A stretch of 64,000 nt of DNA, taken from NCBI GenBank assembly GCA_017463615.1, contig JAFTOU010000016.1, forward strand, positions 310,001 through 374,000, read 5' to 3'. Position numbers and translations under genes: made by a program. Shown piece by piece: positions 1 to 64,000 of this stretch. Position 1 is the stretch's first letter, and the number at the start of each line of letters is the position of its first letter. The notes under the pieces were generated by a model, which was not told the origin of the DNA, did not search any database, and was given only the letters and a program-made list of their open reading frames with translations. The stretch is from Alistipes sp. (GTDB taxonomy: Bacteria > Bacteroidota > Bacteroidia > Bacteroidales > Rikenellaceae).

Positions 1-1
1 C

Positions 2-835
2 CCGCCTAAGCACTTGGGCTACAAGGCTGTAACTAAGGGTATTAGCGACATTGTTGCGATGAATGCCCTGCCCGAGCAGGTGACAATATCGCTTGCTATA
101 TCGTCAAAGATTTCGGTAGAGTTCCTCAAGGATTTCTACGCCGGCGTAGAGTTTGCCTGCCGCGAGGCGGAGGTAGACCTTGTGGGTGGCGATACAAGCG
201 CCTCAGTTACGGGTCTTACCATCTCAATCACCGCTGTAGGTCGCGCGAAGAAGGAGAAGATTGTCTACCGTAGTGGTGCGAAGGTGAACGACCTTATCTG
301 CATCACCGGCTCTCTCGGCGCCCCATATCTCGGACTCAAGCTCCTGCAGCGCGAGAGTCGTGTGTTGGAAGGTGTTGTGGGCGAAAAGCCTCAGTTTGAG
401 GGCTTTGAGTATCTGCTGGAGCGTTACCTCAAGCCACGCGCACGCTACGACATTGTCCGCAGCTTGGCTGCCGAGGGCGTTGTGCCAACGGCGATGATAG
501 ACCTAAGCGACGGACTGGCATCCGACCTTATGCAGATATGCCGCTCCTCACTCTGCGGCGCACGCATATACCTTGAGCGTATGCCTATAGCCCGCCAATG
601 CTCCGCGCTGGGCGAGCAGATGCACATAGACCCCGTAACGGCCGCCCTCAATGGTGGCGAGGACTACGAGCTGCTCTTCACCCTACCCCTTGAGGCACGC
701 GAGAAGGTGGCTGTCCTCGGCTGTATAGATATTATCGGACACATCACCGAGCCACAGACGGGCTGCTTCCTCGTAACGCCAGATGGTGGCGAGATAGAGC
801 TCCGTGCACAGGGCTTTGTAAAGAAGAGCGAGTAG
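2..835 (+). CDS. thiL: Thiamine-monophosphate kinase, C-terminal part (5' end outside window)
   Basis: ThiL phosphorylates thiamine monophosphate to the active cofactor thiamine diphosphate in the cytoplasm. The reading frame is open from base 2 (PPKHLGYKAV...), which corresponds to the region after the first metal-binding loop, so roughly the first 60-70 residues lie outside the window. Family hallmarks visible are the DLSDGLASDL motif and GGEDYELLFTLP near the C-terminus, both in the AIR-synthase/ThiL fold nucleotide and Mg sites. A TTG at 14 is only an internal leucine, not a start. The stop is one base before the next ATG, so the esterase at 837 is probably translated from the same mRNA. 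Identification is confident; only the start is missing. Confidence 0.92.
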   Translation, partial: PPKHLGYKAVTKGISDIVAMNALPEQVTISLAISSKISVEFLKDFYAGVEFACREAEVDLVGGDTSASVTGLTISITAVGRAKKEKIVYRSGAKVNDLICITGSLGAPYLGLKLLQRESRVLEGVVGEKPQFEGFEYLLERYLKPRARYDIVRSLAAEGVVPTAMIDLSDGLASDLMQICRSSLCGARIYLERMPIARQCSALGEQMHIDPVTAALNGGEDYELLFTLPLEAREKVAVLGCIDIIGHITEPQTGCFLVTPDGGEIELRAQGFVKKSE

Positions 836-836
836 C

Positions 837-1709
837 ATGAGGCGGTTTCTGACCATACTACTCTGCGCCCTTATCTGCCACAGCACCATAGCGTCAAACA
901 ACGGCGAGGGGACGCTCACGCAGCATAAATATAGGTACAAGGGCATAGAGTACGACTACTTCCTCTACATCCCCAAAAATCTGCCCGAGAACGCCCCGCT
1001 GGTGATGGTATTCCACGGCTACGGTTCGCGCAACATACCCTCGGTAGGTTACGGCTTCCACCCCGTGGCAGATGCCAACGGCTTTGCTGTCTGCTACCCC
1101 CGAGGTCCCAAGGACTACAAGGGCAAGCACTACTGGAGCGTGGGCTACGAGTTTCATATCAATAACAATAACGAGCGCGACGATGTCGGCTTTGCCGTGT
1201 CGCTGGTAAAGCACCTGCAGCGCCAGCACCACCTCTCCAAGCACAATGTATTCGCAACAGGCCACTCCAATGGTGGTGCGATGAGCTACCTGCTCGCCTA
1301 CCGTGCGCCTAAAACCTTCGCTGCCGTAGCTCCCGTGTCAGGGCATGTGATGCAGTGCGTCTACAAAACCCACAAACCTAAGCGCCCCGTGCCACTGATG
1401 GAGGTGCACGGCACCGACGACCCTCTATCCCGCTGGAATGGCGACCCCTACAACAAAGATAAGTGGGGCGCAGATATAGCCATACCCCGCGCCGTAGGCA
1501 TCTGGGTGGCAGAAAATAGATGCACACACGAGCAGACCGACACCCTGCCACAACTGCACAATAAGGTCATCGCCCATAGATATGTTGGCGGCATAAACGG
1601 CAACCAAGTGTGGCTCTACGAAGTGGTCGGCGGCGTACATAAATGGTCCGACGGCAGCATGAACACCCCCGCCGAAATCTGGAAATTTTTTAGCCTCTAC
1701 CTGAAGTAG
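837..1709 (+). CDS. Secreted alpha/beta-hydrolase esterase (PHB-depolymerase/feruloyl-esterase-like, LpqC family)
   Basis: 290 aa. An N-terminal signal peptide (RRFLTILLCALICHSTIAS) directs export. The alpha/beta-hydrolase core shows FHGYGSR (oxyanion region), the nucleophile elbow GHSNGGAM with the serine near residue 143, an acidic residue in VHGTDDPLSRW (about 190) and a candidate catalytic His in GGVHKWSDG (about 267). This spacing and the GHSNGG elbow are typical of the COG3509 family, which includes polyhydroxybutyrate depolymerases and feruloyl/acetylxylan esterases; the real substrate cannot be read from the sequence, and carbohydrate de-esterification is the more likely role in this order. 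It starts one base after thiL stops, an odd functional pairing that may be only transcriptional. Confidence 0.75.
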   Translation: MRRFLTILLCALICHSTIASNNGEGTLTQHKYRYKGIEYDYFLYIPKNLPENAPLVMVFHGYGSRNIPSVGYGFHPVADANGFAVCYPRGPKDYKGKHYWSVGYEFHINNNNERDDVGFAVSLVKHLQRQHHLSKHNVFATGHSNGGAMSYLLAYRAPKTFAAVAPVSGHVMQCVYKTHKPKRPVPLMEVHGTDDPLSRWNGDPYNKDKWGADIAIPRAVGIWVAENRCTHEQTDTLPQLHNKVIAHRYVGGINGNQVWLYEVVGGVHKWSDGSMNTPAEIWKFFSLYLK

Positions 1710-1925
1710 GCTACGCAGTACTGCCCGCTTTTTGAAAAAAGCATAGGAGTAGTATCAACCTTTCTTACTTCGTTCTTTGTGGCTGTTTTTAGTTTTTGTC
1801 GCACCATCTCTTTGCCAAATAGTCCGCACTATTAGGCTGCAGAGTTCGCACGACAAAATTCTAAAAACACCTCACAAATAACATCGCAAGAAAGATTAAC
1901 ACCACTCCTCCCAAAAACTTTCGGC

Positions 1926-2022
1926 AAACCGACGCTGCGGAGCGAGAGCAGAGACTGCTTGCAGGTTATGCCGAGCCGCGAGGAGGAAGGGTCGTCGTAG
2001 ACGAGCCAATGGCTAATAGCCA
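1926..2022 (-). repeat. Intergenic repeat family B, copy 1
   Basis: The 315-base gap between the esterase and the SpoT homologue contains no gene. Read on the minus strand it holds a motif running from a GGCTATTAGCCATTGGC-type micro-repeat through CGACCCTTCCTCCTCG, CGGCTCGGCATA and CTCGCTCCGCAGCGTCGG. The same order occurs near 18978-19070 and 28705-28795 on the plus strand, with a variable middle. Function unknown; a dispersed intergenic repeat. Confidence 0.7.
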
Positions 2023-2024
2023 TT

Positions 2025-3911
2025 CTACTCTATATCTATTCTGGAAACTTCATCTACACCGTCAATAGCTGCGATAGAGGCGATAGCCTTCTCCAGCTCG
2101 CCGAGGGAGTGGATGGCGAAGTCGATAGTGCAGACGCCGATATGGTCTACGGTCTCGGTAGCGATGCCGCTCATAGAGAGGTGTAGCTGCTCGGTGATGC
2201 AGTAGATAAGGTCGGAGAGCAGGTGGTAGCGGTCTATACCGCGGATGCGGATGCGGACAGGATAGAGCATATCCTCGCGCTCGTCAAAGGTCGTGAGGTT
2301 ATTGACGATAGAGTCGCCCTGCTCCGAGGCGAGCTTGATAGCCGCAGCGCAACCGCGCTTATGGAGCGTAATAGCCCCATCCTCACCGCGGAAGCCGACA
2401 ACCTCGTCGCCCGGCAGTGGGTGGCAGTGCTCGCAGCGCAGGTACTCCAACTTAGGCTGTGCAGCGAAGAAGGAGTGCAGTGCCTTCTTAGCCTTGAAGG
2501 TTTTAACAACGCTAAGCCAGTCTCGCTGCGGGATGATAGAGCGGTCGGTAGCAATCTCAACGCAGTCGCCACGGTGCAGCTGGCTCTTGACCGAGCAGAG
2601 GCGACCGTTGATGCGGGCATAGTGGGCGTAGCGACCGATATCGCTATGAATCTCAAAGGCAAAGTCCAGCGCCGTAGCGTTCTTCGGGAGGATAACTCCC
2701 TGACCCTTAGGGGTAAAGACCATAATATCATCGTTATAGAACGACGAGGTTACGCCCTCCATAAACTGCACGCCTCCAGCCGATGTATCGGCACGCAGGA
2801 TAGCCTTGAGCTTCTCCAGCCACTTATAGACATTCTGCTCCGCACGCTCGGAGGCGCAGCCAAGGCGCGAGTTGCGGACCATTCGCTCCGAGGAGATATG
2901 TATCTCCTCCCACACGCCCTGCTCGCGCAGCAGCTTGACATGGAACGACTGGTAGCCATTCTCCTTAGGGGCGTTGATATAGTTTGACACACTACCCGGG
3001 CGCTCCTTGAAGTAGTCGGTCAGGGCAGCGTATATCTTGAGGGCATACTCCTTCTCGGAGTACTGCTCGCTCTGCGGATAGATTACGCGGATATAGTGGC
3101 GACCCGGCACGTGGGCAAAGTCGCAATGGTTTGCCTGCATCTTGCGCCAGATGCTATAAGGGCGGCGATAGCGCACCTCGGTACGGCACGCAAGACCCTT
3201 GTCGGCAAGTATCTGCTCCATCTTGGCAAGGAACGCCTCAATATGTGGTCGCTTGGCCTCAATATCGTTCTTTACGGTCTGCTCTAACTCAAGGTACTCG
3301 CGCGGACAACGGTAGCGAAACGAGAGGTTCTCCAGCTCGCTCTTGACATGGTATAGACCCAGACGGTTTGCCAGTGGGGCGTAGAAGTAGTCGGTCTCGC
3401 CGGCAATCTTCATCTGCTTATCCGAGCGCATACTGCTCAGCGTGCGCATATTGTGCAGTCGGTCGGCGAGCTTCACGAGCAGCGCGTGAATATCAAAGCT
3501 CACAGAGTCCAGTATCTGGCGGAAGTTATCCACCTGCTTAGAGTGCTGATACTTAGCCTTCTTCTGCTTTGTCACAGCACCCACGAGCATCGCCACATCA
3601 TCGCCAAAGCGCTCGCGAATCTGCTCTATGGTGTAGTCCGTATCCTCAACAACATCGTGCAGGAAGGCCGTAATTGTAGGATTTGCCCCCAGCTCCAGCT
3701 CCTCGGCAACAATGCGCGCCACGGCAATAGGATGGATGATATAGGGCTCGCCAGTCTTGCGTTTCTGAGACGAATGTGCCTCTGCAGCAAGCAGATAGGC
3801 GCGCTCCACACGCACCATATCCTCTGTAGTCAGTCGCTGCGATATATTGCTAAACAGAGCCTGTATACTCTGCTCTATCTGCTGTGTATAGTCTGCCATA
3901 TCTCTGCTCAT
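2025..3911 (-). CDS. RelA/SpoT-family (p)ppGpp hydrolase with apparently degenerate synthetase
   Basis: 628 aa, shorter than the ~730 aa of typical long RSH enzymes. Domain order: HD hydrolase (about 30-190) with H46 in the AHSSQKRKTGEPYIIHP block, H85-D86 in FLHDVVEDT and D150 in VKLADRLHNMRTL, all consistent with an active ppGpp hydrolase; synthetase region (about 245-345); TGS (DDIMVFTPKGQG...); conserved-cysteine segment (CEHCHPLPGDEVVG...C); ACT at the C-terminus. In the synthetase the usual [YF]DL.AIR block reads VPGRHYIRVIY, so the catalytic Asp aligns with G270, and E[VI]QIRT reads EEIHISS. The enzyme is therefore inferred to be hydrolase-only, a SpoT-like partner of a second Rel elsewhere. 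It is the third gene of an operon with a sigma-like protein, 23 bases after the previous gene. Confidence 0.88.
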   Translation of the reverse strand: MSRDMADYTQQIEQSIQALFSNISQRLTTEDMVRVERAYLLAAEAHSSQKRKTGEPYIIHPIAVARIVAEELELGANPTITAFLHDVVEDTDYTIEQIRERFGDDVAMLVGAVTKQKKAKYQHSKQVDNFRQILDSVSFDIHALLVKLADRLHNMRTLSSMRSDKQMKIAGETDYFYAPLANRLGLYHVKSELENLSFRYRCPREYLELEQTVKNDIEAKRPHIEAFLAKMEQILADKGLACRTEVRYRRPYSIWRKMQANHCDFAHVPGRHYIRVIYPQSEQYSEKEYALKIYAALTDYFKERPGSVSNYINAPKENGYQSFHVKLLREQGVWEEIHISSERMVRNSRLGCASERAEQNVYKWLEKLKAILRADTSAGGVQFMEGVTSSFYNDDIMVFTPKGQGVILPKNATALDFAFEIHSDIGRYAHYARINGRLCSVKSQLHRGDCVEIATDRSIIPQRDWLSVVKTFKAKKALHSFFAAQPKLEYLRCEHCHPLPGDEVVGFRGEDGAITLHKRGCAAAIKLASEQGDSIVNNLTTFDEREDMLYPVRIRIRGIDRYHLLSDLIYCITEQLHLSMSGIATETVDHIGVCTIDFAIHSLGELEKAIASIAAIDGVDEVSRIDIE

Positions 3912-3934
3912 TTATCCAAGTATAACCTTATATT

Positions 3935-4354
3935 CTATTGGGTAATAGTGATGGTCTGCTCCGCCGTGGTGGGTTTGTTGTCCTCTAAGGTGAAGTGGTG
4001 GCTCTTGAGGCGGTCGTTGCCCTCGGCAGAGGTTATGCCGAAGTGGGCTATAAGCTCCTGCTCCGTCCGCGGCTCCAGAATGTCGTCTACCATCGCCATT
4101 GCACGAGCTGCCCTCTCTGCCTGACGCTCCGCAATCTGAGCATCGGTGTAAGGGAGAGTCTGAGTGTGGGCAAAGGCCGCGCCATCTATCTCCATATCCG
4201 CCTCCGTCATCGCCGAAGTGATATGGTGCACCATCTCAAACTCAGAGGGGTTTGCAGATAGGTGACAATGCACCGCCGCAAGTTCATCCTCCGTCAAAGA
4301 GCCGCTATCAGCCATATACCGACAGAGCAACTCGTCTGTTACAATGTTTGACAT
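3935..4354 (-). CDS. Hypothetical protein between sigma-like gene and SpoT homologue
   Basis: 139 aa, acidic, no signal peptide and no membrane segment. The N-terminal ITDELLxxY...LTEDELAAVHCHLSANP pattern resembles the N-terminal cytoplasmic region of Bacteroidota anti-sigma factors (short helices with a L..Y.....T..E element), but the transmembrane and periplasmic parts are missing. The C-terminal third is Thr/Gln-rich and probably disordered. It lies 21 bases downstream of the sigma-like gene and 23 upstream of the SpoT homologue, so co-expression is likely. A soluble anti-sigma role is an inference from position and weak composition only; it may be unrelated. Confidence 0.55.
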   Translation of the reverse strand: MSNIVTDELLCRYMADSGSLTEDELAAVHCHLSANPSEFEMVHHITSAMTEADMEIDGAAFAHTQTLPYTDAQIAERQAERAARAMAMVDDILEPRTEQELIAHFGITSAEGNDRLKSHHFTLEDNKPTTAEQTITITQ

Positions 4355-4375
4355 ATATTTACCTTTTATTATTGT

Positions 4376-5101
4376 CTATTTGCGAGGGGGCTTCGCCACT
4401 ACCCTTTTACGCATCACGCGGTCGGGGTCCATCGCCATAAGTATCGGTCGTAGCTCCACATAGGCGCGACTCTTTATACAGTTCACATCCGCCTCTGTCA
4501 CTACGCGCATATCTCCATTTCTAAATCTCCACGCCGTGAGCACCTTCGCCACATTGCACGAGCGACGCGCCTCGCCATCCTTGAGACACTCCAGTAGCAC
4601 TATGCGCTGCTCCTCGCGGCGTAGCTTTGATATCGCCTCGCGCAGCATCACCTCGTCACTAATAGTGCCCACAACACTCTGCTCAGGCTCTACAGCTATG
4701 GCACAATGACTTATGTCGCTGTGTTGGTCGGATAGGTATCGCTTGCGCTGAGAGTTGAATAGACGGGTCGCTGTGAGCATCAGCCAGCTGAAAAACATAC
4801 GCTTGAGCGCCATGGGATCCTGCTCGCCACTGCGGTTAAAGCCCTTTATCGCACGGAAATCATTCTTTACAATGAGTAGATATAGCTCGTTTATCAAGCC
4901 ATCAAAGAGCTCGGCAGTGCCCTGCTTGAAGAATTGCGTTGCCACCTTTCGCAGATGATAGTTGAATGTATAGTCACGATACTTCGCCCTAAGCAGAAGA
5001 TACTCCACCGCATAGCCGTCGCCCGCCTGCGCCGCCTGTATCACCTGGTCAAAGGTCATTTGCTCAAAAAGTTTGGTATCCGCTGCCATACGCACGCTCA
5101 C
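4376..5101 (-). CDS. Divergent sigma-70-family RNA polymerase sigma factor
   Basis: 241 aa. A region-2-like segment spans roughly residues 60-125 (ELFDGLINELYLLIVKN... through FFSWLMLTATRLFNSQRKRYLS), followed by a linker and a region-4-like helical segment beginning SDEVMLREAISKLRREEQRIVLLECLKDG, the 'LP..QR.V..L' position where sigma-4 starts. The C-terminus is very basic (RVMRKRVVAKPPRK). It differs from ordinary ECF factors in having an insertion before region 4 and an extended tail. It heads an operon with the 139-aa protein and the SpoT homologue, tying a possible alternative sigma to (p)ppGpp control. A Bacteroidota-type promoter lies at 5194-5224. Sigma assignment is moderately sure; regulon unknown. 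Confidence 0.6.
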   Translation of the reverse strand: MSVRMAADTKLFEQMTFDQVIQAAQAGDGYAVEYLLLRAKYRDYTFNYHLRKVATQFFKQGTAELFDGLINELYLLIVKNDFRAIKGFNRSGEQDPMALKRMFFSWLMLTATRLFNSQRKRYLSDQHSDISHCAIAVEPEQSVVGTISDEVMLREAISKLRREEQRIVLLECLKDGEARRSCNVAKVLTAWRFRNGDMRVVTEADVNCIKSRAYVELRPILMAMDPDRVMRKRVVAKPPRK

Positions 5102-5193
5102 TCTTTATTCATTTTGCTACCAGAGCCCGTGCTACCCGCGCAGTCTACCCACGCCGAAACAGCACTCCCCTGCAGTGTAGTCTCATCATAGTA

Positions 5194-5224
5194 CAAATTT
5201 AGTCTAAAAAGTTAATTTTTCCAA
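5194..5224 (-). promoter_or_regulatory. Bacteroidota promoter for sigma-like/SpoT operon
   Basis: On the minus strand TTG (5222-5224), 20 bases, then TAAATTTG (5201-5194), matching TTG-N20-TAnnTTTG. It implies a leader of roughly 90 bases before the ATG at 5101. Confidence 0.6.
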
Positions 5225-5391
5225 TATTTTCCCCGCAAAAAGGGGTACTTTTATATAATAGAGAGGGGCAAAATGGGAAAATATTGCAGAAAATCGTTGG
5301 CTTTTAGCCTTTCAGATGTATCGCCATAGGCGATGATTTATAGGTGCAGACAGCCCCACCTAATTTTGTTGTCAGAGCAAAGAGAGGTGTA

Positions 5392-5433
5392 TTTGGCGTC
5401 AGAGTGGTGCATTTGCGCCACTATCACGCCAAA
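5392..5433. repeat. Short form of post-stop palindrome (outer arms only)
   Basis: TTTGGCGT-CAG-AGTGGTGC and GCGCCACT-ATC-ACGCCAAA form the outer stem of the palindrome family described at 5438-5563, but with only a few loop bases instead of the inner hairpin. A lone left arm (TTTTGTTGTCAGAG) also sits at about 5364. The rest of the 462-base gap holds nothing recognisable except the promoter at 5194. Confidence 0.7.
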
Positions 5434-5437
5434 GACA

Positions 5438-5563
5438 TTTTGTTGTCAGAATGTGCCAGGTATGGGGCATCGTGAAAAAAAATTGTCGCGGATAGTACTA
5501 GAGCGTACAGCCGCGACAATTTTTTAAGGGATGTGCCATAGATGGCACATTATCACAACAAAA
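5438..5563 (-). repeat. Post-stop palindrome copy 1 (abuts gapA stop)
   Basis: 126 bp. Outer arms TTTTGTTGT...ACAACAAAA, second stem AATGTGCCA...TGGCACATT, and an inner hairpin TTGTCGCGG...CCGCGACAA with GTAC/GTAC in the loop. Conserved unpaired blocks are GGCATCGTGA and AAGGGATGTGCC. Its right end touches the gapA TAA exactly. Confidence 0.85.
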
Positions 5564-6586
<1,023 letters not shown>

Positions 6587-6642
6587 TTAATGAAATTATA
6601 GTTAAAAAAATGAAACTTTTCGTTATTTCACAAACATCGCCA

Positions 6643-6673
6643 CAAAGTTACAAATATTACGCAAAACTGCAAA
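6643..6673 (-). promoter_or_regulatory. gapA promoter
   Basis: Minus strand TTTG (6673-6670), 19 bases, TAACTTTG (6650-6643): a full match to the Bacteroidota consensus, about 60-65 bases upstream of the gapA ATG. Confidence 0.8.
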
Positions 6674-6721
6674 GTTTTTAGGCAGTTTTTTAATGGCCAT
6701 TGGCGTTGGCTTTTTTCATTA

Positions 6722-6825
6722 ACGATTATTAAAGAATATTAAGGGTTACTAATGGTCGCTTGCGCAAACGCTACGCAGTACAGAATTGCGACGCCCTTAA
6801 TAACCTTTAATAGTCTTTAACTGTT
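6722..6825. repeat. Intergenic repeat family C, copy 1
   Basis: Imperfect palindrome built of TTAAAGAATATTAAGGGTTA and its inverse GCCCTTAATAACCTTTAAT around TAATGGTCGC...GCGACG. The same arrangement recurs at 28805-28930 with changed spacing. It occupies most of the gapA-mlaF gap; the remainder is the post-stop palindrome at 6867-6990. Confidence 0.7.
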
Positions 6826-6866
6826 GCGCTATCTGACTCCACCGTTGCCCATTCCTTGCACCGCAA

Positions 6867-6990
6867 TTTGTTGTCAGAATGTGTTAGGTACGGTGCATCG
6901 TGAAAAATAGCAGTCGCGGATAGTACTAAATCGTACAGCCGCGACTGCTATTTAAGGGATGTGCCGTAGATGACACATTATCACAACAAA
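6867..6990 (-). repeat. Post-stop palindrome copy 2 (overlaps 3' end of mlaF)
   Basis: 124 bp; outer arms TTTGTTGT/ACAACAAA, inner stem AGCAGTCGCGG/CCGCGACTGCT. The right arm runs into the reading frame of the ABC ATPase: its last two leucine codons and TGA are part of the arm. A CTCCACCGTTGCC...TTGCACC block just left is also found beside other copies. Confidence 0.85.
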
Positions 6991-7736
6991 TTATTTTTTG
7001 CGCGTTTTGCCATTGCCGAGGCGAATACAAAATCATTGAGTTCTGGGTTGTCGGCGTGAAGGATGTCGTCTTTGGTGCCCTCCCACCACTTGAAGCCGGT
7101 GTGGATATAGACGATTTTTTCGCCGATCTCCATAACGGAGTTCATATCGTGGGTATTGATGATAGTGGTGATGTTGTACTCGCGCGTGATGCTCTGGATG
7201 AGGTTATCAATGACGATAGATGTCTGCGGGTCAAGGCCTGAGTTAGGCTCGTCGCAGAAGAGATAGCGCGGGTTGAGCACTATAGCGCGGGCGATAGCGG
7301 CACGCTTAATCATACCTCCCGAGAGCTCGGATGGGTAGAGGTGTGGGGCGTGCGAGAGCTCCACGCGCTCAAGGCAGAACTCCACGCGCTCGCGCTTCTG
7401 AGCCTCGCTCTGGTCGGTGAACAGGTCAAGGGGCAGCTTGACATTCTCAAAGACGGTGGAGGAGTCAATGAGTGCGCCACCCTGGAATATCATACCGATA
7501 TCCTTGCGGATAGCCTTACGCTCCTTGAAGCCGAGGCGGGTATAACATATATCGTCAAAGAAAATCTCTCCCGAATCAGGCTCGTGCAGACCTACTAAGG
7601 TCTTGAGCAGCACCGTTTTACCCGAGCCACTACGACCGATGATAAGGTTTGTCTTGCCGGTATCAAAGGTTACGCTAATATCGTCCAGGACGGTTCTGCC
7701 CTCAAACGACTTGAATATATTGGTACACTTAATCAT
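6981..7736 (-). CDS. mlaF: ABC transporter ATP-binding protein, MlaF type (phospholipid/outer-membrane lipid asymmetry)
   Basis: 251 aa cytoplasmic ATPase. Walker A GRSGSGKT at 34-41, Q-loop in IGMIFQGGAL, signature LSGGMIKRAAIARAI, Walker B YLFCDEPNSGLDP, switch His in INTHDM. The 'LSGGM.KR' signature and GALFDS/GALIDS-like Q-loop context are typical of the MlaF/TTG2A family that powers lipid transport across the envelope with MlaE and an MCE protein. It overlaps the upstream permease gene by four bases (ATGA), so the two are translationally coupled. No MCE-domain gene is in this window. The last codons are supplied by a repeated palindrome (see 6867-6990). Confidence 0.88.
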   Translation of the reverse strand: MIKCTNIFKSFEGRTVLDDISVTFDTGKTNLIIGRSGSGKTVLLKTLVGLHEPDSGEIFFDDICYTRLGFKERKAIRKDIGMIFQGGALIDSSTVFENVKLPLDLFTDQSEAQKRERVEFCLERVELSHAPHLYPSELSGGMIKRAAIARAIVLNPRYLFCDEPNSGLDPQTSIVIDNLIQSITREYNITTIINTHDMNSVMEIGEKIVYIHTGFKWWEGTKDDILHADNPELNDFVFASAMAKRAKNNLL

Positions 7737-8467
7737 CGCATCAGCTGGGTTATGATGAGGTTGGAAATCATAATCATAATAGAGCTAACAACCACCGCCG
7801 TAGTGGATGCCTTACCCACCTCAAGGGAGTTGCCCTTGGCGTAGTAGCCGTAGAAGCCCGAAATGGAGGTTATCAGGAAGGCAAAGACAGTCATCTTGAC
7901 CAGCGAGTAGAATATCTCGTAGCTGTCAAAGTAGTATAGCAGACCGTCCACATAGTCGCTCGGAAGCATCACTCCCATAGCCGCCACAAGATAGCCACCA
8001 CCCATGCCGACAATCATACTGAAAGCGGCAAGGAATGGGAAGAAAATCATCGTAGCAATAATCTTTGGCAGGAGCAGATACGCCGCCGAGTTCACGCCCA
8101 TAATCTCCAGAGCATCAATCTGTTCGGTTATTCGCATAGTGCCGATTTCGGAGGCGATGTTACTACCCACCTTACCCGCAAGAATTATGGCTATGATGGT
8201 TGAGGAGAACTCCAAAATCATGGTCTCCTTGGTCGCATAACCAATCATCATCTGCGGAATAAACGGCGTGTCAAGGGTGATGGCCATCTGAATGGTAATC
8301 ACCGCGCCGATAAACACAGAAATAATCGCTGTGAGCGGAATAGACCCCACACCCAGCTGCTCCATCTCGGCAATCACACGCCGATAGTATATGGACCACT
8401 TCTCCGGACGCGAGAAGACCTTGCCCATCAAAATACAATAACGCCCCAGTGTCTCTAAAAACTTCAT
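7733..8467 (-). CDS. mlaE: ABC transporter permease, MlaE family
   Basis: 244 aa integral membrane protein with about five or six hydrophobic segments. The family signature region is visible as TKETMILEFSSTIIAIILAGKVGSNIASEIGTMRITEQIDALEIMGVNSAAYLLLPKIIA, where the E-x(2)-G-TM-x-EQIDAL-x-MG block is characteristic of MlaE/DUF140 permeases. It pairs with the ATPase encoded directly downstream to move phospholipid between membranes. No clear promoter was found upstream; the gap toward 8832 carries micro-repeats and a post-stop palindrome belonging to the neighbouring gene. Confidence 0.88.
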   Translation of the reverse strand: MKFLETLGRYCILMGKVFSRPEKWSIYYRRVIAEMEQLGVGSIPLTAIISVFIGAVITIQMAITLDTPFIPQMMIGYATKETMILEFSSTIIAIILAGKVGSNIASEIGTMRITEQIDALEIMGVNSAAYLLLPKIIATMIFFPFLAAFSMIVGMGGGYLVAAMGVMLPSDYVDGLLYYFDSYEIFYSLVKMTVFAFLITSISGFYGYYAKGNSLEVGKASTTAVVVSSIMIMISNLIITQLMR

Positions 8468-8506
8468 AGTTTGGCTATTAGCCGTTAGCTATTTGCTATT
8501 GGCTTT
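8466..8506. repeat. GGCTATTAGCC-type micro-repeat tract
   Basis: Degenerate tandem variants of (G/T)GCTATTAGCC / GCTATTGGC followed by TTTTTAG. Comparable tracts occur near 12503-12535, 15214-15258, 27008-27056, 28680-28712 and 30560-30600, always between genes. The rest of the 364-base gap (8468-8831) holds a palindrome copy and no gene. Confidence 0.6.
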
Positions 8507-8707
8507 TTAGTGGTATCGGCACAGCCGACAGAATTTTTTGCACTCCAACTTTATTATCAAGGGGTTGCCCCCTGCACCAATTTTATCGTCAAAAGGTGGT
8601 AGTTACAACGCTCGGCAAAATTGACCGCGATGGGCTGTACTATGGTGTACTGCCCATTGTGGGCATATTTTGTTAGAGGAGGTAAATGCCGCCTCTTCAC
8701 GGTAAAA

Positions 8708-8831
8708 TTTTATCGTCAGAGTATAGTAGCTGCGGTGCATCGTGCAATCTCACTGGATGGGACATACTCCTTGTATTTCCCATTCAGGGAGATAAGGGAT
8801 GTGCCGCAGATGCTATGCTATCACGATAAAA
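8708..8831 (-). repeat. Post-stop palindrome copy 3
   Basis: 124 bp, outer arms TTTTATCGT/ACGATAAAA, inner stem built on CTGGATGGGA/TCCCATTCAG. It touches the TAA of the 120-aa membrane protein gene exactly. Stem sequence differs from copies 1-2 but is internally complementary. Confidence 0.8.
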
Positions 8832-9194
8832 TTATTCTTCTTTGAAGGATACATACTCCCCCACATCATCATTCACTCGTGGCTCCTGCTTAGGGACATG
8901 GACGGTTACTTTACCCTCGGGGGCGTTGTGTGGAGGGGGTGTTGAGCCAGGGTCGGTGTGGAATGCACCGCGTCGCTGGGCATCGCGCAGATGGTCGTCC
9001 ATCTGCTTGCGCACCTTACGCACACGAAAAGCAACCGCTATCATACCTATCAGGACGATGATGAGCGGAATGATTAGGAATAGCGCAAATACGCCCAGCA
9101 CCCCCGGCGCAGCGATGGCGAGCATCACAATAAAGAGGGTTGTGAGTGGATTACGCTGAATAATATCCCATATCGCAGAAAAAATACTCTTCAT
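8832..9194 (-). CDS. Small membrane protein (DUF4834-like)
   Basis: 120 aa. Two closely spaced hydrophobic stretches (about 15-35 and 37-57) are followed by a basic cytoplasmic segment (FRVRKVRKQMDDHLRDAQRR) and a Pro-rich, probably disordered tail ending in DDVGEYVSFKEE. This layout and the acidic GEYV.F.E end recall the Bacteroidota DUF4834 family, but I cannot confirm it. It has its own TAnnTTTG element at 9227-9234. Function unknown. Confidence 0.65.
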   Translation of the reverse strand: MKSIFSAIWDIIQRNPLTTLFIVMLAIAAPGVLGVFALFLIIPLIIVLIGMIAVAFRVRKVRKQMDDHLRDAQRRGAFHTDPGSTPPPHNAPEGKVTVHVPKQEPRVNDDVGEYVSFKEE

Positions 9195-9226
9195 AGTTTG
9201 TTTGTTGTATTACACAATACACAACG

Positions 9227-9234
9227 CAAAGATA
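9227..9234 (-). promoter_or_regulatory. Likely -7 element of the 120-aa membrane protein gene
   Basis: TATCTTTG on the minus strand, about 33 bases upstream of the ATG. The nearest TTG upstream is spaced 25 bases away, longer than usual, so only the -7 box is well supported. Confidence 0.45.
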
Positions 9235-9304
9235 GTGAAAAAATTGTAAATTTCTGTCACAAGAGTCTTTTTCGCAATAAAAGGGGGATAATTGCGGATA
9301 TTTG

Positions 9305-9362
9305 AGGGATGTGCCGCGAATGCGCCACTATCACGATAAAACATTTTGGCGTCAGAGTGGAA
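9305..9362. repeat. Truncated second copy of post-stop palindrome
   Basis: A right-hand half (GGGATGTGCCGCGAATGCGCC...ACGATAAAA) is followed after one base by a left arm (TTTTGGCGTCAGAGTGG). It looks like the remains of two palindromes joined head to tail beside the full copy at 9372. The 304-base gap 9195-9498 has no gene. Confidence 0.6.
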
Positions 9363-9371
9363 AGTACGGAA

Positions 9372-9495
9372 TTTTATCGTCAGAGTGGTGTAGTTGCGGT
9401 ACATCGTGAGAAACCCCCGGATGGGTTGTACTGAGTGTACTACCCATTCGGGGATTTGAGGGATGTGCCGCGAATGCGCCACTATCACGATAAAA
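9372..9495 (-). repeat. Post-stop palindrome copy 4 (3 bases from rplI stop)
   Basis: 124 bp, outer arms TTTTATCGT/ACGATAAAA, inner stem CCCCCGGATGGGTTGTAC with GTACTACCCATTCGGGG. Ends three bases from the rplI stop. Confidence 0.8.
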
Positions 9496-9498
9496 TAA

Positions 9499-9936
9499 TT
9501 ACTCGGCAACTACTGACAGTGCTACCTCAGCCTTCACCTCGCGGTGGAGCTTAACGGTTGCCTTGTACTCGCCAACGGTCTTGATAGCCTCAACAGCGAT
9601 GTTCTTCTTATCAACCTCAATGCCCTTAGCAGCAAGTGCCTCAGCAACATCAGCAGAGGTGATAGCACCGAAGATACGACCCTCCTCAGCCTTCACGGTG
9701 AAGGTGAGGTTGAGAGCCTCAAGAGTTGCAGCAAGTGCCTGAGCGTCAGCAAGAATCTTAGCATCCTTGTGAGCGCGCTGGCGGAGGTTCTCTGCGAGCA
9801 CCTTCTTAGCAGAAGCTGTTGCAGCCTTAGCAAAGCCCTGTGGAATCAGGTAGTTGTTAGCATAGCCTGGACGAACAGATACGATGTCGTTAGCGTAGCC
9901 CAAGTTCTCTACATCCTTAATCAAAATAATCTCCAT
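9499..9936 (-). CDS. rplI: 50S ribosomal protein L9
   Basis: 145 aa, usual length for L9, a two-domain 23S rRNA-binding protein. The N-terminal MEIILIKDVENLGYANDIVSVRPGYANNYLIPQGFA block is the L9 signature; a long central helix and a C-terminal domain containing the GRIFGAIT motif follow. It is the third gene of the conserved rpsF-rpsR-rplI operon, 12 bases after rpsR. A post-stop palindrome begins three bases beyond the stop codon. Confidence 0.97.
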   Translation of the reverse strand: MEIILIKDVENLGYANDIVSVRPGYANNYLIPQGFAKAATASAKKVLAENLRQRAHKDAKILADAQALAATLEALNLTFTVKAEEGRIFGAITSADVAEALAAKGIEVDKKNIAVEAIKTVGEYKATVKLHREVKAEVALSVVAE

Positions 9937-9948
9937 AGTGCCTCCTCC

Positions 9949-10227
9949 TTATTTCATACAATCGGTTACAAATGGCAGAATTGCGAGGTGACGCGCACGC
10001 TTAACAGCCTGAGCTACCTTCTTCTGGAACTTCTGCGAAGTACCGGTCAGACGACGAGGGAGAATCTTACCCTGCTCGTTGAGGAACTTCTTGAGGAATT
10101 CGCCATCCTTATAATCTACATACTTAATGCCGAGCTTCTTGAAACGGCAATACTTCTTCTTCTTTACATCAACCGATACTGGGTTGAGGTAACGCAGCTC
10201 ACCTGCCTGGTTTACTTCCTGTGCCAT
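9949..10227 (-). CDS. rpsR: 30S ribosomal protein S18
   Basis: 92 aa. S18 binds with S6 on the 30S platform. The [18 protein letters not shown] segment and the C-terminal [34 protein letters not shown] are the S18 signatures. Situated three bases after rpsF and 12 before rplI, the usual order. No anomaly. Confidence 0.97.
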
Positions 10228-10230
10228 AGT

Positions 10231-10578
10231 TTACTCCTCTGTGTTTTTGTTAGCAAGCTTAGCACGGCGACGGTCAGCATACTCCTTAGCGTACTTGTCC
10301 TGCTTGAAGGTTAAGAATCGGATAATTCGCTCGTCACGACGATACTGAGTCTCAAGAGTGTTGATCAGAGAACCCTCGCCAGTGAACTCTACCAGGAAAT
10401 AGAAACCGGTGGACTTCTTCTGAATAGGATAAGCGAGCTTACGCAAGCCCCAGTTCTCCACATTCACAATAGATCCGCCGTTCTCGGTAATGATGCCCTG
10501 GAATTTGTCAGCTACCTCTGCTACCTGAGCCTCAGAGAGCACTGGAGTGACAATGAAAACGGTTTCGTAATTGTTCAT
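10231..10578 (-). CDS. rpsF: 30S ribosomal protein S6
   Basis: 115 aa. [19 protein letters not shown] at the N-terminus and the [24 protein letters not shown] core identify S6, which dimerises with S18. First gene of the rpsF-rpsR-rplI operon, driven by a consensus promoter at 10617-10648 with a short leader of about 30 bases. The C-terminal tail is Lys/Arg/Asn rich, as in other Bacteroidota S6 proteins. Confidence 0.97.
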
Positions 10579-10616
10579 AATGTTTTAATTTTTAGTTATT
10601 TGCTACAATAGCGGGG

Positions 10617-10648
10617 CAAAGGTACGGAAAGTTTTTTGAATATTCAAA
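10617..10648 (-). promoter_or_regulatory. rpsF operon promoter
   Basis: Minus strand TTTG (10648-10645), 20 bases, TACCTTTG (10624-10617): full Bacteroidota consensus, with the ATG about 39 bases downstream of the -7 box. Confidence 0.82.
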
Positions 10649-10688
10649 GGTTTTGAGAAGTTTTTGCACAATTAGATTTGAATATTAG

Positions 10689-10818
10689 CGGTTTAGGTGG
10701 CTCAACTTTCACACAGATACCTGCTTGCACACAGATAGCCCTTGACTGAGCAAATAAATTTGCAGTCAGGGCCATCTGCGTGCCACCTCCTTTGGAGGTG
10801 TGAAAGTTGAGCGAACCG
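10689..10818. repeat. Large branched palindrome upstream of rpsF
   Basis: Arms GCTCAACTTTCACAC (10700-10714) and GTGTGAAAGTTGAGC (10798-10812) are a perfect 15-bp inverted repeat, extended outward by CGGTT/AACCG. Inside are a second stem GCCCTTGACTG/CAGTCAGGGC and a small hairpin CCACCTCCTTTGGAGGTG. It could fold as a cruciform or a branched RNA. It is upstream of the promoter, so it is not part of the rpsF leader. Confidence 0.7.
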
Positions 10819-10863
10819 TTTTCATTATCTTAAATAATATATAGTATTGACATTCCCCCTAAA

Positions 10864-10919
10864 TCCCCCTTTGGCAAAGGGGGACTTTGTCGTAGAAACG
10901 GTCTGACTAAATCAGACCG
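10864..10919. other. Two further hairpins in the YeiH-rpsF gap
   Basis: TCCCCCTTTGGCAAAGGGGGA (10864-10884) is a near-perfect hairpin, and CGGTCTGA-5-TCAGACCG (10899-10919) is a second. Neither has a clear T tract on the minus strand. With the palindromes on both sides they fill most of the 564-base gap; no gene is seen. Confidence 0.6.
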
Positions 10920-11015
10920 CCTCTACTCCGAGGTGCGCGAATATCGGGCGTCACAAGGCTACGCAGAAACGAGGGTACTATCACGGACTCCACCGCTGGC
11001 TACTCTCTGCACCCA

Positions 11016-11142
11016 TTTTGTCGTTAGAGTGGTGCAGTCGCGGTGCATCGTGAAAAATATCAGGCTCGGATAGTACTAAAAGCGTACAGCCGAGCCTGAT
11101 ATTTAAGGGATGTGCCGCGAATGCGCCACTATCACGCCAAAA
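11016..11142 (-). repeat. Post-stop palindrome copy 5 (abuts YeiH-family stop)
   Basis: 127 bp; outer arms TTTTGTCGT/ACGCCAAAA (one mismatch), inner stem ATATCAGGCTCGG/CCGAGCCTGATAT. Immediately adjacent to the TAA of the transporter gene. Preceded by the CTCCACCGCTGGCTACTC block shared with copies 2 and 6. Confidence 0.85.
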
Positions 11143-12441
11143 TTACATGCCTAAAGCAGGTTTAACTACACCAAACAACAACCATGCAACGAAGAAGGTG
11201 AAGATGATGTTGAAGGTTTGAGCGCCGAGGAAGGTGTAGAGGATGTTGCGGTTCTCCTTAGAGACGATATCCTTGAGGCGGGTATCCATACCGATGCAGA
11301 CGAAGGCGAGGGAGAAGAAGAAGCCCGAGAAGTTCTTTGCCATAGAGGTCTCGGCGAGCTTCTTAGCGGCGAAATCTGGGAAGATTTCGTAGCTCTGGAG
11401 CAGGCTGAAGACTGCTGAAGCGAGGACGAAGCCGAGGACGAACTTAGGGAACTTATCCCACACGATGCTAAGAGATGGACGGTGGAGCTTACCGTCACCC
11501 GCGCTCTTAGAGGAGAGGTAGAGGGCGATGAAGAATGCCACCACGCCGATAAGCACATTCTGCGTAGCCTTAACAATCATCGCAATCTTATTTGCCTCAT
11601 CGCTATAGATTGCCGAAGCGGCACCTACGCCACTGGTAGTATCAACAGTACCGCCAATCCATGCGCCAGCAATCTGGTCGCCGATAGCAGGGTCGTCGGT
11701 AATGAGCGGAATAACCAGCTTTGCGAGGTAAGGCATTATATATATCATAGGTACAACGATAATAAGTACCACAGAGACGATATACGAGAGCTTCTTACCA
11801 TCGGCATTGGTCACGCCCGCAGCGGTGATACAAGCCGACACGCCACAGATAGAGAGACCTGACGAGAGGGTCATACCGCTACGCTCGTCCACGCCCATCT
11901 TCTTGGAGAGGAAGAAGGCGAACATCCAGACGGTAAATACCACCACGCAGCCCTGGATAAGCGCCAGCGAGCCTGCAGCGAGGAAGTCGCGGAAGAGAAT
12001 TGTTGCACCGAGGCAGACAACGCCAATCTTGATGAAGAACTCGCCCTGAATAGCTGGTTTGAGCCACTCTGGGATGTGAAAAAGGTTGCGGATGATAAGG
12101 CCGAAGATAACTGAGAAGAATACAGCCTCAAAGCCTAACTGCTTGATAAAACCCACCTTAGCGGTCAGCTGTGCCAGCATAGATACGGCAAAGACAACCA
12201 CAAAGGACCAGAATAGTCCACGCAGCGGACGCGAGAGCAGCTTATTGCCCGCATAGAGAATCACAAGGGCGATAACAAAGAGCAGACCGATGTTCACCCA
12301 CGACTCTACCTGCAACAAATCTGACTGAATCTTCAGCGCATCCTTAGGAAGGAATGTTGCCAAACCGGCAATGATAAGCAGAGGAATTGACAGGAATGTA
12401 ACAACCCAGTCCTCCACTAAAAATTTCTTAAGTTTACTCAT
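11143..12441 (-). CDS. YeiH-family membrane transporter (putative sulfate exporter family)
   Basis: 432 aa with about ten or more hydrophobic segments. The EAVFFSVIFGLIIRNLFHIPEWLKPAIQGEFFIKIGVVCLGATILF region, SICGVSACITAAGV and GAWIGGTVDTTSGVGAASAIYSDEA blocks match the Cons_hypoth698/YeiH family of inner-membrane proteins annotated as putative sulfate exporters; substrate is not established for most members. The N-terminal 90 residues add two extra membrane segments compared with E. coli YeiH (about 350 aa), as in many Bacteroidota homologues. It appears monocistronic, followed directly by palindrome copy 5. Confidence 0.8.
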   Translation of the reverse strand: MSKLKKFLVEDWVVTFLSIPLLIIAGLATFLPKDALKIQSDLLQVESWVNIGLLFVIALVILYAGNKLLSRPLRGLFWSFVVVFAVSMLAQLTAKVGFIKQLGFEAVFFSVIFGLIIRNLFHIPEWLKPAIQGEFFIKIGVVCLGATILFRDFLAAGSLALIQGCVVVFTVWMFAFFLSKKMGVDERSGMTLSSGLSICGVSACITAAGVTNADGKKLSYIVSVVLIIVVPMIYIMPYLAKLVIPLITDDPAIGDQIAGAWIGGTVDTTSGVGAASAIYSDEANKIAMIVKATQNVLIGVVAFFIALYLSSKSAGDGKLHRPSLSIVWDKFPKFVLGFVLASAVFSLLQSYEIFPDFAAKKLAETSMAKNFSGFFFSLAFVCIGMDTRLKDIVSKENRNILYTFLGAQTFNIIFTFFVAWLLFGVVKPALGM

Positions 12442-12537
12442 AGCTTTCTAATGTTAGCCTGCGGCTAATCAATATTATAGGGTTAATATTTTATTTACTT
12501 CATACGGCTAATGGCCTATAGCTAATAGCCAATGTGT

Positions 12538-13677
12538 TTAGAACATCGCTGTTGCCATCAGGTAGAAGCGGTTGCCATTGGTTGCACCCGCCATCTTGTT
12601 GTAGCTCTGATAGGTATACTCAGCCTGGAGGCGGATATGCTTCCAAGGGTGGTAAGAGAGTGCTGCTGAGTAGTTCATCTGGTAACCATCAACGGCCTTA
12701 TTCTCGTCAAAGTAGTCAAAGCGAACACCCACGGTGCACTTGCCGAGGAACTTATAGCCCACCTGAGCGTAAGCACCCTCAGAGACAAGCTCGCCAGTCT
12801 TTCCAGCGATATACTCCGTACGAGCAAAGAGGAACTTGTTGTTGTAGTCCACGCCACCACCATAGCGCTGGTAGCCGACATACTTAGCATTGAAACCCTC
12901 TGCAAGACCCTCTACGATAGCTGGATACTTGCTCTGCAGCGATGTTACATCTGCCTCGCCCCACATATAGTAACCCGCAATCTTGAGCTTCTGCAGCGGC
13001 TGGACAGTAAAGCGAGCAGCGATATCCTTGGTCTTGTTGTTATCCTTGGCATTGATGCCCGAGCCGTTGAATACGCCAAGCTCGTAGTTGAGAATGCTGT
13101 AGCCATCCTTCTTGATGAAGCCACCATAAATCTGAGCACCGATATCACGACCTGTGGATGAAATACCCGTCATATCGCCACTGCCCAAACGCGCCAGACG
13201 CTGGATAGCCTGCGCGTAGTTGATAAACTCCAACTTCAGGGCGTTGTAGTCAGTATTCTCAATACCGAAAGGCAGCTTAAACTGACCCACCTGGACACCG
13301 AACTGATTGACTGGCTGATACTTAGCCCACAAATCTACAATCACCGGTGTGCGGCAGAAGTCCAGCTGCAGGCGGTAGCTCGCCTTAGCGCCCTTCTTGC
13401 CCTTATAGACATCGCCCTGCATAGTTACGCGGGCACGACGCAGGTGGAATGTAGAGGTAGATGTACCCGCCTCGTCCCAGTAGTAGTCGTAACCTGCCTG
13501 GATATAACCAGAGAACTTAAATGCCGGCTTGAGTTTATCCCATACAGTTGCGCGCTTCTCAAGCTGAGCCACGCGCTCCTTAAGAGCCTCCACCTCTGCA
13601 CTGCTTTTAGTTGCTGTTTGCGCACTGACAGCAGTAAGCGAGCAGAGGCCGAGGAGTGTAAGTAAAATTTTCTTCAT
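12538..13677 (-). CDS. Outer-membrane porin, phosphate-selective porin O/P family
   Basis: 379 aa. Signal peptide MKKILLTLLGLCSLTAVSAQ, a short coiled-coil (AEVEALKERVAQLEKRA, about 28-45) as in trimeric porins, then a beta-barrel beginning FKFSGYIQAGYDYYWDE with alternating aromatic strands and a terminal Phe (LMATAMF). FHLRRARVTMQGD and QVGQFKLPFGIEN are typical of the OprO/OprP family (PF07396). It should mediate diffusion of small anions, probably phosphate, but selectivity cannot be judged. A TATATTTG element lies about 40-48 bases upstream (13718-13725). Downstream gap holds micro-repeats only. Confidence 0.8.
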   Translation of the reverse strand: MKKILLTLLGLCSLTAVSAQTATKSSAEVEALKERVAQLEKRATVWDKLKPAFKFSGYIQAGYDYYWDEAGTSTSTFHLRRARVTMQGDVYKGKKGAKASYRLQLDFCRTPVIVDLWAKYQPVNQFGVQVGQFKLPFGIENTDYNALKLEFINYAQAIQRLARLGSGDMTGISSTGRDIGAQIYGGFIKKDGYSILNYELGVFNGSGINAKDNNKTKDIAARFTVQPLQKLKIAGYYMWGEADVTSLQSKYPAIVEGLAEGFNAKYVGYQRYGGGVDYNNKFLFARTEYIAGKTGELVSEGAYAQVGYKFLGKCTVGVRFDYFDENKAVDGYQMNYSAALSYHPWKHIRLQAEYTYQSYNKMAGATNGNRFYLMATAMF

Positions 13678-13717
13678 AAAGTATCGTTTTTAGGTATGTT
13701 ATATTCCAAAATTGTTA

Positions 13718-13725
13718 CAAATATA
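13718..13725 (-). promoter_or_regulatory. Likely -7 element of porin gene
   Basis: TATATTTG on the minus strand 41 bases upstream of the ATG; no good -33 TTG at normal spacing. Confidence 0.4.
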
Positions 13726-13790
13726 GCACTTTTATTCAGATTTCCGATAGGTATTTTTACCTACCACACCTCAGAAGCTACCCAGAGCCA

Positions 13791-13828
13791 CAAAAAAGAG
13801 GGTTGCTCAACAAGTGTTGAACAACCCC
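13791..13828 (-). terminator. Terminator of PHP-domain gene
   Basis: Minus strand GGGGTTGTTCAACACTTGTTGAGCAACCC-type hairpin followed by CTCTTTTTTG, between the PHP gene stop (13966) and the porin start. Confidence 0.75.
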
Positions 13829-13965
13829 TATTTCTTGGAAGTTGTATAACAAGAGCTAATTTTAGGCGCACGAAATCCGAAAAAGCGCAGTTTACTGGGG
13901 CGTAAATGAGCATTTTGAGGATGAGTGCAACGCCAAAGTAGCCTTGTTAGACAGCTTTCCCGCGA

Positions 13966-15138
13966 TTAACGGGTAGCTTTGATACTGAACTCCAACGGCT
14001 TGTTAGGACCGATATAGAAGTTCTCAGCAACAAAGTTGATATCGTACTCAGCGATGTCCTTGTCGTATGCAGGCTGCTTGTCGCCATCCAGAAGTGGGCG
14101 CACCTTGTAGGTGAAGGTTGTCATGCCTGGGATAACCACATAGCGAGCATACCAAGTATCCTCAGAGCCCTTGCCCTTAGTCAGGGTTACAGGGATAGAT
14201 GATACATTCTCCAGGGTCAGGACAATCTCTTTCGCCTTGAACTTCACATCCTTAACCTTCAGGCAAGCCTCCAGCAGCGGACGAACCTCCTGCTCGCGGC
14301 CGTATACATTACCCTCGGCGAGCACAGCTGTACGGCGAGCATCCAATGCGCCACGAACACCCTCCAGCGACTTCTCGGTAGCAAATACCAGAGTTACTGG
14401 GCGGTGAGCACCGTGCAGGTAGTCTACCTCCATAAAGAATGGAGCGTGGCAGTCGGAGTTACCCAGCATAGCAAGGTTGTTATCCAGAGCCCACTGGTGA
14501 CCCTCTGGAGTGTAACCGCACGCCATGTTGTAGATCTCGATAGCGTCCATATAACCCTCCTTGAGAATCTTCTTGTGCTCTTTCCACATCTTAGTCTCAT
14601 TTGGAGCCTGCTTGCACCAGTTCGGGTGGTTCCACATCAGGAATGCGCCCTGCTTGCGAGCCTCCTTAAGACCAGCCTCCATAGCCTGTACATGGTCGTC
14701 GTTGTATGTCTCAGCTGCAGCGCAGATGTCATCGTTCTCCTTTGTAAAGAGGCAGTTGAAGTGTCCTGGAGGCATACCGCGGGTAATCTCGGCACCATGA
14801 ACAACGAGCAGATTCTTGCCAGCCGCCTTCTTTGCAATCTGGTAAGAGTAGTCGCGGTCGCACTTCTCCTTTGTAAATACGCCATTGTTTACCATCTTCT
14901 GGTGACGGGTGTCAATGTGCTCAGTGATAGCAATAACATCCAGACCCTCCCAGATAGCCTCCTGCACGCGAGTTGTAGGCCATACAGTAGCATCAGAGAA
15001 GACAGTGTGGATGTGGAAATCGCCAGTCAAGGTCTTGTAACCCTCAATGTCTGGAACGACAATCTTGTTGGGTGTCAGCTGCGCCGATGCGGTCATAACG
15101 CCCGCCACAGCCATCAGTGTTAAAACAAATCTTTTCAT
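13966..15138 (-). CDS. Secreted PHP-domain phosphoesterase
   Basis: About 390 aa from the ATG at 15138 (MKRFVLTLMAVAGVMTASAQ, a clean signal peptide). An ATG 33 bases further upstream lies only three bases beyond the -7 promoter box at 15161-15168, so it cannot be the start. PHP metal-binding motifs are present in order: GDFHIHTVFSD (H-x-H), AITEHID, HGAEIT, WNHPNWC and GNSDCHA. Exported PHP proteins in Bacteroidota are annotated as histidinol-phosphatase-like but act on unknown phosphate esters in the periplasm. The C-terminal ~110 residues form a beta-rich domain (LTLENVSSIPVTLTKGK...). Single-gene unit bounded by terminators on both sides. Confidence 0.8.
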   Translation of the reverse strand: MKRFVLTLMAVAGVMTASAQLTPNKIVVPDIEGYKTLTGDFHIHTVFSDATVWPTTRVQEAIWEGLDVIAITEHIDTRHQKMVNNGVFTKEKCDRDYSYQIAKKAAGKNLLVVHGAEITRGMPPGHFNCLFTKENDDICAAAETYNDDHVQAMEAGLKEARKQGAFLMWNHPNWCKQAPNETKMWKEHKKILKEGYMDAIEIYNMACGYTPEGHQWALDNNLAMLGNSDCHAPFFMEVDYLHGAHRPVTLVFATEKSLEGVRGALDARRTAVLAEGNVYGREQEVRPLLEACLKVKDVKFKAKEIVLTLENVSSIPVTLTKGKGSEDTWYARYVVIPGMTTFTYKVRPLLDGDKQPAYDKDIAEYDINFVAENFYIGPNKPLEFSIKATR

Positions 15139-15160
15139 TGTGTTGAATTTTAGGTATGCA

Positions 15161-15168
15161 CAAAGGTA
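15161..15168 (-). promoter_or_regulatory. -7 element of PHP-domain gene
   Basis: TACCTTTG on the minus strand; with the expected start of transcription around 15155 it fixes translation at 15138 rather than 15171. Confidence 0.6.
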
Positions 15169-15174
15169 CAAAAA

Positions 15175-15208
15175 AAAAATGAGAATTTATGAAAAATTCT
15201 CATTTTTT
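15175..15208 (-). terminator. Terminator downstream of plsX
   Basis: AATGAGAATTT and AAATTCTCATT form a hairpin with a run of T on either strand. For minus-strand transcripts leaving plsX the T tract (15178-15169) also forms the start of the PHP promoter region. The remainder of the 254-base gap is GGCTATTAGCC-type micro-repeats. Confidence 0.75.
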
Positions 15209-15392
15209 TACTATTAGCTTTTGGCTATTAGCTATTAGCCTTTGGCTGTTGGCTATATTAAGGTATCGCTTCGCGATAGTGTTATATGGTGCAAGATGGC
15301 GCCATTGGTTACTCTTTGCCTTCTATACACTGTCGGCTTGCCGACACCTCTAAAAAGCTAAGGGCTAAGGGCTAATAGCCTTTAATATACCG

Positions 15393-16346
15393 CTACGCCA
15401 AAAACTCCTCCCTCAGGGAGTCCACCAAGTTGGACTTCACACTGCGCTCGGTGCTCAGAATCATATTCTTAATCGCCTCGGGGGTTGATTTGCCGTGGCC
15501 GACGGTGACTACGCCGCCGATGCCGAGCACCATAGTGCCGCCCGCCTGCTCGTAGTTCAGCCCCTGCCAGAATGGAGTTACAGCGCCCTGCGAGGCAGTA
15601 ATGGCAAAGAGACCCTCAACGAGCTTGAGCACCATATTACCCACGAAGCCATCGCAGACAACAACATCTGCCACCTCGCCCGTAAAGATGTGCGACGACT
15701 CTATATTGCCGACAAAGTTATATCTCCCCTGCTTGCCCGCAGCCTCCATAAGCTCGTACGCCACCTTCGCCTGAGCATTTCCCTTGCTGCGCTCCTCGCC
15801 AATGTTGAGCAGCGCTACGCGAGGACTCTGCTGACCGAGCACCTGCGAGGCGTATACCGAACCGATGGTGCCATACTGCTCCAGCACCTCGGGACGACAG
15901 TCTACATTTATACCTATATCTAATATAGTAACCATACCGCCCGTAACGGTCGGTATCGCTATAGCTATAGTTGGGCGGAGCACCCCCGCCAGTGGCTTTA
16001 CAACCATCATTGAGCCAACCATCAGCGCCCCCGTAGAGCCCGCACTGGCGAAGCCATCTATCTGCCCCGCAGCAAGATGATTAAAACCTACGACGATGCT
16101 TGAGTTGCGCTTTGTGCGAAAACTCTCCATCGGATGGTCACCCATCGCTATACACTCTGGCGCGTGCACGATATCAAACAGCTCTGCGCTGCACCCCTCA
16201 CGCTCCAGCACCTCAAGGATTGAGTCCCTATCGCCAAACAACACTATGCGACTGCCGGCGTCTAAACTCTCCAACGCCAGAATCGCACCCTTTACCACCG
16301 CCTCCGGTGCATTATCGCCACCAAAAGCATCTATACCAATCCTCAT
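15393..16346 (-). CDS. plsX: Phosphate acyltransferase PlsX
   Basis: 317 aa, normal length. PlsX converts acyl-ACP to acyl-phosphate in phospholipid synthesis at the membrane surface. Signatures: MRIGIDAFGGDNAPE at the N-terminus, GDHPMESFRTKRNSSI, GFASAGSTGALM, ALLNIGEERSKGN and VVCDGFVGNMVLKLVEG. The rpmF-plsX order is the common bacterial arrangement linking ribosomal protein and lipid synthesis. A strong intercistronic hairpin lies 19 bases upstream of the start (16365-16395). Confidence 0.95.
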   Translation of the reverse strand: MRIGIDAFGGDNAPEAVVKGAILALESLDAGSRIVLFGDRDSILEVLEREGCSAELFDIVHAPECIAMGDHPMESFRTKRNSSIVVGFNHLAAGQIDGFASAGSTGALMVGSMMVVKPLAGVLRPTIAIAIPTVTGGMVTILDIGINVDCRPEVLEQYGTIGSVYASQVLGQQSPRVALLNIGEERSKGNAQAKVAYELMEAAGKQGRYNFVGNIESSHIFTGEVADVVVCDGFVGNMVLKLVEGLFAITASQGAVTPFWQGLNYEQAGGTMVLGIGGVVTVGHGKSTPEAIKNMILSTERSVKSNLVDSLREEFLA

Positions 16347-16362
16347 AACTTACGCCTTAACA

Positions 16363-16396
16363 CCAATAAAGCATCGCCGAAACGATGCTTTATTGA
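16363..16396 (-). other. Intercistronic hairpin between rpmF and plsX
   Basis: CAATAAAGCATCG-loop-CGATGCTTTATTG, a perfect 13-bp stem without a following T tract. It may be an RNA processing or stability element that adjusts rpmF versus plsX expression. Confidence 0.6.
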
Positions 16397-16412
16397 GGAG
16401 GTGAATACTCAA

Positions 16413-16598
16413 CTACTCAACTACCTTCTTCTCGATAGCCAGCTTACCGCGATAGAAACCGCACTCAGGGCAAACTCTGTGATAGAGTACAGAAGCACCG
16501 CAGTTTGAGCAAGCCACTACTGTAGGAACTACTGCCTTGTAGTGGGTTCTTCTTTTGTCGCGTCGGGTAGACGAGACTTTGTGTTTTGGATGTGCCAT
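16413..16598 (-). CDS. rpmF: 50S ribosomal protein L32
   Basis: 61 aa. MAHPKHKVSSTRRDKRRTHYK is the L32 N-terminus; the four-cysteine zinc ribbon (CSNCG...CPECGFYRGK, with a Cys pair replaced by VLYHRVC spacing) follows. Middle gene of the DUF177-rpmF-plsX operon. No anomaly. Confidence 0.95.
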   Translation of the reverse strand: MAHPKHKVSSTRRDKRRTHYKAVVPTVVACSNCGASVLYHRVCPECGFYRGKLAIEKKVVE

Positions 16599-16625
16599 AA
16601 TTATCTAAATATTAAGTTGTTAAAA

Positions 16626-17069
16626 TTATTCCGTCATTCCACTTATGCGGGCGAGCATATCGGGGTTGCACTCCCCAGGCTCGTGCGCACGCATAATTGG
16701 CAAGCCGAGCATAATGCTGTCGTAGACAAACTGCGCCACAGAGAGCTCGTCGCCACGCTGGAGCGTAACCTCCAGGCCATCAAACGCCTTTGCCTCATCG
16801 CCAAAGAATATATCCATCGTGCCCATAACATCTACCGCCAGAGAGACATCCTCCAGACAGCGGTCGCAAGGCACAACCACAGTACCGCAACCTGAGACGC
16901 TGAGCTCCGTCTTATTTGACGACAGGCGAGCGCCTGTGAGGGTAAGGGTGAAGTCCGACGCGGTAACATCGGTCATATCCATAGCCTCAAAGAGCTCCAT
17001 ACCCACCTTGAGCTCAAACTCAAAGTCTGGCTGCTGCAGTGTCTGTGCGTCAATGATATACCTTTTCAT
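16626..17069 (-). CDS. DUF177 (YceD-like) protein, 23S rRNA accumulation family
   Basis: 147 aa, the usual partner upstream of rpmF. The VVPCDRCLEDVSLAVDV motif with the C-x2-C pair and the acidic central part (DGLEVTLQRGDELSVAQFVYDSIMLGLPI) identify the DUF177/YceD family, implicated in 23S rRNA accumulation. It begins the operon; promoter at 17139-17170. The terminal half retains HEPGECNPDML, again typical. Confidence 0.85.
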   Translation of the reverse strand: MKRYIIDAQTLQQPDFEFELKVGMELFEAMDMTDVTASDFTLTLTGARLSSNKTELSVSGCGTVVVPCDRCLEDVSLAVDVMGTMDIFFGDEAKAFDGLEVTLQRGDELSVAQFVYDSIMLGLPIMRAHEPGECNPDMLARISGMTE

Positions 17070-17138
17070 AATGCTCTATTGCCGTTTTTCATCAGCGCGT
17101 CGCCACAACTATCCATGGAAACACACTTTCTGAGCTCG

Positions 17139-17170
17139 CAAAGTTATTACATTTTTTTTGAATTTACAAA
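17139..17170 (-). promoter_or_regulatory. DUF177-rpmF-plsX operon promoter
   Basis: Minus strand TTTG (17170-17167), 20 bases, TAACTTTG (17146-17139). Confidence 0.78.
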
Positions 17171-17209
17171 CTTTTTCAAAAATGTAACAATTTTGCCGCT
17201 AAAATCTAC

Positions 17210-18898
17210 CTACTCAGCCCTCTTTTCAGCCAGATAATCTATCATAAAGGCCTCCTTCTGCTGCTGATACTTGCTCAGCTTAGAGCCTGAGTGCCAAGTG
17301 GTATAGCCGCCCGTAAGACCTGCATCGTAGAGTCCGCGAATCTCCTTCTCCACCGCCTCGGCGTTGTACTGAATACCGTTGCGGTCTACATGGCGCATAA
17401 CATCGTACGCCTGCACCCATGTGCGGACAACGGCTGGTGTAGGGGTAACCTTCTGACGGCCCTGCACGCGCTCGCCCCACGCCTTGAGAATCTCGTAAGG
17501 GTGGTTCCATGGCTTCTTGATGCCGTAGTAGCCATTAGAGAAGTGGTCTGGATAAGGCATACCGCAGATTGCATCGGCGATATTTGAGATTGCTGGCCAG
17601 TACTGACCGTAGGCAGTAGTGTAGCCAGGGTTTGCAGCCTCGCCAAAGACATCAATAGAGACATAGGCGCCCTCGGCGTGAATCTCGTCGCAAGCATACT
17701 GCACAAAGCGCTGGATAGCCTGCACCTTGCTCTCGTTGTACTTGTTGTGGTAGTCAATAAGATTCTCCACCTTGGTCATACGGTCTGGGAAGCGAACATA
17801 GTCAAAGTTAATCTCGTTGAAGCCGAACTTACGCACCGCCTCCTTTGCCAGCTCTACATTGAACTGCCAAACCTTGCGGTCGTATGGCGATGGCCAGTAG
17901 GCCTTGTTGTGCTTGAATGGCTTGCCCGTAGCCTTCTCGGTAATGGCCACCTCGGGGTGGTCCTTGACAAGGTATGAGTCCTTGAAGCAGGTTATACGAC
18001 CCACGACATAGAAGCCCTCCTCGTGCAGACGGGTGACAACCTTCTTGTAGAGCGCCTCCTTGGTTGAGCCCGCACGGTTGTAGTTTGTTGGCGAGTACTT
18101 CTGCATCGCCTCGGCTCGGAAACCTGGGCACTCGTTATCCTTGATGTCAATGGTGAAGGTATTTATCTTGGTCTGCTTTGCAAAGGCTATATACTCCTCA
18201 ATCTTACCCAGAATTGCAGGCGAAATATTGAGGTAGAGCGAGTAGCACGCCTCAGGCATCTTGTTGTTCTCAAATACCACGCGCTCGGTAGGATAGAAGT
18301 CGCAACCTATAGCCTCGCCACCACCAAATGGGTTCTTGATGGCCTTGTGCACCTTGTCGTACTCCTCTGCCTTGTAACGCTTTAGCGCCGACTCCTTGTC
18401 AAATACGGTGTACTTGGCATAGATGTAACCCTCCACATCTCCCTGACGCACCTTGTAGCGGTTTACACGACCTATGGCGTCAATGTCGTCGTAGCCGATA
18501 ACCTCTAACTGAACCCCCTTGGCAGCATTTGCACCTACCTTAGAGGTCTCAATGTCCGAGATTATGGATGCAGGTGTGCGCACATAGACAACCTTCTCGG
18601 CAACTACCTCGCGTGGATCTGCTACCAGCGACGCAGTTGGCACATAGCAGCGCTGCTTGTCCATCTTCACGGGCAGATACTCCACATCGGCAACCTTCTT
18701 GCCACCATTTACCACCGCATTGAGCTGCGTACCACGCACCAGCGTATCTGCAGGCTGCATGATCTGGCTCTGCTCGTCATACGAGTATACCACCGCTGTA
18801 GGCACCTGCGAGGCAAGATAACGCACCTCTACAATCTCCTCTGTGTTGCATGCCACCGCCGCCGCAACCACCAAAATCAGGGTTAATAGCTTTTTCAT
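17210..18898 (-). CDS. Lipoprotein with putative glycoside hydrolase domain (DUF4015-like)
   Basis: 562 aa. Lipoprotein signal with lipobox VAAAVAC. Residues up to about 190 include an SH3-like segment (GYDDIDAIGRVNRYKVRQGDVEGYIYAKYTVF); the rest is a TIM-barrel-like domain with NTFTIDIKDNECPG, EGFYVVGRITCFKDSYL, FGFNEINFDYVRFPD, YVSIDVFGEA and VTPTPAVVRTWVQAYD. These are the landmarks of the 'putative glycoside hydrolase' DUF4015 family, related to GH13-like barrels. The D/E residues of IDIKDNE, EINFDYVRFPD are candidate catalytic acids. Substrate unknown. Own promoter at 18935-18965. Confidence 0.78.
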   Translation of the reverse strand: MKKLLTLILVVAAAVACNTEEIVEVRYLASQVPTAVVYSYDEQSQIMQPADTLVRGTQLNAVVNGGKKVADVEYLPVKMDKQRCYVPTASLVADPREVVAEKVVYVRTPASIISDIETSKVGANAAKGVQLEVIGYDDIDAIGRVNRYKVRQGDVEGYIYAKYTVFDKESALKRYKAEEYDKVHKAIKNPFGGGEAIGCDFYPTERVVFENNKMPEACYSLYLNISPAILGKIEEYIAFAKQTKINTFTIDIKDNECPGFRAEAMQKYSPTNYNRAGSTKEALYKKVVTRLHEEGFYVVGRITCFKDSYLVKDHPEVAITEKATGKPFKHNKAYWPSPYDRKVWQFNVELAKEAVRKFGFNEINFDYVRFPDRMTKVENLIDYHNKYNESKVQAIQRFVQYACDEIHAEGAYVSIDVFGEAANPGYTTAYGQYWPAISNIADAICGMPYPDHFSNGYYGIKKPWNHPYEILKAWGERVQGRQKVTPTPAVVRTWVQAYDVMRHVDRNGIQYNAEAVEKEIRGLYDAGLTGGYTTWHSGSKLSKYQQQKEAFMIDYLAEKRAE

Positions 18899-18934
18899 AT
18901 TCTAATTTTTTACTCTTTCAACAAAAAAACCGCC

Positions 18935-18965
18935 CAAAGGTAATAAAAATTTCTTGTGAGTGCAA
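18935..18965 (-). promoter_or_regulatory. Promoter of the DUF4015-like gene
   Basis: Minus strand TTG (18965-18963), 20 bases, TACCTTTG (18942-18935), 37 bases before the ATG. Confidence 0.72.
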
Positions 18966-18977
18966 GATTTTTAGCTA

Positions 18978-19070
18978 TTGGCTCGCTTTCAGCGACCCTT
19001 CCTCCTCGCGGCTCGGCATAGCAAACAAGTTTGCTCTACTCTCGCTCCGCAGCGTCGGTTGGCCGTTAGC
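18978..19070 (+). repeat. Intergenic repeat family B, copy 2
   Basis: TTGGCTCGCTTTCAGCGACC, CTTCCTCCTCGCGGCTCGG, then CTCGCTCCGCAGCGTCGG, in the same order as copies at 1926-2022 and 28705-28795. It is followed by a CTCCACCGCCGGCTACTCC block and palindrome copy 6. The 380-base gap has no gene. Confidence 0.7.
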
Positions 19071-19152
19071 CATTGGCCATTGGCTTTTCAGAGGTATTGA
19101 CATCTTGCCATTGTTGAGCCACGGGCTCCACCGCCGGCTACTCCTCGCACTG

Positions 19153-19278
19153 TTTTGTTGTCAGAGTGGTGTAGTTGCGGTGCATCGTGAAAAAAAGCAG
19201 TCGCGGATAGTACAAGAGCGTACAGCCGCAACTGCTTTTTAAGGGATGTGCCGCAAATGCGCCACTATCACGCCAAAA
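19153..19278 (-). repeat. Post-stop palindrome copy 6 (abuts symporter stop)
   Basis: 126 bp, outer arms TTTTGTTGT/ACGCCAAAA (partly mismatched), inner stem AAAGCAGTCGCGG/CCGCAACTGCTTT. Directly adjacent to the TAG of the symporter gene. Confidence 0.85.
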
Positions 19279-20847
19279 CTATTTCTTAGGTTTGCCGAGC
19301 ATACAGACGATAGTAGACACAACGCCACCAATAGGAGCCCACCAAGTCCAGGCGATATACTGGCCGCCGAAGAGCTGCTTCTGGAACATGAGAGGGATGA
19401 TGATGAGGGCGCCGATGATGATAGCGGCGAGGACACTCTTGAAGTTTCCGCGCTTAGTGAAGATAGCGGTGAGGAAGACGCCGATCATACCTGCATAAGC
19501 GAAGCACATAACGCCAGTAGCGAAGTCCACAAGGTTAAGGCCGCTCGCCTCCTGCATAACGGCAGTAACGATAGCGAAGCCAGTGAGGAGCATACCCATA
19601 AGGAATACCATCTTACGAGAAGATGAGAGCTGGTCGGCATCGCCCTTAACAGCCTTGCCCCTATCTGCGCGGATAGGGAGGTAGAGGTCGGTAACGAAGC
19701 TGGAAGCCATAGCGTTGATAGCCGAGTTGAACGACGAGAGTGCTGCTGCGAGCAGACCTGTAATCATCAAACCGCGGATACCTGTAGGGATATGGTTCTT
19801 GATATACTGTGGGAAGATGTCGCGTGCATCGGCAAAGAACTGCGAAGCCTCGCCAGTAGCCAGGAACTCGCTCTTATACTTGACAAAGAGCAGTGCGCCG
19901 ATAAGCAGGAATGTAACCACCACAGGCAGAGAGATAAGCTGTGACCAGACGAGCGACATAGATGCCTGCTTCACATCGCGGCAAGCGAGCTGACGCTGCA
20001 CGAACTCGTGGTCGGTAGTATACTGGCAGACCTTGAAGAATGCCACGCCCACCATACCGCCGAGCACGGTGTATGGAGATGCCCAGTTGAGCGAGAAGTC
20101 AAAAATCTTGAGCTTGCTACCCTCCTGCCAGCCGATAAGCGAGCCATCAGCAGCCACGCCACCAGCATCTGCACCCGGCATCTTGGTAAGACCGCCATCG
20201 GTGAGCATAGCCCACAAATCAGAGAATGGCATATCTATAGAGCAGTATGCCAGAATGAGCGCCAGCACGCCAGTACCGATAAGCAGCAGCGTCTGGAAGG
20301 TGTCTATGTAGAGCAGGCCCTTGATACCGCCCATCATCGTGTAGATTGTAGATACCAGACCGAGGATGATGATAGAGTATACCATAAATCCAAATCGGAT
20401 ATCGCCAAATACGATTACCGAGATAGCGATAGCGGCAATAAAGAGGCGCGAGCCAGAGGTAAAGAGCTGACCGACGAGGAACATAGCGCTATTTACACGC
20501 TTAGACTTCTCGCCAAAGCGGTCGCCGATATATCCGTAGATGGTGATGGTGTTCGCCTTGTAGAGCTTCGGCATAATGAGCGCCGCCACAACCATACCGC
20601 CGACAATAGAGCCGAGCAGGTTCAGGATGTAGGTCAAGTCGGTATTAAAACCGAGCTCTGGCGAGCCTACGAAGGTACCTGCCGAGATGGTTGTTCCCGT
20701 AGCGGCAATCGCCACAATCCATCCGGGCATAGAGCGTCCAGCGACAAAATAGTCCTCAACATCTTTGTTTTTGCGGGAGAAGGCGTATCCAATCGCCATC
20801 AGCGTTCCCAAAAATAGGGCTACAATTAGCCAATCAATAAAGGTCAT
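19279..20847 (-). CDS. Sodium:solute symporter family protein
   Basis: 522 aa, about 13 hydrophobic segments. The LeuT-fold SSS signature is visible: N-terminal YAFSRKNKDVEDYFVAGRSMPGWIVAIAATGTTISAGTFVG and the later GLLAAALSSFNSAINAMASSFVTDLY sodium-binding region (TM8 Ser/Ser). It imports an organic solute with Na+; substrate cannot be inferred. A TAACTTTG element on the minus strand (20982-20989) may start its mRNA with a leader of about 130 bases. Neighbouring peptidase and SGNH hydrolase genes do not obviously define a substrate. Confidence 0.85.
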   Translation of the reverse strand: MTFIDWLIVALFLGTLMAIGYAFSRKNKDVEDYFVAGRSMPGWIVAIAATGTTISAGTFVGSPELGFNTDLTYILNLLGSIVGGMVVAALIMPKLYKANTITIYGYIGDRFGEKSKRVNSAMFLVGQLFTSGSRLFIAAIAISVIVFGDIRFGFMVYSIIILGLVSTIYTMMGGIKGLLYIDTFQTLLLIGTGVLALILAYCSIDMPFSDLWAMLTDGGLTKMPGADAGGVAADGSLIGWQEGSKLKIFDFSLNWASPYTVLGGMVGVAFFKVCQYTTDHEFVQRQLACRDVKQASMSLVWSQLISLPVVVTFLLIGALLFVKYKSEFLATGEASQFFADARDIFPQYIKNHIPTGIRGLMITGLLAAALSSFNSAINAMASSFVTDLYLPIRADRGKAVKGDADQLSSSRKMVFLMGMLLTGFAIVTAVMQEASGLNLVDFATGVMCFAYAGMIGVFLTAIFTKRGNFKSVLAAIIIGALIIIPLMFQKQLFGGQYIAWTWWAPIGGVVSTIVCMLGKPKK

Positions 20848-20998
20848 AGATAGGTTTTATTAGGTTAATAATTCAATTTCTCAAGTTTGTCACAAGCACC
20901 CCTGTACTGCGTTAGCCAAGTGCCGCCCGCTATTCTCAAAGAACAATGGGTGGTGTCCTCTTGCAAGGTTTACCGTCTCGCCAAAGTTACCACGCTTC

Positions 20999-22375
20999 CT
21001 ACTCCTCTGGGGCGAACATTGGGTCCCAGGCTGGGAGCATAATAGGCTTCTGCTCAAGCAGTTTGAGCACATCGGCAGGGACATACTGTCGCTCGGCAAC
21101 AAGGCGGAACATATACTGGTCAAACCACTGGTCGGTCATAATCAGGTTGCCGCGGTAGCCGCTGCTTGCGCCCCAGCTATTCTCCACCATCCACTTGGTG
21201 GTCTTGCCGCTCTCGTCCATATCCACGGCGATAAGGGTCATCGCGTGGGATGAACCACTGGCGAAGGTAGAGACACGCTGCTTTTTATCCATCGGGAACT
21301 GGGTATCAAAGAGGGATGCGTAGTCCAGATTTGCGATATCCAGCACGCCCTTCTTGCGGTCAAAGAACTTGCCCACATCGCAGGAGAAGTACATAGCCGT
21401 ATTGTCCTTGATAGATGCGATAGCAATCTCCTTGATGCGCTCAATCGGCAGGTTGATGTAGAGCCAGTTCTCGCCATCGTAGAGGTGGCGGTCGTAGTCA
21501 ATCTCGTAGACCTTGCCATACTCGCGCGTAGGGTCGTTCATCAGCATAACATAGCCCTGCTCCAAGTCCTTGCCCACATACTGGTCGTAGAAGCTCTTTG
21601 GGGTGTAGGTCTGTGTGCTGACCTTCTCGCCCTTGCTGTTGTAGCGCGTCCAGACAAACTCTGTAGGAGGCACGCCGAGGCACTTTACAAGGATGCCGTA
21701 AATCTCCGTCAGCGCCTGAGTCTTGAGCGTCACAAGCTCCGACTTCTTAGCCTCGCGCAGCGCAAGAGCCGCCTCGCGCAACTTGAGTGAGAGAATCATA
21801 CGCATATCGCGGGTGTTGTTGCTCTGATAGGTCTCCGGCATAGCGCTACTTGGCACTGCGCCATACTTCATAACGAGGTTTGACACGCCCGTAAACTGAC
21901 CGCCATCGCCGATAGGGTTCTTGAGCAGCCACTCCACCTTGCGGTCATCAAGCGGCAGGGCGCGGGTGTCAATAATACCCTGCAGGAAGAGGTTTGACTT
22001 CTCCAGCAGGTCGTAGAAGGAGAGGTAGTTCTGCGAGAACTCAAACTCCTTCAAGTCGTGCTGAGCTATCATCTTGGCACGCAGCACATTAAGACCCGTA
22101 AAGAGCCAGCAACGACCCGACGACTTCTGGTCGGTGATACCCTTGGTCTTTACCCTATACTTAAACTCCGTGTCGCACATGGCAAGATTGTCGCCATTGA
22201 CCGCCAGCGAGGAGATAGAGTTTGTTGCCAGAGCATTCTTAACCGCACGCTCGGCAGCCGTGCCCTTGTAGCCCGTACGGATGCTCTCCAACATAGCAGC
22301 ATCAATGCCGCCACTATTCTGCGCCACAGCCGAGAGGGCAAGCAGAGTAAAGAGTGTTGTAAAAAGTCTCTTCAT
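20999..22375 (-). CDS. Exported C1-family cysteine peptidase (aminopeptidase C / bleomycin hydrolase type)
   Basis: 458 aa. Unlike the usually cytoplasmic PepC it has a signal peptide (MKRLFTTLFTLLALSAVAQ). Papain-like catalytic residues: Q83 and C89 in TDQKSSGRCWLFTGLNVLRA, His in SSHAMTLIAVDMDE, Asn in WMVENSWG. LINLPIERI/HLYDGENW and the long central insertion match the bleomycin-hydrolase family. The protein ends in ...LPAWDPMFAPEE, so the self-blocking C-terminal arm differs from the canonical one. It is nine bases downstream of the SGNH hydrolase gene, from whose promoter it is probably transcribed. Confidence 0.88.
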   Translation of the reverse strand: MKRLFTTLFTLLALSAVAQNSGGIDAAMLESIRTGYKGTAAERAVKNALATNSISSLAVNGDNLAMCDTEFKYRVKTKGITDQKSSGRCWLFTGLNVLRAKMIAQHDLKEFEFSQNYLSFYDLLEKSNLFLQGIIDTRALPLDDRKVEWLLKNPIGDGGQFTGVSNLVMKYGAVPSSAMPETYQSNNTRDMRMILSLKLREAALALREAKKSELVTLKTQALTEIYGILVKCLGVPPTEFVWTRYNSKGEKVSTQTYTPKSFYDQYVGKDLEQGYVMLMNDPTREYGKVYEIDYDRHLYDGENWLYINLPIERIKEIAIASIKDNTAMYFSCDVGKFFDRKKGVLDIANLDYASLFDTQFPMDKKQRVSTFASGSSHAMTLIAVDMDESGKTTKWMVENSWGASSGYRGNLIMTDQWFDQYMFRLVAERQYVPADVLKLLEQKPIMLPAWDPMFAPEE

Positions 22376-22384
22376 AATATCTAA

Positions 22385-23122
22385 CTATTTAATTAACAAC
22401 GGTTTAAGCACCTCTACCCAGCGGGCATAACCCTCGGCATTGAGGTGTATTCTATCCTCAAGGAAGAGCGATGTATTAACCTCGCCCTTGTCGGTAAGCA
22501 GTGGTGTGCAGGTGTCCACATAGACCACCTGACTGCTCAGCGCTGCATACTCGCGCATCATAACATTGAATATATGCTGACGCTCACGAATAGTCTCGCG
22601 GCGCTGGCTATGCTTTATGGCGAGGAAGTAGACCGGCACGCCAGGATAGTCGCTCTCCAGACGGTCAAAGAGCATACGGTAGAGGTCAAACAGCTCGCCC
22701 ACAGAGATATTCACCGTAGCCTTCTCCCTCAGGTCGTTGTCGCAGAAGATTACAAACGCCTTTGGGCGGTAGTGCGCCATGATGACCGGATAGTAGTAGT
22801 GTATATCGCGCAGCGTAGCGCCTCCATAACCGCGATTGACAACCGTCAGCGGTGCAAAGTCCTCCTTCAGGCTCTTCCATAGGCGAATGGAGGAGCTACC
22901 GAAAAAGAGCACATCGCACCCGGCAGGCTCTACCTGCGCACGCTCGCGCAGAGCCTTGATATCCTTCTGCTCGTAGCGATGAATCCACGCGCTGTCGCAC
23001 AGATGGCTCACCGAGAGGGTGCCCTCAATCTTGATTTTACCCTCCTGAGCGGGACTCTTCTCCACCTTTGGTGCGCACGCCATAAAGGCAAGCGCGTATA
23101 TAAGAACAAGTATATATCTCAT
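22385..23122 (-). CDS. SGNH/GDSL-family lipoprotein hydrolase
   Basis: 245 aa from the ATG at 23122 (MRYILVLIYALAFMAC, lipobox FMAC). An ATG at 23146 lies inside the -7 box (23144-23151) and is rejected. SGNH blocks: nucleophile Ser in VLFFGSSSIRLW, Gly in NRGYGGATL, Asn in IFCDNDL, Asp-His in EDRIHLNAEGYARW. The protein is probably an outer- or inner-membrane-anchored esterase, perhaps acting on acylated sugars. First gene of a two-gene unit with the C1 peptidase; promoter 23144-23175. Confidence 0.8.
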   Translation of the reverse strand: MRYILVLIYALAFMACAPKVEKSPAQEGKIKIEGTLSVSHLCDSAWIHRYEQKDIKALRERAQVEPAGCDVLFFGSSSIRLWKSLKEDFAPLTVVNRGYGGATLRDIHYYYPVIMAHYRPKAFVIFCDNDLREKATVNISVGELFDLYRMLFDRLESDYPGVPVYFLAIKHSQRRETIRERQHIFNVMMREYAALSSQVVYVDTCTPLLTDKGEVNTSLFLEDRIHLNAEGYARWVEVLKPLLIK

Positions 23123-23143
23123 ACCTCTAATTTTATTATCATA

Positions 23144-23175
23144 CAAAGGTATTATTTTTCTTGCATAAATGCAAA
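23144..23175 (-). promoter_or_regulatory. Promoter of SGNH hydrolase-peptidase operon
   Basis: Minus strand TTTG (23175-23172), 20 bases, TACCTTTG (23151-23144). It overlaps the divergent promoter at 23160-23191. Confidence 0.78.
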
Positions 23176-23191
23176 AATCTCCCTAATTTTG
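23160..23191 (+). promoter_or_regulatory. Divergent promoter of first FAD enzyme gene
   Basis: CTTG (23160-23163), 20 bases, TAATTTTG (23184-23191). The ATG at 23208 is only 16 bases after the -7 box, so the leader is about 10 bases. Confidence 0.72.
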
Positions 23192-23207
23192 TGTTAAAAT
23201 CAGGTAT

Positions 23208-25013
23208 ATGGAAAGCTCCGTATTACTCCTCGCATCCACCTTCGCAAGTCGGGGTGGCTGGACTGCCGATAGTCAATTCTTTGACCTTACGGGCACTACG
23301 CATCTACTTGCGCACGGCCTCGGTACGCCCGTAGCCGATGCAACCACATCGTTCAGCATCGCTGCGGAGGGTCGCTACAATATATTCGTACATACGCACA
23401 ACTGGACAGCGCACTGGAGCTCTGCCCCCACCCCAGGTATCTTTGAGGTTGTGGTAGATGGCACAAGTGTCGGTGTTTTCGGCAATGAGAGCAGTCAGTG
23501 GCACTGGCAGCGCGGTGCGTGCATAGCCCTCACAGCGGGCAATCATAGCATTGCTGTGCGCGACCTTACGGGCTTTGATGGCAGGTTTGACGCCATACTG
23601 CTAACAACCTCGGAGCAGACTCCCGAGGGGGATAAAGCCTCCGTTGCTCGCCTCTGCAAGCAACTTCTCGCCCTCCCCAAGACGCCTGCACGCGCAGGGT
23701 CGTACGACTTTGTTGTCGTAGGCGGTGGCGTGGCGGGTATGTGCGCAGCTATAGCGGCAGCGCGTACGGGTAGCCGCGTGGCGCTTATTCAGGATAGGCA
23801 GGTGCTGGGCGGAAACAACTCCTCCGAGATTCGCGTAGGTCTGGGCGGTAGGATAAACATAGGTCTATACCCCTCGCTGGGCTATCTGCTCAACGAGTTT
23901 GCCCCCTCAACAAAGGGTAACGCCCGCACGGCAGATGTCTACGAGGATGATAAGAAGCTCGCCGTTGTACTTGCCGAGAAGCGCATAAAGCTCTTTATGG
24001 GCTATCGCGTGACGGAGGTTACAAAGCGTGGCGAGAGCATAGCCTCGGTCGTGGCTACCGATGTTATGACCCACAACCGCATACGCATCAGCGGTCGCCT
24101 CTTTGCCGACTGTACGGGCGATGCCAACCTCGGCGTTGCTGCGGGTGCGGAGTGGCACATGGGGCGCGAGGCGCAGAGCGTCTATGGCGAGCCATCTGCG
24201 CCAGAGAGTGGCGATACGATGACCATGGGCTCGTCGCTGCAGTGGTATTGCCTGGAGGATAATGTGCAGCGACCATTCCCCGACATAGCGTGGGGACTGA
24301 GCCTTGACGAGCAGAGCGTGCAGGTTGTCCGCCGCGGTCAGTGGTACTGGGAGGTGGGTATGCGCGACGACCAGATTGCCGACGCCGAGCGCATCCGCGA
24401 CTACGGTATGTATGTGGCATACTCCAACTGGTCGTACCTCAAAAACCACTACTCCCGCAAGGAGGAGTATGCAAATAGCTACTTGGGCTGGGTTAGCTGT
24501 GTGGCTGGTAAGCGCGAATCGCGTCGTATCATGGGCGAGTTTGTGCTGCGCGAGCAGGACCTGAAGGATAATATCATCTACCCCGACGGCTCAGCCTCCA
24601 CATCGTGGTATATAGACCAGCACTACCCCGACCCTGAGAATAGCCGCCGCTTCCCGGGACAGGAGTACCTCTCCTGCGGTCACCTTGACCCTATGGGCTT
24701 CTACCCTATCCCCTACCGCTGCTTCTACTCTAAGGATGTGCCGAATATGTTTATGGCAGGACGCTGCATCTCGGTCAGCCATATCGCCCTGGGCACCGTC
24801 CGCGTGATGCGCACCACGGCGATGATGGGCGAGGTCGTGGGCATGGCAGCCACTATTTGCCGCCGTCGTAAGGCTCTGCCGCGCGATGTCTATACCACCC
24901 ACCTTGAGGAGCTCAAGAGTATGATGCGCCGCGGCGTAGGAAGAACAGATGTGCCTTATACACAGATATATACACTGATAGACACCACCGCTGCCCGCAG
25001 CGAAGATTGTTAG
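23208..25013 (+). CDS. FAD-dependent oxidoreductase with N-terminal beta-sandwich domain, paralogue 1
   Basis: 601 aa, no signal peptide. Residues 1-135 form a beta-rich domain (TFASRGGWTADSQF..., WSSAPTPGIFEVVVDG, HSIAVRDLTGFDGRFDAILLT) resembling golvesin/carbohydrate-binding folds. From about 165 an FAD-binding domain starts: YDFVVVGGGVAGMCAAIAAAR, then LGGNNSSEIRVGLGG, a signature of the FAD_oxidored (PF12831) family. The C-terminal MFMAGRCISVSHIALGTVRVMRTTAMMGEVVGMA block closes the FAD site. The enzyme presumably oxidises or reduces a sugar-like substrate in the cytoplasm, but no reaction is established. The gene is followed after 135 bases by a close paralogue. Confidence 0.78.
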   Translation: MESSVLLLASTFASRGGWTADSQFFDLTGTTHLLAHGLGTPVADATTSFSIAAEGRYNIFVHTHNWTAHWSSAPTPGIFEVVVDGTSVGVFGNESSQWHWQRGACIALTAGNHSIAVRDLTGFDGRFDAILLTTSEQTPEGDKASVARLCKQLLALPKTPARAGSYDFVVVGGGVAGMCAAIAAARTGSRVALIQDRQVLGGNNSSEIRVGLGGRINIGLYPSLGYLLNEFAPSTKGNARTADVYEDDKKLAVVLAEKRIKLFMGYRVTEVTKRGESIASVVATDVMTHNRIRISGRLFADCTGDANLGVAAGAEWHMGREAQSVYGEPSAPESGDTMTMGSSLQWYCLEDNVQRPFPDIAWGLSLDEQSVQVVRRGQWYWEVGMRDDQIADAERIRDYGMYVAYSNWSYLKNHYSRKEEYANSYLGWVSCVAGKRESRRIMGEFVLREQDLKDNIIYPDGSASTSWYIDQHYPDPENSRRFPGQEYLSCGHLDPMGFYPIPYRCFYSKDVPNMFMAGRCISVSHIALGTVRVMRTTAMMGEVVGMAATICRRRKALPRDVYTTHLEELKSMMRRGVGRTDVPYTQIYTLIDTTAARSEDC

Positions 25014-25148
25014 AGGATGTAGGGAAAGGTGGGGAGAGTTATGCTCCAAATGGCAAAGAATAACAGCGGGCTCCGCCCTTAATAACAATGAATAGGCTAA
25101 CGCAGTACAATTTAGACTAAAATATTTTGAACTAACTTATAAAAAACT

Positions 25149-26972
25149 ATGAAACTAAACACTTCAAACTCCGTAATGGTGCTCGCAACCACATTCGCTG
25201 AGCGTGGCGACTGGACTGTAGAGCAGCAGTTTGTACTACAGATGGGCTCATCCTATCTGCTGGCACACGGCATTGGCACTCCGCTGGCGAAGGATGCCGT
25301 AACGACCGTAAATGTCCCTGCTGATGGGCAGTACAACATCCTTGTCCGCACAAAGAACTGGACAAAGCACTGGTCTGATGGTCCTACGCCGGGCATCTTC
25401 TCCGTGCTGATTGACGGTCAGGACAATGGCACAACATACGGCACCGGCTCTGTGAATTGGCACTGGCAGTGTGGTGGCAAGGTTACCCTCAAGGCGGGCG
25501 AGCACACCCTCGCGCTACACGACCTTACAGGTTTTGACGGCCGCTGCGATGCCGTTATCCTCACCACCGAGGATTACACCCCATCCGAGAGCCTTGAGGA
25601 GTACTTCGCCCTGCGCGAGGCGCTGCTTGGCGCACCCGTTGTAGAGGATAAGGGCAGCTACGACTTCGTGGTTGTCGGTGGCGGTATCTCAGGCATCTGC
25701 GCAGCACTCGCTGCATCGCGCTTGGGTCTTAAGGTGGCGCTTATTCAGGACCGCTATGTGCTTGGTGGCAACAACTCCTCCGAGGTGCGCGTAGGTCTTG
25801 GTGGTCAGATAAACATTGACCCATATCCATCGCTTGGCTACCTGCTCAACGAGATTGGTCCCGACCGCATAGGTAACGCCCGCGGAGCACACCACTATCA
25901 GGACGACAAGAAGATGAAGGTTGTGCTTGCCGAGAAGAATATCTCGCTCTTTATGGGCTACACCGTAATTGAGGTGGCGAAGAATGGCGACAAGATTGCC
26001 TCTGTTGTGGCTCAGGAGGCTACAGCGCAGAACCGCATAAAGATTTCTGGAAAATACTTCTCCGACTGTACGGGCGATGCACATCTGGGCTATATGGCTG
26101 GTGCTGAGTGCCGTATGGGTCGTGAGGCTCGTGCCGAGTTTGACGAGCGCCTTGCCCCTGAGAAGGCTGACGATATGACCATGGGCGTATCTATAGAGTG
26201 GTACTGCGAGGACTGGAACACCCCTTGCGACTTCCCAGATTCGCTTGACTGGGGTCTGCGCCTTGACGAGTATACCGTAGAGCCAGTGCACCGCGCAAAT
26301 TGGTACTGGGAGGTAGGTATGATGGACGATCAGGTTGCCGACGCCGAGAAGATTCGCGACTACGGTATGTATGTTGCCTACTCAACATTCTCATACTGCA
26401 AGAACCGCTACTCAAAGAAGGAGGATTGGCAGTGCACCCACCTTACATGGGTTAGCCATGTGTCGGGTAAGCGCGAGTCCCGCCGTATTATGGGCGACTA
26501 TATCCTGCGCGAGCAAGACCTCACACGCCCAATTCGCCACGAGGACGAGACCTGCACCACCACTTGGCGTATTGACCAGCACTACCCTATGGAGAAGAAT
26601 AGCCGCGACTATCCAAACCAGGAGTGGCTCTCCTACGGCGTGCTTACACCTATTGACTTCTACGCCCTGCCTTACCGCTGCTTCTACTCTAAGGATATCA
26701 GCAATATGTTTATGGCGGGCCGTAATATCTCCGTCACACATATCGCTCTGGGCTCTACCCGCGTGATGCGTACCTGCGGACTTATCGGCGAGGTTGTCGG
26801 CATGGCTGCCGCAGTATGCTCTCGCCGCGACGCTATGCCGCGCGATGTCTACACCACCTACTTTGAGGACCTGAAGGAGCTTATGCGCAAGGGCACAGGC
26901 CGCACCGATGTCCCTTACACCCAGTTCTACCACCAAGTAGACCGCACCGGCCACCAGGCTGAGGATAGATAA
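25149..26972 (+). CDS. FAD-dependent oxidoreductase with N-terminal beta-sandwich domain, paralogue 2
   Basis: 607 aa. Same architecture as the gene before it and similar over the full length (for example TFAERGDWTVEQQF, YDFVVVGGGISGICAALAASR, LGGNNSSEVRVGLGGQIN, DVPYTQ near the end), so the pair is a tandem duplication that has diverged, mostly in surface residues and in the substrate-side segments (VTEVTKRGESIAS versus VIEVAKNGDKIAS). Codon choice is more biased than in paralogue 1, hinting at higher expression. Terminator at 26976-27013. Function not known; the pair may process two related substrates or form a hetero-oligomer. Confidence 0.78.
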   Translation: MKLNTSNSVMVLATTFAERGDWTVEQQFVLQMGSSYLLAHGIGTPLAKDAVTTVNVPADGQYNILVRTKNWTKHWSDGPTPGIFSVLIDGQDNGTTYGTGSVNWHWQCGGKVTLKAGEHTLALHDLTGFDGRCDAVILTTEDYTPSESLEEYFALREALLGAPVVEDKGSYDFVVVGGGISGICAALAASRLGLKVALIQDRYVLGGNNSSEVRVGLGGQINIDPYPSLGYLLNEIGPDRIGNARGAHHYQDDKKMKVVLAEKNISLFMGYTVIEVAKNGDKIASVVAQEATAQNRIKISGKYFSDCTGDAHLGYMAGAECRMGREARAEFDERLAPEKADDMTMGVSIEWYCEDWNTPCDFPDSLDWGLRLDEYTVEPVHRANWYWEVGMMDDQVADAEKIRDYGMYVAYSTFSYCKNRYSKKEDWQCTHLTWVSHVSGKRESRRIMGDYILREQDLTRPIRHEDETCTTTWRIDQHYPMEKNSRDYPNQEWLSYGVLTPIDFYALPYRCFYSKDISNMFMAGRNISVTHIALGSTRVMRTCGLIGEVVGMAAAVCSRRDAMPRDVYTTYFEDLKELMRKGTGRTDVPYTQFYHQVDRTGHQAEDR

Positions 26973-26975
26973 CAA

Positions 26976-27013
26976 AACAGACGGCAGGTTTTTCCTGCCG
27001 TTTGTTTTGTTAG
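26976..27013 (+). terminator. Terminator after FAD enzyme pair
   Basis: AAAACAGACGGCAGG-TTTTT-CCTGCCGTTTGTTTTG hairpin ending in a T-rich tail. It is followed by a GGCTATTAGCC-type micro-repeat tract (27008-27056). Confidence 0.82.
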
Positions 27014-27061
27014 CCGTTGGCCTTTGGCTGTTAGCCATTGGCTAATAGCCAATAGTAATCT

Positions 27062-27096
27062 ATAAAAAACGAGTCCATGGTGGACTCGTTTTTTAT
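27062..27096 (-). terminator. Terminator of flavin reductase operon
   Basis: AAAAAACGAGTCCA-TGG-TGGACTCGTTTTTT, symmetrical with T runs both ways; overlaps the stop of the 129-aa gene on the minus strand. Confidence 0.85.
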
Positions 27097-27482
27097 AGAT
27101 TCTTGATATACTCTTTGCCGCAGCCGCCGAAGCAGTTTACATTTAGTTTGTCCGAAAAGAGCTCCTCCTCGCCCTTCAGGATGCGCACCTGGAGTGGGAA
27201 GGTGGTAGCAACGCCCGCCAGAGTGGTTGTTGGCGGCAGGGAGTTGGGGAGTAGGTAGATGTAGAATCGCACGCTATGGCAGCTCTCAAAGTTGAGGGAG
27301 ACATGGCGACGGCGGAGCCAGCCCTCGGGGGCGTGGTCGCTATTGGAGTCTATAGGCAATGGCGAGTCCTCAACAGAGTGGTAGCCCGTCTGCTCGCCCG
27401 CCTCATTGCGCAGGCTGAGGGTTACCATTATGTTGTAGCGCCAATTTTCGGCGTAGGATGTAGTCAGCTGTAGGGTATACAT
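27093..27482 (-). CDS. Hypothetical beta-rich protein
   Basis: 129 aa. No signal peptide. Composition and strand pattern (LQLTTSYAENWRYNIMVTLSLRNEAGEQ, VRFYIYLLPNSLPPTTTLAGVATTFPLQVRILKGEEEL) suggest one beta-sandwich domain. It ends with NCFGGCGKEYIKNL, in which two cysteines four apart near the terminus could bind metal or a thiol partner. The start overlaps the stop of the upstream 187-aa gene by one base, so the products are probably made together. Not recognised as a named family. Confidence 0.6.
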   Translation of the reverse strand: MYTLQLTTSYAENWRYNIMVTLSLRNEAGEQTGYHSVEDSPLPIDSNSDHAPEGWLRRRHVSLNFESCHSVRFYIYLLPNSLPPTTTLAGVATTFPLQVRILKGEEELFSDKLNVNCFGGCGKEYIKNL

Positions 27483-28045
27483 TAGCTTGGCAAATCGACC
27501 TTAACCTTCTCGTACTTATAGCCCATAAGGTAGAGTGCCGACGATGCTCCGAGGGCGAAAAATACCTTAACCACGCGGGCGAAGATGTGAAACGCCATAA
27601 CGCTCTGAGGCTCAACACCCTCCTTGCGAATAGCGGTCTCGGCACTCTGTGCAGCGCTGCGCAGGGTATTCTCCAGATTGTCAATATCTGCCTGCTTGAT
27701 GCCATTGTCAAGCATCAGGTAGTTCACATACTCGTCCATCTCGTCAAAGCCACGAGCATCGCGCAGGCGGAGGTAGATATTCTCACCCTCGCCGATACTC
27801 TGCTTATCCCACAGCACCGCCGCGCCAGCACCGAAATATGCTGCCCAAGCGATAGCGGCAAGTGGATAGTCGGCAATCTGCGGTACGGCATCTGCCATAT
27901 AGTCGGGAGCGCAGCGGTGCCACAGCTCCGTAAGCTCCTCAACCTCGTATGTATAGCCACCCAGCAGCTTTTTGTCCGACAACATCTTCATCAGCTGCTC
28001 GGCGAGCGACTTCTCAAAATTCTGTAAATACTCTTGCTGTTCCAT
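27482..28045 (-). CDS. Hypothetical helical protein of flavin reductase operon
   Basis: 187 aa, largely helical. Hydrophobic patches occur at YPLAAIAWAAYFGAGAAVLW (about 80-100) and VVKVFFALGASSALYLMGYKYE (C-terminal), but neither is a certain membrane span. Pattern TEDV/YMADAVPQIADYP suggests a soluble all-alpha fold. It sits two bases downstream of the flavin reductase gene and overlaps the 129-aa gene. Conserved hypothetical in this order as far as I can judge; no function is proposed. Confidence 0.6.
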   Translation of the reverse strand: MEQQEYLQNFEKSLAEQLMKMLSDKKLLGGYTYEVEELTELWHRCAPDYMADAVPQIADYPLAAIAWAAYFGAGAAVLWDKQSIGEGENIYLRLRDARGFDEMDEYVNYLMLDNGIKQADIDNLENTLRSAAQSAETAIRKEGVEPQSVMAFHIFARVVKVFFALGASSALYLMGYKYEKVKVDLPS

Positions 28046-28047
28046 AA

Positions 28048-28641
28048 TTATCTCTTTTTTCTCTTCTCCTTCTTCACTGTTGAGCCCTTGACCGTCCAGC
28101 CAAAGGTGCCGAGCTTCTCGCCCAGCGCAAAATACTCGCCGTGCGCATAGCCCAGCAGGTTGGCACGACTGAGGTCCAACTTGCCACTCTGAGGGTCAAG
28201 CAACGACTCATCTACCCTCACGCCCACAACCTCGGCGATAAACATATCGTGCGAGCCGAGCGGGATAACCTGCTTGACCTTGCACTCAATATTCACTGGC
28301 GACTGAGCAATCGCTGGCGCAGAGATATGCTCGCAACGCTCGGCGGTAAGACCGCAGTACTCAAACTTATCAAAGTCCCTGCCCGAACGCACACCACACC
28401 AATCTGTTGCCTCGGCAAGCGCTACGGTGGTGAGGTTTATGACAAACTCGCCCGTGCTGCGAATCATCTGGTACGAGTGCCTCTCTGGGCGAACCGATAT
28501 GTAACACATCGCAGGCTCGGAGCATATCGTACCCACCCACGCCACGGTAATAATATTCTTCTGCCCATCAATATCGCCACAACTCACCAGCACCGCTGGC
28601 ACTGGCGAAATCATCGTCCCGGGCTTCCATAACTGTTTCAT
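28048..28641 (-). CDS. Flavin reductase family protein (flavoredoxin-like)
   Basis: 197 aa from the ATG at 28641 (MKQLWKPGTMISPVPAVLVSCGD). An ATG 27 bases upstream lies beyond the -7 element at 28646-28653 and would not be transcribed. FMN-binding flavin-reductase motifs: TVAWVGTICSEPAMCYISVRPERHSYQMIRSTGEFVINL, then ATDWCGVRSGRDFDKFEYCGL and ECKVKQVIPLGSHDMFIAEVVGV. Such proteins pass electrons through FMN in redox or detoxification steps. First gene of a three-gene operon. A perfect 11-bp inverted repeat covers the promoter. Confidence 0.85.
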   Translation of the reverse strand: MKQLWKPGTMISPVPAVLVSCGDIDGQKNIITVAWVGTICSEPAMCYISVRPERHSYQMIRSTGEFVINLTTVALAEATDWCGVRSGRDFDKFEYCGLTAERCEHISAPAIAQSPVNIECKVKQVIPLGSHDMFIAEVVGVRVDESLLDPQSGKLDLSRANLLGYAHGEYFALGEKLGTFGWTVKGSTVKKEKRKKR

Positions 28642-28645
28642 AGCG

Positions 28646-28680
28646 CAAATATACGACTTTTTTCTCAATGTCGTATATTT
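28646..28680 (-). promoter_or_regulatory. Promoter element and operator palindrome of flavin reductase operon
   Basis: AAATATACGAC (28647-28657) and GTCGTATATTT (28670-28680) are a perfect inverted repeat with 12-base spacer. The left arm includes the minus-strand -7 box TATATTTG (28653-28646), so a dimeric repressor bound here would block transcription. Confidence 0.65.
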
Positions 28681-28704
28681 GGCTGTTGGCTATTGGCCAT
28701 TGGC

Positions 28705-28795
28705 TGTTGGCTCGTCTGCGACGACCCTTCCTCCTCGCGGCTCGGCATAGTGTGCAAGCACCCTCTGCCCTCGCTCCGCAGCGTCGGTTGGCTTT
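28705..28795 (+). repeat. Intergenic repeat family B, copy 3
   Basis: TGGCTCGTCTGCGACGACCC, TTCCTCCTCGCGGCTCGG, CTCGCTCCGCAGCGTCGG; same motif order as the copies at 1926 and 18978. Confidence 0.7.
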
Positions 28796-28804
28796 TTAGA
28801 GGTA

Positions 28805-28930
28805 TTTTATTAAAGGTCATTAAAGAGAATTAAGGGTTACTAATGGTCGCTGGCGCGACGCTACGTAATACATAAAATGATTGCGCCACCCTTAATAACC
28901 CTTAATCTCCCTTAATAGCCTTTAATATGT
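28805..28930. repeat. Intergenic repeat family C, copy 2
   Basis: ATTAAAGAGAATTAAGGGTT, TAATGGTCGCTGGCGCGACG and the inverse CCCTTAATAACCCTTAATC, matching 6722-6825. Together with repeat B and palindrome copy 7 it fills the gap between the flavin reductase promoter and gdhA; no gene seen. Confidence 0.7.
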
Positions 28931-29016
28931 CGCCATCCAGCTTGCTCCGCTGGTTATTATATACACGCATTTAGCGTCAGAACGCGGTAAGCAATGTTAG
29001 ACAAGGCGCCGTTCCG

Positions 29017-29141
29017 TTTTGTTGTCAGAGTGTGCCAGATTCGGGGCATCGTGAAAATAGCCTGGATGGGTTGTACTTGAGCGTACTACCCATTCAGGCT
29101 ATTAAGGGATGTGCCGTAGGTGGCACACTATCACAACAAAA
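29017..29141 (-). repeat. Post-stop palindrome copy 7 (abuts gdhA stop)
   Basis: 125 bp and the most symmetrical copy: TTTTGTTGT-CAG-AGTGTGCCA pairs with TGGCACACT-ATC-ACAACAAAA, and ATAGCCTGGATGGGTTGTAC pairs with GTACTACCCATTCAGGCTAT. Directly adjacent to the gdhA TAG. Confidence 0.88.
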
Positions 29142-30482
29142 CTACACTATGCCTTGTTCTAACATAGCCTGCGCCACCTTCATAAAGCCGGCGATATTTG
29201 CTCCCTTGACATAGTTGATGTAGCCGTCGGGTTGGGTGCCGTACTTGACGCAAGCGGCGTGGATGGACTCCATGATGTAGTGGAGCTTGCTGTCTACCTC
29301 GGCGGCGGACCAGCTCAGGTGCATAGCGTTCTGGGTCATCTCAAGACCTGAGGTTGCAACGCCACCAGCATTGACAGCCTTACCCGGAGCGAAGAGGATG
29401 CCCGCGTTCTGGAATGTCGCGATAGCCTCTGGGGTGCAGCCCATATTTGAGACCTCGGCAGCGCACCAGGTGCCATTTGCAAGCAGTTCGGCAGCGTCGT
29501 CGCCATTGAGCTCGTTCTGGAAGGCACATGGCAGGGCGATGTCGCACTTGATGCTCCACGCCTTCTTGCCAGGGATGAATGTTGCGTCGGTGAACTTCTC
29601 TGCAAAAGGGGCAACGATATTGCGGTTAGATGCGCGCAGCTCAAGCATATAGTCCAGCTTCTGCTGATTCATACCATTTGGATTGTACACCACGCCGTCA
29701 GGACCAGAGATAGCGATGACGGTCGCACCCAGCTCGGTAGCCTTTGTAGCAGCGCCCCAAGCGACATTTCCGAAGCCTGAGATAGCCACCGTAGCGCCCT
29801 TGATGCTCTTGCCAGCCTTTGCGAGCATATGCTCCACGAAGTAGAGCGCGCCGAAGCCGGTAGCCTCTGGACGAATAAGTGAGCCGCCCCAAGTCATACC
29901 TTTGCCCGTAAGCACGCCGGTGTTGTACTCGCGCGCCAGCTTCTTGTACATACCGTACATATAGCCAATCTCGCGACCACCTACACCCACATCGCCCGCA
30001 GGGACATCGGTATCAGGGCCTATGTTGTTCCACAGCTCCCACATAAAGGCCTGGCAGAAGCGCATAATCTCGGCGTCCGACTTGCCCACTGGGTCAAAGT
30101 CCGAGCCACCCTTCGCGCCACCCATCGGCAGTGTTGTGAGTGCATTCTTGAATGTCTGCTCAAAGCCCAAGAACTTGAGCATAGATGGATTTACAGCCTT
30201 ATGGAAGCGAATACCACCCTTGTAAGGACCTATCGCGCTGTTGAACTGGATGCGATAGCCGAGGTTTGTCTGAATCTCGCCATTGTCGTCTACCCATGTT
30301 ACTCGGAAGGTAAAGATGCGGTCTGGCTCAACCATACGCTCAACAATCTTCGCCTTCTCAAACTCAGGATGCTGATTGTATACCTCCTCAATAGACTCTA
30401 ACACCTCCTGCACCGCCTGCAGATACTCGCTCTCGCCTGGATGCTTGCGCTCCAAGTCCGCCATAATAGTTTGAACTTTCAT
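29142..30482 (-). CDS. gdhA: Glutamate dehydrogenase, hexameric NADP-type
   Basis: 446 aa from the ATG at 30482 (MKVQTIMADLERKHPGESEYLQAV). The longer frame to 30524 is excluded because the promoter -7 box is at 30512-30519, 30 bases upstream of the chosen start. The enzyme interconverts 2-oxoglutarate plus ammonia with glutamate. Motifs: PYKGGIRFHKAVNPSMLKFL, the catalytic lysine in PMGGAKGGSDFDP, GKGMTWGGSLIRPEATGFG, and a dinucleotide motif AISGFGNVAWGAATK. It is a stand-alone gene with a full promoter and palindrome copy 7 at its stop. Confidence 0.96.
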   Translation of the reverse strand: MKVQTIMADLERKHPGESEYLQAVQEVLESIEEVYNQHPEFEKAKIVERMVEPDRIFTFRVTWVDDNGEIQTNLGYRIQFNSAIGPYKGGIRFHKAVNPSMLKFLGFEQTFKNALTTLPMGGAKGGSDFDPVGKSDAEIMRFCQAFMWELWNNIGPDTDVPAGDVGVGGREIGYMYGMYKKLAREYNTGVLTGKGMTWGGSLIRPEATGFGALYFVEHMLAKAGKSIKGATVAISGFGNVAWGAATKATELGATVIAISGPDGVVYNPNGMNQQKLDYMLELRASNRNIVAPFAEKFTDATFIPGKKAWSIKCDIALPCAFQNELNGDDAAELLANGTWCAAEVSNMGCTPEAIATFQNAGILFAPGKAVNAGGVATSGLEMTQNAMHLSWSAAEVDSKLHYIMESIHAACVKYGTQPDGYINYVKGANIAGFMKVAQAMLEQGIV

Positions 30483-30511
30483 ATCGTAGAAGTTTTTAGG
30501 TTTTTCCTCTA

Positions 30512-30542
30512 CAAAGTTAATCAAAACAACGGAAGAAACAAA
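30512..30542 (-). promoter_or_regulatory. gdhA promoter
   Basis: Minus strand TTTG (30542-30539), 19 bases, TAACTTTG (30519-30512). It decides the start codon at 30482. Confidence 0.82.
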
Positions 30543-30666
30543 AAATTTGTAGCGTTTTTATTGGCTATTAGCTGTTGGCTGTTAGCTATTAGCTTTTTAG
30601 AGGTGTCGCCTGCGGCGACGAGTGTTGAGGGGTAGGGCTTGTACCGTCGTCCACTCCTTGCACTCA

Positions 30667-30789
30667 TTTATCGTCAGAGTGCGCCAGGTACGAGACATCG
30701 TGAAAAATCTCCGGATGGGACATCCTATGCGTATTTCCCATTCGGAGATTTGAGGGATGTGCCGTAGATGGCGTGCTATCACGATAAAA
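30667..30789 (-). repeat. Post-stop palindrome copy 8 (abuts terminator-like T tract)
   Basis: 123 bp, outer arms TTTATCGT/ACGATAAA, inner stem AATCTCCGGATGGGA/TCCCATTCGGAGATT. Unlike the other copies it does not follow a protein gene; its right end touches the T run that ends the minus-strand hairpin of direct repeat R1. GGCTATTAGCC-type micro-repeats lie to the left (30560-30600). Confidence 0.8.
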
Positions 30790-30790
30790 T

Positions 30791-30881
30791 AAAAAAAAAT
30801 GAGGTCTTCGGTGGTATTCAACTACCCAAAAGAGCACCTCCTGGGAGTCTTAGCAGGACCCTTTGCCCCGCAACGCTGCGA
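30791..30881 (-). repeat. Direct repeat R1 with terminator-like end
   Basis: About 80 bases nearly identical to 31343-31422: plus strand AAAAAATGAGGTCTTCGG... through AGCAGGACCCTTTGCCCCGCAAC. Read on the minus strand it ends in a hairpin (GAGGT...ACCTC) and a run of T, the form of an intrinsic terminator. No promoter was found upstream of this copy. Confidence 0.75.
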
Positions 30882-30921
30882 TTGAGCCGAGAGTAGACCG
30901 AGATAAGGGGATTTGCATTTT

Positions 30922-30984
30922 GAAAAAATAACCGTTTTATACACTATGATAAATCTTGATTTAAGTCATAGTTATAAAACGGTT
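30922..30984 (-). terminator. Strong palindrome ending a possible minus-strand RNA
   Basis: AACCGTTTTATA (30930-30941) pairs with TATAAAACGGTT (30973-30984); inside, CTATGA/TCATAG and TAAATC/GATTTA continue the stem. On the minus strand it is followed by ATTTTTTC, consistent with an intrinsic terminator. Confidence 0.6.
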
Positions 30985-31342
30985 AAAGGAGGAACTCCTG
31001 CGAATCTCATTATTGAGACAAGTCTACCGAGGCGTAGCAGTGAAGAGGCTGACGGCAGAAGATTTGCCGTTGCAATATGAGAAATTAAGACAATGTGATT
31101 ACGGACTACCCCAACAGACCCGTCAGCCTCAACCGCCGAACTATCCGTTCAACGCAAAATGAGTGCATAGAGGTGACGATTTGCAGAAACCAAAGGTTTG
31201 AATTAGATTTGATGGCAGCAGCCAAACTTGTTTGAGATGATGACAGCAAAGCTAATTCAATGTTGCGAAGCAACTCTGCAAATCGCAAGTAAGAACTTTA
31301 CTGAGACAGCCCGTCCAAAGAACAGTTCACATATAGGCACAA
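30985..31342 (-). ncRNA. Candidate structured RNA between direct repeats R1 and R2
   Basis: About 360 bases rich in nested complementary segments: GATTTGCAGA/TCTGCAAATC closing an outer helix (31179-31285 region) that contains GAATTAG/CTAATTC and small hairpins AAACCAAAGGTTT and GTTGCGAAGCAAC; and GAGGCTGACGG/CCGTCAGCCTC enclosing about 65 bases. It ends at the strong palindrome on the minus strand. It does not show RNase P (GAGGAAAGTCC), tmRNA or SRP motifs. Strand and ends are inferred from terminator polarity. Alternatively two short plus-strand frames are open here (44 codons from 30946, and about 65 codons ending at 31162), so a decayed gene is possible. Confidence 0.4.
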
Positions 31343-31478
31343 AAAAAATGAGGTCTTCGGTGGTATTCAACTACCCAAAAGAGCACCTCCTGGGAGTCTT
31401 AGCAGGACCCTTTGCCCCGCAACCGCCGATTTCCTCAACCAACCTAAAACTACTAACCTAAAATGAACCTTAAAACTT
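31343..31478 (-). ncRNA. Candidate small RNA gene (direct repeat R2 with own promoter)
   Basis: A consensus minus-strand promoter (31484-31514) predicts a transcript starting near 31478 and ending at the hairpin plus T8 at 31365-31343, about 135 bases. The 3' two thirds is the copy R2 of the direct repeat. No convincing minus-strand reading frame. The plus strand of both repeats starts with an open frame MRSSVVFNYPKEHLLG..., which I consider fortuitous because the ATG lies in the terminator stem. Not matched to any RNA family I can recall. Confidence 0.5.
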
Positions 31479-31483
31479 CACTG

Positions 31484-31514
31484 CAAAGGTAAGGGCTTTT
31501 TTTGAACTGTGCAA
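31484..31514 (-). promoter_or_regulatory. Promoter of candidate small RNA
   Basis: Minus strand CTTG (TTG 31514-31512), 20 bases, TACCTTTG (31491-31484). No protein gene starts downstream, which supports an RNA product. The 31515-31780 stretch is AT-rich and otherwise empty. Confidence 0.65.
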
Positions 31515-31788
31515 GAGTTTTATTAAAAAATTTCAATAATTTTTTCATTTTTCTTAACAATTCGGTTTATACCTATATTTATATACGCGCGTAAGTGTTT
31601 TTTTCGGGTGCGTTTTTGTGTGATTTTGGGCGGCAAGATGGTTGTGATTTGCGTTTTGGCGAAAAAGTTAGCCAAAAAGATAGGTATTTATACCTAACTA
31701 CGGGGCGAAAGTTTCCTTTTCTTTCTTTTTTATTGCAGATTTTGATAAAAATTTTCCTTTTCCGCTTTTATTGTATTCGTTTTTGTTA

Positions 31789-31796
31789 TAACTTTG
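31789..31796 (+). promoter_or_regulatory. -7 element of glpABC operon
   Basis: TAACTTTG 41 bases before the glpA ATG; no clear -33 TTG at consensus distance. Confidence 0.55.
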
Positions 31797-31836
31797 CATC
31801 CAGAAATCTACCACTTGCATTTCACACACAACAAAG

Positions 31837-33450
31837 ATGAACAAACAGTACGATGTAATCATTATCGGCGGAGGAGCTACGGGTGCCGGAGTGGCGCGAG
31901 ATTGCGCTCTGCGTGGCATCAAGGCGCTGCTGATAGAGAGGCACGACATTGCCACCGGAGCTACGGGTCGCAACCACGGATTGCTACACTCGGGAGCGCG
32001 CTATGCTGTAAACGACCGCGAGAGCGCAGAGGAGTGTATCAAGGAGAATATGATTTTGCGCCGTATTGCTGCGCACTGCGTAGAGGATACGGGCGGTATA
32101 TTCATCTCCCTGCCCGAGGACGGCTTAGATTTTCAGGCGAAGTTTATTGAGTCTTGTCTTGCGGCGGGTATCTCGGCGGAGGCTATAGACCCCAAGCAGG
32201 CCATCGCCCTTGAGCCATCGGTAAACCCATCGCTCATAGGTGCTGTGAAGGTTCCAGACGGCTCGGTAGACCCATTCCGCCTTACGGCTGCCAATATTCT
32301 GGATGCCAAGCTGCACGGTGCGGATGTGCTGACCTACACGCTGGTGGAGGAGTTGATTATTGAGTCGGGCAAGGTTGTGGGTGTGAAGGTTGTGGATACG
32401 GTTACAAAGGAGCGCAGCGAGTATCGCGCCAGCATAACGGTAAATGCGTGCGGTATTTGGGGTCGCGACCTTGCGGCGAAGGCTGGCGTTACTATCAATA
32501 TGCTCCCTGCCAAGGGCGCGCTGCTGGTCTTTGGTCATCGTGTGAACAATGTGGTTATCAACCGTTGCCGCAAGCCTGCGGATGCGGATATCCTTGTGCC
32601 AGGCGACAACATTACCGTTATCGGTACAACATCGAGCAAGGTTCCTTTTGACCAGTGCGACGATATGTATGTCACCCGCGAGGAGGTAGATCTTCTGCTG
32701 CGCGAGGGTAGTATGCTTGCCCCAGCGCTCAACTATACACGAATTTTGCGCGCATACGCAGGTGTGCGTCCATTGGTTGCTTCGGACGACGACCCAAGTG
32801 GACGAAGCGTCAGTCGCGGTATTGTTGTCCTTGACCACGCTACACGCGATGGTGTGGAGGGCTTTGTGACAATTACCGGAGGTAAGCTGATGACCTACCG
32901 TCTTATGGCAGAGTGGACCGTGGACCTTATCTGCAAGAAGCTCAACATAGATGCTAAATGTACTACTGCCGAGGCTCTTCTGCCTGGTTCAACAACACCA
33001 GATGCAGGCTGTAAGCGCACAACAGCTTGTTTCTCAGGCGCGAAGAGCTCGGCTTTTTATCGTCACGGCGACAAAGCCCAGCAGATAGACCACTCCACAG
33101 CAGCCAAGCGCGCCTTGGTGTGCGAATGCGAGCAGGTGTCTGTCGGCGAGGTGGAGTATGCTGTGGGCAAATTGGGCGTCACAAACCTTGTAGACCTTCG
33201 TCGTCGTACCCGTATGGGTATGGGTACTTGTCAGGGCTCGCTCTGCGCGGCGCGTGCTGCAGCGGTGATGGCGACAACAAGCGGATGTAGCTCTGCGGAG
33301 GCAAAGAGCAACCTCAAGAGCTTTATCGCCGAGCGCTGGAAGGGTATGTCTGCCGTAGCGTGGGGAGATACCTTGCGTGAGGGAGAGCTGCTGAGCTGGC
33401 TCTACGATGGCGTATGCGATTTGTCAAACCTTAACACAACGGAGGAGTAG
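31837..33450 (+). CDS. glpA: Anaerobic glycerol-3-phosphate dehydrogenase subunit A
   Basis: 537 aa. FAD-binding start YDVIIIGGGATGAGVARDCALRG, HDIATGATGRNHGLLHSGARYAV (DAO family), and a C-terminal BFD-like [2Fe-2S] segment VCECEQVSVGEVEYAV...RMGMGTCQGSLCAARAAAVM with the four expected cysteines. GlpA oxidises sn-glycerol-3-phosphate to dihydroxyacetone phosphate, passing electrons to GlpB and GlpC at the membrane. First gene of glpABC, with two and four bases between the genes. The presence of GlpABC rather than only GlpD fits anaerobic life. Relevant neighbour: a glycerophosphodiesterase at 41718 that would release the substrate, though not in this operon. Confidence 0.92.
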   Translation: MNKQYDVIIIGGGATGAGVARDCALRGIKALLIERHDIATGATGRNHGLLHSGARYAVNDRESAEECIKENMILRRIAAHCVEDTGGIFISLPEDGLDFQAKFIESCLAAGISAEAIDPKQAIALEPSVNPSLIGAVKVPDGSVDPFRLTAANILDAKLHGADVLTYTLVEELIIESGKVVGVKVVDTVTKERSEYRASITVNACGIWGRDLAAKAGVTINMLPAKGALLVFGHRVNNVVINRCRKPADADILVPGDNITVIGTTSSKVPFDQCDDMYVTREEVDLLLREGSMLAPALNYTRILRAYAGVRPLVASDDDPSGRSVSRGIVVLDHATRDGVEGFVTITGGKLMTYRLMAEWTVDLICKKLNIDAKCTTAEALLPGSTTPDAGCKRTTACFSGAKSSAFYRHGDKAQQIDHSTAAKRALVCECEQVSVGEVEYAVGKLGVTNLVDLRRRTRMGMGTCQGSLCAARAAAVMATTSGCSSAEAKSNLKSFIAERWKGMSAVAWGDTLREGELLSWLYDGVCDLSNLNTTEE

Positions 33451-33452
33451 CT

Positions 33453-34667
33453 ATGAGATACGATACAGTAATTGTCGGTGGCGGTCTTACAGCCCTAATG
33501 TGCGGCATTGAGCTTGCACGCAACGGTCGGAGCGTGGCGTTGGTGACAACAGGCCACAGCTCGTTGCACTTCTCCTCTTGCAGCCTCGGACTCTACAACG
33601 CAGCGGAGCCTCTGAAGGCTATAGAGTCCCTGCCACAGTCGCACCCATACGCTAAGCTCGGCGCGGAGGCGGTAGAGAGCTATGCTGCCCGTGCAACGGA
33701 GATACTAAACATCGCAGGCATTGCCACAAATGGCACGACCGAGGCGAATCACTATATTGTAACCCCTATGGGTCAGCTGCGTCAGTGCTGGCTATCCCTT
33801 GATGGCGCACTGACAAGCCATAATGGCAAAGAGCTTGACTATAAGAGCGTTGCGCTCTTCTACCCAGAGGGATTTTTGGACTTTTACGCTCAATTTATCT
33901 GCGATACACTCGGTGCAATGGGCACGACGGTTACCTCACACACCTTCTCCCTCCCTGAGCTTGTTGTTCGTCGTAACAACCAGACCGAGATGCGCTCTAT
34001 TCAGGTGGCGCGAGCGTTAGATAAGGAGGAGAACCTGCGCGCATTGGCAAGCATCATCTCTCGCGAGGCGGGCGATGTGGAGGCGGTAGTTCTGCCAGCA
34101 ACATTGGGCTTTGACCACGCAGATGTTCGCCAGCGACTCTCACGAATGACCGACAAGGAGATACTCTACATCCCTACCCTACTCACCTCTGTGGAGGGTG
34201 TTAAGGCGGAGCGTGCTCTGCGTCGCACCTTTGAGTCTATGGGCGGAACGATATTTATGGGTCACACCGCCGTAAGTCACACCACCGAGGAGGGACTTAT
34301 AGCTTCCGTAACCACATCCAAGGGCATCACCCTTACTGCCGAGGAGTTTGTCCTCGCGTCGGGTAGCTTCATCGGCGGAGGTCTTGCGGCCGACCGTGAG
34401 GGGGTTACAGAGGGTGTTTTCGGCGCAGATGTTATCGTGAGCGAGGGCAACCAGACTACGCGCGACATCTTTGAACCTCAGCCATTTATGAGTTGCGGCG
34501 TGGCTACAGATGGTAACTTCAAGGTTCTTATCGGTGGCAAGGCTGTAGAGAATCTATACGCTTGTGGTGCTATTCTGTCGGGCTACAACCCAGTAAAGGA
34601 GGGTTGCGGTGCCGGCGTGGCGGTGACCACAGCACTTAAGGTTGCAGATGATATTATAAACAGATAG
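33453..34667 (+). CDS. glpB: Anaerobic glycerol-3-phosphate dehydrogenase subunit B
   Basis: 404 aa. N-terminal FAD motif DTVIVGGGLTALMCGIELARNGRSVALVT, GHSSLHFSSCSLGLYN, and a C-terminal CGVATDGNFKVLIGGKAVENLYACGAILSGYNPVKEGCGAGVAVTTAL block (second FAD contact), all typical of GlpB. It links GlpA to the iron-sulfur membrane subunit. Two bases after glpA and four before glpC. Confidence 0.9.
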   Translation: MRYDTVIVGGGLTALMCGIELARNGRSVALVTTGHSSLHFSSCSLGLYNAAEPLKAIESLPQSHPYAKLGAEAVESYAARATEILNIAGIATNGTTEANHYIVTPMGQLRQCWLSLDGALTSHNGKELDYKSVALFYPEGFLDFYAQFICDTLGAMGTTVTSHTFSLPELVVRRNNQTEMRSIQVARALDKEENLRALASIISREAGDVEAVVLPATLGFDHADVRQRLSRMTDKEILYIPTLLTSVEGVKAERALRRTFESMGGTIFMGHTAVSHTTEEGLIASVTTSKGITLTAEEFVLASGSFIGGGLAADREGVTEGVFGADVIVSEGNQTTRDIFEPQPFMSCGVATDGNFKVLIGGKAVENLYACGAILSGYNPVKEGCGAGVAVTTALKVADDIINR

Positions 34668-34671
34668 AGCG

Positions 34672-35880
34672 ATGAAACAGTATAGCGAAAACAACTTTGA
34701 GCAGTGTACCAAGTGTACCGTTTGTACCGTTTACTGCCCCGTAGCGGCGGTAAATCCGCTCTATCCAGGCCCTAAGCAGGCGGGTCCCGATGGCGAGCGT
34801 CTGAGAATGAAGAGCAGCGAGTTCTACGACCAGAGCCTCGCCCTCTGCCTCAACTGCAAGCGCTGCGAGGTTGCCTGCCCGTCCGATGTCCGCATTGGCG
34901 ATATTATCCAGAGCGCGCGCATCAAGCACAGCACCAAGAAGCCTGGCCTGCGCGAGTTTACCCTCGCAAATACCGACCTTGTGGGTTCGGTAGCCACCGT
35001 GGTAGCTCCCGTAGTAAACGCAACCCTCGGACTCAAGCCCGTAAGACATATTGTGGAGGGCGTGATGAACATTGACCACCGCCGCATATTCCCGAAGTAC
35101 GCCTTTGGCACCTTTGAGAGCTGGATGCGCAAGCAGCGCAAGGAGCAGGCTCTCTTTGCTAAGCAGGTGGCATACTTCCACGGCTGCTATGTAAACTACA
35201 ACAACCCTCCGCTCGGTCAGGCATTTGTCAAGGTGATGAACGCCTTGGGCTATGGCGTGCAGCTATTGGATAAGGAGAAGTGCTGCGGCGTGGCGCTGAT
35301 ATCCAACGGTTTTGTGAACAAGGCGAAGAAGCAGGCGCAGGTGAACATCAACTCTATCCGCAAGGCTGCCGTAGAGAACAACCTGCCCGTTGTTGCAACA
35401 TCCTCTACCTGCACATTCACCCTGCGCGATGAGTACCACCACCTGCTCGGACTGGACAATGCCGACATCCGCGAGAGCATCAACCTGGCGACAAAGTTCG
35501 TCTACACCCTGCTCTGCGACGGCAACCACACCCTTAAGTTCAACCCCGACGCCGCTCGCATCCGCGTGGCGTATCACAGCCCGTGCCACCTTGAGCGCCT
35601 CGGCTGGACACCATACTCCATTGAGCTGCTGAAACTTATACCAAATGTAGAGCTGGTAAAACTGGAGTCCCAGTGCTGCGGTATCGCCGGCACATACGGC
35701 TTCAAAAAGGAGAACTACGCCACCTCACAGTCTATCGGCGAGCCACTCTTTAATGCCATTGAGGCCTCAGAGTGCGATATAGTCGCTACCGACTGCGAGA
35801 CCTGCAAGTGGCAGATTGAGATGTCTACCACCAAGCGCGTCCTCCACCCAATAGAGATCCTCGCAGCATCGCTGTTGTAA
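34672..35880 (+). CDS. glpC: Anaerobic glycerol-3-phosphate dehydrogenase subunit C
   Basis: 402 aa. Two [4Fe-4S] motifs at the N-terminus (CTKCTVCTVYCP and CLNCKRCEVACP), then two CCG-type cysteine-rich domains (ending KCCGVALI and QCCGIAGTYGFKKEN) as in heterodisulfide-reductase-like electron carriers. GlpC anchors GlpAB to the membrane and hands electrons to menaquinone. Last gene of the operon; a symmetric terminator follows at 35882-35917. Confidence 0.92.
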   Translation: MKQYSENNFEQCTKCTVCTVYCPVAAVNPLYPGPKQAGPDGERLRMKSSEFYDQSLALCLNCKRCEVACPSDVRIGDIIQSARIKHSTKKPGLREFTLANTDLVGSVATVVAPVVNATLGLKPVRHIVEGVMNIDHRRIFPKYAFGTFESWMRKQRKEQALFAKQVAYFHGCYVNYNNPPLGQAFVKVMNALGYGVQLLDKEKCCGVALISNGFVNKAKKQAQVNINSIRKAAVENNLPVVATSSTCTFTLRDEYHHLLGLDNADIRESINLATKFVYTLLCDGNHTLKFNPDAARIRVAYHSPCHLERLGWTPYSIELLKLIPNVELVKLESQCCGIAGTYGFKKENYATSQSIGEPLFNAIEASECDIVATDCETCKWQIEMSTTKRVLHPIEILAASLL

Positions 35881-35881
35881 T

Positions 35882-35917
35882 AAAAAACCAATTGTCATTC
35901 GGCAATTGGTTTTTTGT
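35882..35917 (+). terminator. Bidirectional terminator between glpC and DUF4252-like gene
   Basis: AAAAAACCAATTG-TCATTCGG-CAATTGGTTTTTTG, followed by T runs on both strands; serves convergent transcripts. Confidence 0.85.
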
Positions 35918-35936
35918 TATCCTTCAAGGCTTTTTA

Positions 35937-36353
35937 CTACCTACCTCCCAATAGTTTAGGCATCTGGCTTAACTCTATATTCTCCCCCGCAAGGCAGACG
36001 AGCGTTGCGCTCTTTGCTCCATGGGTATATATAACAACAATTTTATTAGATTGGCTATAGATATTTACATTGTTCCCGCTATTTGCAACCGCCATAATAC
36101 GCTTCATATTAGCCACATACGCCTCGGCATCAGCATTAAAAGAGGGTAAGAGCTCCGCATCCTCAACAGTTATTGCCCTCAGGCTATCTATACCACCACT
36201 AACACCCATAGCCTTAAGCGCCTCACGCGACAATTCTACAGTAGTAAAGCCCTGCTTATTGGAGTACTTTGCAAACATCTCCGAGAAGTTTGCGTTCTGT
36301 GCCATAGCCACAAAGGGTAATAGCATCAGTATAAGTAACATTATTCGTCTCAT
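35937..36353 (-). CDS. Exported DUF4252-like protein
   Basis: 138 aa with signal peptide (MRRIMLLILMLLPFVAMAQ). The mature part (FSEMFAKYSNKQGFTTVELSREALKAMG..., LRAITVEDAEL, NVNIYSQSNKIVVIYTHG, LVCLAGENIELSQMPKLL) follows the DUF4252 pattern found in Bacteroidota sigma/anti-sigma operons. Last gene of an operon with an ECF sigma factor, its anti-sigma partner and a beta-barrel, 12 bases after the barrel gene. Function unknown, probably periplasmic. Confidence 0.65.
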   Translation of the reverse strand: MRRIMLLILMLLPFVAMAQNANFSEMFAKYSNKQGFTTVELSREALKAMGVSGGIDSLRAITVEDAELLPSFNADAEAYVANMKRIMAVANSGNNVNIYSQSNKIVVIYTHGAKSATLVCLAGENIELSQMPKLLGGR

Positions 36354-36365
36354 AGCGCAACCCGT

Positions 36366-37196
36366 TTAGAAGTAAAAGCCCATACCTGCCGAGACTCTAT
36401 TTGCCGAGACATTGCTCGCCTTTTTGTACATATTCATCGGCGAGTAGTTCACAAAGGCGTATATTCTGCGCCAGCCTATCCTACCCGTAACACCCACCTG
36501 CACGGGGTTGAGCGGCAGAGTACCCTCAATAGTCGTCTTTGGCCTCTTATATGTCAGGCGGGAGGCGCAGAGTATATCAAGCGACGCGCCCGCGGAGATA
36601 AAGAAGCCCTTGCGGATATTGAAGTCAAAGAGCAGCGGGATATGGATATAGTCTACCAACATCTTAGACTTCTTAATGCTCTGGTCTAACTCCACAAGCT
36701 CAAAGTTACCGCTATTATACTTAAGCGATACATCGCCATCAAAGGTGTAGTTCTCCATAGCAAAGCCGAAGCCCATACTAAAGCAGACTGTTCGCTTGGC
36801 ACTGAGCGGCACATTCATAGTCATCAGGTTGATAGTCACATTCACCGCCTTGCGATTGCTAAAAGCCAGCGCCGCAGCCACCTCGTCGCTACAGCTGCTA
36901 AAGTCGGTATTTGCAACAAAATTACTACCTATCTCAATGAGTGCCAAGTGGTTATAACTCGGTGCATCTATGCCCGCAAAGCCGAAGTGCACCTTGCCAG
37001 CACTCTTGCTATTAGCGCTCTTTGCCGTTCCGTCCGAGCCGAAGATAAAGTTCATACCCGCGATGTTAATCGCCAGATTGCCATCCTCCGCCTTAACGGT
37101 ACTCTCGCCCTTGCTATCCAGTGGTAGCTCCTGCGCCGAGGCGCTACCGAGCAGTGTCAGAAGTAGTAGTGTTGTAAAAAATCGTCTCATATCCAC
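36366..37196 (-). CDS. Outer-membrane beta-barrel protein of ECF operon
   Basis: 276 aa. Signal peptide (RRFFTTLLLLTLLGSASAQ); amphipathic strands throughout, for example AKSANSKSAGKVHFGFAGIDAP, RTVCFSMGFGFAMENYTFDG, LLFDFNIRKGFFISAGASLDIL, and a C-terminal aromatic VSAGMGFYF, the barrel insertion signal. Starts immediately after the anti-sigma stop. Likely an envelope protein regulated by the ECF sigma of the same operon; may be sensor output rather than transporter. Confidence 0.72.
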   Translation of the reverse strand: MDMRRFFTTLLLLTLLGSASAQELPLDSKGESTVKAEDGNLAINIAGMNFIFGSDGTAKSANSKSAGKVHFGFAGIDAPSYNHLALIEIGSNFVANTDFSSCSDEVAAALAFSNRKAVNVTINLMTMNVPLSAKRTVCFSMGFGFAMENYTFDGDVSLKYNSGNFELVELDQSIKKSKMLVDYIHIPLLFDFNIRKGFFISAGASLDILCASRLTYKRPKTTIEGTLPLNPVQVGVTGRIGWRRIYAFVNYSPMNMYKKASNVSANRVSAGMGFYF

Positions 37197-37634
37197 CTAA
37201 ATTTGAATGTTAATCTTCTCTATTGCCGCCAGGGCCATCTCCATATCGCCAGCCACGCCATCAAGTATGCGCGCAGCCTCGTCGGCAGCCCTCTGCGGGT
37301 CTGTAACCTCCCTGCCATCTATGTGGCAGATAATCTCACCCTTTGTACTCTTAGGCTGTACGAAGAATAGCGCAACAACCACGCACGCAGCCACAGCTAC
37401 AGAGCCCACAGAGCCCCAAATAACTCTCCACCGCGGAAGTGCCACCACAGGAGCTACTGGCGCTGCCTCCTCGCGCGCCTGACCAAAGGCTGCGAACATA
37501 ACCCTATAGGGCATCAGCTCCTTAGCCACACTCTGCGCCGAGGCGAAGTATTCGGCTATCTGCTGCTCCTGCTCAAGGGTTGTCTCGCCCTCAAGGTAGA
37601 GGTCTAAAAGCTCTCTTATCTCTCTATCGTTCAT
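37197..37634 (-). CDS. Probable anti-sigma factor, single membrane span
   Basis: 145 aa. The N-terminal cytoplasmic part (REIRELLDLYLEGETTLEQEQQIAEYFAS) matches the ASD-like helices of Bacteroidota anti-sigma factors, one membrane span follows (VIWGSVGSVAVAACVVVALFFV, about 70-90), and the C-terminal 55 residues lie in the periplasm. It overlaps the sigma gene by 11 bases, typical of sigma/anti-sigma pairs that need balanced synthesis. Confidence 0.72.
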   Translation of the reverse strand: MNDREIRELLDLYLEGETTLEQEQQIAEYFASAQSVAKELMPYRVMFAAFGQAREEAAPVAPVVALPRWRVIWGSVGSVAVAACVVVALFFVQPKSTKGEIICHIDGREVTDPQRAADEAARILDGVAGDMEMALAAIEKINIQI

Positions 37635-38121
37635 AGTCTATCGCTTTTAATAGCTCCTCGCGCACACGCTTGCGTGCCCTGGAGAGGTTCATTCGTACAC
37701 TTACGGCGTCACACTCTAACATATCGGCAATCTCATCTATCTGGTAGCCCTCCACATCTCGCATCTCTATAATTGTCCGCTGTCGCTCGGGCAGTGAGGC
37801 TATTATCCGCTTTGTGAACTGCGCCATATCGTTCACATCCGCCGTCACGCGACCATCTGTAGAGTCGCTATCCCTAACCTCCACCACTTGTACCCTGGAG
37901 CGGAGGTGGTCTATTGATAGGTTACGCGTCATCCGGCAGACATACGCCCTCGGATAGCGCTCCGACAGCACTTTGTCGCGAGCCCTCCATACCTTTTCGT
38001 ATATATCCTGAGTGATATCCTCCGCCTCGGCACTACTTCCGACAATGCTCTTCGCCAGTCGGAAAATAGTATCCTTGACAGATAGAATAAACTCCGTATA
38101 TCGCCCCTCTGTGACCTTCAA
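37624..38121 (-). CDS. ECF-type RNA polymerase sigma factor
   Basis: 165 aa. Region 2: IFRLAKSIVGSSAEAEDITQDIYEKVWRARD and YVCRMTRNLSIDHLRS; region 4: FTKRIIASLPERQRTIIEMRDVEGYQIDEIADMLECDAVSVRMNLSRARKRVRE. The frame has no ATG before the conserved part; it begins with TTG at 38121 (an in-frame TAG lies nine bases further up), so initiation is by TTG, or possibly ATT at 38124. A TATATTTG box is at 38147-38154. The weak start may keep sigma scarce relative to its anti-sigma. Confidence 0.88.
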   Translation of the reverse strand: MKVTEGRYTEFILSVKDTIFRLAKSIVGSSAEAEDITQDIYEKVWRARDKVLSERYPRAYVCRMTRNLSIDHLRSRVQVVEVRDSDSTDGRVTADVNDMAQFTKRIIASLPERQRTIIEMRDVEGYQIDEIADMLECDAVSVRMNLSRARKRVREELLKAIDYER

Positions 38122-38146
38122 AATTGCCTATTTTATGTTCTGTTTG

Positions 38147-38154
38147 CAAATATA
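38147..38154 (-). promoter_or_regulatory. -7 element of ECF operon
   Basis: TATATTTG on the minus strand, 25 bases before the TTG start; no -33 TTG at standard spacing, as might be expected of an ECF-recognised promoter. Confidence 0.4.
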
Positions 38155-38203
38155 ACGAAAAACCACCCCGAAATGTAACATCTGTATGTAAAATTTGCAT
38201 ACT

Positions 38204-39616
38204 CTACCCGCGGAAGAAGTGGACCTTGTGGATTTTGTTGCTGCTCTCCTGCTCTACGATGCCAGTGAGCACATCGGCAGCGTCGTGCCAGCGGTTGGAG
38301 CTGAAGAGGCGGCGGTAGGTGGTTAGGTGGTTATAAAACTCCTCCCAGCGGCGATTCCAGTGGTAGGGCATGCGGATGGTGTGCATAACGGTGGCGGAGT
38401 TGGAGAGTATGCGCGCCTCCTTATTGGCACTCTGGTGGAACCACTCAATGCGCACCGAGGGGCAGAGCCGCTGCAGCACGCGGGCGAAGCCTCGGCCGCC
38501 ATTATTACTCTCAATAGTCGCCACGCGGGTCTTGGAGCTCAGCAGCATCTGGCTCACACTCTGCTCCGTAACCTCCATAGGCTCGCGAGTGTAGGTCACA
38601 TCGGTGACATATATCACACCATCGCTATCTACCGCATAGCAGACCGAGCAGAGGTAGTCGTCGCCCATATCTGCCGTATCGGTATAGTTTGCAAATCGGA
38701 CGATATCCTTCGGCAGGGTGGTATATGTGGCAAAGCCGTCGCCATAGAGCAGACCCTCGCGCGTGGAGGGGTTACCCTGATAGAGGCACTCAAACTTCTG
38801 CGGGTCCAAGCGTCGCTTAGAGGCGAGCAGGGTCTGGCTATGCTGCTCCTCCCACAGCGCCTGACCTATCGGTCGCGGGTCTATCTCGGTAGGAGGTCCG
38901 ACCTTCAGCGCCTCAAAGTTGAGTGCCACCCAAGTATCGGGCGCAACGCTATCCAGCTCGCTCCACTGCTGAAGGTCTATAACCTTCTCGCAGCTGCGGA
39001 TAGTGCCTATAAGGTCGTTCTCGTGCCAGCGCGTAAAGACCATAATCTCCTGCGAGTCGTTGTGCATACGGGTGCGCACGACGGATGTGTACCACTCGCG
39101 GCAGTTCTCGCGGATGATGGGAGAGTTCGCCTCCATAGCATCCTTATAGAGGTCGTCAAGGATGAAGCAGTCCACCCTATTGCCTGTAAGGCTACCCTCG
39201 CGACCTACGGATATGAGCGAGCCATGGTGGGAGATAATCTCCACCTCGTCAGCCGTACGGATATAGGAGCCGCCACCCTTGCCACTGCGCTTGATGGTCG
39301 TAGCGGGAAATATCTCGCCATACTCCTCGCTCTCCAATATGCGCTGCACGCGGCGGTTGAACTTGCTCGCCAACGATGCGGAGTAGGAGGCTATAGCTAT
39401 GCGCAGGTCGGGATTAAGACCCAACATATAGGCGGGCAGCAGCGTGCTTGCACCCACGCTCTTGCCGTGCTGGGGCGGCATAGTTATTAGTAGTTTACGC
39501 ACGCGACCCTGGGCAAACGCCTCCAGTAGGCGGTAGTAGCTGCGATGAAAGGGTTGCAGCTCAATGAACGGATATACTGCCGTGGCAAAATCTTCAAAAC
39601 CTCTGCGCTCTAACAT
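38204..39616 (-). CDS. Phage terminase large subunit-like protein, orphan
   Basis: 470 aa, apparently complete. ATPase half: Walker A MPPQHGKS (about 46-53), RIAIASYSASLASKFNRRV, Walker B DCFILDDLY (about 149-157), TRWHENDLIG (coupling motif). Nuclease half (RNase H fold): acidic residues in NYTDTADMGDDYL, ATIESNNGGRGF and NRWHDAADVL. In a phage it would package DNA with a small subunit, portal and capsid genes, but none is nearby. Neighbours are a 97-aa protein (7-base overlap) and a divergent cI-type repressor. Either a prophage remnant whose terminase has been kept intact, or a domesticated DNA translocase/nuclease. Confidence 0.82.
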   Translation of the reverse strand: MLERRGFEDFATAVYPFIELQPFHRSYYRLLEAFAQGRVRKLLITMPPQHGKSVGASTLLPAYMLGLNPDLRIAIASYSASLASKFNRRVQRILESEEYGEIFPATTIKRSGKGGGSYIRTADEVEIISHHGSLISVGREGSLTGNRVDCFILDDLYKDAMEANSPIIRENCREWYTSVVRTRMHNDSQEIMVFTRWHENDLIGTIRSCEKVIDLQQWSELDSVAPDTWVALNFEALKVGPPTEIDPRPIGQALWEEQHSQTLLASKRRLDPQKFECLYQGNPSTREGLLYGDGFATYTTLPKDIVRFANYTDTADMGDDYLCSVCYAVDSDGVIYVTDVTYTREPMEVTEQSVSQMLLSSKTRVATIESNNGGRGFARVLQRLCPSVRIEWFHQSANKEARILSNSATVMHTIRMPYHWNRRWEEFYNHLTTYRRLFSSNRWHDAADVLTGIVEQESSNKIHKVHFFRG

Positions 39617-39903
39617 AACTCCTCCCTCAATCTGTTAAAATCAAAATCGTTAATCATAGGTATCGGCTCGCCCTGCTTGTTCTCCACTATGGTGTAGCTG
39701 TCCCACCACACATCGCCGATGTCTATAATCTGCCAGTTGTTGCGGTCACGATAGATGACCAAATTGACCTCCAATCGGTGGCGAACATCCCCCTGGTCGC
39801 TATAAAATACCCCCGACAGATAGCATCGCTCGCCCGCCCGCTCTACTATCTGCGCCGCAAAATCGCGGTAGCAACCTTTAGTAATAGTATAAATATCCTT
39901 CAT
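39610..39903 (-). CDS. Hypothetical protein coupled to terminase
   Basis: 97 aa, aromatic and charged, no signal or membrane segment (MKDIYTITKGCYRDFAAQIVERAGERCYLSG...DFDFNRLREELC). Strand-rich centre (HRLEVNLVIYRDRNNWQIIDIGDVWW). It overlaps the terminase start, so translation is coupled. Too long a beta-pattern for a classical small terminase with an N-terminal HTH, and I see no HTH. Function unknown. Confidence 0.6.
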   Translation of the reverse strand: MKDIYTITKGCYRDFAAQIVERAGERCYLSGVFYSDQGDVRHRLEVNLVIYRDRNNWQIIDIGDVWWDSYTIVENKQGEPIPMINDFDFNRLREELC

Positions 39904-39940
39904 AAGTTGAAATAAATTAGTAAATTACTGTGTTAATCTC

Positions 39941-39982
39941 TTGATTTTTTGAGATAAATTATTTATCTTTGCGACAAAGATA
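39941..39982 (+). promoter_or_regulatory. Promoter and operator of the cI/LexA-type repressor
   Basis: CTTG (39941-39944), 19 bases, TATCTTTG (39964-39971). The -7 box is one arm of a perfect palindrome TATCTTTG-CGA-CAAAGATA (39964-39982), the expected site for negative autoregulation by the downstream HTH protein. The palindrome also presents a TATCTTTG box to the minus strand toward the terminase pair. Confidence 0.72.
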
Positions 39983-40048
39983 TAACCAAAACTTGAAAAT
40001 TATACCTTAAAAGTTCAATATTTGTATAATAATTTATCATAGTTTTTT

Positions 40049-40723
40049 ATGGGACATAGGTTGAAACTTATACGCAAAAACCTCGGTATGACGCAAGAGC
40101 AACTGGCTCAGCGACTTGGTGTGGGCAAGACTGCCCTCTCGATGATTGAGACCGGCAAGGCGCGACTATCCAACAGAAACAAGAACATCCTTGTTCAAGA
40201 ATTTAACGTTTCGCCTGAGTGGTTGGAGAGTGGCGAGGGCGAGATGTTCAATGCCGACCCTGCGTTGGTCAAAGCATTTAGCCTGAAGACCGACAACTCG
40301 CTGCCGATGCAGTCTGTACCGCTCTACTCCATAGAGGGTACGGCGGGGCTTGTGCCGCTATTTGCGGATAGTCGCAGCGTGGAGCCGGTGAACTTTATCC
40401 ACATACCGAACCTGCCGAAGTGCGACGGTGCGATTTATGTGGTGGGCGACTCTATGTATCCGCTGCTTAAGAGTGGCGACATTGTACTCTACAAGCAGCT
40501 GCAGAGCATTGACGATGTATTTTGGGGAGATATGTACCTGCTCTCTATAGATATAAATGGCGAGGAGTATATCACTGTGAAGTATATTCAGAAGTCCGAG
40601 AAGGCGGGCTGTGTGCGTCTTGTAAGTCAAAATCAGCACCACGCCGAGAAGGATGTGCAGATAGATAAGATTCGCGCCATAGCGTTGGTTAAGGCATCTA
40701 TCCGCATGAACTCTATACGATAA
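40049..40723 (+). CDS. cI/LexA-type repressor: XRE HTH plus S24 peptidase
   Basis: 224 aa. HTH_3 at about 4-60 (KLIRKNLGMTQEQLAQRLGVGKTALSMIETGKARLS). S24 peptidase at the C-terminus: nucleophile S135 in VVGDSMYPLLKSGD, general base K178 in EYITVKYI. A possible self-cleavage site A99-G100 (EGTAGLV) lies between the domains, as in LexA and cI. It probably represses the divergent 97-aa/terminase genes and itself through the palindrome at 39964, with release on DNA damage. The small downstream membrane gene is nine bases away and probably co-transcribed. Confidence 0.85.
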   Translation: MGHRLKLIRKNLGMTQEQLAQRLGVGKTALSMIETGKARLSNRNKNILVQEFNVSPEWLESGEGEMFNADPALVKAFSLKTDNSLPMQSVPLYSIEGTAGLVPLFADSRSVEPVNFIHIPNLPKCDGAIYVVGDSMYPLLKSGDIVLYKQLQSIDDVFWGDMYLLSIDINGEEYITVKYIQKSEKAGCVRLVSQNQHHAEKDVQIDKIRAIALVKASIRMNSIR

Positions 40724-40732
40724 AGTGGTTGT

Positions 40733-41173
40733 ATGTTAGATTTTCTGTTAGAATATGGTCTGATAGGCCTATTTATCGGCTCGTTCCTTGCAGCAACAAT
40801 CGTCCCCTTTAGTGCCGATGTGCTACTTGTCGGTATGCTTGTAGCGGGGGCAGACCCTGTGGCGGCGATTGCTGTGGCTACGGCGGGCAACTGGCTCGGC
40901 GGTGCGACAAGCTACGGCATAGGTCGCGCGGGCAAGTGGGAGTGGATAGAGCGGCTGCATGTCAAGCGCGAGAGCCTTGAGCGGCAGAAGCAGCGCATAG
41001 AGCGTTTCGGCGCGCCCATAGCCCTACTGACCTGGGTGCCATTTGTCGGCGATGTCTTTGCCGTGGCGCTGGGTTTCTACCGCGTGCGATTTATCCCTGC
41101 GATGTTCTGGATGCTTATAGGCAAGGCCGCCCGATTTATCTGCTGGTACTGGATAACGATGTGGGTAGGTTAG
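40733..41173 (+). CDS. YqaA/DedA-like small membrane protein (VTT domain)
   Basis: 146 aa with about four hydrophobic segments. The LGGATSYGIGRAGKWEW...RIERFGAPIALLTWVPFVGDVFAVALGFYRVRF sequence is the YqaA/SNARE-associated (DedA-related) signature with the conserved G-x3-GY-x-GR, R-x-G-x(5)-L and PF-x-GD positions. DedA-superfamily proteins are linked to lipid flipping and envelope integrity. It follows the repressor by nine bases; functional link to it is unclear. Confidence 0.8.
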   Translation: MLDFLLEYGLIGLFIGSFLAATIVPFSADVLLVGMLVAGADPVAAIAVATAGNWLGGATSYGIGRAGKWEWIERLHVKRESLERQKQRIERFGAPIALLTWVPFVGDVFAVALGFYRVRFIPAMFWMLIGKAARFICWYWITMWVG

Positions 41174-41176
41174 AAA

Positions 41177-41215
41177 CAGCAGAGCCTCACACTTGTGAGG
41201 CTCTGCGTTGTTTTA
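41177..41215. terminator. Bidirectional terminator
   Basis: CAGAGCCTCAC-ACTT-GTGAGGCTCTG followed by CGTTGTTTT; separates the convergent YqaA-like gene and the 122-aa gene. Confidence 0.8.
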
Positions 41216-41581
41216 GTGGGCAGCTCTCTTCTTCTGCTTCGCCCTCTTGGCGGCAGCCTGCTCGGTGGTGAGCATAACGATAAGGTCAAGGTCTATATTT
41301 GGCTGATCGACCTCTATCTCGCTCTGGTAGCTCTGGTAGCCATCCGCCACGATAGTCATCAGGTAGCTACCCTGCGGCAGAACAACGCGAAAACCCTCGG
41401 CATCCACCTTACGCTGGTACTTAAGCTCCGTATCCCACTCCGAGGTGAAGGTGACAAGTGCGCCGACAATAGCCTCAGCGCTCTTTTTAGGCACTGGCAG
41501 ACCCGACACGGCTGCGAGCGATTGTGCGGAGAGTGTACCGCCAAAAGCGAGTGCCACAAGGATTGTAAATAGTTTTTTCAT
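41213..41581 (-). CDS. Secreted carboxypeptidase-regulatory-like domain protein
   Basis: 122 aa from the ATG at 41581 (MKKLFTILVALAFGGTLSAQ, signal peptide); an in-frame start 99 bases further upstream adds only a non-coding-looking extension. The mature protein is a single beta-sandwich of the CarboxypepD_reg type (AIVGALVTFTSEWDTELKYQRKVDAEGFRVVLPQGSYLMTIVADGYQSYQSEIEV) with a basic Lys/Arg-rich tail (AAAKRAKQKKRAAH). Function unknown. Confidence 0.65.
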   Translation of the reverse strand: MKKLFTILVALAFGGTLSAQSLAAVSGLPVPKKSAEAIVGALVTFTSEWDTELKYQRKVDAEGFRVVLPQGSYLMTIVADGYQSYQSEIEVDQPNIDLDLIVMLTTEQAAAKRAKQKKRAAH

Positions 41582-41668
41582 AAGGCAAAAATACAATAAA
41601 TCTACTAATAAAGAGCGTTTGAAAGTATAAAAGTTAAAAAACGATTTCGCAAATCGGATAAAAATTCG

Positions 41669-41676
41669 TACCTTTG
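41669..41676 (+). promoter_or_regulatory. -7 element of glycerophosphodiesterase gene
   Basis: TACCTTTG, 41 bases before the ATG at 41718; -33 not clear. Confidence 0.55.
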
Positions 41677-41717
41677 ACATTGGAAAGATATTTTTTAACC
41701 TTAAATAACGACTAAAG

Positions 41718-42578
41718 ATGAAAAGATTTTTGAAGATCGCAGCATTTGCTGCACTGCTCTTCTCAACCGACTTCGCTACAGCTCAGAGCAAGGTTGAGGA
41801 CTACCCAACCATCCAGTTCTTTGCTCACCGCGGTAGCCGCTTTGAGTATGACGAGAACACTATGAAGGCATTTAAGGAGGCTTATGCTCGCGGTGCTCGC
41901 GGCTTTGAGACCGATGTTCGTATGACCGGCGATGGCGACCTTATCCTCAGCCACGACGAGTCTCTCTACCGCACCTGCGGCGTAGATGTTCAGACCGAGG
42001 ATCTGACTACAAAGCAGTGCCTTAAGATTAAGACTAAGGCTGGTAACGACCTTGCACTCTGCCAGGAGCTTGCAGACTTCCTTGCTGATAAGGAGAATAT
42101 GTACATTGAGTGGGAGATTAAGACTATCCCTGAGCTCTACACCCAGGCTATGCTTGACGACCTTTGCGAGAAGCTCTGGAATATGACCATGACTCAGAAG
42201 CCAGCATCTTCACTCTACCTCTTCACCTCTTTTGACAAGCGCGCCCTGAACACCATGAAGCGCCTGCACCCAGAGGCTGAGATGATGCTGCTCAAGAGCA
42301 AGCCAGCATCTCCAGAGATTCTTATGGAGGCTTACAATATGGGCATTATGCGCGTAGGTTGTAAGATGGACGGCACTACCCGCTCAACTATCCGCTTGGG
42401 CCATAAGCTGGGTATGATTGTATCCCTCTGGCCAGGAAACAACAAGGAGGACTTCTTCCTCGGCGCTGCTCTGGGTTGCGATGCAATGTGCTGCGACCGC
42501 TTCTTTGAGGTTGGCGATTGGGCAGAGAAGAACCTCCCATTCGTAAAGATTAAGGGTTACGAGAAGCCTCAGAAGTAA
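41718..42578 (+). CDS. Glycerophosphodiester phosphodiesterase, exported
   Basis: 286 aa with signal peptide (KRFLKIAAFAALLFSTDFATAQ). GDPD motifs: FFAHRGSRFEYDENTMKAF (His, Arg, Glu), GFETDVRMTGDGDLILSHDESL (Glu-x-Asp and second His), IEWEIKT. It hydrolyses glycerophosphodiesters from phospholipid turnover to glycerol-3-phosphate, the substrate of GlpABC encoded 6 kb away. Codon bias is strong. Hairpins at 42579-42602 and 42611-42645 follow it and mark the edge of the AT-rich region. Confidence 0.9.
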   Translation: MKRFLKIAAFAALLFSTDFATAQSKVEDYPTIQFFAHRGSRFEYDENTMKAFKEAYARGARGFETDVRMTGDGDLILSHDESLYRTCGVDVQTEDLTTKQCLKIKTKAGNDLALCQELADFLADKENMYIEWEIKTIPELYTQAMLDDLCEKLWNMTMTQKPASSLYLFTSFDKRALNTMKRLHPEAEMMLLKSKPASPEILMEAYNMGIMRVGCKMDGTTRSTIRLGHKLGMIVSLWPGNNKEDFFLGAALGCDAMCCDRFFEVGDWAEKNLPFVKIKGYEKPQK

Positions 42579-42645
42579 TCTGCGACTGAGAAGTCTCGCA
42601 GACAATGTGATTGACCCCAAAAGTTTTAAAAACTCTTGGGGTCAA
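42579..42645. terminator. Double hairpin between glycerophosphodiesterase and AT-rich operon
   Basis: TCTGCGA/TCGCAGA (42579-42602) and TTGACCCCAAAAGTT/AACTCTTGGGGTCAA (42611-42645). Convergent genes end on both sides; T tracts are weak, so termination efficiency is uncertain. Confidence 0.6.
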
Positions 42646-42707
42646 TTGTAATAATCATAAAGAACTATAGTTCTACTTTTACTATTTATGTAGTTAGTCA
42701 AAAACAC

Positions 42708-43004
42708 TTATTTAAAGTCAAAACCGAATATTTTCCCTCTCCTTCGCCACTCTTCATCATCTCGTTCAAACTGATCAAGCGTCTGTTCTGTACTAGATAT
42801 AAACGAGTCTGTCTTATCAAGCAGTGCCGCAGTCCGCAATCTCAACTCTATACGCTGGCGTACAAACACCAACTCATTGGCTGTCGCGCCAATTGTTCGA
42901 GCAACTTTCTCTACACAACTATTAGTTGCGTCTAACTTCACGTCACAACCATCGATTAACTTATCAAGTTGTTTTTGTCTATCTGTTAAATTATTCCAAG
43001 CCAT
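42708..43004 (-). CDS. Small helical protein, last gene of tubulin-like/VWA operon
   Basis: 98 aa, almost entirely helical and highly charged (DRQKQLDKLIDGCDVKL..., VRQRIELRLRTAALLDKTDSFISSTEQTLDQFERDDEEWRRR), heptad-like throughout, no signal peptide. Cysteines at about 20 and 30. It starts 38 bases downstream of the membrane-anchored transglutaminase gene. A coiled-coil adaptor for the larger proteins of the operon is possible, but no family is recognised. Confidence 0.6.
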   Translation of the reverse strand: MAWNNLTDRQKQLDKLIDGCDVKLDATNSCVEKVARTIGATANELVFVRQRIELRLRTAALLDKTDSFISSTEQTLDQFERDDEEWRRRGKIFGFDFK

Positions 43005-43042
43005 AGTTATTTTTATTTATTCGTTTTATTATGCTTACAAAT

Positions 43043-44521
43043 CTAATTTACTATATAACCTATCACTCCCCAATATGAGCCACCATCATCCAATTGAACA
43101 TAAAGGCACATCTTCCCCGACTGAGGTATTATTGTCATTGAATACATATTATCACTATCAACATGCCACTCATTATACCATTCATCATTATTTACAATTG
43201 CCCATTTTATACCAGACAAAGGGTAAAAACTGAATGTATATGGGCATCCCGACTTTAGAATTCTACTCATCGGAACCGACACAACCTTCAATCGTTTCTC
43301 GTCATTGATATAAATATCTGGAAGTTCTCTAATTTTCTCAGCGCGAATAACCTTCAATAGTTCCTTGGGGCAAATACCAGCAGCTTCCCAAGTATCTGGA
43401 CGCAAATTCTTCACACCTTTCACATCTGGCACACACATGGGATAATATTGTTCAACCTTTTCCCAATCTCTCTCATCTGGCTCATCGACAACATACTCCA
43501 TAAAAGAGTAAAATGAATTTTCTCCATTCTCCTTTACTCCAAGTACCACACTTGATTCATTCCTAGGCATAAACGAGATTGAATAAGTATCATCCCCACA
43601 AAGTTCCCATTCTTCTTTGTTAATATACAAGTCTTTATTCACCAGTACAAGTTCAACATCCCGGTTCATTAGCTTTATAGTTATTCGGTAGAACTCTCCG
43701 ATTGACAAAGATTTACTCTTTGGCAAATCTACAATCTTAATATCTCCAGCTGCAGAAGAATACAACTTTGGCAGACTTAATGGATTGCCTTTAATGGCAG
43801 AGTTATAGGCCTCATCAACACTCAAGCCATAATCTACATATGCTTCATCTATTGAGGGCACAGATTGAAACTGCTCAAGACTCATATCTCTATCGAGCAA
43901 TTGATACTGTTCTTCATCAGGATAATGAGACAAAATCATCCACTTCGGATCAACATTAAACCAATGTAAATGATTATCGCTCTTCTCAAAAGTCCCCGAG
44001 TCATCTACGCTACCAGCGCCCCATGTGGGATCCAATAGTATACCGTGATTTTTTCGTGTGTATGCAAAAATCCAAGCGTGCCCCTCTTCTCTAAGCATCC
44101 CATTCTTGTCCTTAGTTTTTCCAACAACTATTTCAGATCTAATTCCAATAGAGTTGGCCATGTGATAAAACAACTCTGTGTAAGCAGCACATACTCCTTT
44201 CCTGCAATCATAACATCTATCAGCTCGATAAATTTCATATGATGTATCATACTCAATATTATCACACAACCACAAATAGATTGCCCGAATCCTATCATAG
44301 TCAGTATCGCAACCCTCCGTGACACTTCTTGTCAACTTGGAGTAATCATATCGCGTATCATACGACCTCAACTCTTTATTAGGTTTCTTGAAGTAATCGT
44401 CATACTCTGCTGCATCATCCTTAAAGAATATAGAATACAAAAGGTAAAACACTACTGCGCAAAGAGCGATAACGGCAGATATTACTAAAACATCAAGTAC
44501 TCTAGCAATTAATCTCCACAT
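43043..44521 (-). CDS. Membrane-anchored transglutaminase-like protein with two C-terminal beta repeats
   Basis: 492 aa. One N-terminal membrane span (about 10-33) after a basic start, so the rest is predicted periplasmic. Transglutaminase-like catalytic triad: C111 in CRKGVCAAYTELF, H148 in EEGHAWIFAY, D164 in LLDPTWGAG. Beyond about 255 there are two similar beta domains, each with a core FYRITIKLMNRDVELVLVN / YTFSFYPLSGIKWAIVN and a terminal (E/I)GYIVN-like strand, suggesting a duplicated Ig-like module. The catalytic domain is a clear paralogue of the one at the end of the 959-aa protein upstream (19-base gap). Enzyme could be a protease, cross-linker or deamidase; activity is not known. 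Confidence 0.78.
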   Translation of the reverse strand: MWRLIARVLDVLVISAVIALCAVVFYLLYSIFFKDDAAEYDDYFKKPNKELRSYDTRYDYSKLTRSVTEGCDTDYDRIRAIYLWLCDNIEYDTSYEIYRADRCYDCRKGVCAAYTELFYHMANSIGIRSEIVVGKTKDKNGMLREEGHAWIFAYTRKNHGILLDPTWGAGSVDDSGTFEKSDNHLHWFNVDPKWMILSHYPDEEQYQLLDRDMSLEQFQSVPSIDEAYVDYGLSVDEAYNSAIKGNPLSLPKLYSSAAGDIKIVDLPKSKSLSIGEFYRITIKLMNRDVELVLVNKDLYINKEEWELCGDDTYSISFMPRNESSVVLGVKENGENSFYSFMEYVVDEPDERDWEKVEQYYPMCVPDVKGVKNLRPDTWEAAGICPKELLKVIRAEKIRELPDIYINDEKRLKVVSVPMSRILKSGCPYTFSFYPLSGIKWAIVNNDEWYNEWHVDSDNMYSMTIIPQSGKMCLYVQLDDGGSYWGVIGYIVN

Positions 44522-44540
44522 ATCAATCTACCCCATTGAG

Positions 44541-47420
44541 TTAAATATCCGAAAGTTCTTCAAACAAGGCATCTTTTCCATCATTATCTTCCGAAGGTTG
44601 TTTATACGGAAGCCTCCTAAACTGCTCTTCTGTAATCCGAATATCAAGCTTGGTCCAATATTGCAAATCAGGGAAATGACTGTAGATCATCCAAGATGGC
44701 GAAACATTAAACCAAACCGAGTTATCATCATGTTTTATAAACTTTCCATTATCAACACACCCAGCGCCCCATGTTGGATCAATCAAAAGCCCGGCGTATG
44801 CATTAGTATAAACAAATATCCATGAGTGCTTACTATCTGAGACTGTACCATCAGAAATCTTAACCTTGCCCGTGATGATATCGGCGGTCAAGCCAATAGC
44901 ATCTGCCAAATAACAGAACATTTCACAGTATGCCCAACAAACACCTCTTCTTGATCTCAAGCAGGTATCTGCATCTTGAATTTGCTTTGTGGTGTCATAC
45001 TCAATATTCTCGCATAGCCAATTGTAAATACATCGCGCCTTTTTCTCTACAGTATCTGCTGTGCTATCAATAATCTCTGACAGTAGGCCTGTTAAATCCG
45101 TACGCAACCTGCTTAATTTAGCCTCCCTCTTAGGTTTAAAGTCCTTAATTGCATCTATATGGTCTGGGATATTCAACACCTGTACCACACAAAGAGAGTT
45201 TACAAAATCACAAGGACATTGAGGGACTATAGACTCAGTTCCCACCTCGTAACGCGCTCTAAATTCCGTAGGCTCTATTATAACATTCTGGTTATTTGAG
45301 AAAAAGCCAATACTTACATTAGATGCAAGATTATTCTCCCGAATACGAATATATTCAACAAACGGTTTCGACTGCGTGATATTATACTCAATAATCCGAT
45401 GTAGATCCTGATCTGTCAACATCTCCTTTACAAATGGATTACTCCCATCCCACTTAAGAGTATGATACTTCCCCACAAGTGGATCTAAGACCTGATGTTT
45501 GATAAGTTCAAGCATAGTCATCCTATTATCAGGTTCAGCAGTGGCATCAAACCATCTACACAGAAATCTATCTATCATTTCCGCGTAATATCTATGGGAA
45601 TCTCGAAACTTACGAACAAGTTCCATGTCTATCAAGGAAATTGACTTAATATGCCATTTAGGTCGATAGCCTTCCTTCCCCAATACATACTGACCACTAA
45701 CATTTTTTTCACCATCCATGAGTAGTATGCACTCTCTCCTACGCGCCTCATAGTTCTCAATCATCTCTGTAAGATGGCTCCACCAATCGCGAACTTCATC
45801 TACCCGCTTCAGTTCCGCAATGCACTTATTCAACTTTGTTGCAATATCTTCACGAATTTGTTCTGATATCAGAGCTGGCGAATCCAATAGCAAAGCTCCA
45901 AACAAGGTATTTGGGCTCGCATCTTTCTTTCTTTTATTAAAGAATGAGAAAAAACATGTCAAACAACCTGTTCTTTCAGGCAAATCATCTAACGACTTCT
46001 GTTGAATCATCTCGGCCTCAACAGGCAGCTCCTCGGCTCGTCCCACATTTAGCATTGTGTTCACCGGGTAGTTCTGTGGCAATTCGTCGGCAACTGTCGC
46101 CCTATCCACAGCATACCTCATTGTTTTGATTCCCTCATCTGATTTAAGATATTCAACCAGCGAGTCAATTTGTTGATAGTGGGAGCTATAATTCTCTTCA
46201 TCCTCCTCGGTCACTCTTACACAATGCCCATAATTCTCACAGAACTCATCTGCATCAATAAATGTATTTTTGCAAATATTTTCCTCGTGATCTTCAATTT
46301 GCGCTTGGTAATCTGCAATACTATCCTTTAGCTGAGATATCTCAACCTGGGCTGCCAAAATCTGAGTTGGGTCAAGCGTCAATAAAGAACTTTCAAGCGC
46401 TGCTATTTCAGCCTCCTTTTGCTTAATCTGAATATTTAGGTTTGATATCTCTCGTTTTTCCTCACTAATATAGAGCTTAAGAAATGAATTCAGATATGTC
46501 GCAATCTGCTGTTCCTGACGAGAAACAGAATATTCATTATCAACAAGTAGTTTTGCAGGATTCCACTGAGCAGTACAATACAAATTCCATCTCTCCCATA
46601 TTGAGCGAAGACCATCTAACCATTGCAAGCCTAAATCTATCTTTTTGTAATAGTTATAGTCTATGAGCTTCTGTGTATCCAATGACGGAGCTGCATTTAG
46701 CGCTCTATTGAGCAATCGTTCCTCCGCAGAAAGTCTAAAAAAATCGTTAAGATCGCAGAAATCATACTGATGCTCAGACATGCCAATAGAGTAAATACCA
46801 GAACCTACAGTCGTTTTAGGATTATCATCTCCTGAGCATACCAATTTTGACCAATAACAGAGAAACTTCGCAAGCAAATTCGAATTCAAACTAGTTGCAG
46901 CTCCCATATAGTCCATATTATTGATATACAAAATATCTGTACGGAAACGATTGTCCACCTCAAGTCCTCGTAAAGATTCAAGAAGCTTCCAATGCGGGCG
47001 AATAGTAACATCCTCAGGCTTATTTATGTCATATCCGATAAGGACAATATCAATATGAAGCCCGAGCATCATTGCGCCGCCAATTTCGCGCAACTCCTCA
47101 CACACCATTCGCAAAGTTTCGCCATGCTCTTCTTCAAGGCACTGTGACACTATAAAAACATTGGGCACAACGCCACTAGGAATTAGATTCTTAAAATGAG
47201 AGATCTGATTAGTTAATGCTTTATGTAACGCTATCGGCTCATCGCTCTCATTTATTTTATCACCCGCATTATCGTAAATATCCCAACGATAGTGAAGGCC
47301 ATCTACCTCCTTAACAATACATCCAGATGTTATGACATTGTGTTGTAGGTGAGCATTTTTAATCTCACCTACAACATCTTGAATGTCATTATTGGCACCT
47401 ATGACAATAAAATAAGCCAT
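44541..47420 (-). CDS. Large coiled-coil protein with C-terminal transglutaminase-like domain
   Basis: 959 aa, no signal peptide or membrane span. The N-terminal ~300 residues form an alpha/beta domain (MAYFIVIGANNDIQD..., NVFIVSQCLEEEHGETLRMVCEELREIGG, IDIVLIGYDIN) of no recognised family; a coiled coil follows at about 325-395 (EEKREISNLNIQIKQKEAEIAALESS); a cysteine-rich patch CLTCFFSFF lies near 505. The transglutaminase-like domain occupies about 795-930 with C828 (RRGVCWAY), H865 (SKHSWIFVY) and D881 (LIDPTWGAG). It is six bases downstream of the tubulin-like gene, so a physical partnership is likely: a cytoplasmic enzyme perhaps acting on, or regulated by, the filament protein. Confidence 0.75.
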   Translation of the reverse strand: MAYFIVIGANNDIQDVVGEIKNAHLQHNVITSGCIVKEVDGLHYRWDIYDNAGDKINESDEPIALHKALTNQISHFKNLIPSGVVPNVFIVSQCLEEEHGETLRMVCEELREIGGAMMLGLHIDIVLIGYDINKPEDVTIRPHWKLLESLRGLEVDNRFRTDILYINNMDYMGAATSLNSNLLAKFLCYWSKLVCSGDDNPKTTVGSGIYSIGMSEHQYDFCDLNDFFRLSAEERLLNRALNAAPSLDTQKLIDYNYYKKIDLGLQWLDGLRSIWERWNLYCTAQWNPAKLLVDNEYSVSRQEQQIATYLNSFLKLYISEEKREISNLNIQIKQKEAEIAALESSLLTLDPTQILAAQVEISQLKDSIADYQAQIEDHEENICKNTFIDADEFCENYGHCVRVTEEDEENYSSHYQQIDSLVEYLKSDEGIKTMRYAVDRATVADELPQNYPVNTMLNVGRAEELPVEAEMIQQKSLDDLPERTGCLTCFFSFFNKRKKDASPNTLFGALLLDSPALISEQIREDIATKLNKCIAELKRVDEVRDWWSHLTEMIENYEARRRECILLMDGEKNVSGQYVLGKEGYRPKWHIKSISLIDMELVRKFRDSHRYYAEMIDRFLCRWFDATAEPDNRMTMLELIKHQVLDPLVGKYHTLKWDGSNPFVKEMLTDQDLHRIIEYNITQSKPFVEYIRIRENNLASNVSIGFFSNNQNVIIEPTEFRARYEVGTESIVPQCPCDFVNSLCVVQVLNIPDHIDAIKDFKPKREAKLSRLRTDLTGLLSEIIDSTADTVEKKARCIYNWLCENIEYDTTKQIQDADTCLRSRRGVCWAYCEMFCYLADAIGLTADIITGKVKISDGTVSDSKHSWIFVYTNAYAGLLIDPTWGAGCVDNGKFIKHDDNSVWFNVSPSWMIYSHFPDLQYWTKLDIRITEEQFRRLPYKQPSEDNDGKDALFEELSDI

Positions 47421-47426
47421 AAATAT

Positions 47427-50183
47427 TTAGAATTCAAGTTCTCTTAAATAAACAACTTCTCTTTCAAGAAGATCTCTTACCATTTGGTAAGCCGCATCCT
47501 TCTCTATAACACGCTCACGCTCTATTGTGCTTAGATTTGCGATTTCCAATAAGTATTTTCCATATTCCTCCTGCGCCTTTTTCATCACAGCTACAACAGC
47601 TGGCCTACCTTGGTCAAGAATCATCTTCTGAATACGGGCTTCAACTTCACTACCAAGTCCGCGAAGTTGGAACTGGTCAAATGCGATATCTCGTCTCTGC
47701 CCCAGTTCAAGAAGTCCTCCTGAAAGAATATCTCCCTGAGATGACTCTATACAGTACGACTTACGCGATTCGTCGTACTTAATAAAGCCATATACGATTG
47801 CATTTACCCAGTTAGGGAGTACAATATCCTTCTCTTGCTTAGGCATAAGATCAAAATTCTCAACAATCATTCTCTGGTTCCACCTTTCATCCAAATAACA
47901 AACAGGGCAAGCCTCTGAACTATACTTATCCTCTGCCTCTCTCATATAACCAAGCATATTATTTACAGCAAATGCAGGGCTAAAGCACTGGCTCTGGAAG
48001 AATGTAATTCTATCCGTTTGATGTATACTCTCAAAAATCGGTTTGGTTGCGCCAATCATAAACATATCGCTATAACCACTTTGAATTATACCCTTAGATT
48101 GATTATATACTCCAATGGTAAAGACGGTTGTCAACTCTTGTGCATGATCGAGTTTGCCGTGAGTATCTGTTGACCATAGAGGGCTAGACATCTCCTTCAC
48201 CTTATCAAAAATCCTCCTCAGGTCGGCGTCTGTCATTTTACTCAGTCTATGTTCAATGGTCACATTCTTCACATCTGCGACACTCTGCAGGCCCTTGGCA
48301 AAGTTAAATAGCACGGCATCAATAGTTTCTGCAGGCTGATTAATCAACCCCTCGATCGGATGCTCTTTTATAAAGAGAGCCGATGTTTCTGCCACATCTG
48401 GCAAAACAAAGTCGTTCACATCATCTGAATGTAAGAAAATCTGGAATTTAGAAGGCGTTTTAGCAGCCTGCTGAATAGTAGTAATTGCATTCACATTCTT
48501 CTTCTGTATAGCTTCTACATTTGCCTTAAGAACAGTTATTTGACTCAAGATGGAACAAACATACTGGTCAAAATCAGTAAAGAACTGAATTGCTTTTTGA
48601 TGTCTTAATAAATCTCGTTTCTGGGCAATATACTCCTCAACTTTATTCTGCAATGCAACAGCTGCATCTCTATTAAATATTGACAAGATACCAGTTCTTA
48701 GATCAGAGATATCAGCACTCCAGTCTACATTATATGCGAGTTTCTTCTGGAGATCGCCAACTTCTTTGACCATCTCATCTTTACAAAGCGTAATACTAGT
48801 CTGCAGAGCTTCTAGAAACGCCTGCGCCAACCCTACACCCTGTAGGCTATTAAGAATTATCCGAATTTTTTCATCAAGTTTACTTTTTACATTTGCAAGT
48901 TTAGTCTCTACATTATCATCTGCTTCCTCACTCACATTTGCTGCCTCAGCTCCAGCTGTAATATTTGCTTTAATTGTATTTACATCTGCAGTCCTATCTA
49001 TTATAACACTAAATGGGGCCCTATATGCAAGGATGCTATCTATAAGCAGATTAGCATCATGCTCTTGAATCGCCACTGCATCGCTCTCCATCCAAGTATT
49101 TACAGTCTTCAATGTAGCTATTGGGTCTGGCTTAGATAGTTGTTCTTTGCAGATTTGTGCCACAATACCATGAGCAACCACATTTCCAACCGCTTTATTG
49201 TCATACACGATCTCTGCGCTACCAGCCGAAGAATAAAACGCCTTCTTATTCTTAATACTATAATATCCTTTATCAATATTATCTTTAACACTATCTAGTT
49301 CGCCTGATGGAAGGAACATACAGCGGCCTATAGAATCCGTAATCTCATCTACAGTTTGCAATACAACACCCATCTTATTCCTGTTGTTTATAAGATACGC
49401 ATCTCTAACACCTTCGTCAAGATAGTACACATTTGCAAAACCGAAATCAAGTGCATTCTGATTATCATATGGCAGATGGTATAGATAGTCTAACTCCCTA
49501 ATTGCGCCATATGCATTTTGATACACATTTGCAGTAGCAGGTCCATTTACCATATTACGGAATACTTCTGGTAATACAATCCAAGGTGTAATAGAATATG
49601 GATGTCCCAGCTCTCTAAGGGTTTTTGCCACAAGAACAATAATATCCAACATAGTACCACTCCCCGTACCCCCGGCAACAGAACCAACGATATTGACCTT
49701 GGTAGGATATTCCACCCCATCCTTATTTGTATCATACGCGAATTTACATCCTACTGGCAGAGGCGCGCAAATTTCACTCACCTTGCTAGCCACACGCGCA
49801 CTAATATCTGTAGCATTATGCCTAGCAAGGAAGCGACCATTGCTTCTTATTTGACCAGCTCCAGTATTCATTAGATTGGACAGGAACTGAGAGTTTCTTC
49901 TTGGGAGCCACTGGAACTGCGAAAGATGATTGCGATATATTTCAAGCGCACTACCGACAATCCCGCAAAAACACAGCTCATTTTCCGACAGTTTTACCTC
50001 TTTTCCCATTCTTGATAGGACAGACTTATTTCGAATCCCCCTATCGGTATCAATCGCAAGAAATGCCACCATTGGAGGGACCTCTCCATACGCATCCACG
50101 AAACACTGTTTCGTACGAAGAATTGACTTAACACCAGTACCACCTAAACCCACATAAAGGGTTCTTGTAATTTTAATTGACAT
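47427..50183 (-). CDS. Tubulin/FtsZ-superfamily GTPase (Tubulin_2-like, FtsZl type)
   Basis: 918 aa. An N-terminal nucleotide-binding start TRTLYVGLGGTGVKSI (about 7-21), then the tubulin signature loop GSVAGGTGSGTMLDI (GGTGSG at 171-176), with PMVAFLAIDTD (about 37-47) as the strand after helix 1. This matches the large 'tubulin-like' proteins (PF13809; the FtsZl families of Makarova and Koonin) rather than FtsZ. Beyond the GTPase domain (~350 aa) there is a helical, partly coiled-coil middle (about 400-560) and a C-terminal domain without recognised relatives. It is presumed to assemble filaments. Upstream gap to the VWA gene is 25 bases, downstream 6. Confidence 0.82.
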   Translation of the reverse strand: MSIKITRTLYVGLGGTGVKSILRTKQCFVDAYGEVPPMVAFLAIDTDRGIRNKSVLSRMGKEVKLSENELCFCGIVGSALEIYRNHLSQFQWLPRRNSQFLSNLMNTGAGQIRSNGRFLARHNATDISARVASKVSEICAPLPVGCKFAYDTNKDGVEYPTKVNIVGSVAGGTGSGTMLDIIVLVAKTLRELGHPYSITPWIVLPEVFRNMVNGPATANVYQNAYGAIRELDYLYHLPYDNQNALDFGFANVYYLDEGVRDAYLINNRNKMGVVLQTVDEITDSIGRCMFLPSGELDSVKDNIDKGYYSIKNKKAFYSSAGSAEIVYDNKAVGNVVAHGIVAQICKEQLSKPDPIATLKTVNTWMESDAVAIQEHDANLLIDSILAYRAPFSVIIDRTADVNTIKANITAGAEAANVSEEADDNVETKLANVKSKLDEKIRIILNSLQGVGLAQAFLEALQTSITLCKDEMVKEVGDLQKKLAYNVDWSADISDLRTGILSIFNRDAAVALQNKVEEYIAQKRDLLRHQKAIQFFTDFDQYVCSILSQITVLKANVEAIQKKNVNAITTIQQAAKTPSKFQIFLHSDDVNDFVLPDVAETSALFIKEHPIEGLINQPAETIDAVLFNFAKGLQSVADVKNVTIEHRLSKMTDADLRRIFDKVKEMSSPLWSTDTHGKLDHAQELTTVFTIGVYNQSKGIIQSGYSDMFMIGATKPIFESIHQTDRITFFQSQCFSPAFAVNNMLGYMREAEDKYSSEACPVCYLDERWNQRMIVENFDLMPKQEKDIVLPNWVNAIVYGFIKYDESRKSYCIESSQGDILSGGLLELGQRRDIAFDQFQLRGLGSEVEARIQKMILDQGRPAVVAVMKKAQEEYGKYLLEIANLSTIERERVIEKDAAYQMVRDLLEREVVYLRELEF

Positions 50184-50208
50184 ATTAAAAAAATTTTAAG
50201 GTTATTTA

Positions 50209-52014
50209 TTAGTTTATGTTTATTATCGTATTGCTCTTAATCTCAGTAATAGTAGAGGCTCCAATTTGAGGCATTGGATTGGGATTAATCCAATAAGCGC
50301 CGCCCTGAGACACTGCAAGAATGCATCCTCCACGACTCGGTTTAAAAATCATCGGAGTTGCAAACGCTGAGTGGGTTACATATAATATCTTCCCCTTCAG
50401 AGCTCGATCAACCCAAGACTGCTTTTTCTGATGATTTGCTGCAATCACCACCATTCTCACACCTCTAAATCTAATGATAACAGGGGCTAATCCTCGAGCA
50501 CTCAGTGTTTTTTGAATGGCTCCAAACCTCGGAAAGAACACAGGTCTAAGAACTGTAAACCAAAGAAGTAGTGCCACAACTAGAAGGCCCAATATACAAG
50601 TAAGCCCTAACTTAATTGGGTTCCATCGTTCTTCAAATCTGAAGTTCCACCTAAATACATCAGGGGAACCATTTATCAAACAATTATCAAGTTTTGAAGG
50701 GATTAGCTCTATTCTACCGTAATATTTACCCTCCTGGCTCATATCATGCCCGATGATAGATAATTTAAGATTCGTGACATCTGGAGTTATCTTGAACGAA
50801 TCACCCTTTATCTCATCCCCATTAATAAATAGCTTGAAGTTCTGTGACGATAGGTTCAGCATCCCTTCCCCCGCTTTATTAACAAGGTAAACTTTCATAA
50901 TCGCCGACGAGCCGTCAACTTTAGCTTGTTCACTAAAATTCACTTTAATATTAGACTCTGCAGGAGTATACGCCTCTTCTGAGATTTTGCCAAAAGAACC
51001 ATAATACGACGCTTCGCCAAAGTTTTTATCCTTTATATCAAGACTCAAGCTACGTTCTGGGATGTTAACAACCTCGCAGAAAATTGCATCCGGTCCTACA
51101 AAAGTATAAGAGTCATGTCCTTCAAGTTTGGGCGACAACTTTATAGTATGTTTAATCGGCGGAGTTATACCCTCCTTACACCTAACCTCAAATGCTATTT
51201 TCTCATCTCTAATATCTCTATCAGAACATAAAACTTCATAATATTGATCATCGTATACCAATCGCAGAGTGCCCTTTGCATCCTTGCAATTATAACCCTT
51301 TAACTCAATAGTCTTAGCTCCCTTATCATCCCTTACATTATACTTAAGGTATGTGGGCAGAGTGGCTGTTTTTATACGCACTTTGGCATCTGGGACAATC
51401 CAAAAATGGGGCTGGTTTTCTATTGCATCTCTAATATACGGTTTATCCGCGTCCTGATGTACAAGTACATAAAAGCCATATGCATTTTTCCCTCGGGTCA
51501 AATTTATCCAAGAGTTTATAGTTGGAACCAACTCTGGTTTTGTCCCTTGATGATCATTTTCTCCATCTGTAAAAAGAAACATATACTTGATTTTATCACC
51601 TCTAAGATATGTATAAAACTTCTTTATTGGAGCAACAATATTTGTATTCTTATGGGGTATATACTTGTATTTTGTAACAAATTCCACCAAATATTCCTTC
51701 CCCGCAGATGATGCTTTTTGCGTTTCTACCGTTCTTATATCATCTTGGAAAGCGATAATGGTTATCTCATTACTGGGGTCATCTTCTACATATTCTATAC
51801 ATTCTATTATCGCTTTCTTGAGTTCCACCCACAACCCATTTCCATCCGAATATGTTTTCAGATCAGTACCATCAAGATCTTTCATCCCTGGTTGCTTAGG
51901 CAGGAGTGAGCCTGTAACATCCCACAATATCACAATATGCGCTCCGTCTTGAGCATTAGCATTAAAAAACACACTCAGACACAAGAATAACGCTGCTACT
52001 AATTTAAACTTCAT
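50209..52014 (-). CDS. Periplasmic von Willebrand factor A protein with membrane span and cytoplasmic tail
   Basis: 601 aa. Signal peptide to residue 21 (FLCLSVFFNANAQ). VWA domain about 23-215 with MIDAS residues D32-x-T-x-S36 (LWDVTGSLLP), a later Thr position, and FLFTDGENDHQG. A long beta-rich periplasmic region follows (about 215-465), then one membrane span (about 468-489, CILGLLVVALLLWFTVLR) and a basic cytoplasmic tail of ~110 residues (RFGAIQKTLSARG...). The tail could contact the cytoplasmic tubulin-like protein encoded next. The start overlaps the radical-SAM fragment gene by four bases (ATGA), so the two are coupled. Confidence 0.8.
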   Translation of the reverse strand: MKFKLVAALFLCLSVFFNANAQDGAHIVILWDVTGSLLPKQPGMKDLDGTDLKTYSDGNGLWVELKKAIIECIEYVEDDPSNEITIIAFQDDIRTVETQKASSAGKEYLVEFVTKYKYIPHKNTNIVAPIKKFYTYLRGDKIKYMFLFTDGENDHQGTKPELVPTINSWINLTRGKNAYGFYVLVHQDADKPYIRDAIENQPHFWIVPDAKVRIKTATLPTYLKYNVRDDKGAKTIELKGYNCKDAKGTLRLVYDDQYYEVLCSDRDIRDEKIAFEVRCKEGITPPIKHTIKLSPKLEGHDSYTFVGPDAIFCEVVNIPERSLSLDIKDKNFGEASYYGSFGKISEEAYTPAESNIKVNFSEQAKVDGSSAIMKVYLVNKAGEGMLNLSSQNFKLFINGDEIKGDSFKITPDVTNLKLSIIGHDMSQEGKYYGRIELIPSKLDNCLINGSPDVFRWNFRFEERWNPIKLGLTCILGLLVVALLLWFTVLRPVFFPRFGAIQKTLSARGLAPVIIRFRGVRMVVIAANHQKKQSWVDRALKGKILYVTHSAFATPMIFKPSRGGCILAVSQGGAYWINPNPMPQIGASTITEIKSNTIININ

Positions 52015-52367
52015 AATATGATTGATTTATTATTAAAAATCTCTCTCGACACAAATGAACTTATTGTACCGTTTGTACTGCCAAAAAATTTATAGGGCCT
52101 ATTCCACGACCCTCGCTCCACCCATTCAACAAGAGGGCGAATAACATCAATAGCCAGAAGAGTCTCTCCTCCCATAAATGCGATATCAAGTCTACCACCA
52201 GTTCTCATTAGAAATCGTTCAATGATAGACTTGACCATATCAAACGACATATCCTTGTCACGTTTTGTTCGAACATAACAATACCTGCAGTTAAGATTAC
52301 AGCGATATGTTGTAAGCAATCCTACTGCTTCACCGCTCATTTCATCCAGACAATCTTTCCTATCCAT
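52011..52367 (-). CDS. Short radical-SAM N-terminal half (118 aa)
   Basis: Begins with a classical cluster motif TTYRCNLNCRYCYVR (C23, C27, C30), followed by AFMGGETLL (the GGE motif, 66-68) and GSTNGT, all in the order found in the N-terminal half of peptide-modifying or sulfatase-maturating radical-SAM enzymes. It then stops after 118 residues, without the rest of the barrel or any SPASM cysteines, and the stop overlaps the VWA start. So it is either a decayed enzyme or a small domain reused with another protein. It starts two bases after the 69-aa peptide gene. Confidence 0.72.
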   Translation of the reverse strand: MDRKDCLDEMSGEAVGLLTTYRCNLNCRYCYVRTKRDKDMSFDMVKSIIERFLMRTGGRLDIAFMGGETLLAIDVIRPLVEWVERGSWNRPYKFFGSTNGTISSFVSREIFNNKSIIL

Positions 52368-52369
52368 AA

Positions 52370-52579
52370 CTAACCTGGATAAGAACCATAACTATAGTTA
52401 CAGTCCGTTGCACCTTGATAGCCATGTCGCGTTGGGTACATCTTACGGCCATAAGCAACGGTTGCAATTGATCTTGTTCGCTGGTCCCCTTTAGCTCGCT
52501 CAATCAAGACACTTATCTCTGTATTAGATATATCAAGCACTCTTTTCATAGCAATAAACTCAGCCCTTATTATTGTCAT
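52370..52579 (-). CDS. 69-aa peptide, possible modified-peptide precursor
   Basis: First gene of the AT-rich operon. The N-terminal half is charged and helical (IRAEFIAMKRVLDISNTEISVLIERAKGD), and the C-terminal part is rich in Gly, Tyr, Ser, Thr and Asn (HGYQGATDCNYSYGSYPG) with one Cys, a composition reminiscent of leader-plus-core precursors. The position two bases before a radical-SAM-type gene fits such a role. An internal ATG at about residue 11 could be the true start. No family is recognised and the downstream enzyme is truncated, so this remains a guess. Confidence 0.5.
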   Translation of the reverse strand: MTIIRAEFIAMKRVLDISNTEISVLIERAKGDQRTRSIATVAYGRKMYPTRHGYQGATDCNYSYGSYPG

Positions 52580-52594
52580 CTAATAGGCTCCGTA

Positions 52595-52615
52595 GCACAA
52601 GTTCTATAAAAGAAC
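52595..52615 (+). repeat. Left inverted repeat of putative invertible promoter
   Basis: 21 bases, perfectly complementary in inverted orientation to 52907-52927. Contains a smaller palindrome GTTCT-ATAAA-AGAAC, as recombinase sites often do. Lies in the predicted 5' leader of the operon. Confidence 0.85.
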
Positions 52616-52629
52616 TTTTAACCTATACG

Positions 52630-52663
52630 CAAAGATATAATAAAAAGTTTGAATTAAAGCAAA
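52630..52663 (-). promoter_or_regulatory. Promoter of tubulin-like/VWA operon, inside invertible segment
   Basis: Minus strand TTTG (52663-52660), 22 bases, TATCTTTG (52637-52630). It faces the operon in this copy, 51 bases from the peptide ATG. Confidence 0.68.
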
Positions 52664-52906
52664 TCTAGACTAATTATTTTTCAGCCCTTTTCTCCCAAAG
52701 TCTATTTTATAAGGATTTGTTTTTAGACTACAATTCGTTATCCGTGTATCTCTTGCTGTATTTTTGGAGAGTTTAGATATCTATCCGCTGATTATACTTC
52801 TAAGTTATAATCATCAAACATCTTGACACAAAAGCATTTATGTGTGAAATGCTTCAAATGCTAAAAATTAATTATATAGTTACCAATCGTTTCAGAAGGA
52901 GGTTGT

Positions 52907-52927
52907 GTTCTTTTATAGAACTTGTGC
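52907..52927 (-). repeat. Right inverted repeat of putative invertible promoter
   Basis: Perfect inverted copy of 52595-52615. Between the two repeats lie 291 bases, AT-rich, with no gene other than the promoter. No recombinase gene is in the window. Confidence 0.85.
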
Positions 52928-52959
52928 CCTTTGTCTAGAATCTTTAATAGATATTCCAA

Positions 52960-53001
52960 CAAAAAAAGCACCGCTACAGTTTGTGGCGGTGCTTTTTTGT
53001 C
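52960..53001 (-). terminator. Terminator of the SusD-lipoprotein operon
   Basis: AAAAAAAGCACCGC-loop-GCGGTGCTTTTTTG, right after the 53013 stop on the minus strand. Confidence 0.85.
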
Positions 53002-53012
53002 TGTGCGGTGCG

Positions 53013-53462
53013 CTACTGAATATCCTCGGGTAGGGAGTCGGCGCGGACATAGACCGAGACATTCTCGCTATCGTCCTTAGCCGTCCAGCGCATGTGGGTG
53101 GCGGTAAGCTCTACGATATAACGGTGCGACCAGTCAAAGTAGTTATACTCGTCGGTGCCGTAGTTGCCACGAATTACTGCGCCGAGAGCAGAGTCTACCT
53201 CTATAAAGTAGTTGCCCGTAATGGTCTGGGTGTACATACTACCCACATTCTGATAGAGGGTATAACTGCGGTCAGAGCGCTCAAAATTGATATAGACAAA
53301 TGCCCCATCGGCAAGCGTTGCGCCATTGTCGTAGCTCTCAAGCATCCACAGCCCCGCGATATTTGTCGGGGTGACATCCAACAGAGGCTCTGAGGCCTCG
53401 TTACTCTGATTGTTGCAGCAGCAGAGTGTCAGCGCTGCAAAGAAAATTGCAATGTATCTCAT
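53013..53462 (-). CDS. Lipoprotein, lipocalin-like
   Basis: 149 aa. Lipoprotein signal (MRYIAIFFAALTLCC; acylated Cys within LCCC). The mature domain begins with the lipocalin-type ITGLW-like start NIAGLWMLESYDNG and has alternating beta strands (FVYINFERSDRSYTLYQN, IEVDSALGAVIRGNYG, YIVELTATHMRWTAKDD). Last gene of the envelope operon, two bases after the DUF1573 gene. Function unknown. Confidence 0.65.
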   Translation of the reverse strand: MRYIAIFFAALTLCCCNNQSNEASEPLLDVTPTNIAGLWMLESYDNGATLADGAFVYINFERSDRSYTLYQNVGSMYTQTITGNYFIEVDSALGAVIRGNYGTDEYNYFDWSHRYIVELTATHMRWTAKDDSENVSVYVRADSLPEDIQ

Positions 53463-53463
53463 A

Positions 53464-54186
53464 CTATTCTATTATTATCTCTCTTCTGCTCGGTGCGGTC
53501 TGAGCGTTGATATAAAGTTTCATATTCTCCCTCTTCTCCCCCCTCAGCCGAATAACCAAATCGCCCTGCTCGCCAGCCTTAAGCGTTGCAGGCTCGGTAT
53601 ATACCTCCAGCTCGGGCGAGGAGAGCATTCTATCCTTGGTTATCTGCAGCTCCGTAGTGCCACCATTCATGCAGGCTATGCGCTCCGTAGCGCCGCTCTG
53701 AATCTTCACTCCCCGCTGACGCAGCAGCAGCGCACCGCAGGTATATGGGTAATCGCCTCGGCGGTCGGCAGAGGCGACGACAAAGCCCTTGATGGCAACC
53801 ACAGCCGTAGGGATAGTCCCATTGTCGGCATATACAAAGAGCTTATGGCTAAAAGGTCCTGGGTAGCCCTTGCCCACAAAGGAGAGCCTTATAACTCCAC
53901 GCTCTCCAGCCTTAAGCACTCCACTTGTAGCCGTAAGGCAGCGGCAGGTGGTGCGGGTGCGGTAGGTTGCAGGGCTCTTGCCGCTATTATGCAGAGCAAT
54001 CTCCGCCGTGGCAATATCACTCTCTGCCACCCGACCCAGCTCTACGGTGCTCTGCCCTACCACAATATCTGTAGCCACAGTGCGGGGCGAGGCGAGGCTA
54101 TCTAAGGTCGCCTTGGGCACCAACCGAAGTTGTGCCGCACTACAGCCCCACGCAAGGCTCAGAATAAGCAGCAGAGCGTATCGCAT
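53464..54186 (-). CDS. DUF1573-domain lipoprotein
   Basis: 240 aa. Lipoprotein signal (MRYALLLILSLAWGC). DUF1573 motif at about 45-140: VELGRVAESDIATAEIALHNSGKSPATYRTRTTCRCLTATSG...GERGVIRLSFVGKGYPGPFSHKLFVYADNG, where the TTCRC cysteines are typical. A second beta domain follows to the C-terminus. One base of overlap with the subtilase stop. Ig-like surface protein of unknown partner. Confidence 0.8.
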   Translation of the reverse strand: MRYALLLILSLAWGCSAAQLRLVPKATLDSLASPRTVATDIVVGQSTVELGRVAESDIATAEIALHNSGKSPATYRTRTTCRCLTATSGVLKAGERGVIRLSFVGKGYPGPFSHKLFVYADNGTIPTAVVAIKGFVVASADRRGDYPYTCGALLLRQRGVKIQSGATERIACMNGGTTELQITKDRMLSSPELEVYTEPATLKAGEQGDLVIRLRGEKRENMKLYINAQTAPSRREIIIE

Positions 54187-56195
54187 TACAACCAGCCGTT
54201 ACTGTTTGCACCGCGACGCACGGTGATGGTAAAGTCAAACTTGCTACCGTTGCTTGCGGTGATAGTTGCCGCGGTAGAACCACTATCGTTACCCTTGAAA
54301 ATCAGCTTATCATCGGACTCACTAACCGACGCAACGGCAGTATTGGCGATAGTTACGCTATAGGTAAGAGCCTGACCATCAACAAAATATCGTGCAGGAG
54401 CGACCGCTACGCTACCATCTACGGCGACATAGATATTAGGGAAGACCATAGGCTGACCCGCATCGCCAGCAATAGCTGCGAGGAATGCCGAGGCATTGAC
54501 CTGACCGCCCATCTGACCGCGGTAGTCGCCCATATTTATCTGCATAGGCTGTATAGGACCCACATCGGCAACATAGCGGCAGTAGTTCTTCTTGCCCACA
54601 AAGTAGCTATCAATATTATCGGCACTCGCAACGAGCAGCTGCTGAATCTCCGATGCCTTGAAGTGGCGACGAAGCTGTGTAGCATAGCTTATACCCAGCG
54701 CAACCACGCCCGAAACATGCGGACAAGCCATAGAGGTACCCTCCATATATCCGTAGCCCGAAGGTGCGATATGGTACGGCAGTGTTGAGAGTATACATCC
54801 CACCTCGCCGTAGTTATGGGTATCATCAACATAGTCGTAGTAGTAGTCCTGGTCACCGCCTGGCGCAGAGATAGTAGTACCCGGTCCGAAGTTGGTATAT
54901 ACGGCAGGGGTAAAGTCGGCAGCCGTAGCCGCTACGGAGATATACTCCTCGGCAGCACCTGGATAGCCCGCAGCGGCAGCACTCTCGTTACCGCCCGCAA
55001 AGACTGCAATACCGCCCTCAACAGCGCCATTTGCAGAGCCAGCATAGTGGGTGAAGTACTCCAGAGCCTCGCGCTCCAGCGGAGAGCCTGCAATCCACTC
55101 CTCCTTACTTCCGAAGCCCGCAGCGCCCCAGTCGTAGACATTGGCACAAGGCGACACATAGCCCCAGCTACACTGAAGCACCACAGCGCCATTATCTGCC
55201 GCGTACTTTATAGCGCGAACAGTAGAGAGTATGCTTGTGGCCACATTTCCAGAGAATATCTGGCAGACCATAATCTTCACGCCGCTATCAGCACCACCAT
55301 CGCCACCTGCGATAGAGCTGATACCCACGCCATTATTGTTCACCGCCGAGATAACGCCAGCCACATGCGTACCGTGACCTGAGTCGTAGACATCGTCCCA
55401 GACAATCTTGCCCGACTGGTGCACGAAGTTATATCCATACACATCGCCCTTATAGCCATTGCCGTCGGCATCAACATCCGAGCGCAGACTCTCGCCCTCG
55501 TTCACCCAGATATTTGGCAGCAGGTCGGGGTGCTCCACAAAGATACCCTCGTCCAGCACTGCCACGATAACGCTACTATCGCCCGTGCTACGCTCCCAAG
55601 CCTTCTCAACCTGCACATCGGCATCCTTCACGGACTTTACTACGCCATCCTTTACAAACAGGTCGCCGTGGTTGATAATGTTCCACTGCGCTGGCAGCAG
55701 AGGGTCTGTCATCTGTGCGCGGGTAGAGGCTACAGCGCGCTCCACCTTACTCTCGCTCAGCGGAGTAGCCTTGCCAGTATAGGCGCGCTTGATAGTGCGG
55801 TTTACATCCACCTTCTGCACCTGACCCAGGCGGGCAAAGCGACGAGCGACATCCTCCACAGCCACCTTAGAGCTATCAAAGCGCACGACATACCAGAGGT
55901 TAAGTCCACTCTCAACAGTGCGCTCCTCGGCGCTACTATCTACGGCAAAGACGCGCTCAATAGAGCAGGTGCCGATAGTCTGAAGCAGAGTATCCAGCGT
56001 AATGTCGCCACTGCGAGTTACGCGGCTGCCATCCAGGCCTGCCTCGGCAATCATCTGTGCCACCTGCGGGGTGAACTTTACCAGTAGCTCGTCCTCGGCA
56101 TATGGGACAGGGGCAACATCTGCCACCTGCTCAAAGTCGGTGCTGCAAGAGAGTAGCAGCATCAGCGACAAGATATATATCAATTTACTCTTCAT
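54186..56195 (-). CDS. S8 subtilisin-like serine peptidase, lipoprotein
   Basis: About 669 aa from the ATG at 56195 (MKSKLIYILSLMLLLSC, a clean lipobox); a longer frame upstream runs antisense through the next gene and is rejected. Order: inhibitor-like propeptide (ELLVKFTPQVAQMIAEAG), catalytic Asp in VIVAVLDEGIFVEHPDL (DEG instead of the usual D[ST]G), His in GHGTHVAGVISA, oxyanion Asn region FAGGNESAAAAGYPGA, Ser in GTSMACPHVSGVVAL, and a C-terminal beta domain ending RGANSNGWL. Surface-anchored protease of a SusD-type operon: it probably degrades extracellular protein. Starts 11 bases inside the end of the LRR gene. Confidence 0.88.
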   Translation of the reverse strand: MKSKLIYILSLMLLLSCSTDFEQVADVAPVPYAEDELLVKFTPQVAQMIAEAGLDGSRVTRSGDITLDTLLQTIGTCSIERVFAVDSSAEERTVESGLNLWYVVRFDSSKVAVEDVARRFARLGQVQKVDVNRTIKRAYTGKATPLSESKVERAVASTRAQMTDPLLPAQWNIINHGDLFVKDGVVKSVKDADVQVEKAWERSTGDSSVIVAVLDEGIFVEHPDLLPNIWVNEGESLRSDVDADGNGYKGDVYGYNFVHQSGKIVWDDVYDSGHGTHVAGVISAVNNNGVGISSIAGGDGGADSGVKIMVCQIFSGNVATSILSTVRAIKYAADNGAVVLQCSWGYVSPCANVYDWGAAGFGSKEEWIAGSPLEREALEYFTHYAGSANGAVEGGIAVFAGGNESAAAAGYPGAAEEYISVAATAADFTPAVYTNFGPGTTISAPGGDQDYYYDYVDDTHNYGEVGCILSTLPYHIAPSGYGYMEGTSMACPHVSGVVALGISYATQLRRHFKASEIQQLLVASADNIDSYFVGKKNYCRYVADVGPIQPMQINMGDYRGQMGGQVNASAFLAAIAGDAGQPMVFPNIYVAVDGSVAVAPARYFVDGQALTYSVTIANTAVASVSESDDKLIFKGNDSGSTAATITASNGSKFDFTITVRRGANSNGWL

Positions 56196-57813
56196 CTCCC
56201 ATAGGTTTTTTCTTGGTTGTATACTCCTTATAGTAGTAGTCCATATTTGACGGTTCGTTGTCAAATACCGCCAGCGTACCATTCTTTGCGCGACCCTCCT
56301 GCGGGAAGACAAGGCTATATGGCTCCCACATATCCAACGCTGGGTGGTAGAGCAGCCAGTCTGGCAACTTACCATAGAGGCGGTTGTGGTTGATGCTCAG
56401 TCGCTTACAGTTAGGCATAACCTTCTTCACGCGACGGTCTACAAGCACCTGCGGCAGGGAGTCTACGGCGTTAATCTCCTCCTGAGTATAGTAAGGCACT
56501 GTATCGTCGTCCTCAAAGGTTGGAAGCTCGCCCTGCAGGTAGTTCACCGAGAGGACAAGGGTATCCAAATCCCACTTGAGCAGATGCTCTGGGAACTTAG
56601 GCTCGTCAATAAAGCCACCAAGGTCGGTGCGGTTATTGTTGCTCAAGTCCGAGACTACGCTGCGCTGGTTAGCATTGAGAATCAGCGTGCGCAGCTTAGG
56701 GAAGTTCTCCTTAGTAAGCACCGCAGGGATGGTCTGGAAGTTGTTTGAGCAGATATTGAGGTGCTCCAGATTCTTCAGCGCCGCGAAGCTCTGAGGCAGA
56801 GATACCAGTCCGTAGCTACCGAGCGTGAGTCGGCGCAGCTGGGTGAGGTTGGCAATATCGTCGCCCAAATCAAGGCTGAGCAAGAAGGTGTTGGTATTTC
56901 CGAAGAAGTAGAGCTCGTCGGCAGCGGTCAGGTAGCGCACCTCGTATGGCAGCGGCTCCTTGATGTTGAAGAAGTAGAACTCCGCGCTACGCACACGACC
57001 CACCTTCTCAGGGGTGCAGCCCTCCATACCCTCGTGCCACAGAGTAACATTATCCCACATATCCATCGGCTGTGAGGCATCCCACGAAGCCATAGTCTGG
57101 AGCGTGCGCGAGATAGAGAGCAGCGCCACAGAGTCGCCCTGACGGGTATCAGGGACGATAGGCTCTGCCGCCTGCTGAGTTACGCTGAGCAGATCCTGAC
57201 GGGCAAGTGTTACATCCGTCTTAGGGCGGAAGGCAACCTGTGCCAATCGCTCGCGGTCGGTAGTATTTATATCCCACTTAAAGCGGACAGTTGTCGTACG
57301 AGGACGAGCACCGCGGTTAAGGTCAAGGGTATGACGCTCGCTACTGAGCCAGCCCGCATTGTCGGGCACAGCGACCTCAAAATCTACATTTGAACGCACC
57401 GTAACATCAAAGTAGCGGCTCTCCAGACGGTCGTAATTAGAAATCTTAACCTCCGAGCCCTCAACCTCAATGGCGTAGTCAAAGCCCTTCTGGTTGATGA
57501 CAATCTCCTTCTCCTGCCAAGTATCAATATTCTGAATACGCACCACACCACGACGCGCCGAGGTTGTAAGTGCCGAGTCGATGATAAAGTTGCACTCGGT
57601 AGTACCGCGACCATTTGCTGGCGAGACGGTTATCCACGCATTGTCGGTAGATGCTATCCAGCGATTTGACGAGGTGATGGTGCGGCTTACGGTGCCACCC
57701 ACAGCCTCCACATCAAACTCAATGCCCTCGGTAGTAAAGGCTTGGTCTGTATTATCCGTATGACAGCTAACAGCTACGAAGGCTGCCATTAAAAATATAA
57801 TCACTCTATTCAT
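56185..57813 (-). CDS. Lipoprotein with BACON-like and leucine-rich-repeat domains
   Basis: 542 aa from the ATG at 57813 (MNRVIIFLMAAFVAVSC, lipobox AVSC). N-terminal half: two BACON-like beta domains (FDVEAVGGTVSRTITSSNRWIASTDNAWITVSPANG; FDVTVRSNVDFEVAVPDNAGWL). C-terminal half: leucine-rich repeats (LRRLTLGSYGLVSLPQSFAALKNLEHLNICSNNFQTIPAVL...). Predicted surface lipoprotein that binds protein or glycan ligand. One base separates it from the upstream LRR gene. Confidence 0.75.
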   Translation of the reverse strand: MNRVIIFLMAAFVAVSCHTDNTDQAFTTEGIEFDVEAVGGTVSRTITSSNRWIASTDNAWITVSPANGRGTTECNFIIDSALTTSARRGVVRIQNIDTWQEKEIVINQKGFDYAIEVEGSEVKISNYDRLESRYFDVTVRSNVDFEVAVPDNAGWLSSERHTLDLNRGARPRTTTVRFKWDINTTDRERLAQVAFRPKTDVTLARQDLLSVTQQAAEPIVPDTRQGDSVALLSISRTLQTMASWDASQPMDMWDNVTLWHEGMEGCTPEKVGRVRSAEFYFFNIKEPLPYEVRYLTAADELYFFGNTNTFLLSLDLGDDIANLTQLRRLTLGSYGLVSLPQSFAALKNLEHLNICSNNFQTIPAVLTKENFPKLRTLILNANQRSVVSDLSNNNRTDLGGFIDEPKFPEHLLKWDLDTLVLSVNYLQGELPTFEDDDTVPYYTQEEINAVDSLPQVLVDRRVKKVMPNCKRLSINHNRLYGKLPDWLLYHPALDMWEPYSLVFPQEGRAKNGTLAVFDNEPSNMDYYYKEYTTKKKPMGDEE

Positions 57814-57814
57814 A

Positions 57815-60460
57815 CTACTCAAGCATTGCGTCACAGTTTAGTATAGTCTGCGACTTGTCGTAAATAAGGTAATAGGCTCCCACCTGCCAAGCATAGCATA
57901 TATCCGAGGCGTCAAAGATGATGTTCGGATTGTCCGATATGTCAAGGTAGTAGATAAGCGTAGATATTGTATCCTCCACCTTGCGGATGTCGTTAGAGCC
58001 GATATAGAGGCCACGCAGACCCTTATGGTTGAAGATACCCTGCGGCCACTCGCGCATACAACGCTCGCCCTTCTCGTTACGCTGCGAGCGCAGACCGTAG
58101 ACCGTAAGGTAGAAGCTATCCAACGGCTCAAATGGGAAGTGGTCAAACTGGTTGAACGAGAGCTCCACACCATAGAGATATGGCAGATTTACGGCGTGCA
58201 TCTCGCGCGGGAGACTCTTGAGGTTGTTCCACGACAGGTCCATAGAGGACATATAGATAGAGTTCTCGTACTCAAACGACCCCTCTGGAATCTCGTCTAT
58301 ATTACAGCCACGCAGGATGATATACGATACGAGCGAGTTGGTCGTAGCCAGCGCCTTTGGATACTTCGTCAGCTTAGGGTTCTGCGCCAGCGAGAATGTC
58401 TCCGCCTTCAGTCCGCGGTAAGAGCCATCCTCCTCGCCCTCAAAGCCGTCAATATCGTTACCCGACAGGTCTAACGAGGTGAGCGCTGCGCTACTCTTTG
58501 CCGAGAAGATATTTGGCACCTTCTTCAGGCGGTTGTACTTCACAGAGAAACTCTCCGAGTCGGCATAGCCACAGAAGTAGCCCTCGCTATCGGCTGGCAG
58601 GCTCTCCAACAGGTTGTTGTCAAGGTAGAGCTGCACTGGCGATACGGACTTACCGAGCGGATGAACCTTTGAAATCTTGTTGTATGCCAAATCCAGCAGC
58701 GACATCTTAGTCATATTGCGGAAAGACTCTGGAAGCTCCTCCAGACTATTCTGGCGGGCATAGAGAATCTGAATCTTCTCCTTAGATGCGCCATTTGCCA
58801 GTGCCTCAAAGCCGGCATAAATCTGCTCGGCACTCCACTGCGAGTTGTTAGAGATGTTGATAGATACCAGCTCCGGCATACGGGCAATCTGCACTGGGAA
58901 GGTGGTGAGCTTAGAGCAGTTGTAGAGCTCAAAGTCGGTGCAGGATACCAGGTCGCCAATCTCCTCTGGCAGGCTCTCAATCTCGCCATTGGCGATGAAG
59001 AGGTACTGCAACTTTGTCAGGCGGCCAATCTCGGCAGGGATGCTCTTCAGACCATTGCAGAGCGTGCCGTGGTTGGTGTCCATCTTCTGGATAAACTGCG
59101 TGCCACTCTTGCGGTCAATAATATCACTCTCCTTCATCGTCTTGTAGAGCGATGTGGCAGCAATCTCTATATTGTGCTCCGCCAGCGCACGAGCACAAGG
59201 CTCAGCCATCTGCGTTGCAGGGTGAATCATTCGCAGATACTCGCCGTGGCTCTGCAGACGGGTAGCGTTACGCTCGGCGAGGGACTTGCTACTATCCAGC
59301 GTAGGGTCGTAGGAGAGCAGGTTGTTATCGTTGTGCGTGCCGAGGTAGAGCTCTACAAGCTCCGTCAGCTGACCGATAGCGGGGCTTAGATGACCGCGGA
59401 AGGCAAAGCCGCTGATGTCAATCTTCGCCACGCGACCATTGGCGTGCAGCTCCACACCCGGCTGGTCGCCCCACAGGTCGGGGTCTTTGTTGAACTCCCA
59501 GTTGCAGCCGCGAGTCCAGTTCTCGCCCACATAGTACCAACGCTCGCCATCAAGGCTCTTCCAAATCTCATAGAGGGCGTAGTAGTCCTTCAGGTACTCG
59601 TCGCTCTGGTAGAGCGAGACGAGCACATCCGCCTCGGTAGTAACATTGTCCGTAACGGTAAACTCCGAGAGCTTCGGCGAACTATTGCTCTCCAGCAGAT
59701 TCTTATCCTTGTCGTAGGTCTCGTACGCCACCACGCGATACTTCGCCGCTGGGAGCGATACCAACGAGTCGCAGAGGATGGTAGAGGTGCGGTAGCCGCT
59801 CTTGTCGCTCATACGGTCATCCTCGTCAAAGTGCATAGAGAACTCCGCCTTCATCTTCTCAACCTTTATCGGGTTGGTAACACTTCCCGATGCGAGCAGC
59901 TGACCCACGGTAAGGGTCACATAGCTAACCTCGTCAAGGGTATACTGGCGGGTAACGGCGCGAGTAGGAGCCTCCGAGAAGTCCTCCTTATCCTTCTTGA
60001 GGGTAAAAAGCACCGTGCCTCGCTCGGCAACCTTCACTGTAATGTCGTGCATAGTAAGTCCGCCGCTAACCACCTCAAAAGAGCTCTGGGTCTCTGGCGC
60101 GCCGGCATATACCAGCTCGTCGGCAGTATCATAGAGCGAGAAGGATACCAGACGGTACTCACCCGTAAGCAGCTGCAGCTTATCCGAGCGCAGACCCATC
60201 TCCTCCGCCCCCTCTACGGCGTGCAGCGGCAGCGTCTGGGCGATAGTGGTCTCGCCATAGCCCAGCGTGACCTTCACCTTGCAAGCCTCGGCAAGGTAGT
60301 CCAGCGTACCCTTCACCGCGCGGGTAGAGTCGTAGGATGCCGCCTTGTAGAGCTTGAATTGTGCATATCCGTAGTCGTCGTTGCGATAGTCGGGCGCAGA
60401 CTCCTTACTACAGCCGACAAAGAGCAGGACTATGGATAGTATTGAAACAAATCTTTTCAT
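57815..60460 (-). CDS. Large leucine-rich-repeat lipoprotein (DUF4458-like)
   Basis: 881 aa from the ATG at 60460 (MKRFVSILSIVLLFVGC). N-terminal region of about 270 residues with two similar beta segments (YAQFKLYKAASYDSTRAV...; YVTLTVGQLLASGSV...) resembles DUF4458. A short 'SLDGERWYYVGENWTRGCNW' module precedes more than ten leucine-rich repeats (LTELVELYLGTHNDN..., LTKLQYLFIANGEIESLPEEIGDL..., MSLLDLAYNKISKVHPLG). Its start overlaps the preceding stop by one base. Probably a surface ligand-binding protein of the SusD locus. Confidence 0.78.
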   Translation of the reverse strand: MKRFVSILSIVLLFVGCSKESAPDYRNDDYGYAQFKLYKAASYDSTRAVKGTLDYLAEACKVKVTLGYGETTIAQTLPLHAVEGAEEMGLRSDKLQLLTGEYRLVSFSLYDTADELVYAGAPETQSSFEVVSGGLTMHDITVKVAERGTVLFTLKKDKEDFSEAPTRAVTRQYTLDEVSYVTLTVGQLLASGSVTNPIKVEKMKAEFSMHFDEDDRMSDKSGYRTSTILCDSLVSLPAAKYRVVAYETYDKDKNLLESNSSPKLSEFTVTDNVTTEADVLVSLYQSDEYLKDYYALYEIWKSLDGERWYYVGENWTRGCNWEFNKDPDLWGDQPGVELHANGRVAKIDISGFAFRGHLSPAIGQLTELVELYLGTHNDNNLLSYDPTLDSSKSLAERNATRLQSHGEYLRMIHPATQMAEPCARALAEHNIEIAATSLYKTMKESDIIDRKSGTQFIQKMDTNHGTLCNGLKSIPAEIGRLTKLQYLFIANGEIESLPEEIGDLVSCTDFELYNCSKLTTFPVQIARMPELVSINISNNSQWSAEQIYAGFEALANGASKEKIQILYARQNSLEELPESFRNMTKMSLLDLAYNKISKVHPLGKSVSPVQLYLDNNLLESLPADSEGYFCGYADSESFSVKYNRLKKVPNIFSAKSSAALTSLDLSGNDIDGFEGEEDGSYRGLKAETFSLAQNPKLTKYPKALATTNSLVSYIILRGCNIDEIPEGSFEYENSIYMSSMDLSWNNLKSLPREMHAVNLPYLYGVELSFNQFDHFPFEPLDSFYLTVYGLRSQRNEKGERCMREWPQGIFNHKGLRGLYIGSNDIRKVEDTISTLIYYLDISDNPNIIFDASDICYAWQVGAYYLIYDKSQTILNCDAMLE

Positions 60461-62448
60461 TATTGAGCAATATTGAGTGTACAAATAAGTACCAGCTCGC
60501 CCTGTCCAAAGACAAGTGCGCCAGTCTTACCATTACCTGTATTAGCATTCATCGTAACCACCTGATACTCCTCGCTATACTCATACTTGAGCCAACTTTC
60601 GTCAGCGCTATCTACATAGCTCCACTCCTGTGGCAGACCATTGAGCATAGAGAGGTTTGGAGTGGCGGTGGTGTAGGTGAGGTGATATACCTTCTCGCCA
60701 TAAGAGGCATACTTAATATAGAGGTCGCCCGAGGTAAGCTCCTCCAATGTAGAACCCTGCTGTGCAGCATAATCTGGGTAGCCGAAAGCAACGCCCTCTG
60801 TACCCTGAGCCGCAGACTCATTGTAGCGACAGAAGAGCAGAGCAAAGACGCCACTCTCGTCTACGAAGGTTACAACGCCCTCGTAGTCGCCCGTCATAGC
60901 GTTCTTAGCCGCTGCGGCTGTAGACTTGGTGGTATCCATCTGGATGCGCACCTTCTCGTTATTTGTGCCAAATACGGTAGTTGTAATCCACGCGGTGCTA
61001 CCCGAAATCTCTACAAGCGAGCCATTTGCATCAAATGAGTAGCACTTGATTGCAGTGTAAGGGCGAACAACATTCACATACCAATCCTCGTGCGCCCACT
61101 CAGAGGTGTAGAGCACATCGTAGCCTACGGTAGTGCCGGCGAACTCGCTGAAAATCCAGTGGCTACCCTCCAGCTGGTCGATATTGCTACCAGCCGCCTC
61201 CATAGCCTGCTCGCCCACAATCTCAATAGAGCCAGGGTTACCAGCCTGCTCCACGGTAGTTACCACATACTGCTGATAGTCAGGCGAAATCTGGTCGTTC
61301 ACAGCAATAACATCAATATCGTTTGTAGCTACGCTCTGTGGCATCACAAGCACCACAGCGCGGCGCGGAGCGCCCTCGTTCTGAACTGCGGAGAGTGAGA
61401 GAGTACGACGCTGGATAACATCCTCATTAGCGCTATCCCACGCAGCATACTCTGCAGTGAGCCACTCAGGTGCGAGTGTTGGCTGCACAAGACCTGCCGC
61501 CTCGGTAAACTCTACAACAGCTACAGCAGAGCCATTAACAGCTGTAACAGAGCCATTTACACCACCCTCAACATACTCGCCAACCATAGAGCTATATACC
61601 AGACCCTGATAGTTGAACTGGGTTGTAGCCGAAAAGCCCTCAACGGTAAAAATCTCAGTCGCCGCAGGGATAGTAACCTTCAGCTGGCCGACGCTCTTAT
61701 CTGTCGCAACGGCATCTACGAAGCTGAGCACAGCGCTCTGCTCGGTCATAGGGTACTTTGCCGAGTTGCCCTTAATCCAGAGCTCGGTAGTACCAGCCTT
61801 GCCGCCCTCAATAGGGACAATCCACTCTGGCGTGCCATCTACAATCCAGTCAAAGTTGCTGACTACCTTCACGCGGGTTGAGTAGAGTGCCATCTCCTGA
61901 GGCCAAATCATCTTCATACCCTCCGCTGGGCACTCGGTGCTCTGGTAGGCGTAGGTCTGCTCGCCCTCGGTAGCATAGCTGAAGGCGTTATCCTCAACAA
62001 CAACGGAGTAGATCTTCATCTCGCGCTCCTTATGCGAGAGTGTAAGTGTTGCAATAGTGCGGCTCTCGCCCTGCATGGTCATGGTAACCTCGCAGATGTG
62101 GTCGGCGTCAAACTCCTCAACATTAGCCACAACGACAGTAATCTCGTGTGTACCCTTATCGCCACGCAGCTTATAGACGAGGTTGTCGCCACTGCGGAGC
62201 TGGAAGTATGCTGCCGTAGCCTCTGGCACGCTAACCTCCCACGCCATATTTGGCTCAATAGTGAGGGTATACTCGCTACCAGCGACAACATTATCGGTTA
62301 CAGCCTCCGGGAAGGCGGGACTCTCTACCTGAGGCTTATCGTCTGGGTTGTTAGGGTCCTCAGGAGTTGGGGTTGGGTCATTGCCACAAGAGGCAAAGAG
62401 CAGAATGGTTGCAAGCAGTGCGCTCGCGGTTCTAAACATAGCTTTCAT
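60460..62448 (-). CDS. BACON-like multi-domain lipoprotein
   Basis: 662 aa. Lipoprotein signal (SALLATILLFASC) followed by an acidic Pro-rich spacer (GNDPTPTPEDPNNPDD). At least three BACON-like repeats can be seen: VAGSEYTLTIEPNMAWEVSVPE, then TRVKVVSNFDWIVDGTPEWIVPIEGGKAG, then SAVAVVEFTEAAGLVQPTLAPEWLT. The C-terminal half is beta rich (VYHLTYTTATPNLSMLNGLPQEW). Often such proteins sit next to SusCD pairs and bind glycans or proteins. May belong to the DUF5003 group, not verified. Confidence 0.7.
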   Translation of the reverse strand: MKAMFRTASALLATILLFASCGNDPTPTPEDPNNPDDKPQVESPAFPEAVTDNVVAGSEYTLTIEPNMAWEVSVPEATAAYFQLRSGDNLVYKLRGDKGTHEITVVVANVEEFDADHICEVTMTMQGESRTIATLTLSHKEREMKIYSVVVEDNAFSYATEGEQTYAYQSTECPAEGMKMIWPQEMALYSTRVKVVSNFDWIVDGTPEWIVPIEGGKAGTTELWIKGNSAKYPMTEQSAVLSFVDAVATDKSVGQLKVTIPAATEIFTVEGFSATTQFNYQGLVYSSMVGEYVEGGVNGSVTAVNGSAVAVVEFTEAAGLVQPTLAPEWLTAEYAAWDSANEDVIQRRTLSLSAVQNEGAPRRAVVLVMPQSVATNDIDVIAVNDQISPDYQQYVVTTVEQAGNPGSIEIVGEQAMEAAGSNIDQLEGSHWIFSEFAGTTVGYDVLYTSEWAHEDWYVNVVRPYTAIKCYSFDANGSLVEISGSTAWITTTVFGTNNEKVRIQMDTTKSTAAAAKNAMTGDYEGVVTFVDESGVFALLFCRYNESAAQGTEGVAFGYPDYAAQQGSTLEELTSGDLYIKYASYGEKVYHLTYTTATPNLSMLNGLPQEWSYVDSADESWLKYEYSEEYQVVTMNANTGNGKTGALVFGQGELVLICTLNIAQ

Positions 62449-62475
62449 ATCTCTATTTTTTTATTATTAACAACA

Positions 62476-63375
62476 CTAAAGTCCCTCGCGCATAAGGCGC
62501 TCAGCCTCCTCGTCAGAGACCCACTCAAAGACATTGTAGAAGTGGCCTACAGTACCTACCATCTCGCCCAAATCCTCCACATAGACATGGAGCCAGAGCA
62601 CAGCAAAACGCTGGCAGGAGTTGAAGTAGGAGTCGTATAGCGGGCTATCGTCGCACAGAATGTGGTTGTCGCCCAATATCTGACCGAAGACCGAAGCCTC
62701 GTCGCTGACAACCTGGTCGGCATCCATAGTAATGCGCGGAGCGGCTGCATCCGTAGGGTCAAACGACATAGTTACATCGTAGCCATTGAAGAAGCAGTCG
62801 CGGATGATAATCATATTCTGCTCCGTAGGGTGCGGCTCGGTGTAGACCAGCTTCTGGAACGAGCTATTCTCGCCTGGATAGCTACGCAAGAAGAGCGACG
62901 AGAGGACAGCATAGCCCGTAAAGTTGTTACGGTCGTATGGACAGCTCTTGTACATCACCACCTTGGTGCAGTCCGAATCCTTGTAGAGCTCCCACTTGAG
63001 CTTTGGATTCATCACCAGTCGGAGCTTGAAGCCCAGCGAGTCTGTAGCCTCAATATTATCGTAGATACCCTCCACCTCCACATCGGCAGCGGTAGCACCT
63101 GCAGGGATGGTAACACTATTGGAGAGCAGGCGGTAGTGCTTGCCCTCAATGGCGTTGCTACCGGCGTCTACAACCTCCACGCCGAAGGTGCGGTCGTAGT
63201 TACGCGCCACGGTAGATGCCACAGCTACGCGGAAGGTGCTCTTATCCTGCTGCACCATATTGGTAGAGAGGCTATCGGCAAACATCACATACTCGGCATC
63301 CGAGTAGGTGGTATACTGCTCCTTACAGCCTACAAGGGCGAGCAGTATTATTATATATATAGGTAACTTTCTCAT
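62476..63375 (-). CDS. Lipoprotein, DUF4984-like
   Basis: 299 aa. Lipobox in IIILLALVGC. A DUF4843/DUF4984-type N-terminal pattern: YTTYSDAEYVMFADSLSTNMVQQDKSTFRVAVASTVARNYDRTFGVEVVDAGSNAIEGKHYRLLSNSVTIPAGATAADVEVEG, a Calx-beta-like strand set that Bacteroidota use beside SusD. C-terminal half (FTGYAVLSSLFLRSYPGE...FFNGYDVTMSFDP) is beta rich. Follows susD by three bases. Confidence 0.72.
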   Translation of the reverse strand: MRKLPIYIIILLALVGCKEQYTTYSDAEYVMFADSLSTNMVQQDKSTFRVAVASTVARNYDRTFGVEVVDAGSNAIEGKHYRLLSNSVTIPAGATAADVEVEGIYDNIEATDSLGFKLRLVMNPKLKWELYKDSDCTKVVMYKSCPYDRNNFTGYAVLSSLFLRSYPGENSSFQKLVYTEPHPTEQNMIIIRDCFFNGYDVTMSFDPTDAAAPRITMDADQVVSDEASVFGQILGDNHILCDDSPLYDSYFNSCQRFAVLWLHVYVEDLGEMVGTVGHFYNVFEWVSDEEAERLMREGL

Positions 63376-63378
63376 CTC

Positions 63379-64000
63379 TTAGTTACTTTCGTTAGGTTGA
63401 ACAAGTGAGCCCGGAGCCTCAATCTCGTGCACAGGGATAGGCCATACAAAGAGTGGATGGTCTGCCTTGATGCTCAGCGAGCTACCCTCCTTGAGCGAGT
63501 TAGACTGCGGTGTGCGGGTAAAGCCCTCGCCACCGCGATAGAGCGTACCCCAGCGCTTGATATCCTGCAGGCGGAAACCCTCCATATAGAGCTCACGAAC
63601 ACGCTCGGCAGCAATCTGCTCAATATAGTTATCGGCTGTAAGGCTTATGCTACCACCTCCTGCAATACGCGAAGCGCGCAGAGTGGTCAAATCCTTAGAG
63701 GCAGCCGAGAAGTTTGGCGTGCTCTGACGGCAGTATGCCTCGGCACGAATAAGGTACTGCTCTGCCAGTCGGAAAGGCTTTGGCATAACGATATGATAGA
63801 GCAGGGCGTTATTTATAAAGTCCTGATTTCCAAAGTACTTAACCAGCAGCGGATACTGCAAGCCGTGACTATAGCCCGTCTGCAGAGTGTAGAAGTAGCT
63901 GCTGTAGCGCATATCGCTATCCGAGTAGAGGTCCAGCACCCACTGCGCAGGGACATAGTCGGGATAGTAGTATGTGTAGTCGTTGTTAAAGCCGAGGAAG
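63379..64000 (-). CDS. SusD/RagB-family outer-membrane nutrient-binding lipoprotein, C-terminal part
   Basis: The frame is open to the window end (FLGFNNDYTYYYPDYVPAQWVLDLYSDSDMR...), so the N-terminus lies outside; a GTG at 63939 is an internal Val. C-terminal SusD signatures: KPFRLAEQYLIRAEAYCRQ...AASKDLTTLRASRIAGG, IAAERVRELYMEGFRLQDIKRWGTLYRG, and the final HPLFVWPIPVHEIEAPGSLVQPNESN. SusD partners a TonB-dependent SusC (expected just beyond 64000) to capture oligomers for import. With the downstream S8 peptidase and LRR proteins, peptide or glycoprotein is a more likely substrate than plain polysaccharide. Confidence 0.9.
   Translation of the reverse strand, partial: FLGFNNDYTYYYPDYVPAQWVLDLYSDSDMRYSSYFYTLQTGYSHGLQYPLLVKYFGNQDFINNALLYHIVMPKPFRLAEQYLIRAEAYCRQSTPNFSAASKDLTTLRASRIAGGGSISLTADNYIEQIAAERVRELYMEGFRLQDIKRWGTLYRGGEGFTRTPQSNSLKEGSSLSIKADHPLFVWPIPVHEIEAPGSLVQPNESN

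What the first reader, a model, noticed from the sequence alone, without database searches (positions are those of the whole stretch)
42708..52579. Uncharacterised operon: tubulin-like GTPase, periplasmic VWA, two transglutaminase-like proteins, radical-SAM fragment
Seven minus-strand genes with gaps of -4 to 38 bases and visibly lower GC than both flanks. Makarova and Koonin described FtsZ-like families in a predicted membrane-remodelling system with a VWA protein, a GTPase and OmpA-like proteins. Here tubulin-like and VWA are kept, but the partners are two transglutaminase-like enzymes, a radical-SAM half and tiny proteins. Topology suggests a trans-envelope machine: VWA and one transglutaminase in the periplasm with spans, tubulin-like GTPase and the 959-aa enzyme in the cytoplasm. 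Defence, contact-dependent killing or envelope remodelling are all open.
Basis: partly seen in the sequence, partly recalled or inferred. Interest (0 to 1): 0.9.

Follow-up and report, generated by a model that had tools for sequence, protein, structure and literature searches.

The report
Bacterial tubulin-linked protease gene cassette
A bacterium carries what looks like an acquired set of genes in which a tubulin-like protein is kept together with a membrane sensor and with a protein that usually bears a protease-type enzyme; its role is not established, and distant relatives hint at defence.

Summary
The operon is real: seven minus-strand genes, GC 39% against 52% for the rest of the window. 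It looks acquired: 1 of 268 family genomes, this one, has the 959-aa protein. Three parts are conserved. In 47 loci found through the tubulin alone, a VWA/membrane-tail gene lies directly upstream in 43 of 45 with room, and a 'third protein' directly downstream in 43 of 43. The third protein is the new point: 34 relatives carry a papain peptidase with invariant active-site residues, two (and the window) a transglutaminase, seven neither; one of those seven is followed by a DA1-like metallopeptidase. The radical-SAM piece and 69-aa ORF are probably remnants, behind a promoter between perfect 21-bp inverted repeats: a possible flip switch, inversion not observed. On three Thermaceae plasmids a vWA-tubulin-third trio lies beside brxL; two of the three have further defence genes around it. 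Best reading: a periplasmic VWA sensor coupled through a tubulin-like GTPase to a thiol-protease effector, probably a conflict system. The architecture is well supported; the function is inferred.

The parts
47427..50183 (-). Core gene 2: tubulin-like GTPase (918 aa, FtsZl1/Tubulin_2)
   Evidence: PF13809 E 1.3e-46; S..GGTG.G column set at least 90% conserved in 49 aligned tubulins, with conserved columns along most of the length
50209..52014 (-). Core gene 1: periplasmic VWA + middle region + one transmembrane span (471-489) + ~110-aa cytoplasmic tail (601 aa); two separate genes in many relatives
   Evidence: Signal-peptide-like start and span by hydropathy; MIDAS residues; Pfam and solved VWA matches of relatives; split versions, e.g. 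L042, L044, L045
44541..47420 (-). Core gene 3, 'third protein' (959 aa): N-terminal core, coiled-coil-like middle, C-terminal core (~540-760), then transglutaminase module (~770-940)
   Evidence: Transglut_core 784-874 E 3.7e-13; two collinear profile matches to 34 papain-type third proteins, E 3.7e-6 and 2.9e-5, reversed decoy of the N region 0.14; end pieces alone E 7.9e-7 and 1.9e-7, decoy 0.35
43043..44521 (-). Accessory: membrane-anchored, probably periplasmic transglutaminase (492 aa) with two similar C-terminal stretches (seen by eye)
   Evidence: Transglut_core E 2.3e-17; span 11-29; 44% identical over 178 aa to the TG of the 959-aa protein; relatives in genomes without a tubulin match
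42708..43004 (-). 98-aa protein without known relatives, function unknown
   Evidence: Only sub-threshold family matches; no match in the 47 loci or plasmids
52011..52367 (-). Truncated radical-SAM peptide maturase (first 118 aa only), probable remnant; its stop overlaps the VWA start by 4 bases
   Evidence: PF04055 E 2.4e-9; best NCBIfam PapB, profile 4-112 of 330; the other frames across the junction show stops or the VWA protein; relatives of 384-385 aa in L108 and L110
52370..52579 (-). 69-aa ORF, possible remnant of a RiPP precursor
   Evidence: Position before the maturase fragment; no family match; assignment by inference
52595..52615 (.). Left arm of perfect 21-bp inverted repeat
   Evidence: Longest inverted repeat with spacer 60-700 in the window, next best 15 bp; no further copy in the own genome at up to 3 mismatches
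52907..52927 (.). Right arm of perfect 21-bp inverted repeat
52629..52663 (-). Bacteroidales-type promoter-like site TTTG-N22-TATCTTTGC inside the inverted repeat, reading into the operon
   Evidence: a similar pattern occurs 6 times in the whole window, both strands; consensus -33 TTTG / -7 TANNTTTGY from PMC8748976 passages

Best explanation
A horizontally acquired, trans-envelope switch for a thiol-protease-type enzyme, most likely a conflict (anti-invader) system. Shown by sequence: the VWA protein has a signal-peptide-like start, an intact MIDAS site, one membrane span and a cytoplasmic tail; the tubulin keeps the GTP-binding loop and has no export signal; the third protein carries an enzyme with the catalytic motifs in place and no export signal; the three genes are kept together across Bacteroidota. 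Inferred: the VWA binds a ligand or peptide in the periplasm through MIDAS; its tail changes the tubulin's GTP-dependent assembly; the assembly recruits or unlocks the third protein, whose transglutaminase-like module (papain in most relatives) cleaves or cross-links target proteins and so arrests the cell or the invader. The second, periplasmic transglutaminase would be an accessory effector, as secreted nucleases or a GH25 muramidase may be in relatives. In this genome the cassette probably landed behind a phase-variable promoter of an older peptide-modification locus, now in the orientation that reads into the operon, so that only part of a population would express it.
For: Linkage: tail gene directly upstream in 43 of 45 loci with room, third protein directly downstream in 43 of 43. 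Enzyme slot: of nine third proteins scanned with Pfam, five have papain (E 1.2e-21 to 1e-17), one transglutaminase, three neither; papain Gln/Cys/His/Asn aligned and invariant in 34 of 34 (the looser text motif for the Cys site finds 32 of 34); TG motifs in the window, L042 and L046. DA1-like metallopeptidase 4 bases behind the enzyme-less L045 third protein; TPR/aspartyl-protease gene 16 bases before the L043 cassette. Tree: TG one clade 100/100, sister to three enzyme-less relatives. Accessory genes downstream: Endonuclease_NS in L048, L056, L060, L074; Exo_endo_phos-type lipoprotein in L047, L071, L079; GH25 in L046. Mobility. Defence link: on three Thermaceae plasmids a vWA-tubulin-third trio is next to brxL; Meiothermus also has HmaC (1155 bits), DUF1156 and PDC-S01, Allomeiothermus a DrmD/BrxH-like helicase, DNA methyltransferase and WYL protein, Thermus oshimai only RecQ-type helicase and exonuclease. 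Switch.
Against: No activity shown. No PADLOC system model covers the trio; window proteins match only viperin models (radical-SAM piece, E 2.2e-8), SMC-like coiled-coil models (E 0.0036 and 0.012) and a chance-level PDC-S26 (0.63). In Bacteroidota 90 of 376 neighbour proteins were scanned with PADLOC: 106 families matched, 25 shown, the top ones (Mko, CARF-type, PDC-S02) in 2-3 members each, no control set, so no clear defence-island signal. The Thermaceae third protein is not detectably homologous to the Bacteroidota one (best E 0.034). Counterparts of T6-H7 could not be identified in FtsZl1 proteins (PMC2875224 passage), so polymer formation is not a given. Flanks here look like housekeeping genes. 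Seven relatives lack the enzyme and a replacement peptidase was seen beside only two of them. Some loci have metabolic genes directly downstream. No serine or tyrosine recombinase hit of the genome (18 in all) lies on this contig.
Confidence: 0.45

Rival explanations
1. Membrane- or envelope-remodelling machine (the Makarova-Koonin proposal): the tubulin polymer shapes the inner membrane, the VWA and the enzyme mature or cross-link envelope proteins under special conditions.
For: Membrane topology of the VWA protein; at least one hydrophobic span behind the papain in 29 of 34 papain-type third proteins; GH25 and PG-binding genes near L046 and L048; proposal printed for FtsZl1.
Against: Sparse, acquired-looking distribution (1 of 268 family genomes; 3 of 393 order genomes, the own included, at E below 1e-50); different catalytic modules in the same slot; secreted nucleases downstream in several loci; Thermaceae cassettes beside brxL.
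Confidence: 0.27
2. A stress-signalling or protein quality-control relay: periplasmic ligand or misfolded protein bound by VWA triggers a cytoplasmic regulated protease that cuts a regulator, with no role in conflict.
For: Same anatomy; DnaJ gene near the L043 cassette; thiol-protease motifs in place.
Against: Such relays are usually inherited vertically (general knowledge); this one is sporadic and unlike its host in GC; nucleases and a muramidase accompany it in several loci.
Confidence: 0.16
3. Contact-dependent or secreted antagonism: the operon builds or loads a weapon against neighbouring cells.
For: Secreted nucleases, a muramidase and a periplasmic TG in several loci.
Against: No secretion-apparatus family above cut-off among the seven proteins; tubulin and third protein without export signal. 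Neighbours were not searched for toxin or immunity families.
Confidence: 0.06
4. A decaying island without present function.
For: The radical-SAM gene is truncated and the 98-aa gene has no relative found.
Against: All three core ORFs are full length against relatives, with catalytic and MIDAS motifs in place and tight spacing.
Confidence: 0.06

Closest known systems
FtsZl1 / Tubulin_2 (PF13809) - vWA operons (Makarova and Koonin 2010, PMC2875224; passages and section 6 read)
   Same: Same tubulin family, same pairing with a vWA protein that may have signal peptide and span and mostly an intact MIDAS; function unknown; membrane remodelling proposed.
   Different: No P-loop GTPase, kinase or OmpA-like family among the seven window proteins; the conserved partner here is a third protein with papain or transglutaminase module, not mentioned in the passages read (supplementary tables not seen).
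GAP1-N2 GTPase-centric conflict systems with tubulin and vWA (Kaur et al. 2020, PMC7159879; passages and section 29 read)
   Same: Tubulin plus membrane-bound vWA with the vWA outside; assembly and peptide binding proposed; transglutaminase-like, trypsin and caspase effectors occur in the sister vWA-MoxR systems.
   Different: No TRAFAC GTPase with zinc ribbons and no GAP1 family match; the tubulin theme is described there for firmicutes and actinobacteria; no papain or transglutaminase tied to tubulin in the passages read.
BREX and BREX-related DUF499/Hma systems (NAR 2026, PMC12839542; passages read)
   Same: On three Thermaceae plasmids a vWA-tubulin-third trio sits beside brxL, in one case with HmaC-type genes.
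   Different: No such gene among the seven window proteins; the word tubulin does not occur in the main text of that paper; the Thermaceae third protein is not detectably homologous.
Invertible promoters of Bacteroidales controlling captured genes (PMC8748976; passages read)
   Same: Inverted repeats around a TTTG / TANNTTTGY promoter; captured genes behind a degenerate first gene of an older locus.
   Different: There the invertase gene is adjacent; none is near here. Inversion not observed.

Membership tests
FtsZl1 / Tubulin_2 family | PF13809 match with the GGTG GTP-binding loop | tested here: met
   E 1.3e-46 over profile 1-354; GGTG.G at least 90% conserved in 49 sequences, while the stricter text motif with A/G before GGTG fits 18 of 49
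FtsZl1 / Tubulin_2 family | vWA gene in the operon, MIDAS intact | tested here: met
FtsZl1 / Tubulin_2 family | P-loop GTPase and/or OmpA-like partner (frequent, not universal) | tested here: not met
   no such Pfam hit among the seven proteins at E up to 1
GAP1-N2 conflict systems | GAP1 protein and TRAFAC GTPase | tested here: not met
   no such family among hits of the seven window proteins or nine third proteins
GAP1-N2 conflict systems | tubulin plus membrane vWA | tested here: met
MoxR-vWA ternary systems | MoxR AAA+ ATPase | tested here: not met
   no AAA+ hit in the seven proteins
BREX / Hma systems | BrxL, PglZ/BrxC or DUF499, methyltransferase, helicase | tested here: not met
   no PADLOC hit of that kind for the seven window proteins; found beside Thermaceae trios
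Papain C1 / transglutaminase-like thiol enzymes | family match and catalytic Cys-His-Asn/Asp | tested here: met
   PF01841 in the window; motifs GVC, H.W, DPTW; papain Gln/Cys/His/Asn in 34 of 34 relatives. Activity not tested
Invertible promoter (inverton) | inverted repeats around a promoter | tested here: met
   the spacing of the two promoter elements is 22, slightly longer than the usual 19-21 (recalled)
Invertible promoter (inverton) | invertase gene nearby | tested here: not met
   6 PF00239 and 12 PF00589 hits in the genome, none on this contig
Invertible promoter (inverton) | both orientations seen in reads | not testable with these tools
   no reads held
RiPP cassette | full-length radical-SAM maturase with precursor | tested here: not met
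   maturase stops after 118 aa of about 330-385; precursor only suggested by position

The most novel reading that the evidence does not exclude
A bacterial inflammasome-like device: a tubulin-family GTPase polymer, nucleated through a periplasmic VWA sensor that spans the membrane, serves as the activation platform for a papain/transglutaminase-type protease in anti-invader immunity, with the protease module exchanged between lineages and the whole cassette switched on in a fraction of cells by promoter inversion.
Probability: 0.28. Interest if true: 0.92.

Novelty: new variant of a known kind. Interest (0 to 1): 0.7.

Why it matters
What FtsZl1-type tubulins do was left open in the 2010 description, and no answer turned up in the searches made here. 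In this group the tubulin is tied, locus after locus, to one protein family that usually carries a thiol-protease-type enzyme with its active-site residues in place. That gives the system a measurable output: disable the enzyme and see what is lost. If the link to protease activation and to defence holds, it would be a cytoskeletal GTPase acting as a switch for a protease in bacterial immunity.

Tried and rejected
Viral origin: two viral-contig scans for the tubulin found no relative and the repeat is absent there; one unverified 9.8-kb 'Bacteriophage sp.' record has a 26.5% match over query 5-401, has no annotation and was not pursued. Plasmid hits to the 959-aa protein cover only its transglutaminase, in other contexts. 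Conservation of the VWA tail in other Tubulin_2 systems, suggested by one weak match, failed a profile test. Homology of the Thermaceae third proteins failed. Solved structures by sequence: none for the tubulin alignment or the 492-aa protein; only apolipoprotein A-I, along the coiled-coil-like middle, for the third protein. Repeats upstream of relatives: 40 of 47 loci examined, inverted repeats of 12 bases or more in five, the longest 19 bp in L078, none like the window's; the operon start was set mechanically there. Direct or inverted repeats of 10 bases or more at the island ends: none. Rfam matches at gathering score or tRNA genes in the window: none. No exact empty site: the subtilase cluster beside the island is partly conserved in relatives, the other flank is not.

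Limits of the counts: the 47 loci were chosen by short tubulin patterns, so they are relatives of this tubulin only. L043 and L083 lie on the contigs used to build the query alignment and were found by construction. Some loci are near-copies (L058/L066, L049/L080, L063/L082) or share a genome (L042/L061, L081/L085). One of the 43 downstream third proteins (L054) is cut by the contig end. The PAP and TG labels come from full-length profiles and overcount; enzyme types are taken. Of 15 plasmid records with a relative of the Meiothermus tubulin I opened three.
Full report
What is there. Seven minus-strand ORFs lie at the stated coordinates, with gaps of 38, 19, 6, 25, -4 and 2 bases, GC 0.393 against 0.520 for the rest of the window, and third-position GC 0.32-0.37 against 0.58-0.64 in four flanking genes. 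Pfam gives Tubulin_2 for the 918-aa protein, Transglut_core for the 492- and 959-aa proteins, Radical_SAM for the 118-aa protein, and a sub-threshold VWA for the 601-aa protein. Relatives secure the VWA: 7 of 18 homologues match VWA_2, the profile hits solved VWA domains and the MIDAS residues are invariant or nearly so.

Which parts belong together. A scan of genome contigs with an alignment of three tubulins gave 47 loci with best-segment identity of 24-66%; 45 are titled with a Bacteroidota name, one only 'bacterium', one Chloroflexi. Neighbours played no part in the choice. A gene for the VWA protein's membrane tail lies directly upstream of the tubulin in 43 of 45 loci with more than 200 bases of upstream sequence (exceptions L085 and L088; median gap 15 bases). 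A third protein lies directly downstream in 43 of 43 with room (median gap 10; one cut by the contig end). VWA and tail are one gene in some loci and two in others. The window's 492-aa transglutaminase, 98-aa protein, radical-SAM piece and 69-aa ORF are not in this conserved set.

The third protein. In the window, L042 and L046 it ends in a transglutaminase. In 34 loci it carries a papain-family peptidase in its middle: five of nine third proteins scanned by Pfam are of this type, one has the transglutaminase, three neither, and active-site Gln, Cys, His and Asn align and are invariant in 34 of 34. L043, L044, L045, L053, L064, L083 and L085 have neither motif set. The parts around the enzyme are homologous: hhalign of the window group (6 sequences) against the papain group (34) gives two collinear matches, 83-220 to 111-260 (E 3.7e-6) and 544-740 to 958-1156 (E 2.9e-5), which flank the papain; a reversed decoy of the N region gives 0.14. 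The end pieces alone give 7.9e-7 and 1.9e-7 with decoy 0.35. The window group and the second enzyme-less group (L053, L064, L083, L085) match each other only at E 0.0017, while that group matches the papain group at 2e-12. Transglutaminase and papain share a fold and a Cys-His-acid/amide triad (general knowledge), so the protein usually bears a thiol enzyme although module and position differ. L045, without one, has a DA1-like LIM metallopeptidase four bases downstream, and L043 has a TPR/aspartyl-protease gene 16 bases upstream. Of the other five, products beside L044, L064 and L083 were scanned and showed no peptidase. In a tree of 46 tubulins the transglutaminase group is one clade (100/100), sister to L043-L045 (100/100); the tool warns of long branches meeting at the deep join.

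Topology and accessories. Hydropathy gives the 601-aa protein a signal-peptide-like start and a span at 471-489, the 492-aa protein a span at 11-29, tubulin and 959-aa protein none, and 29 of 34 papain-type third proteins at least one span behind the papain. So the VWA should face the periplasm and the third protein the cytoplasm. Downstream of the trio some relatives have secreted or membrane enzymes: Endonuclease_NS in L048, L056, L060 and L074, Exo_endo_phos-type lipoproteins in L047, L071 and L079, GH25 in L046. Others have metabolic genes, such as a racemase in L057, a beta-galactosidase in L049 and an FAD enzyme in L063. The window's 492-aa transglutaminase is a paralogue of the fused one (44% over 178 aa). 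Its near full-length relatives in two order genomes (38% and 30%) have other neighbours, and those genomes had no tubulin match.

Acquisition and switch. The 959-aa family was found in 1 of 268 genomes of the host family, the window's own; of 393 order genomes 13 had any tubulin match, 3 of them at E below 1e-50 including the own. Upstream lies a perfect 21-bp inverted repeat with a 291-base spacer, the longest of its kind in the window (next 15), with no further copy in the genome at up to 3 mismatches. Its spacer holds TTTG-N22-TATCTTTGC reading into the operon, close to the -33/-7 consensus quoted in PMC8748976. A looser form of the site, CAAGTTCTTGATAAGAACTTG, sits at three contig ends of the same genome within 141 identical bases before fimbrillin-like genes; this fits recombining DNA that broke the assembly, but also a plain repeat. 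In 150 other genus genomes the loose pattern is near chance: 27 hits in 23 genomes, against 17 hits for the backward control by my count of the table. No recombinase hit lies on this contig. Directly inside are a 69-aa ORF and the first third of a radical-SAM maturase, whose stop overlaps the VWA start; relatives of the maturase in L108 and L110 have 384-385 aa. I read this as a cassette that landed behind the promoter of a peptide-modification locus. PMC8748976 describes resistance genes captured in a similar way behind a degenerate first gene. Inversion itself was not observed.

Function. Three Thermaceae plasmids carry the order vWA - tubulin - third protein of 677-686 aa, with brxL next, in Allomeiothermus after an insertion sequence. 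The Thermus tubulin aligns with the window's over residues 4-810 (E 1e-33) and the Meiothermus one over 4-354 (E 1e-38). The three are 53-77% identical over their length to the Meiothermus query. The VWA profile finds the Meiothermus and Thermus vWA proteins at E 1.8e-11 and 6.9e-10. Around the trio Meiothermus has HmaC/DUF499, DUF1156 and PDC-S01 proteins, Allomeiothermus a DrmD/BrxH-like helicase, a DNA methyltransferase and a WYL regulator; Thermus oshimai has a RecQ-type helicase and an exonuclease (PADLOC was run on eight proteins, the rest is annotation). This ties the cassette type to defence clusters by position. Their third protein shows no detectable homology to the Bacteroidota one, and in Bacteroidota the neighbour scan gave no clear defence signal.

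Print. Searches for tubulin with vWA, papain, transglutaminase, anti-phage, BrxL or PF13809 gave the FtsZl1 paper (PMC2875224), the Kaur et al. paper (PMC7159879) and an FtsZ/tubulin evolution paper (PMC9871819) as nearest. Passages of each were read, plus section 6 of the first and section 29 of the second. None of these passages describes a tubulin-linked papain or transglutaminase protein in Bacteroidota; supplementary tables were not seen, and most subscription journals are not in the library.

Noticed in passing
L147:1-141, L148:3301-3441, L149:3489-3629 (own genome, contigs C10, C58, C67): Three contig ends share 141 identical bases with a 21-base palindrome CAAGTTCTTGATAAGAACTTG in front of fimbrillin-like lipoprotein genes, a possible family of recombination sites related to the operon's inverted repeat.
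   Followed up: partly
L078, about 1487-1909: A 19-bp inverted repeat (CTATACATTCCTACATTTT) lies upstream of the gene run that leads into a papain-type cassette, a possible second inverton.
   Followed up: no
L042 and L061 (both Prevotella sp. RGIG7570): One genome holds two cassettes, one of the transglutaminase type and one of the papain type.
   Followed up: no
L048:7245-12225 and L060:16274-21000: Downstream of a papain-type cassette: secreted Endonuclease_NS, a PG-binding protein (in L048), a 114-aa gene and two radical-SAM proteins in one tight run; a second association of radical-SAM with this system, in two closely related loci.
   Followed up: partly
L034, L036, L038, L039 and L035, L037: Other Tubulin_2 operon types in Bacteroidales: ~755-1058-aa tubulins with a ~200-240-aa neighbour gene, and 797-aa tubulins with a signal-peptide VWA-like gene and a large membrane protein.
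   Followed up: partly
L053:4399-15018: Two tubulin genes (926 and 946 aa) in one locus, with a VWA gene between third protein and second tubulin.
   Followed up: no
L132:7248-15931: In Allomeiothermus silvanus the vWA-tubulin-third trio is bracketed by two copies of the same IS701-family insertion sequence, a possible composite element.
   Followed up: no
window 53013-63939: Gene cluster with a subtilase and a DUF1573 protein beside the island, partly conserved in relatives L102-L106.
   Followed up: partly
third protein of the window, residues about 485-499: The transglutaminase-type and L044/L045 third proteins share a short GC-aromatic-basic stretch which might touch the membrane where papain types have spans.
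   Followed up: no
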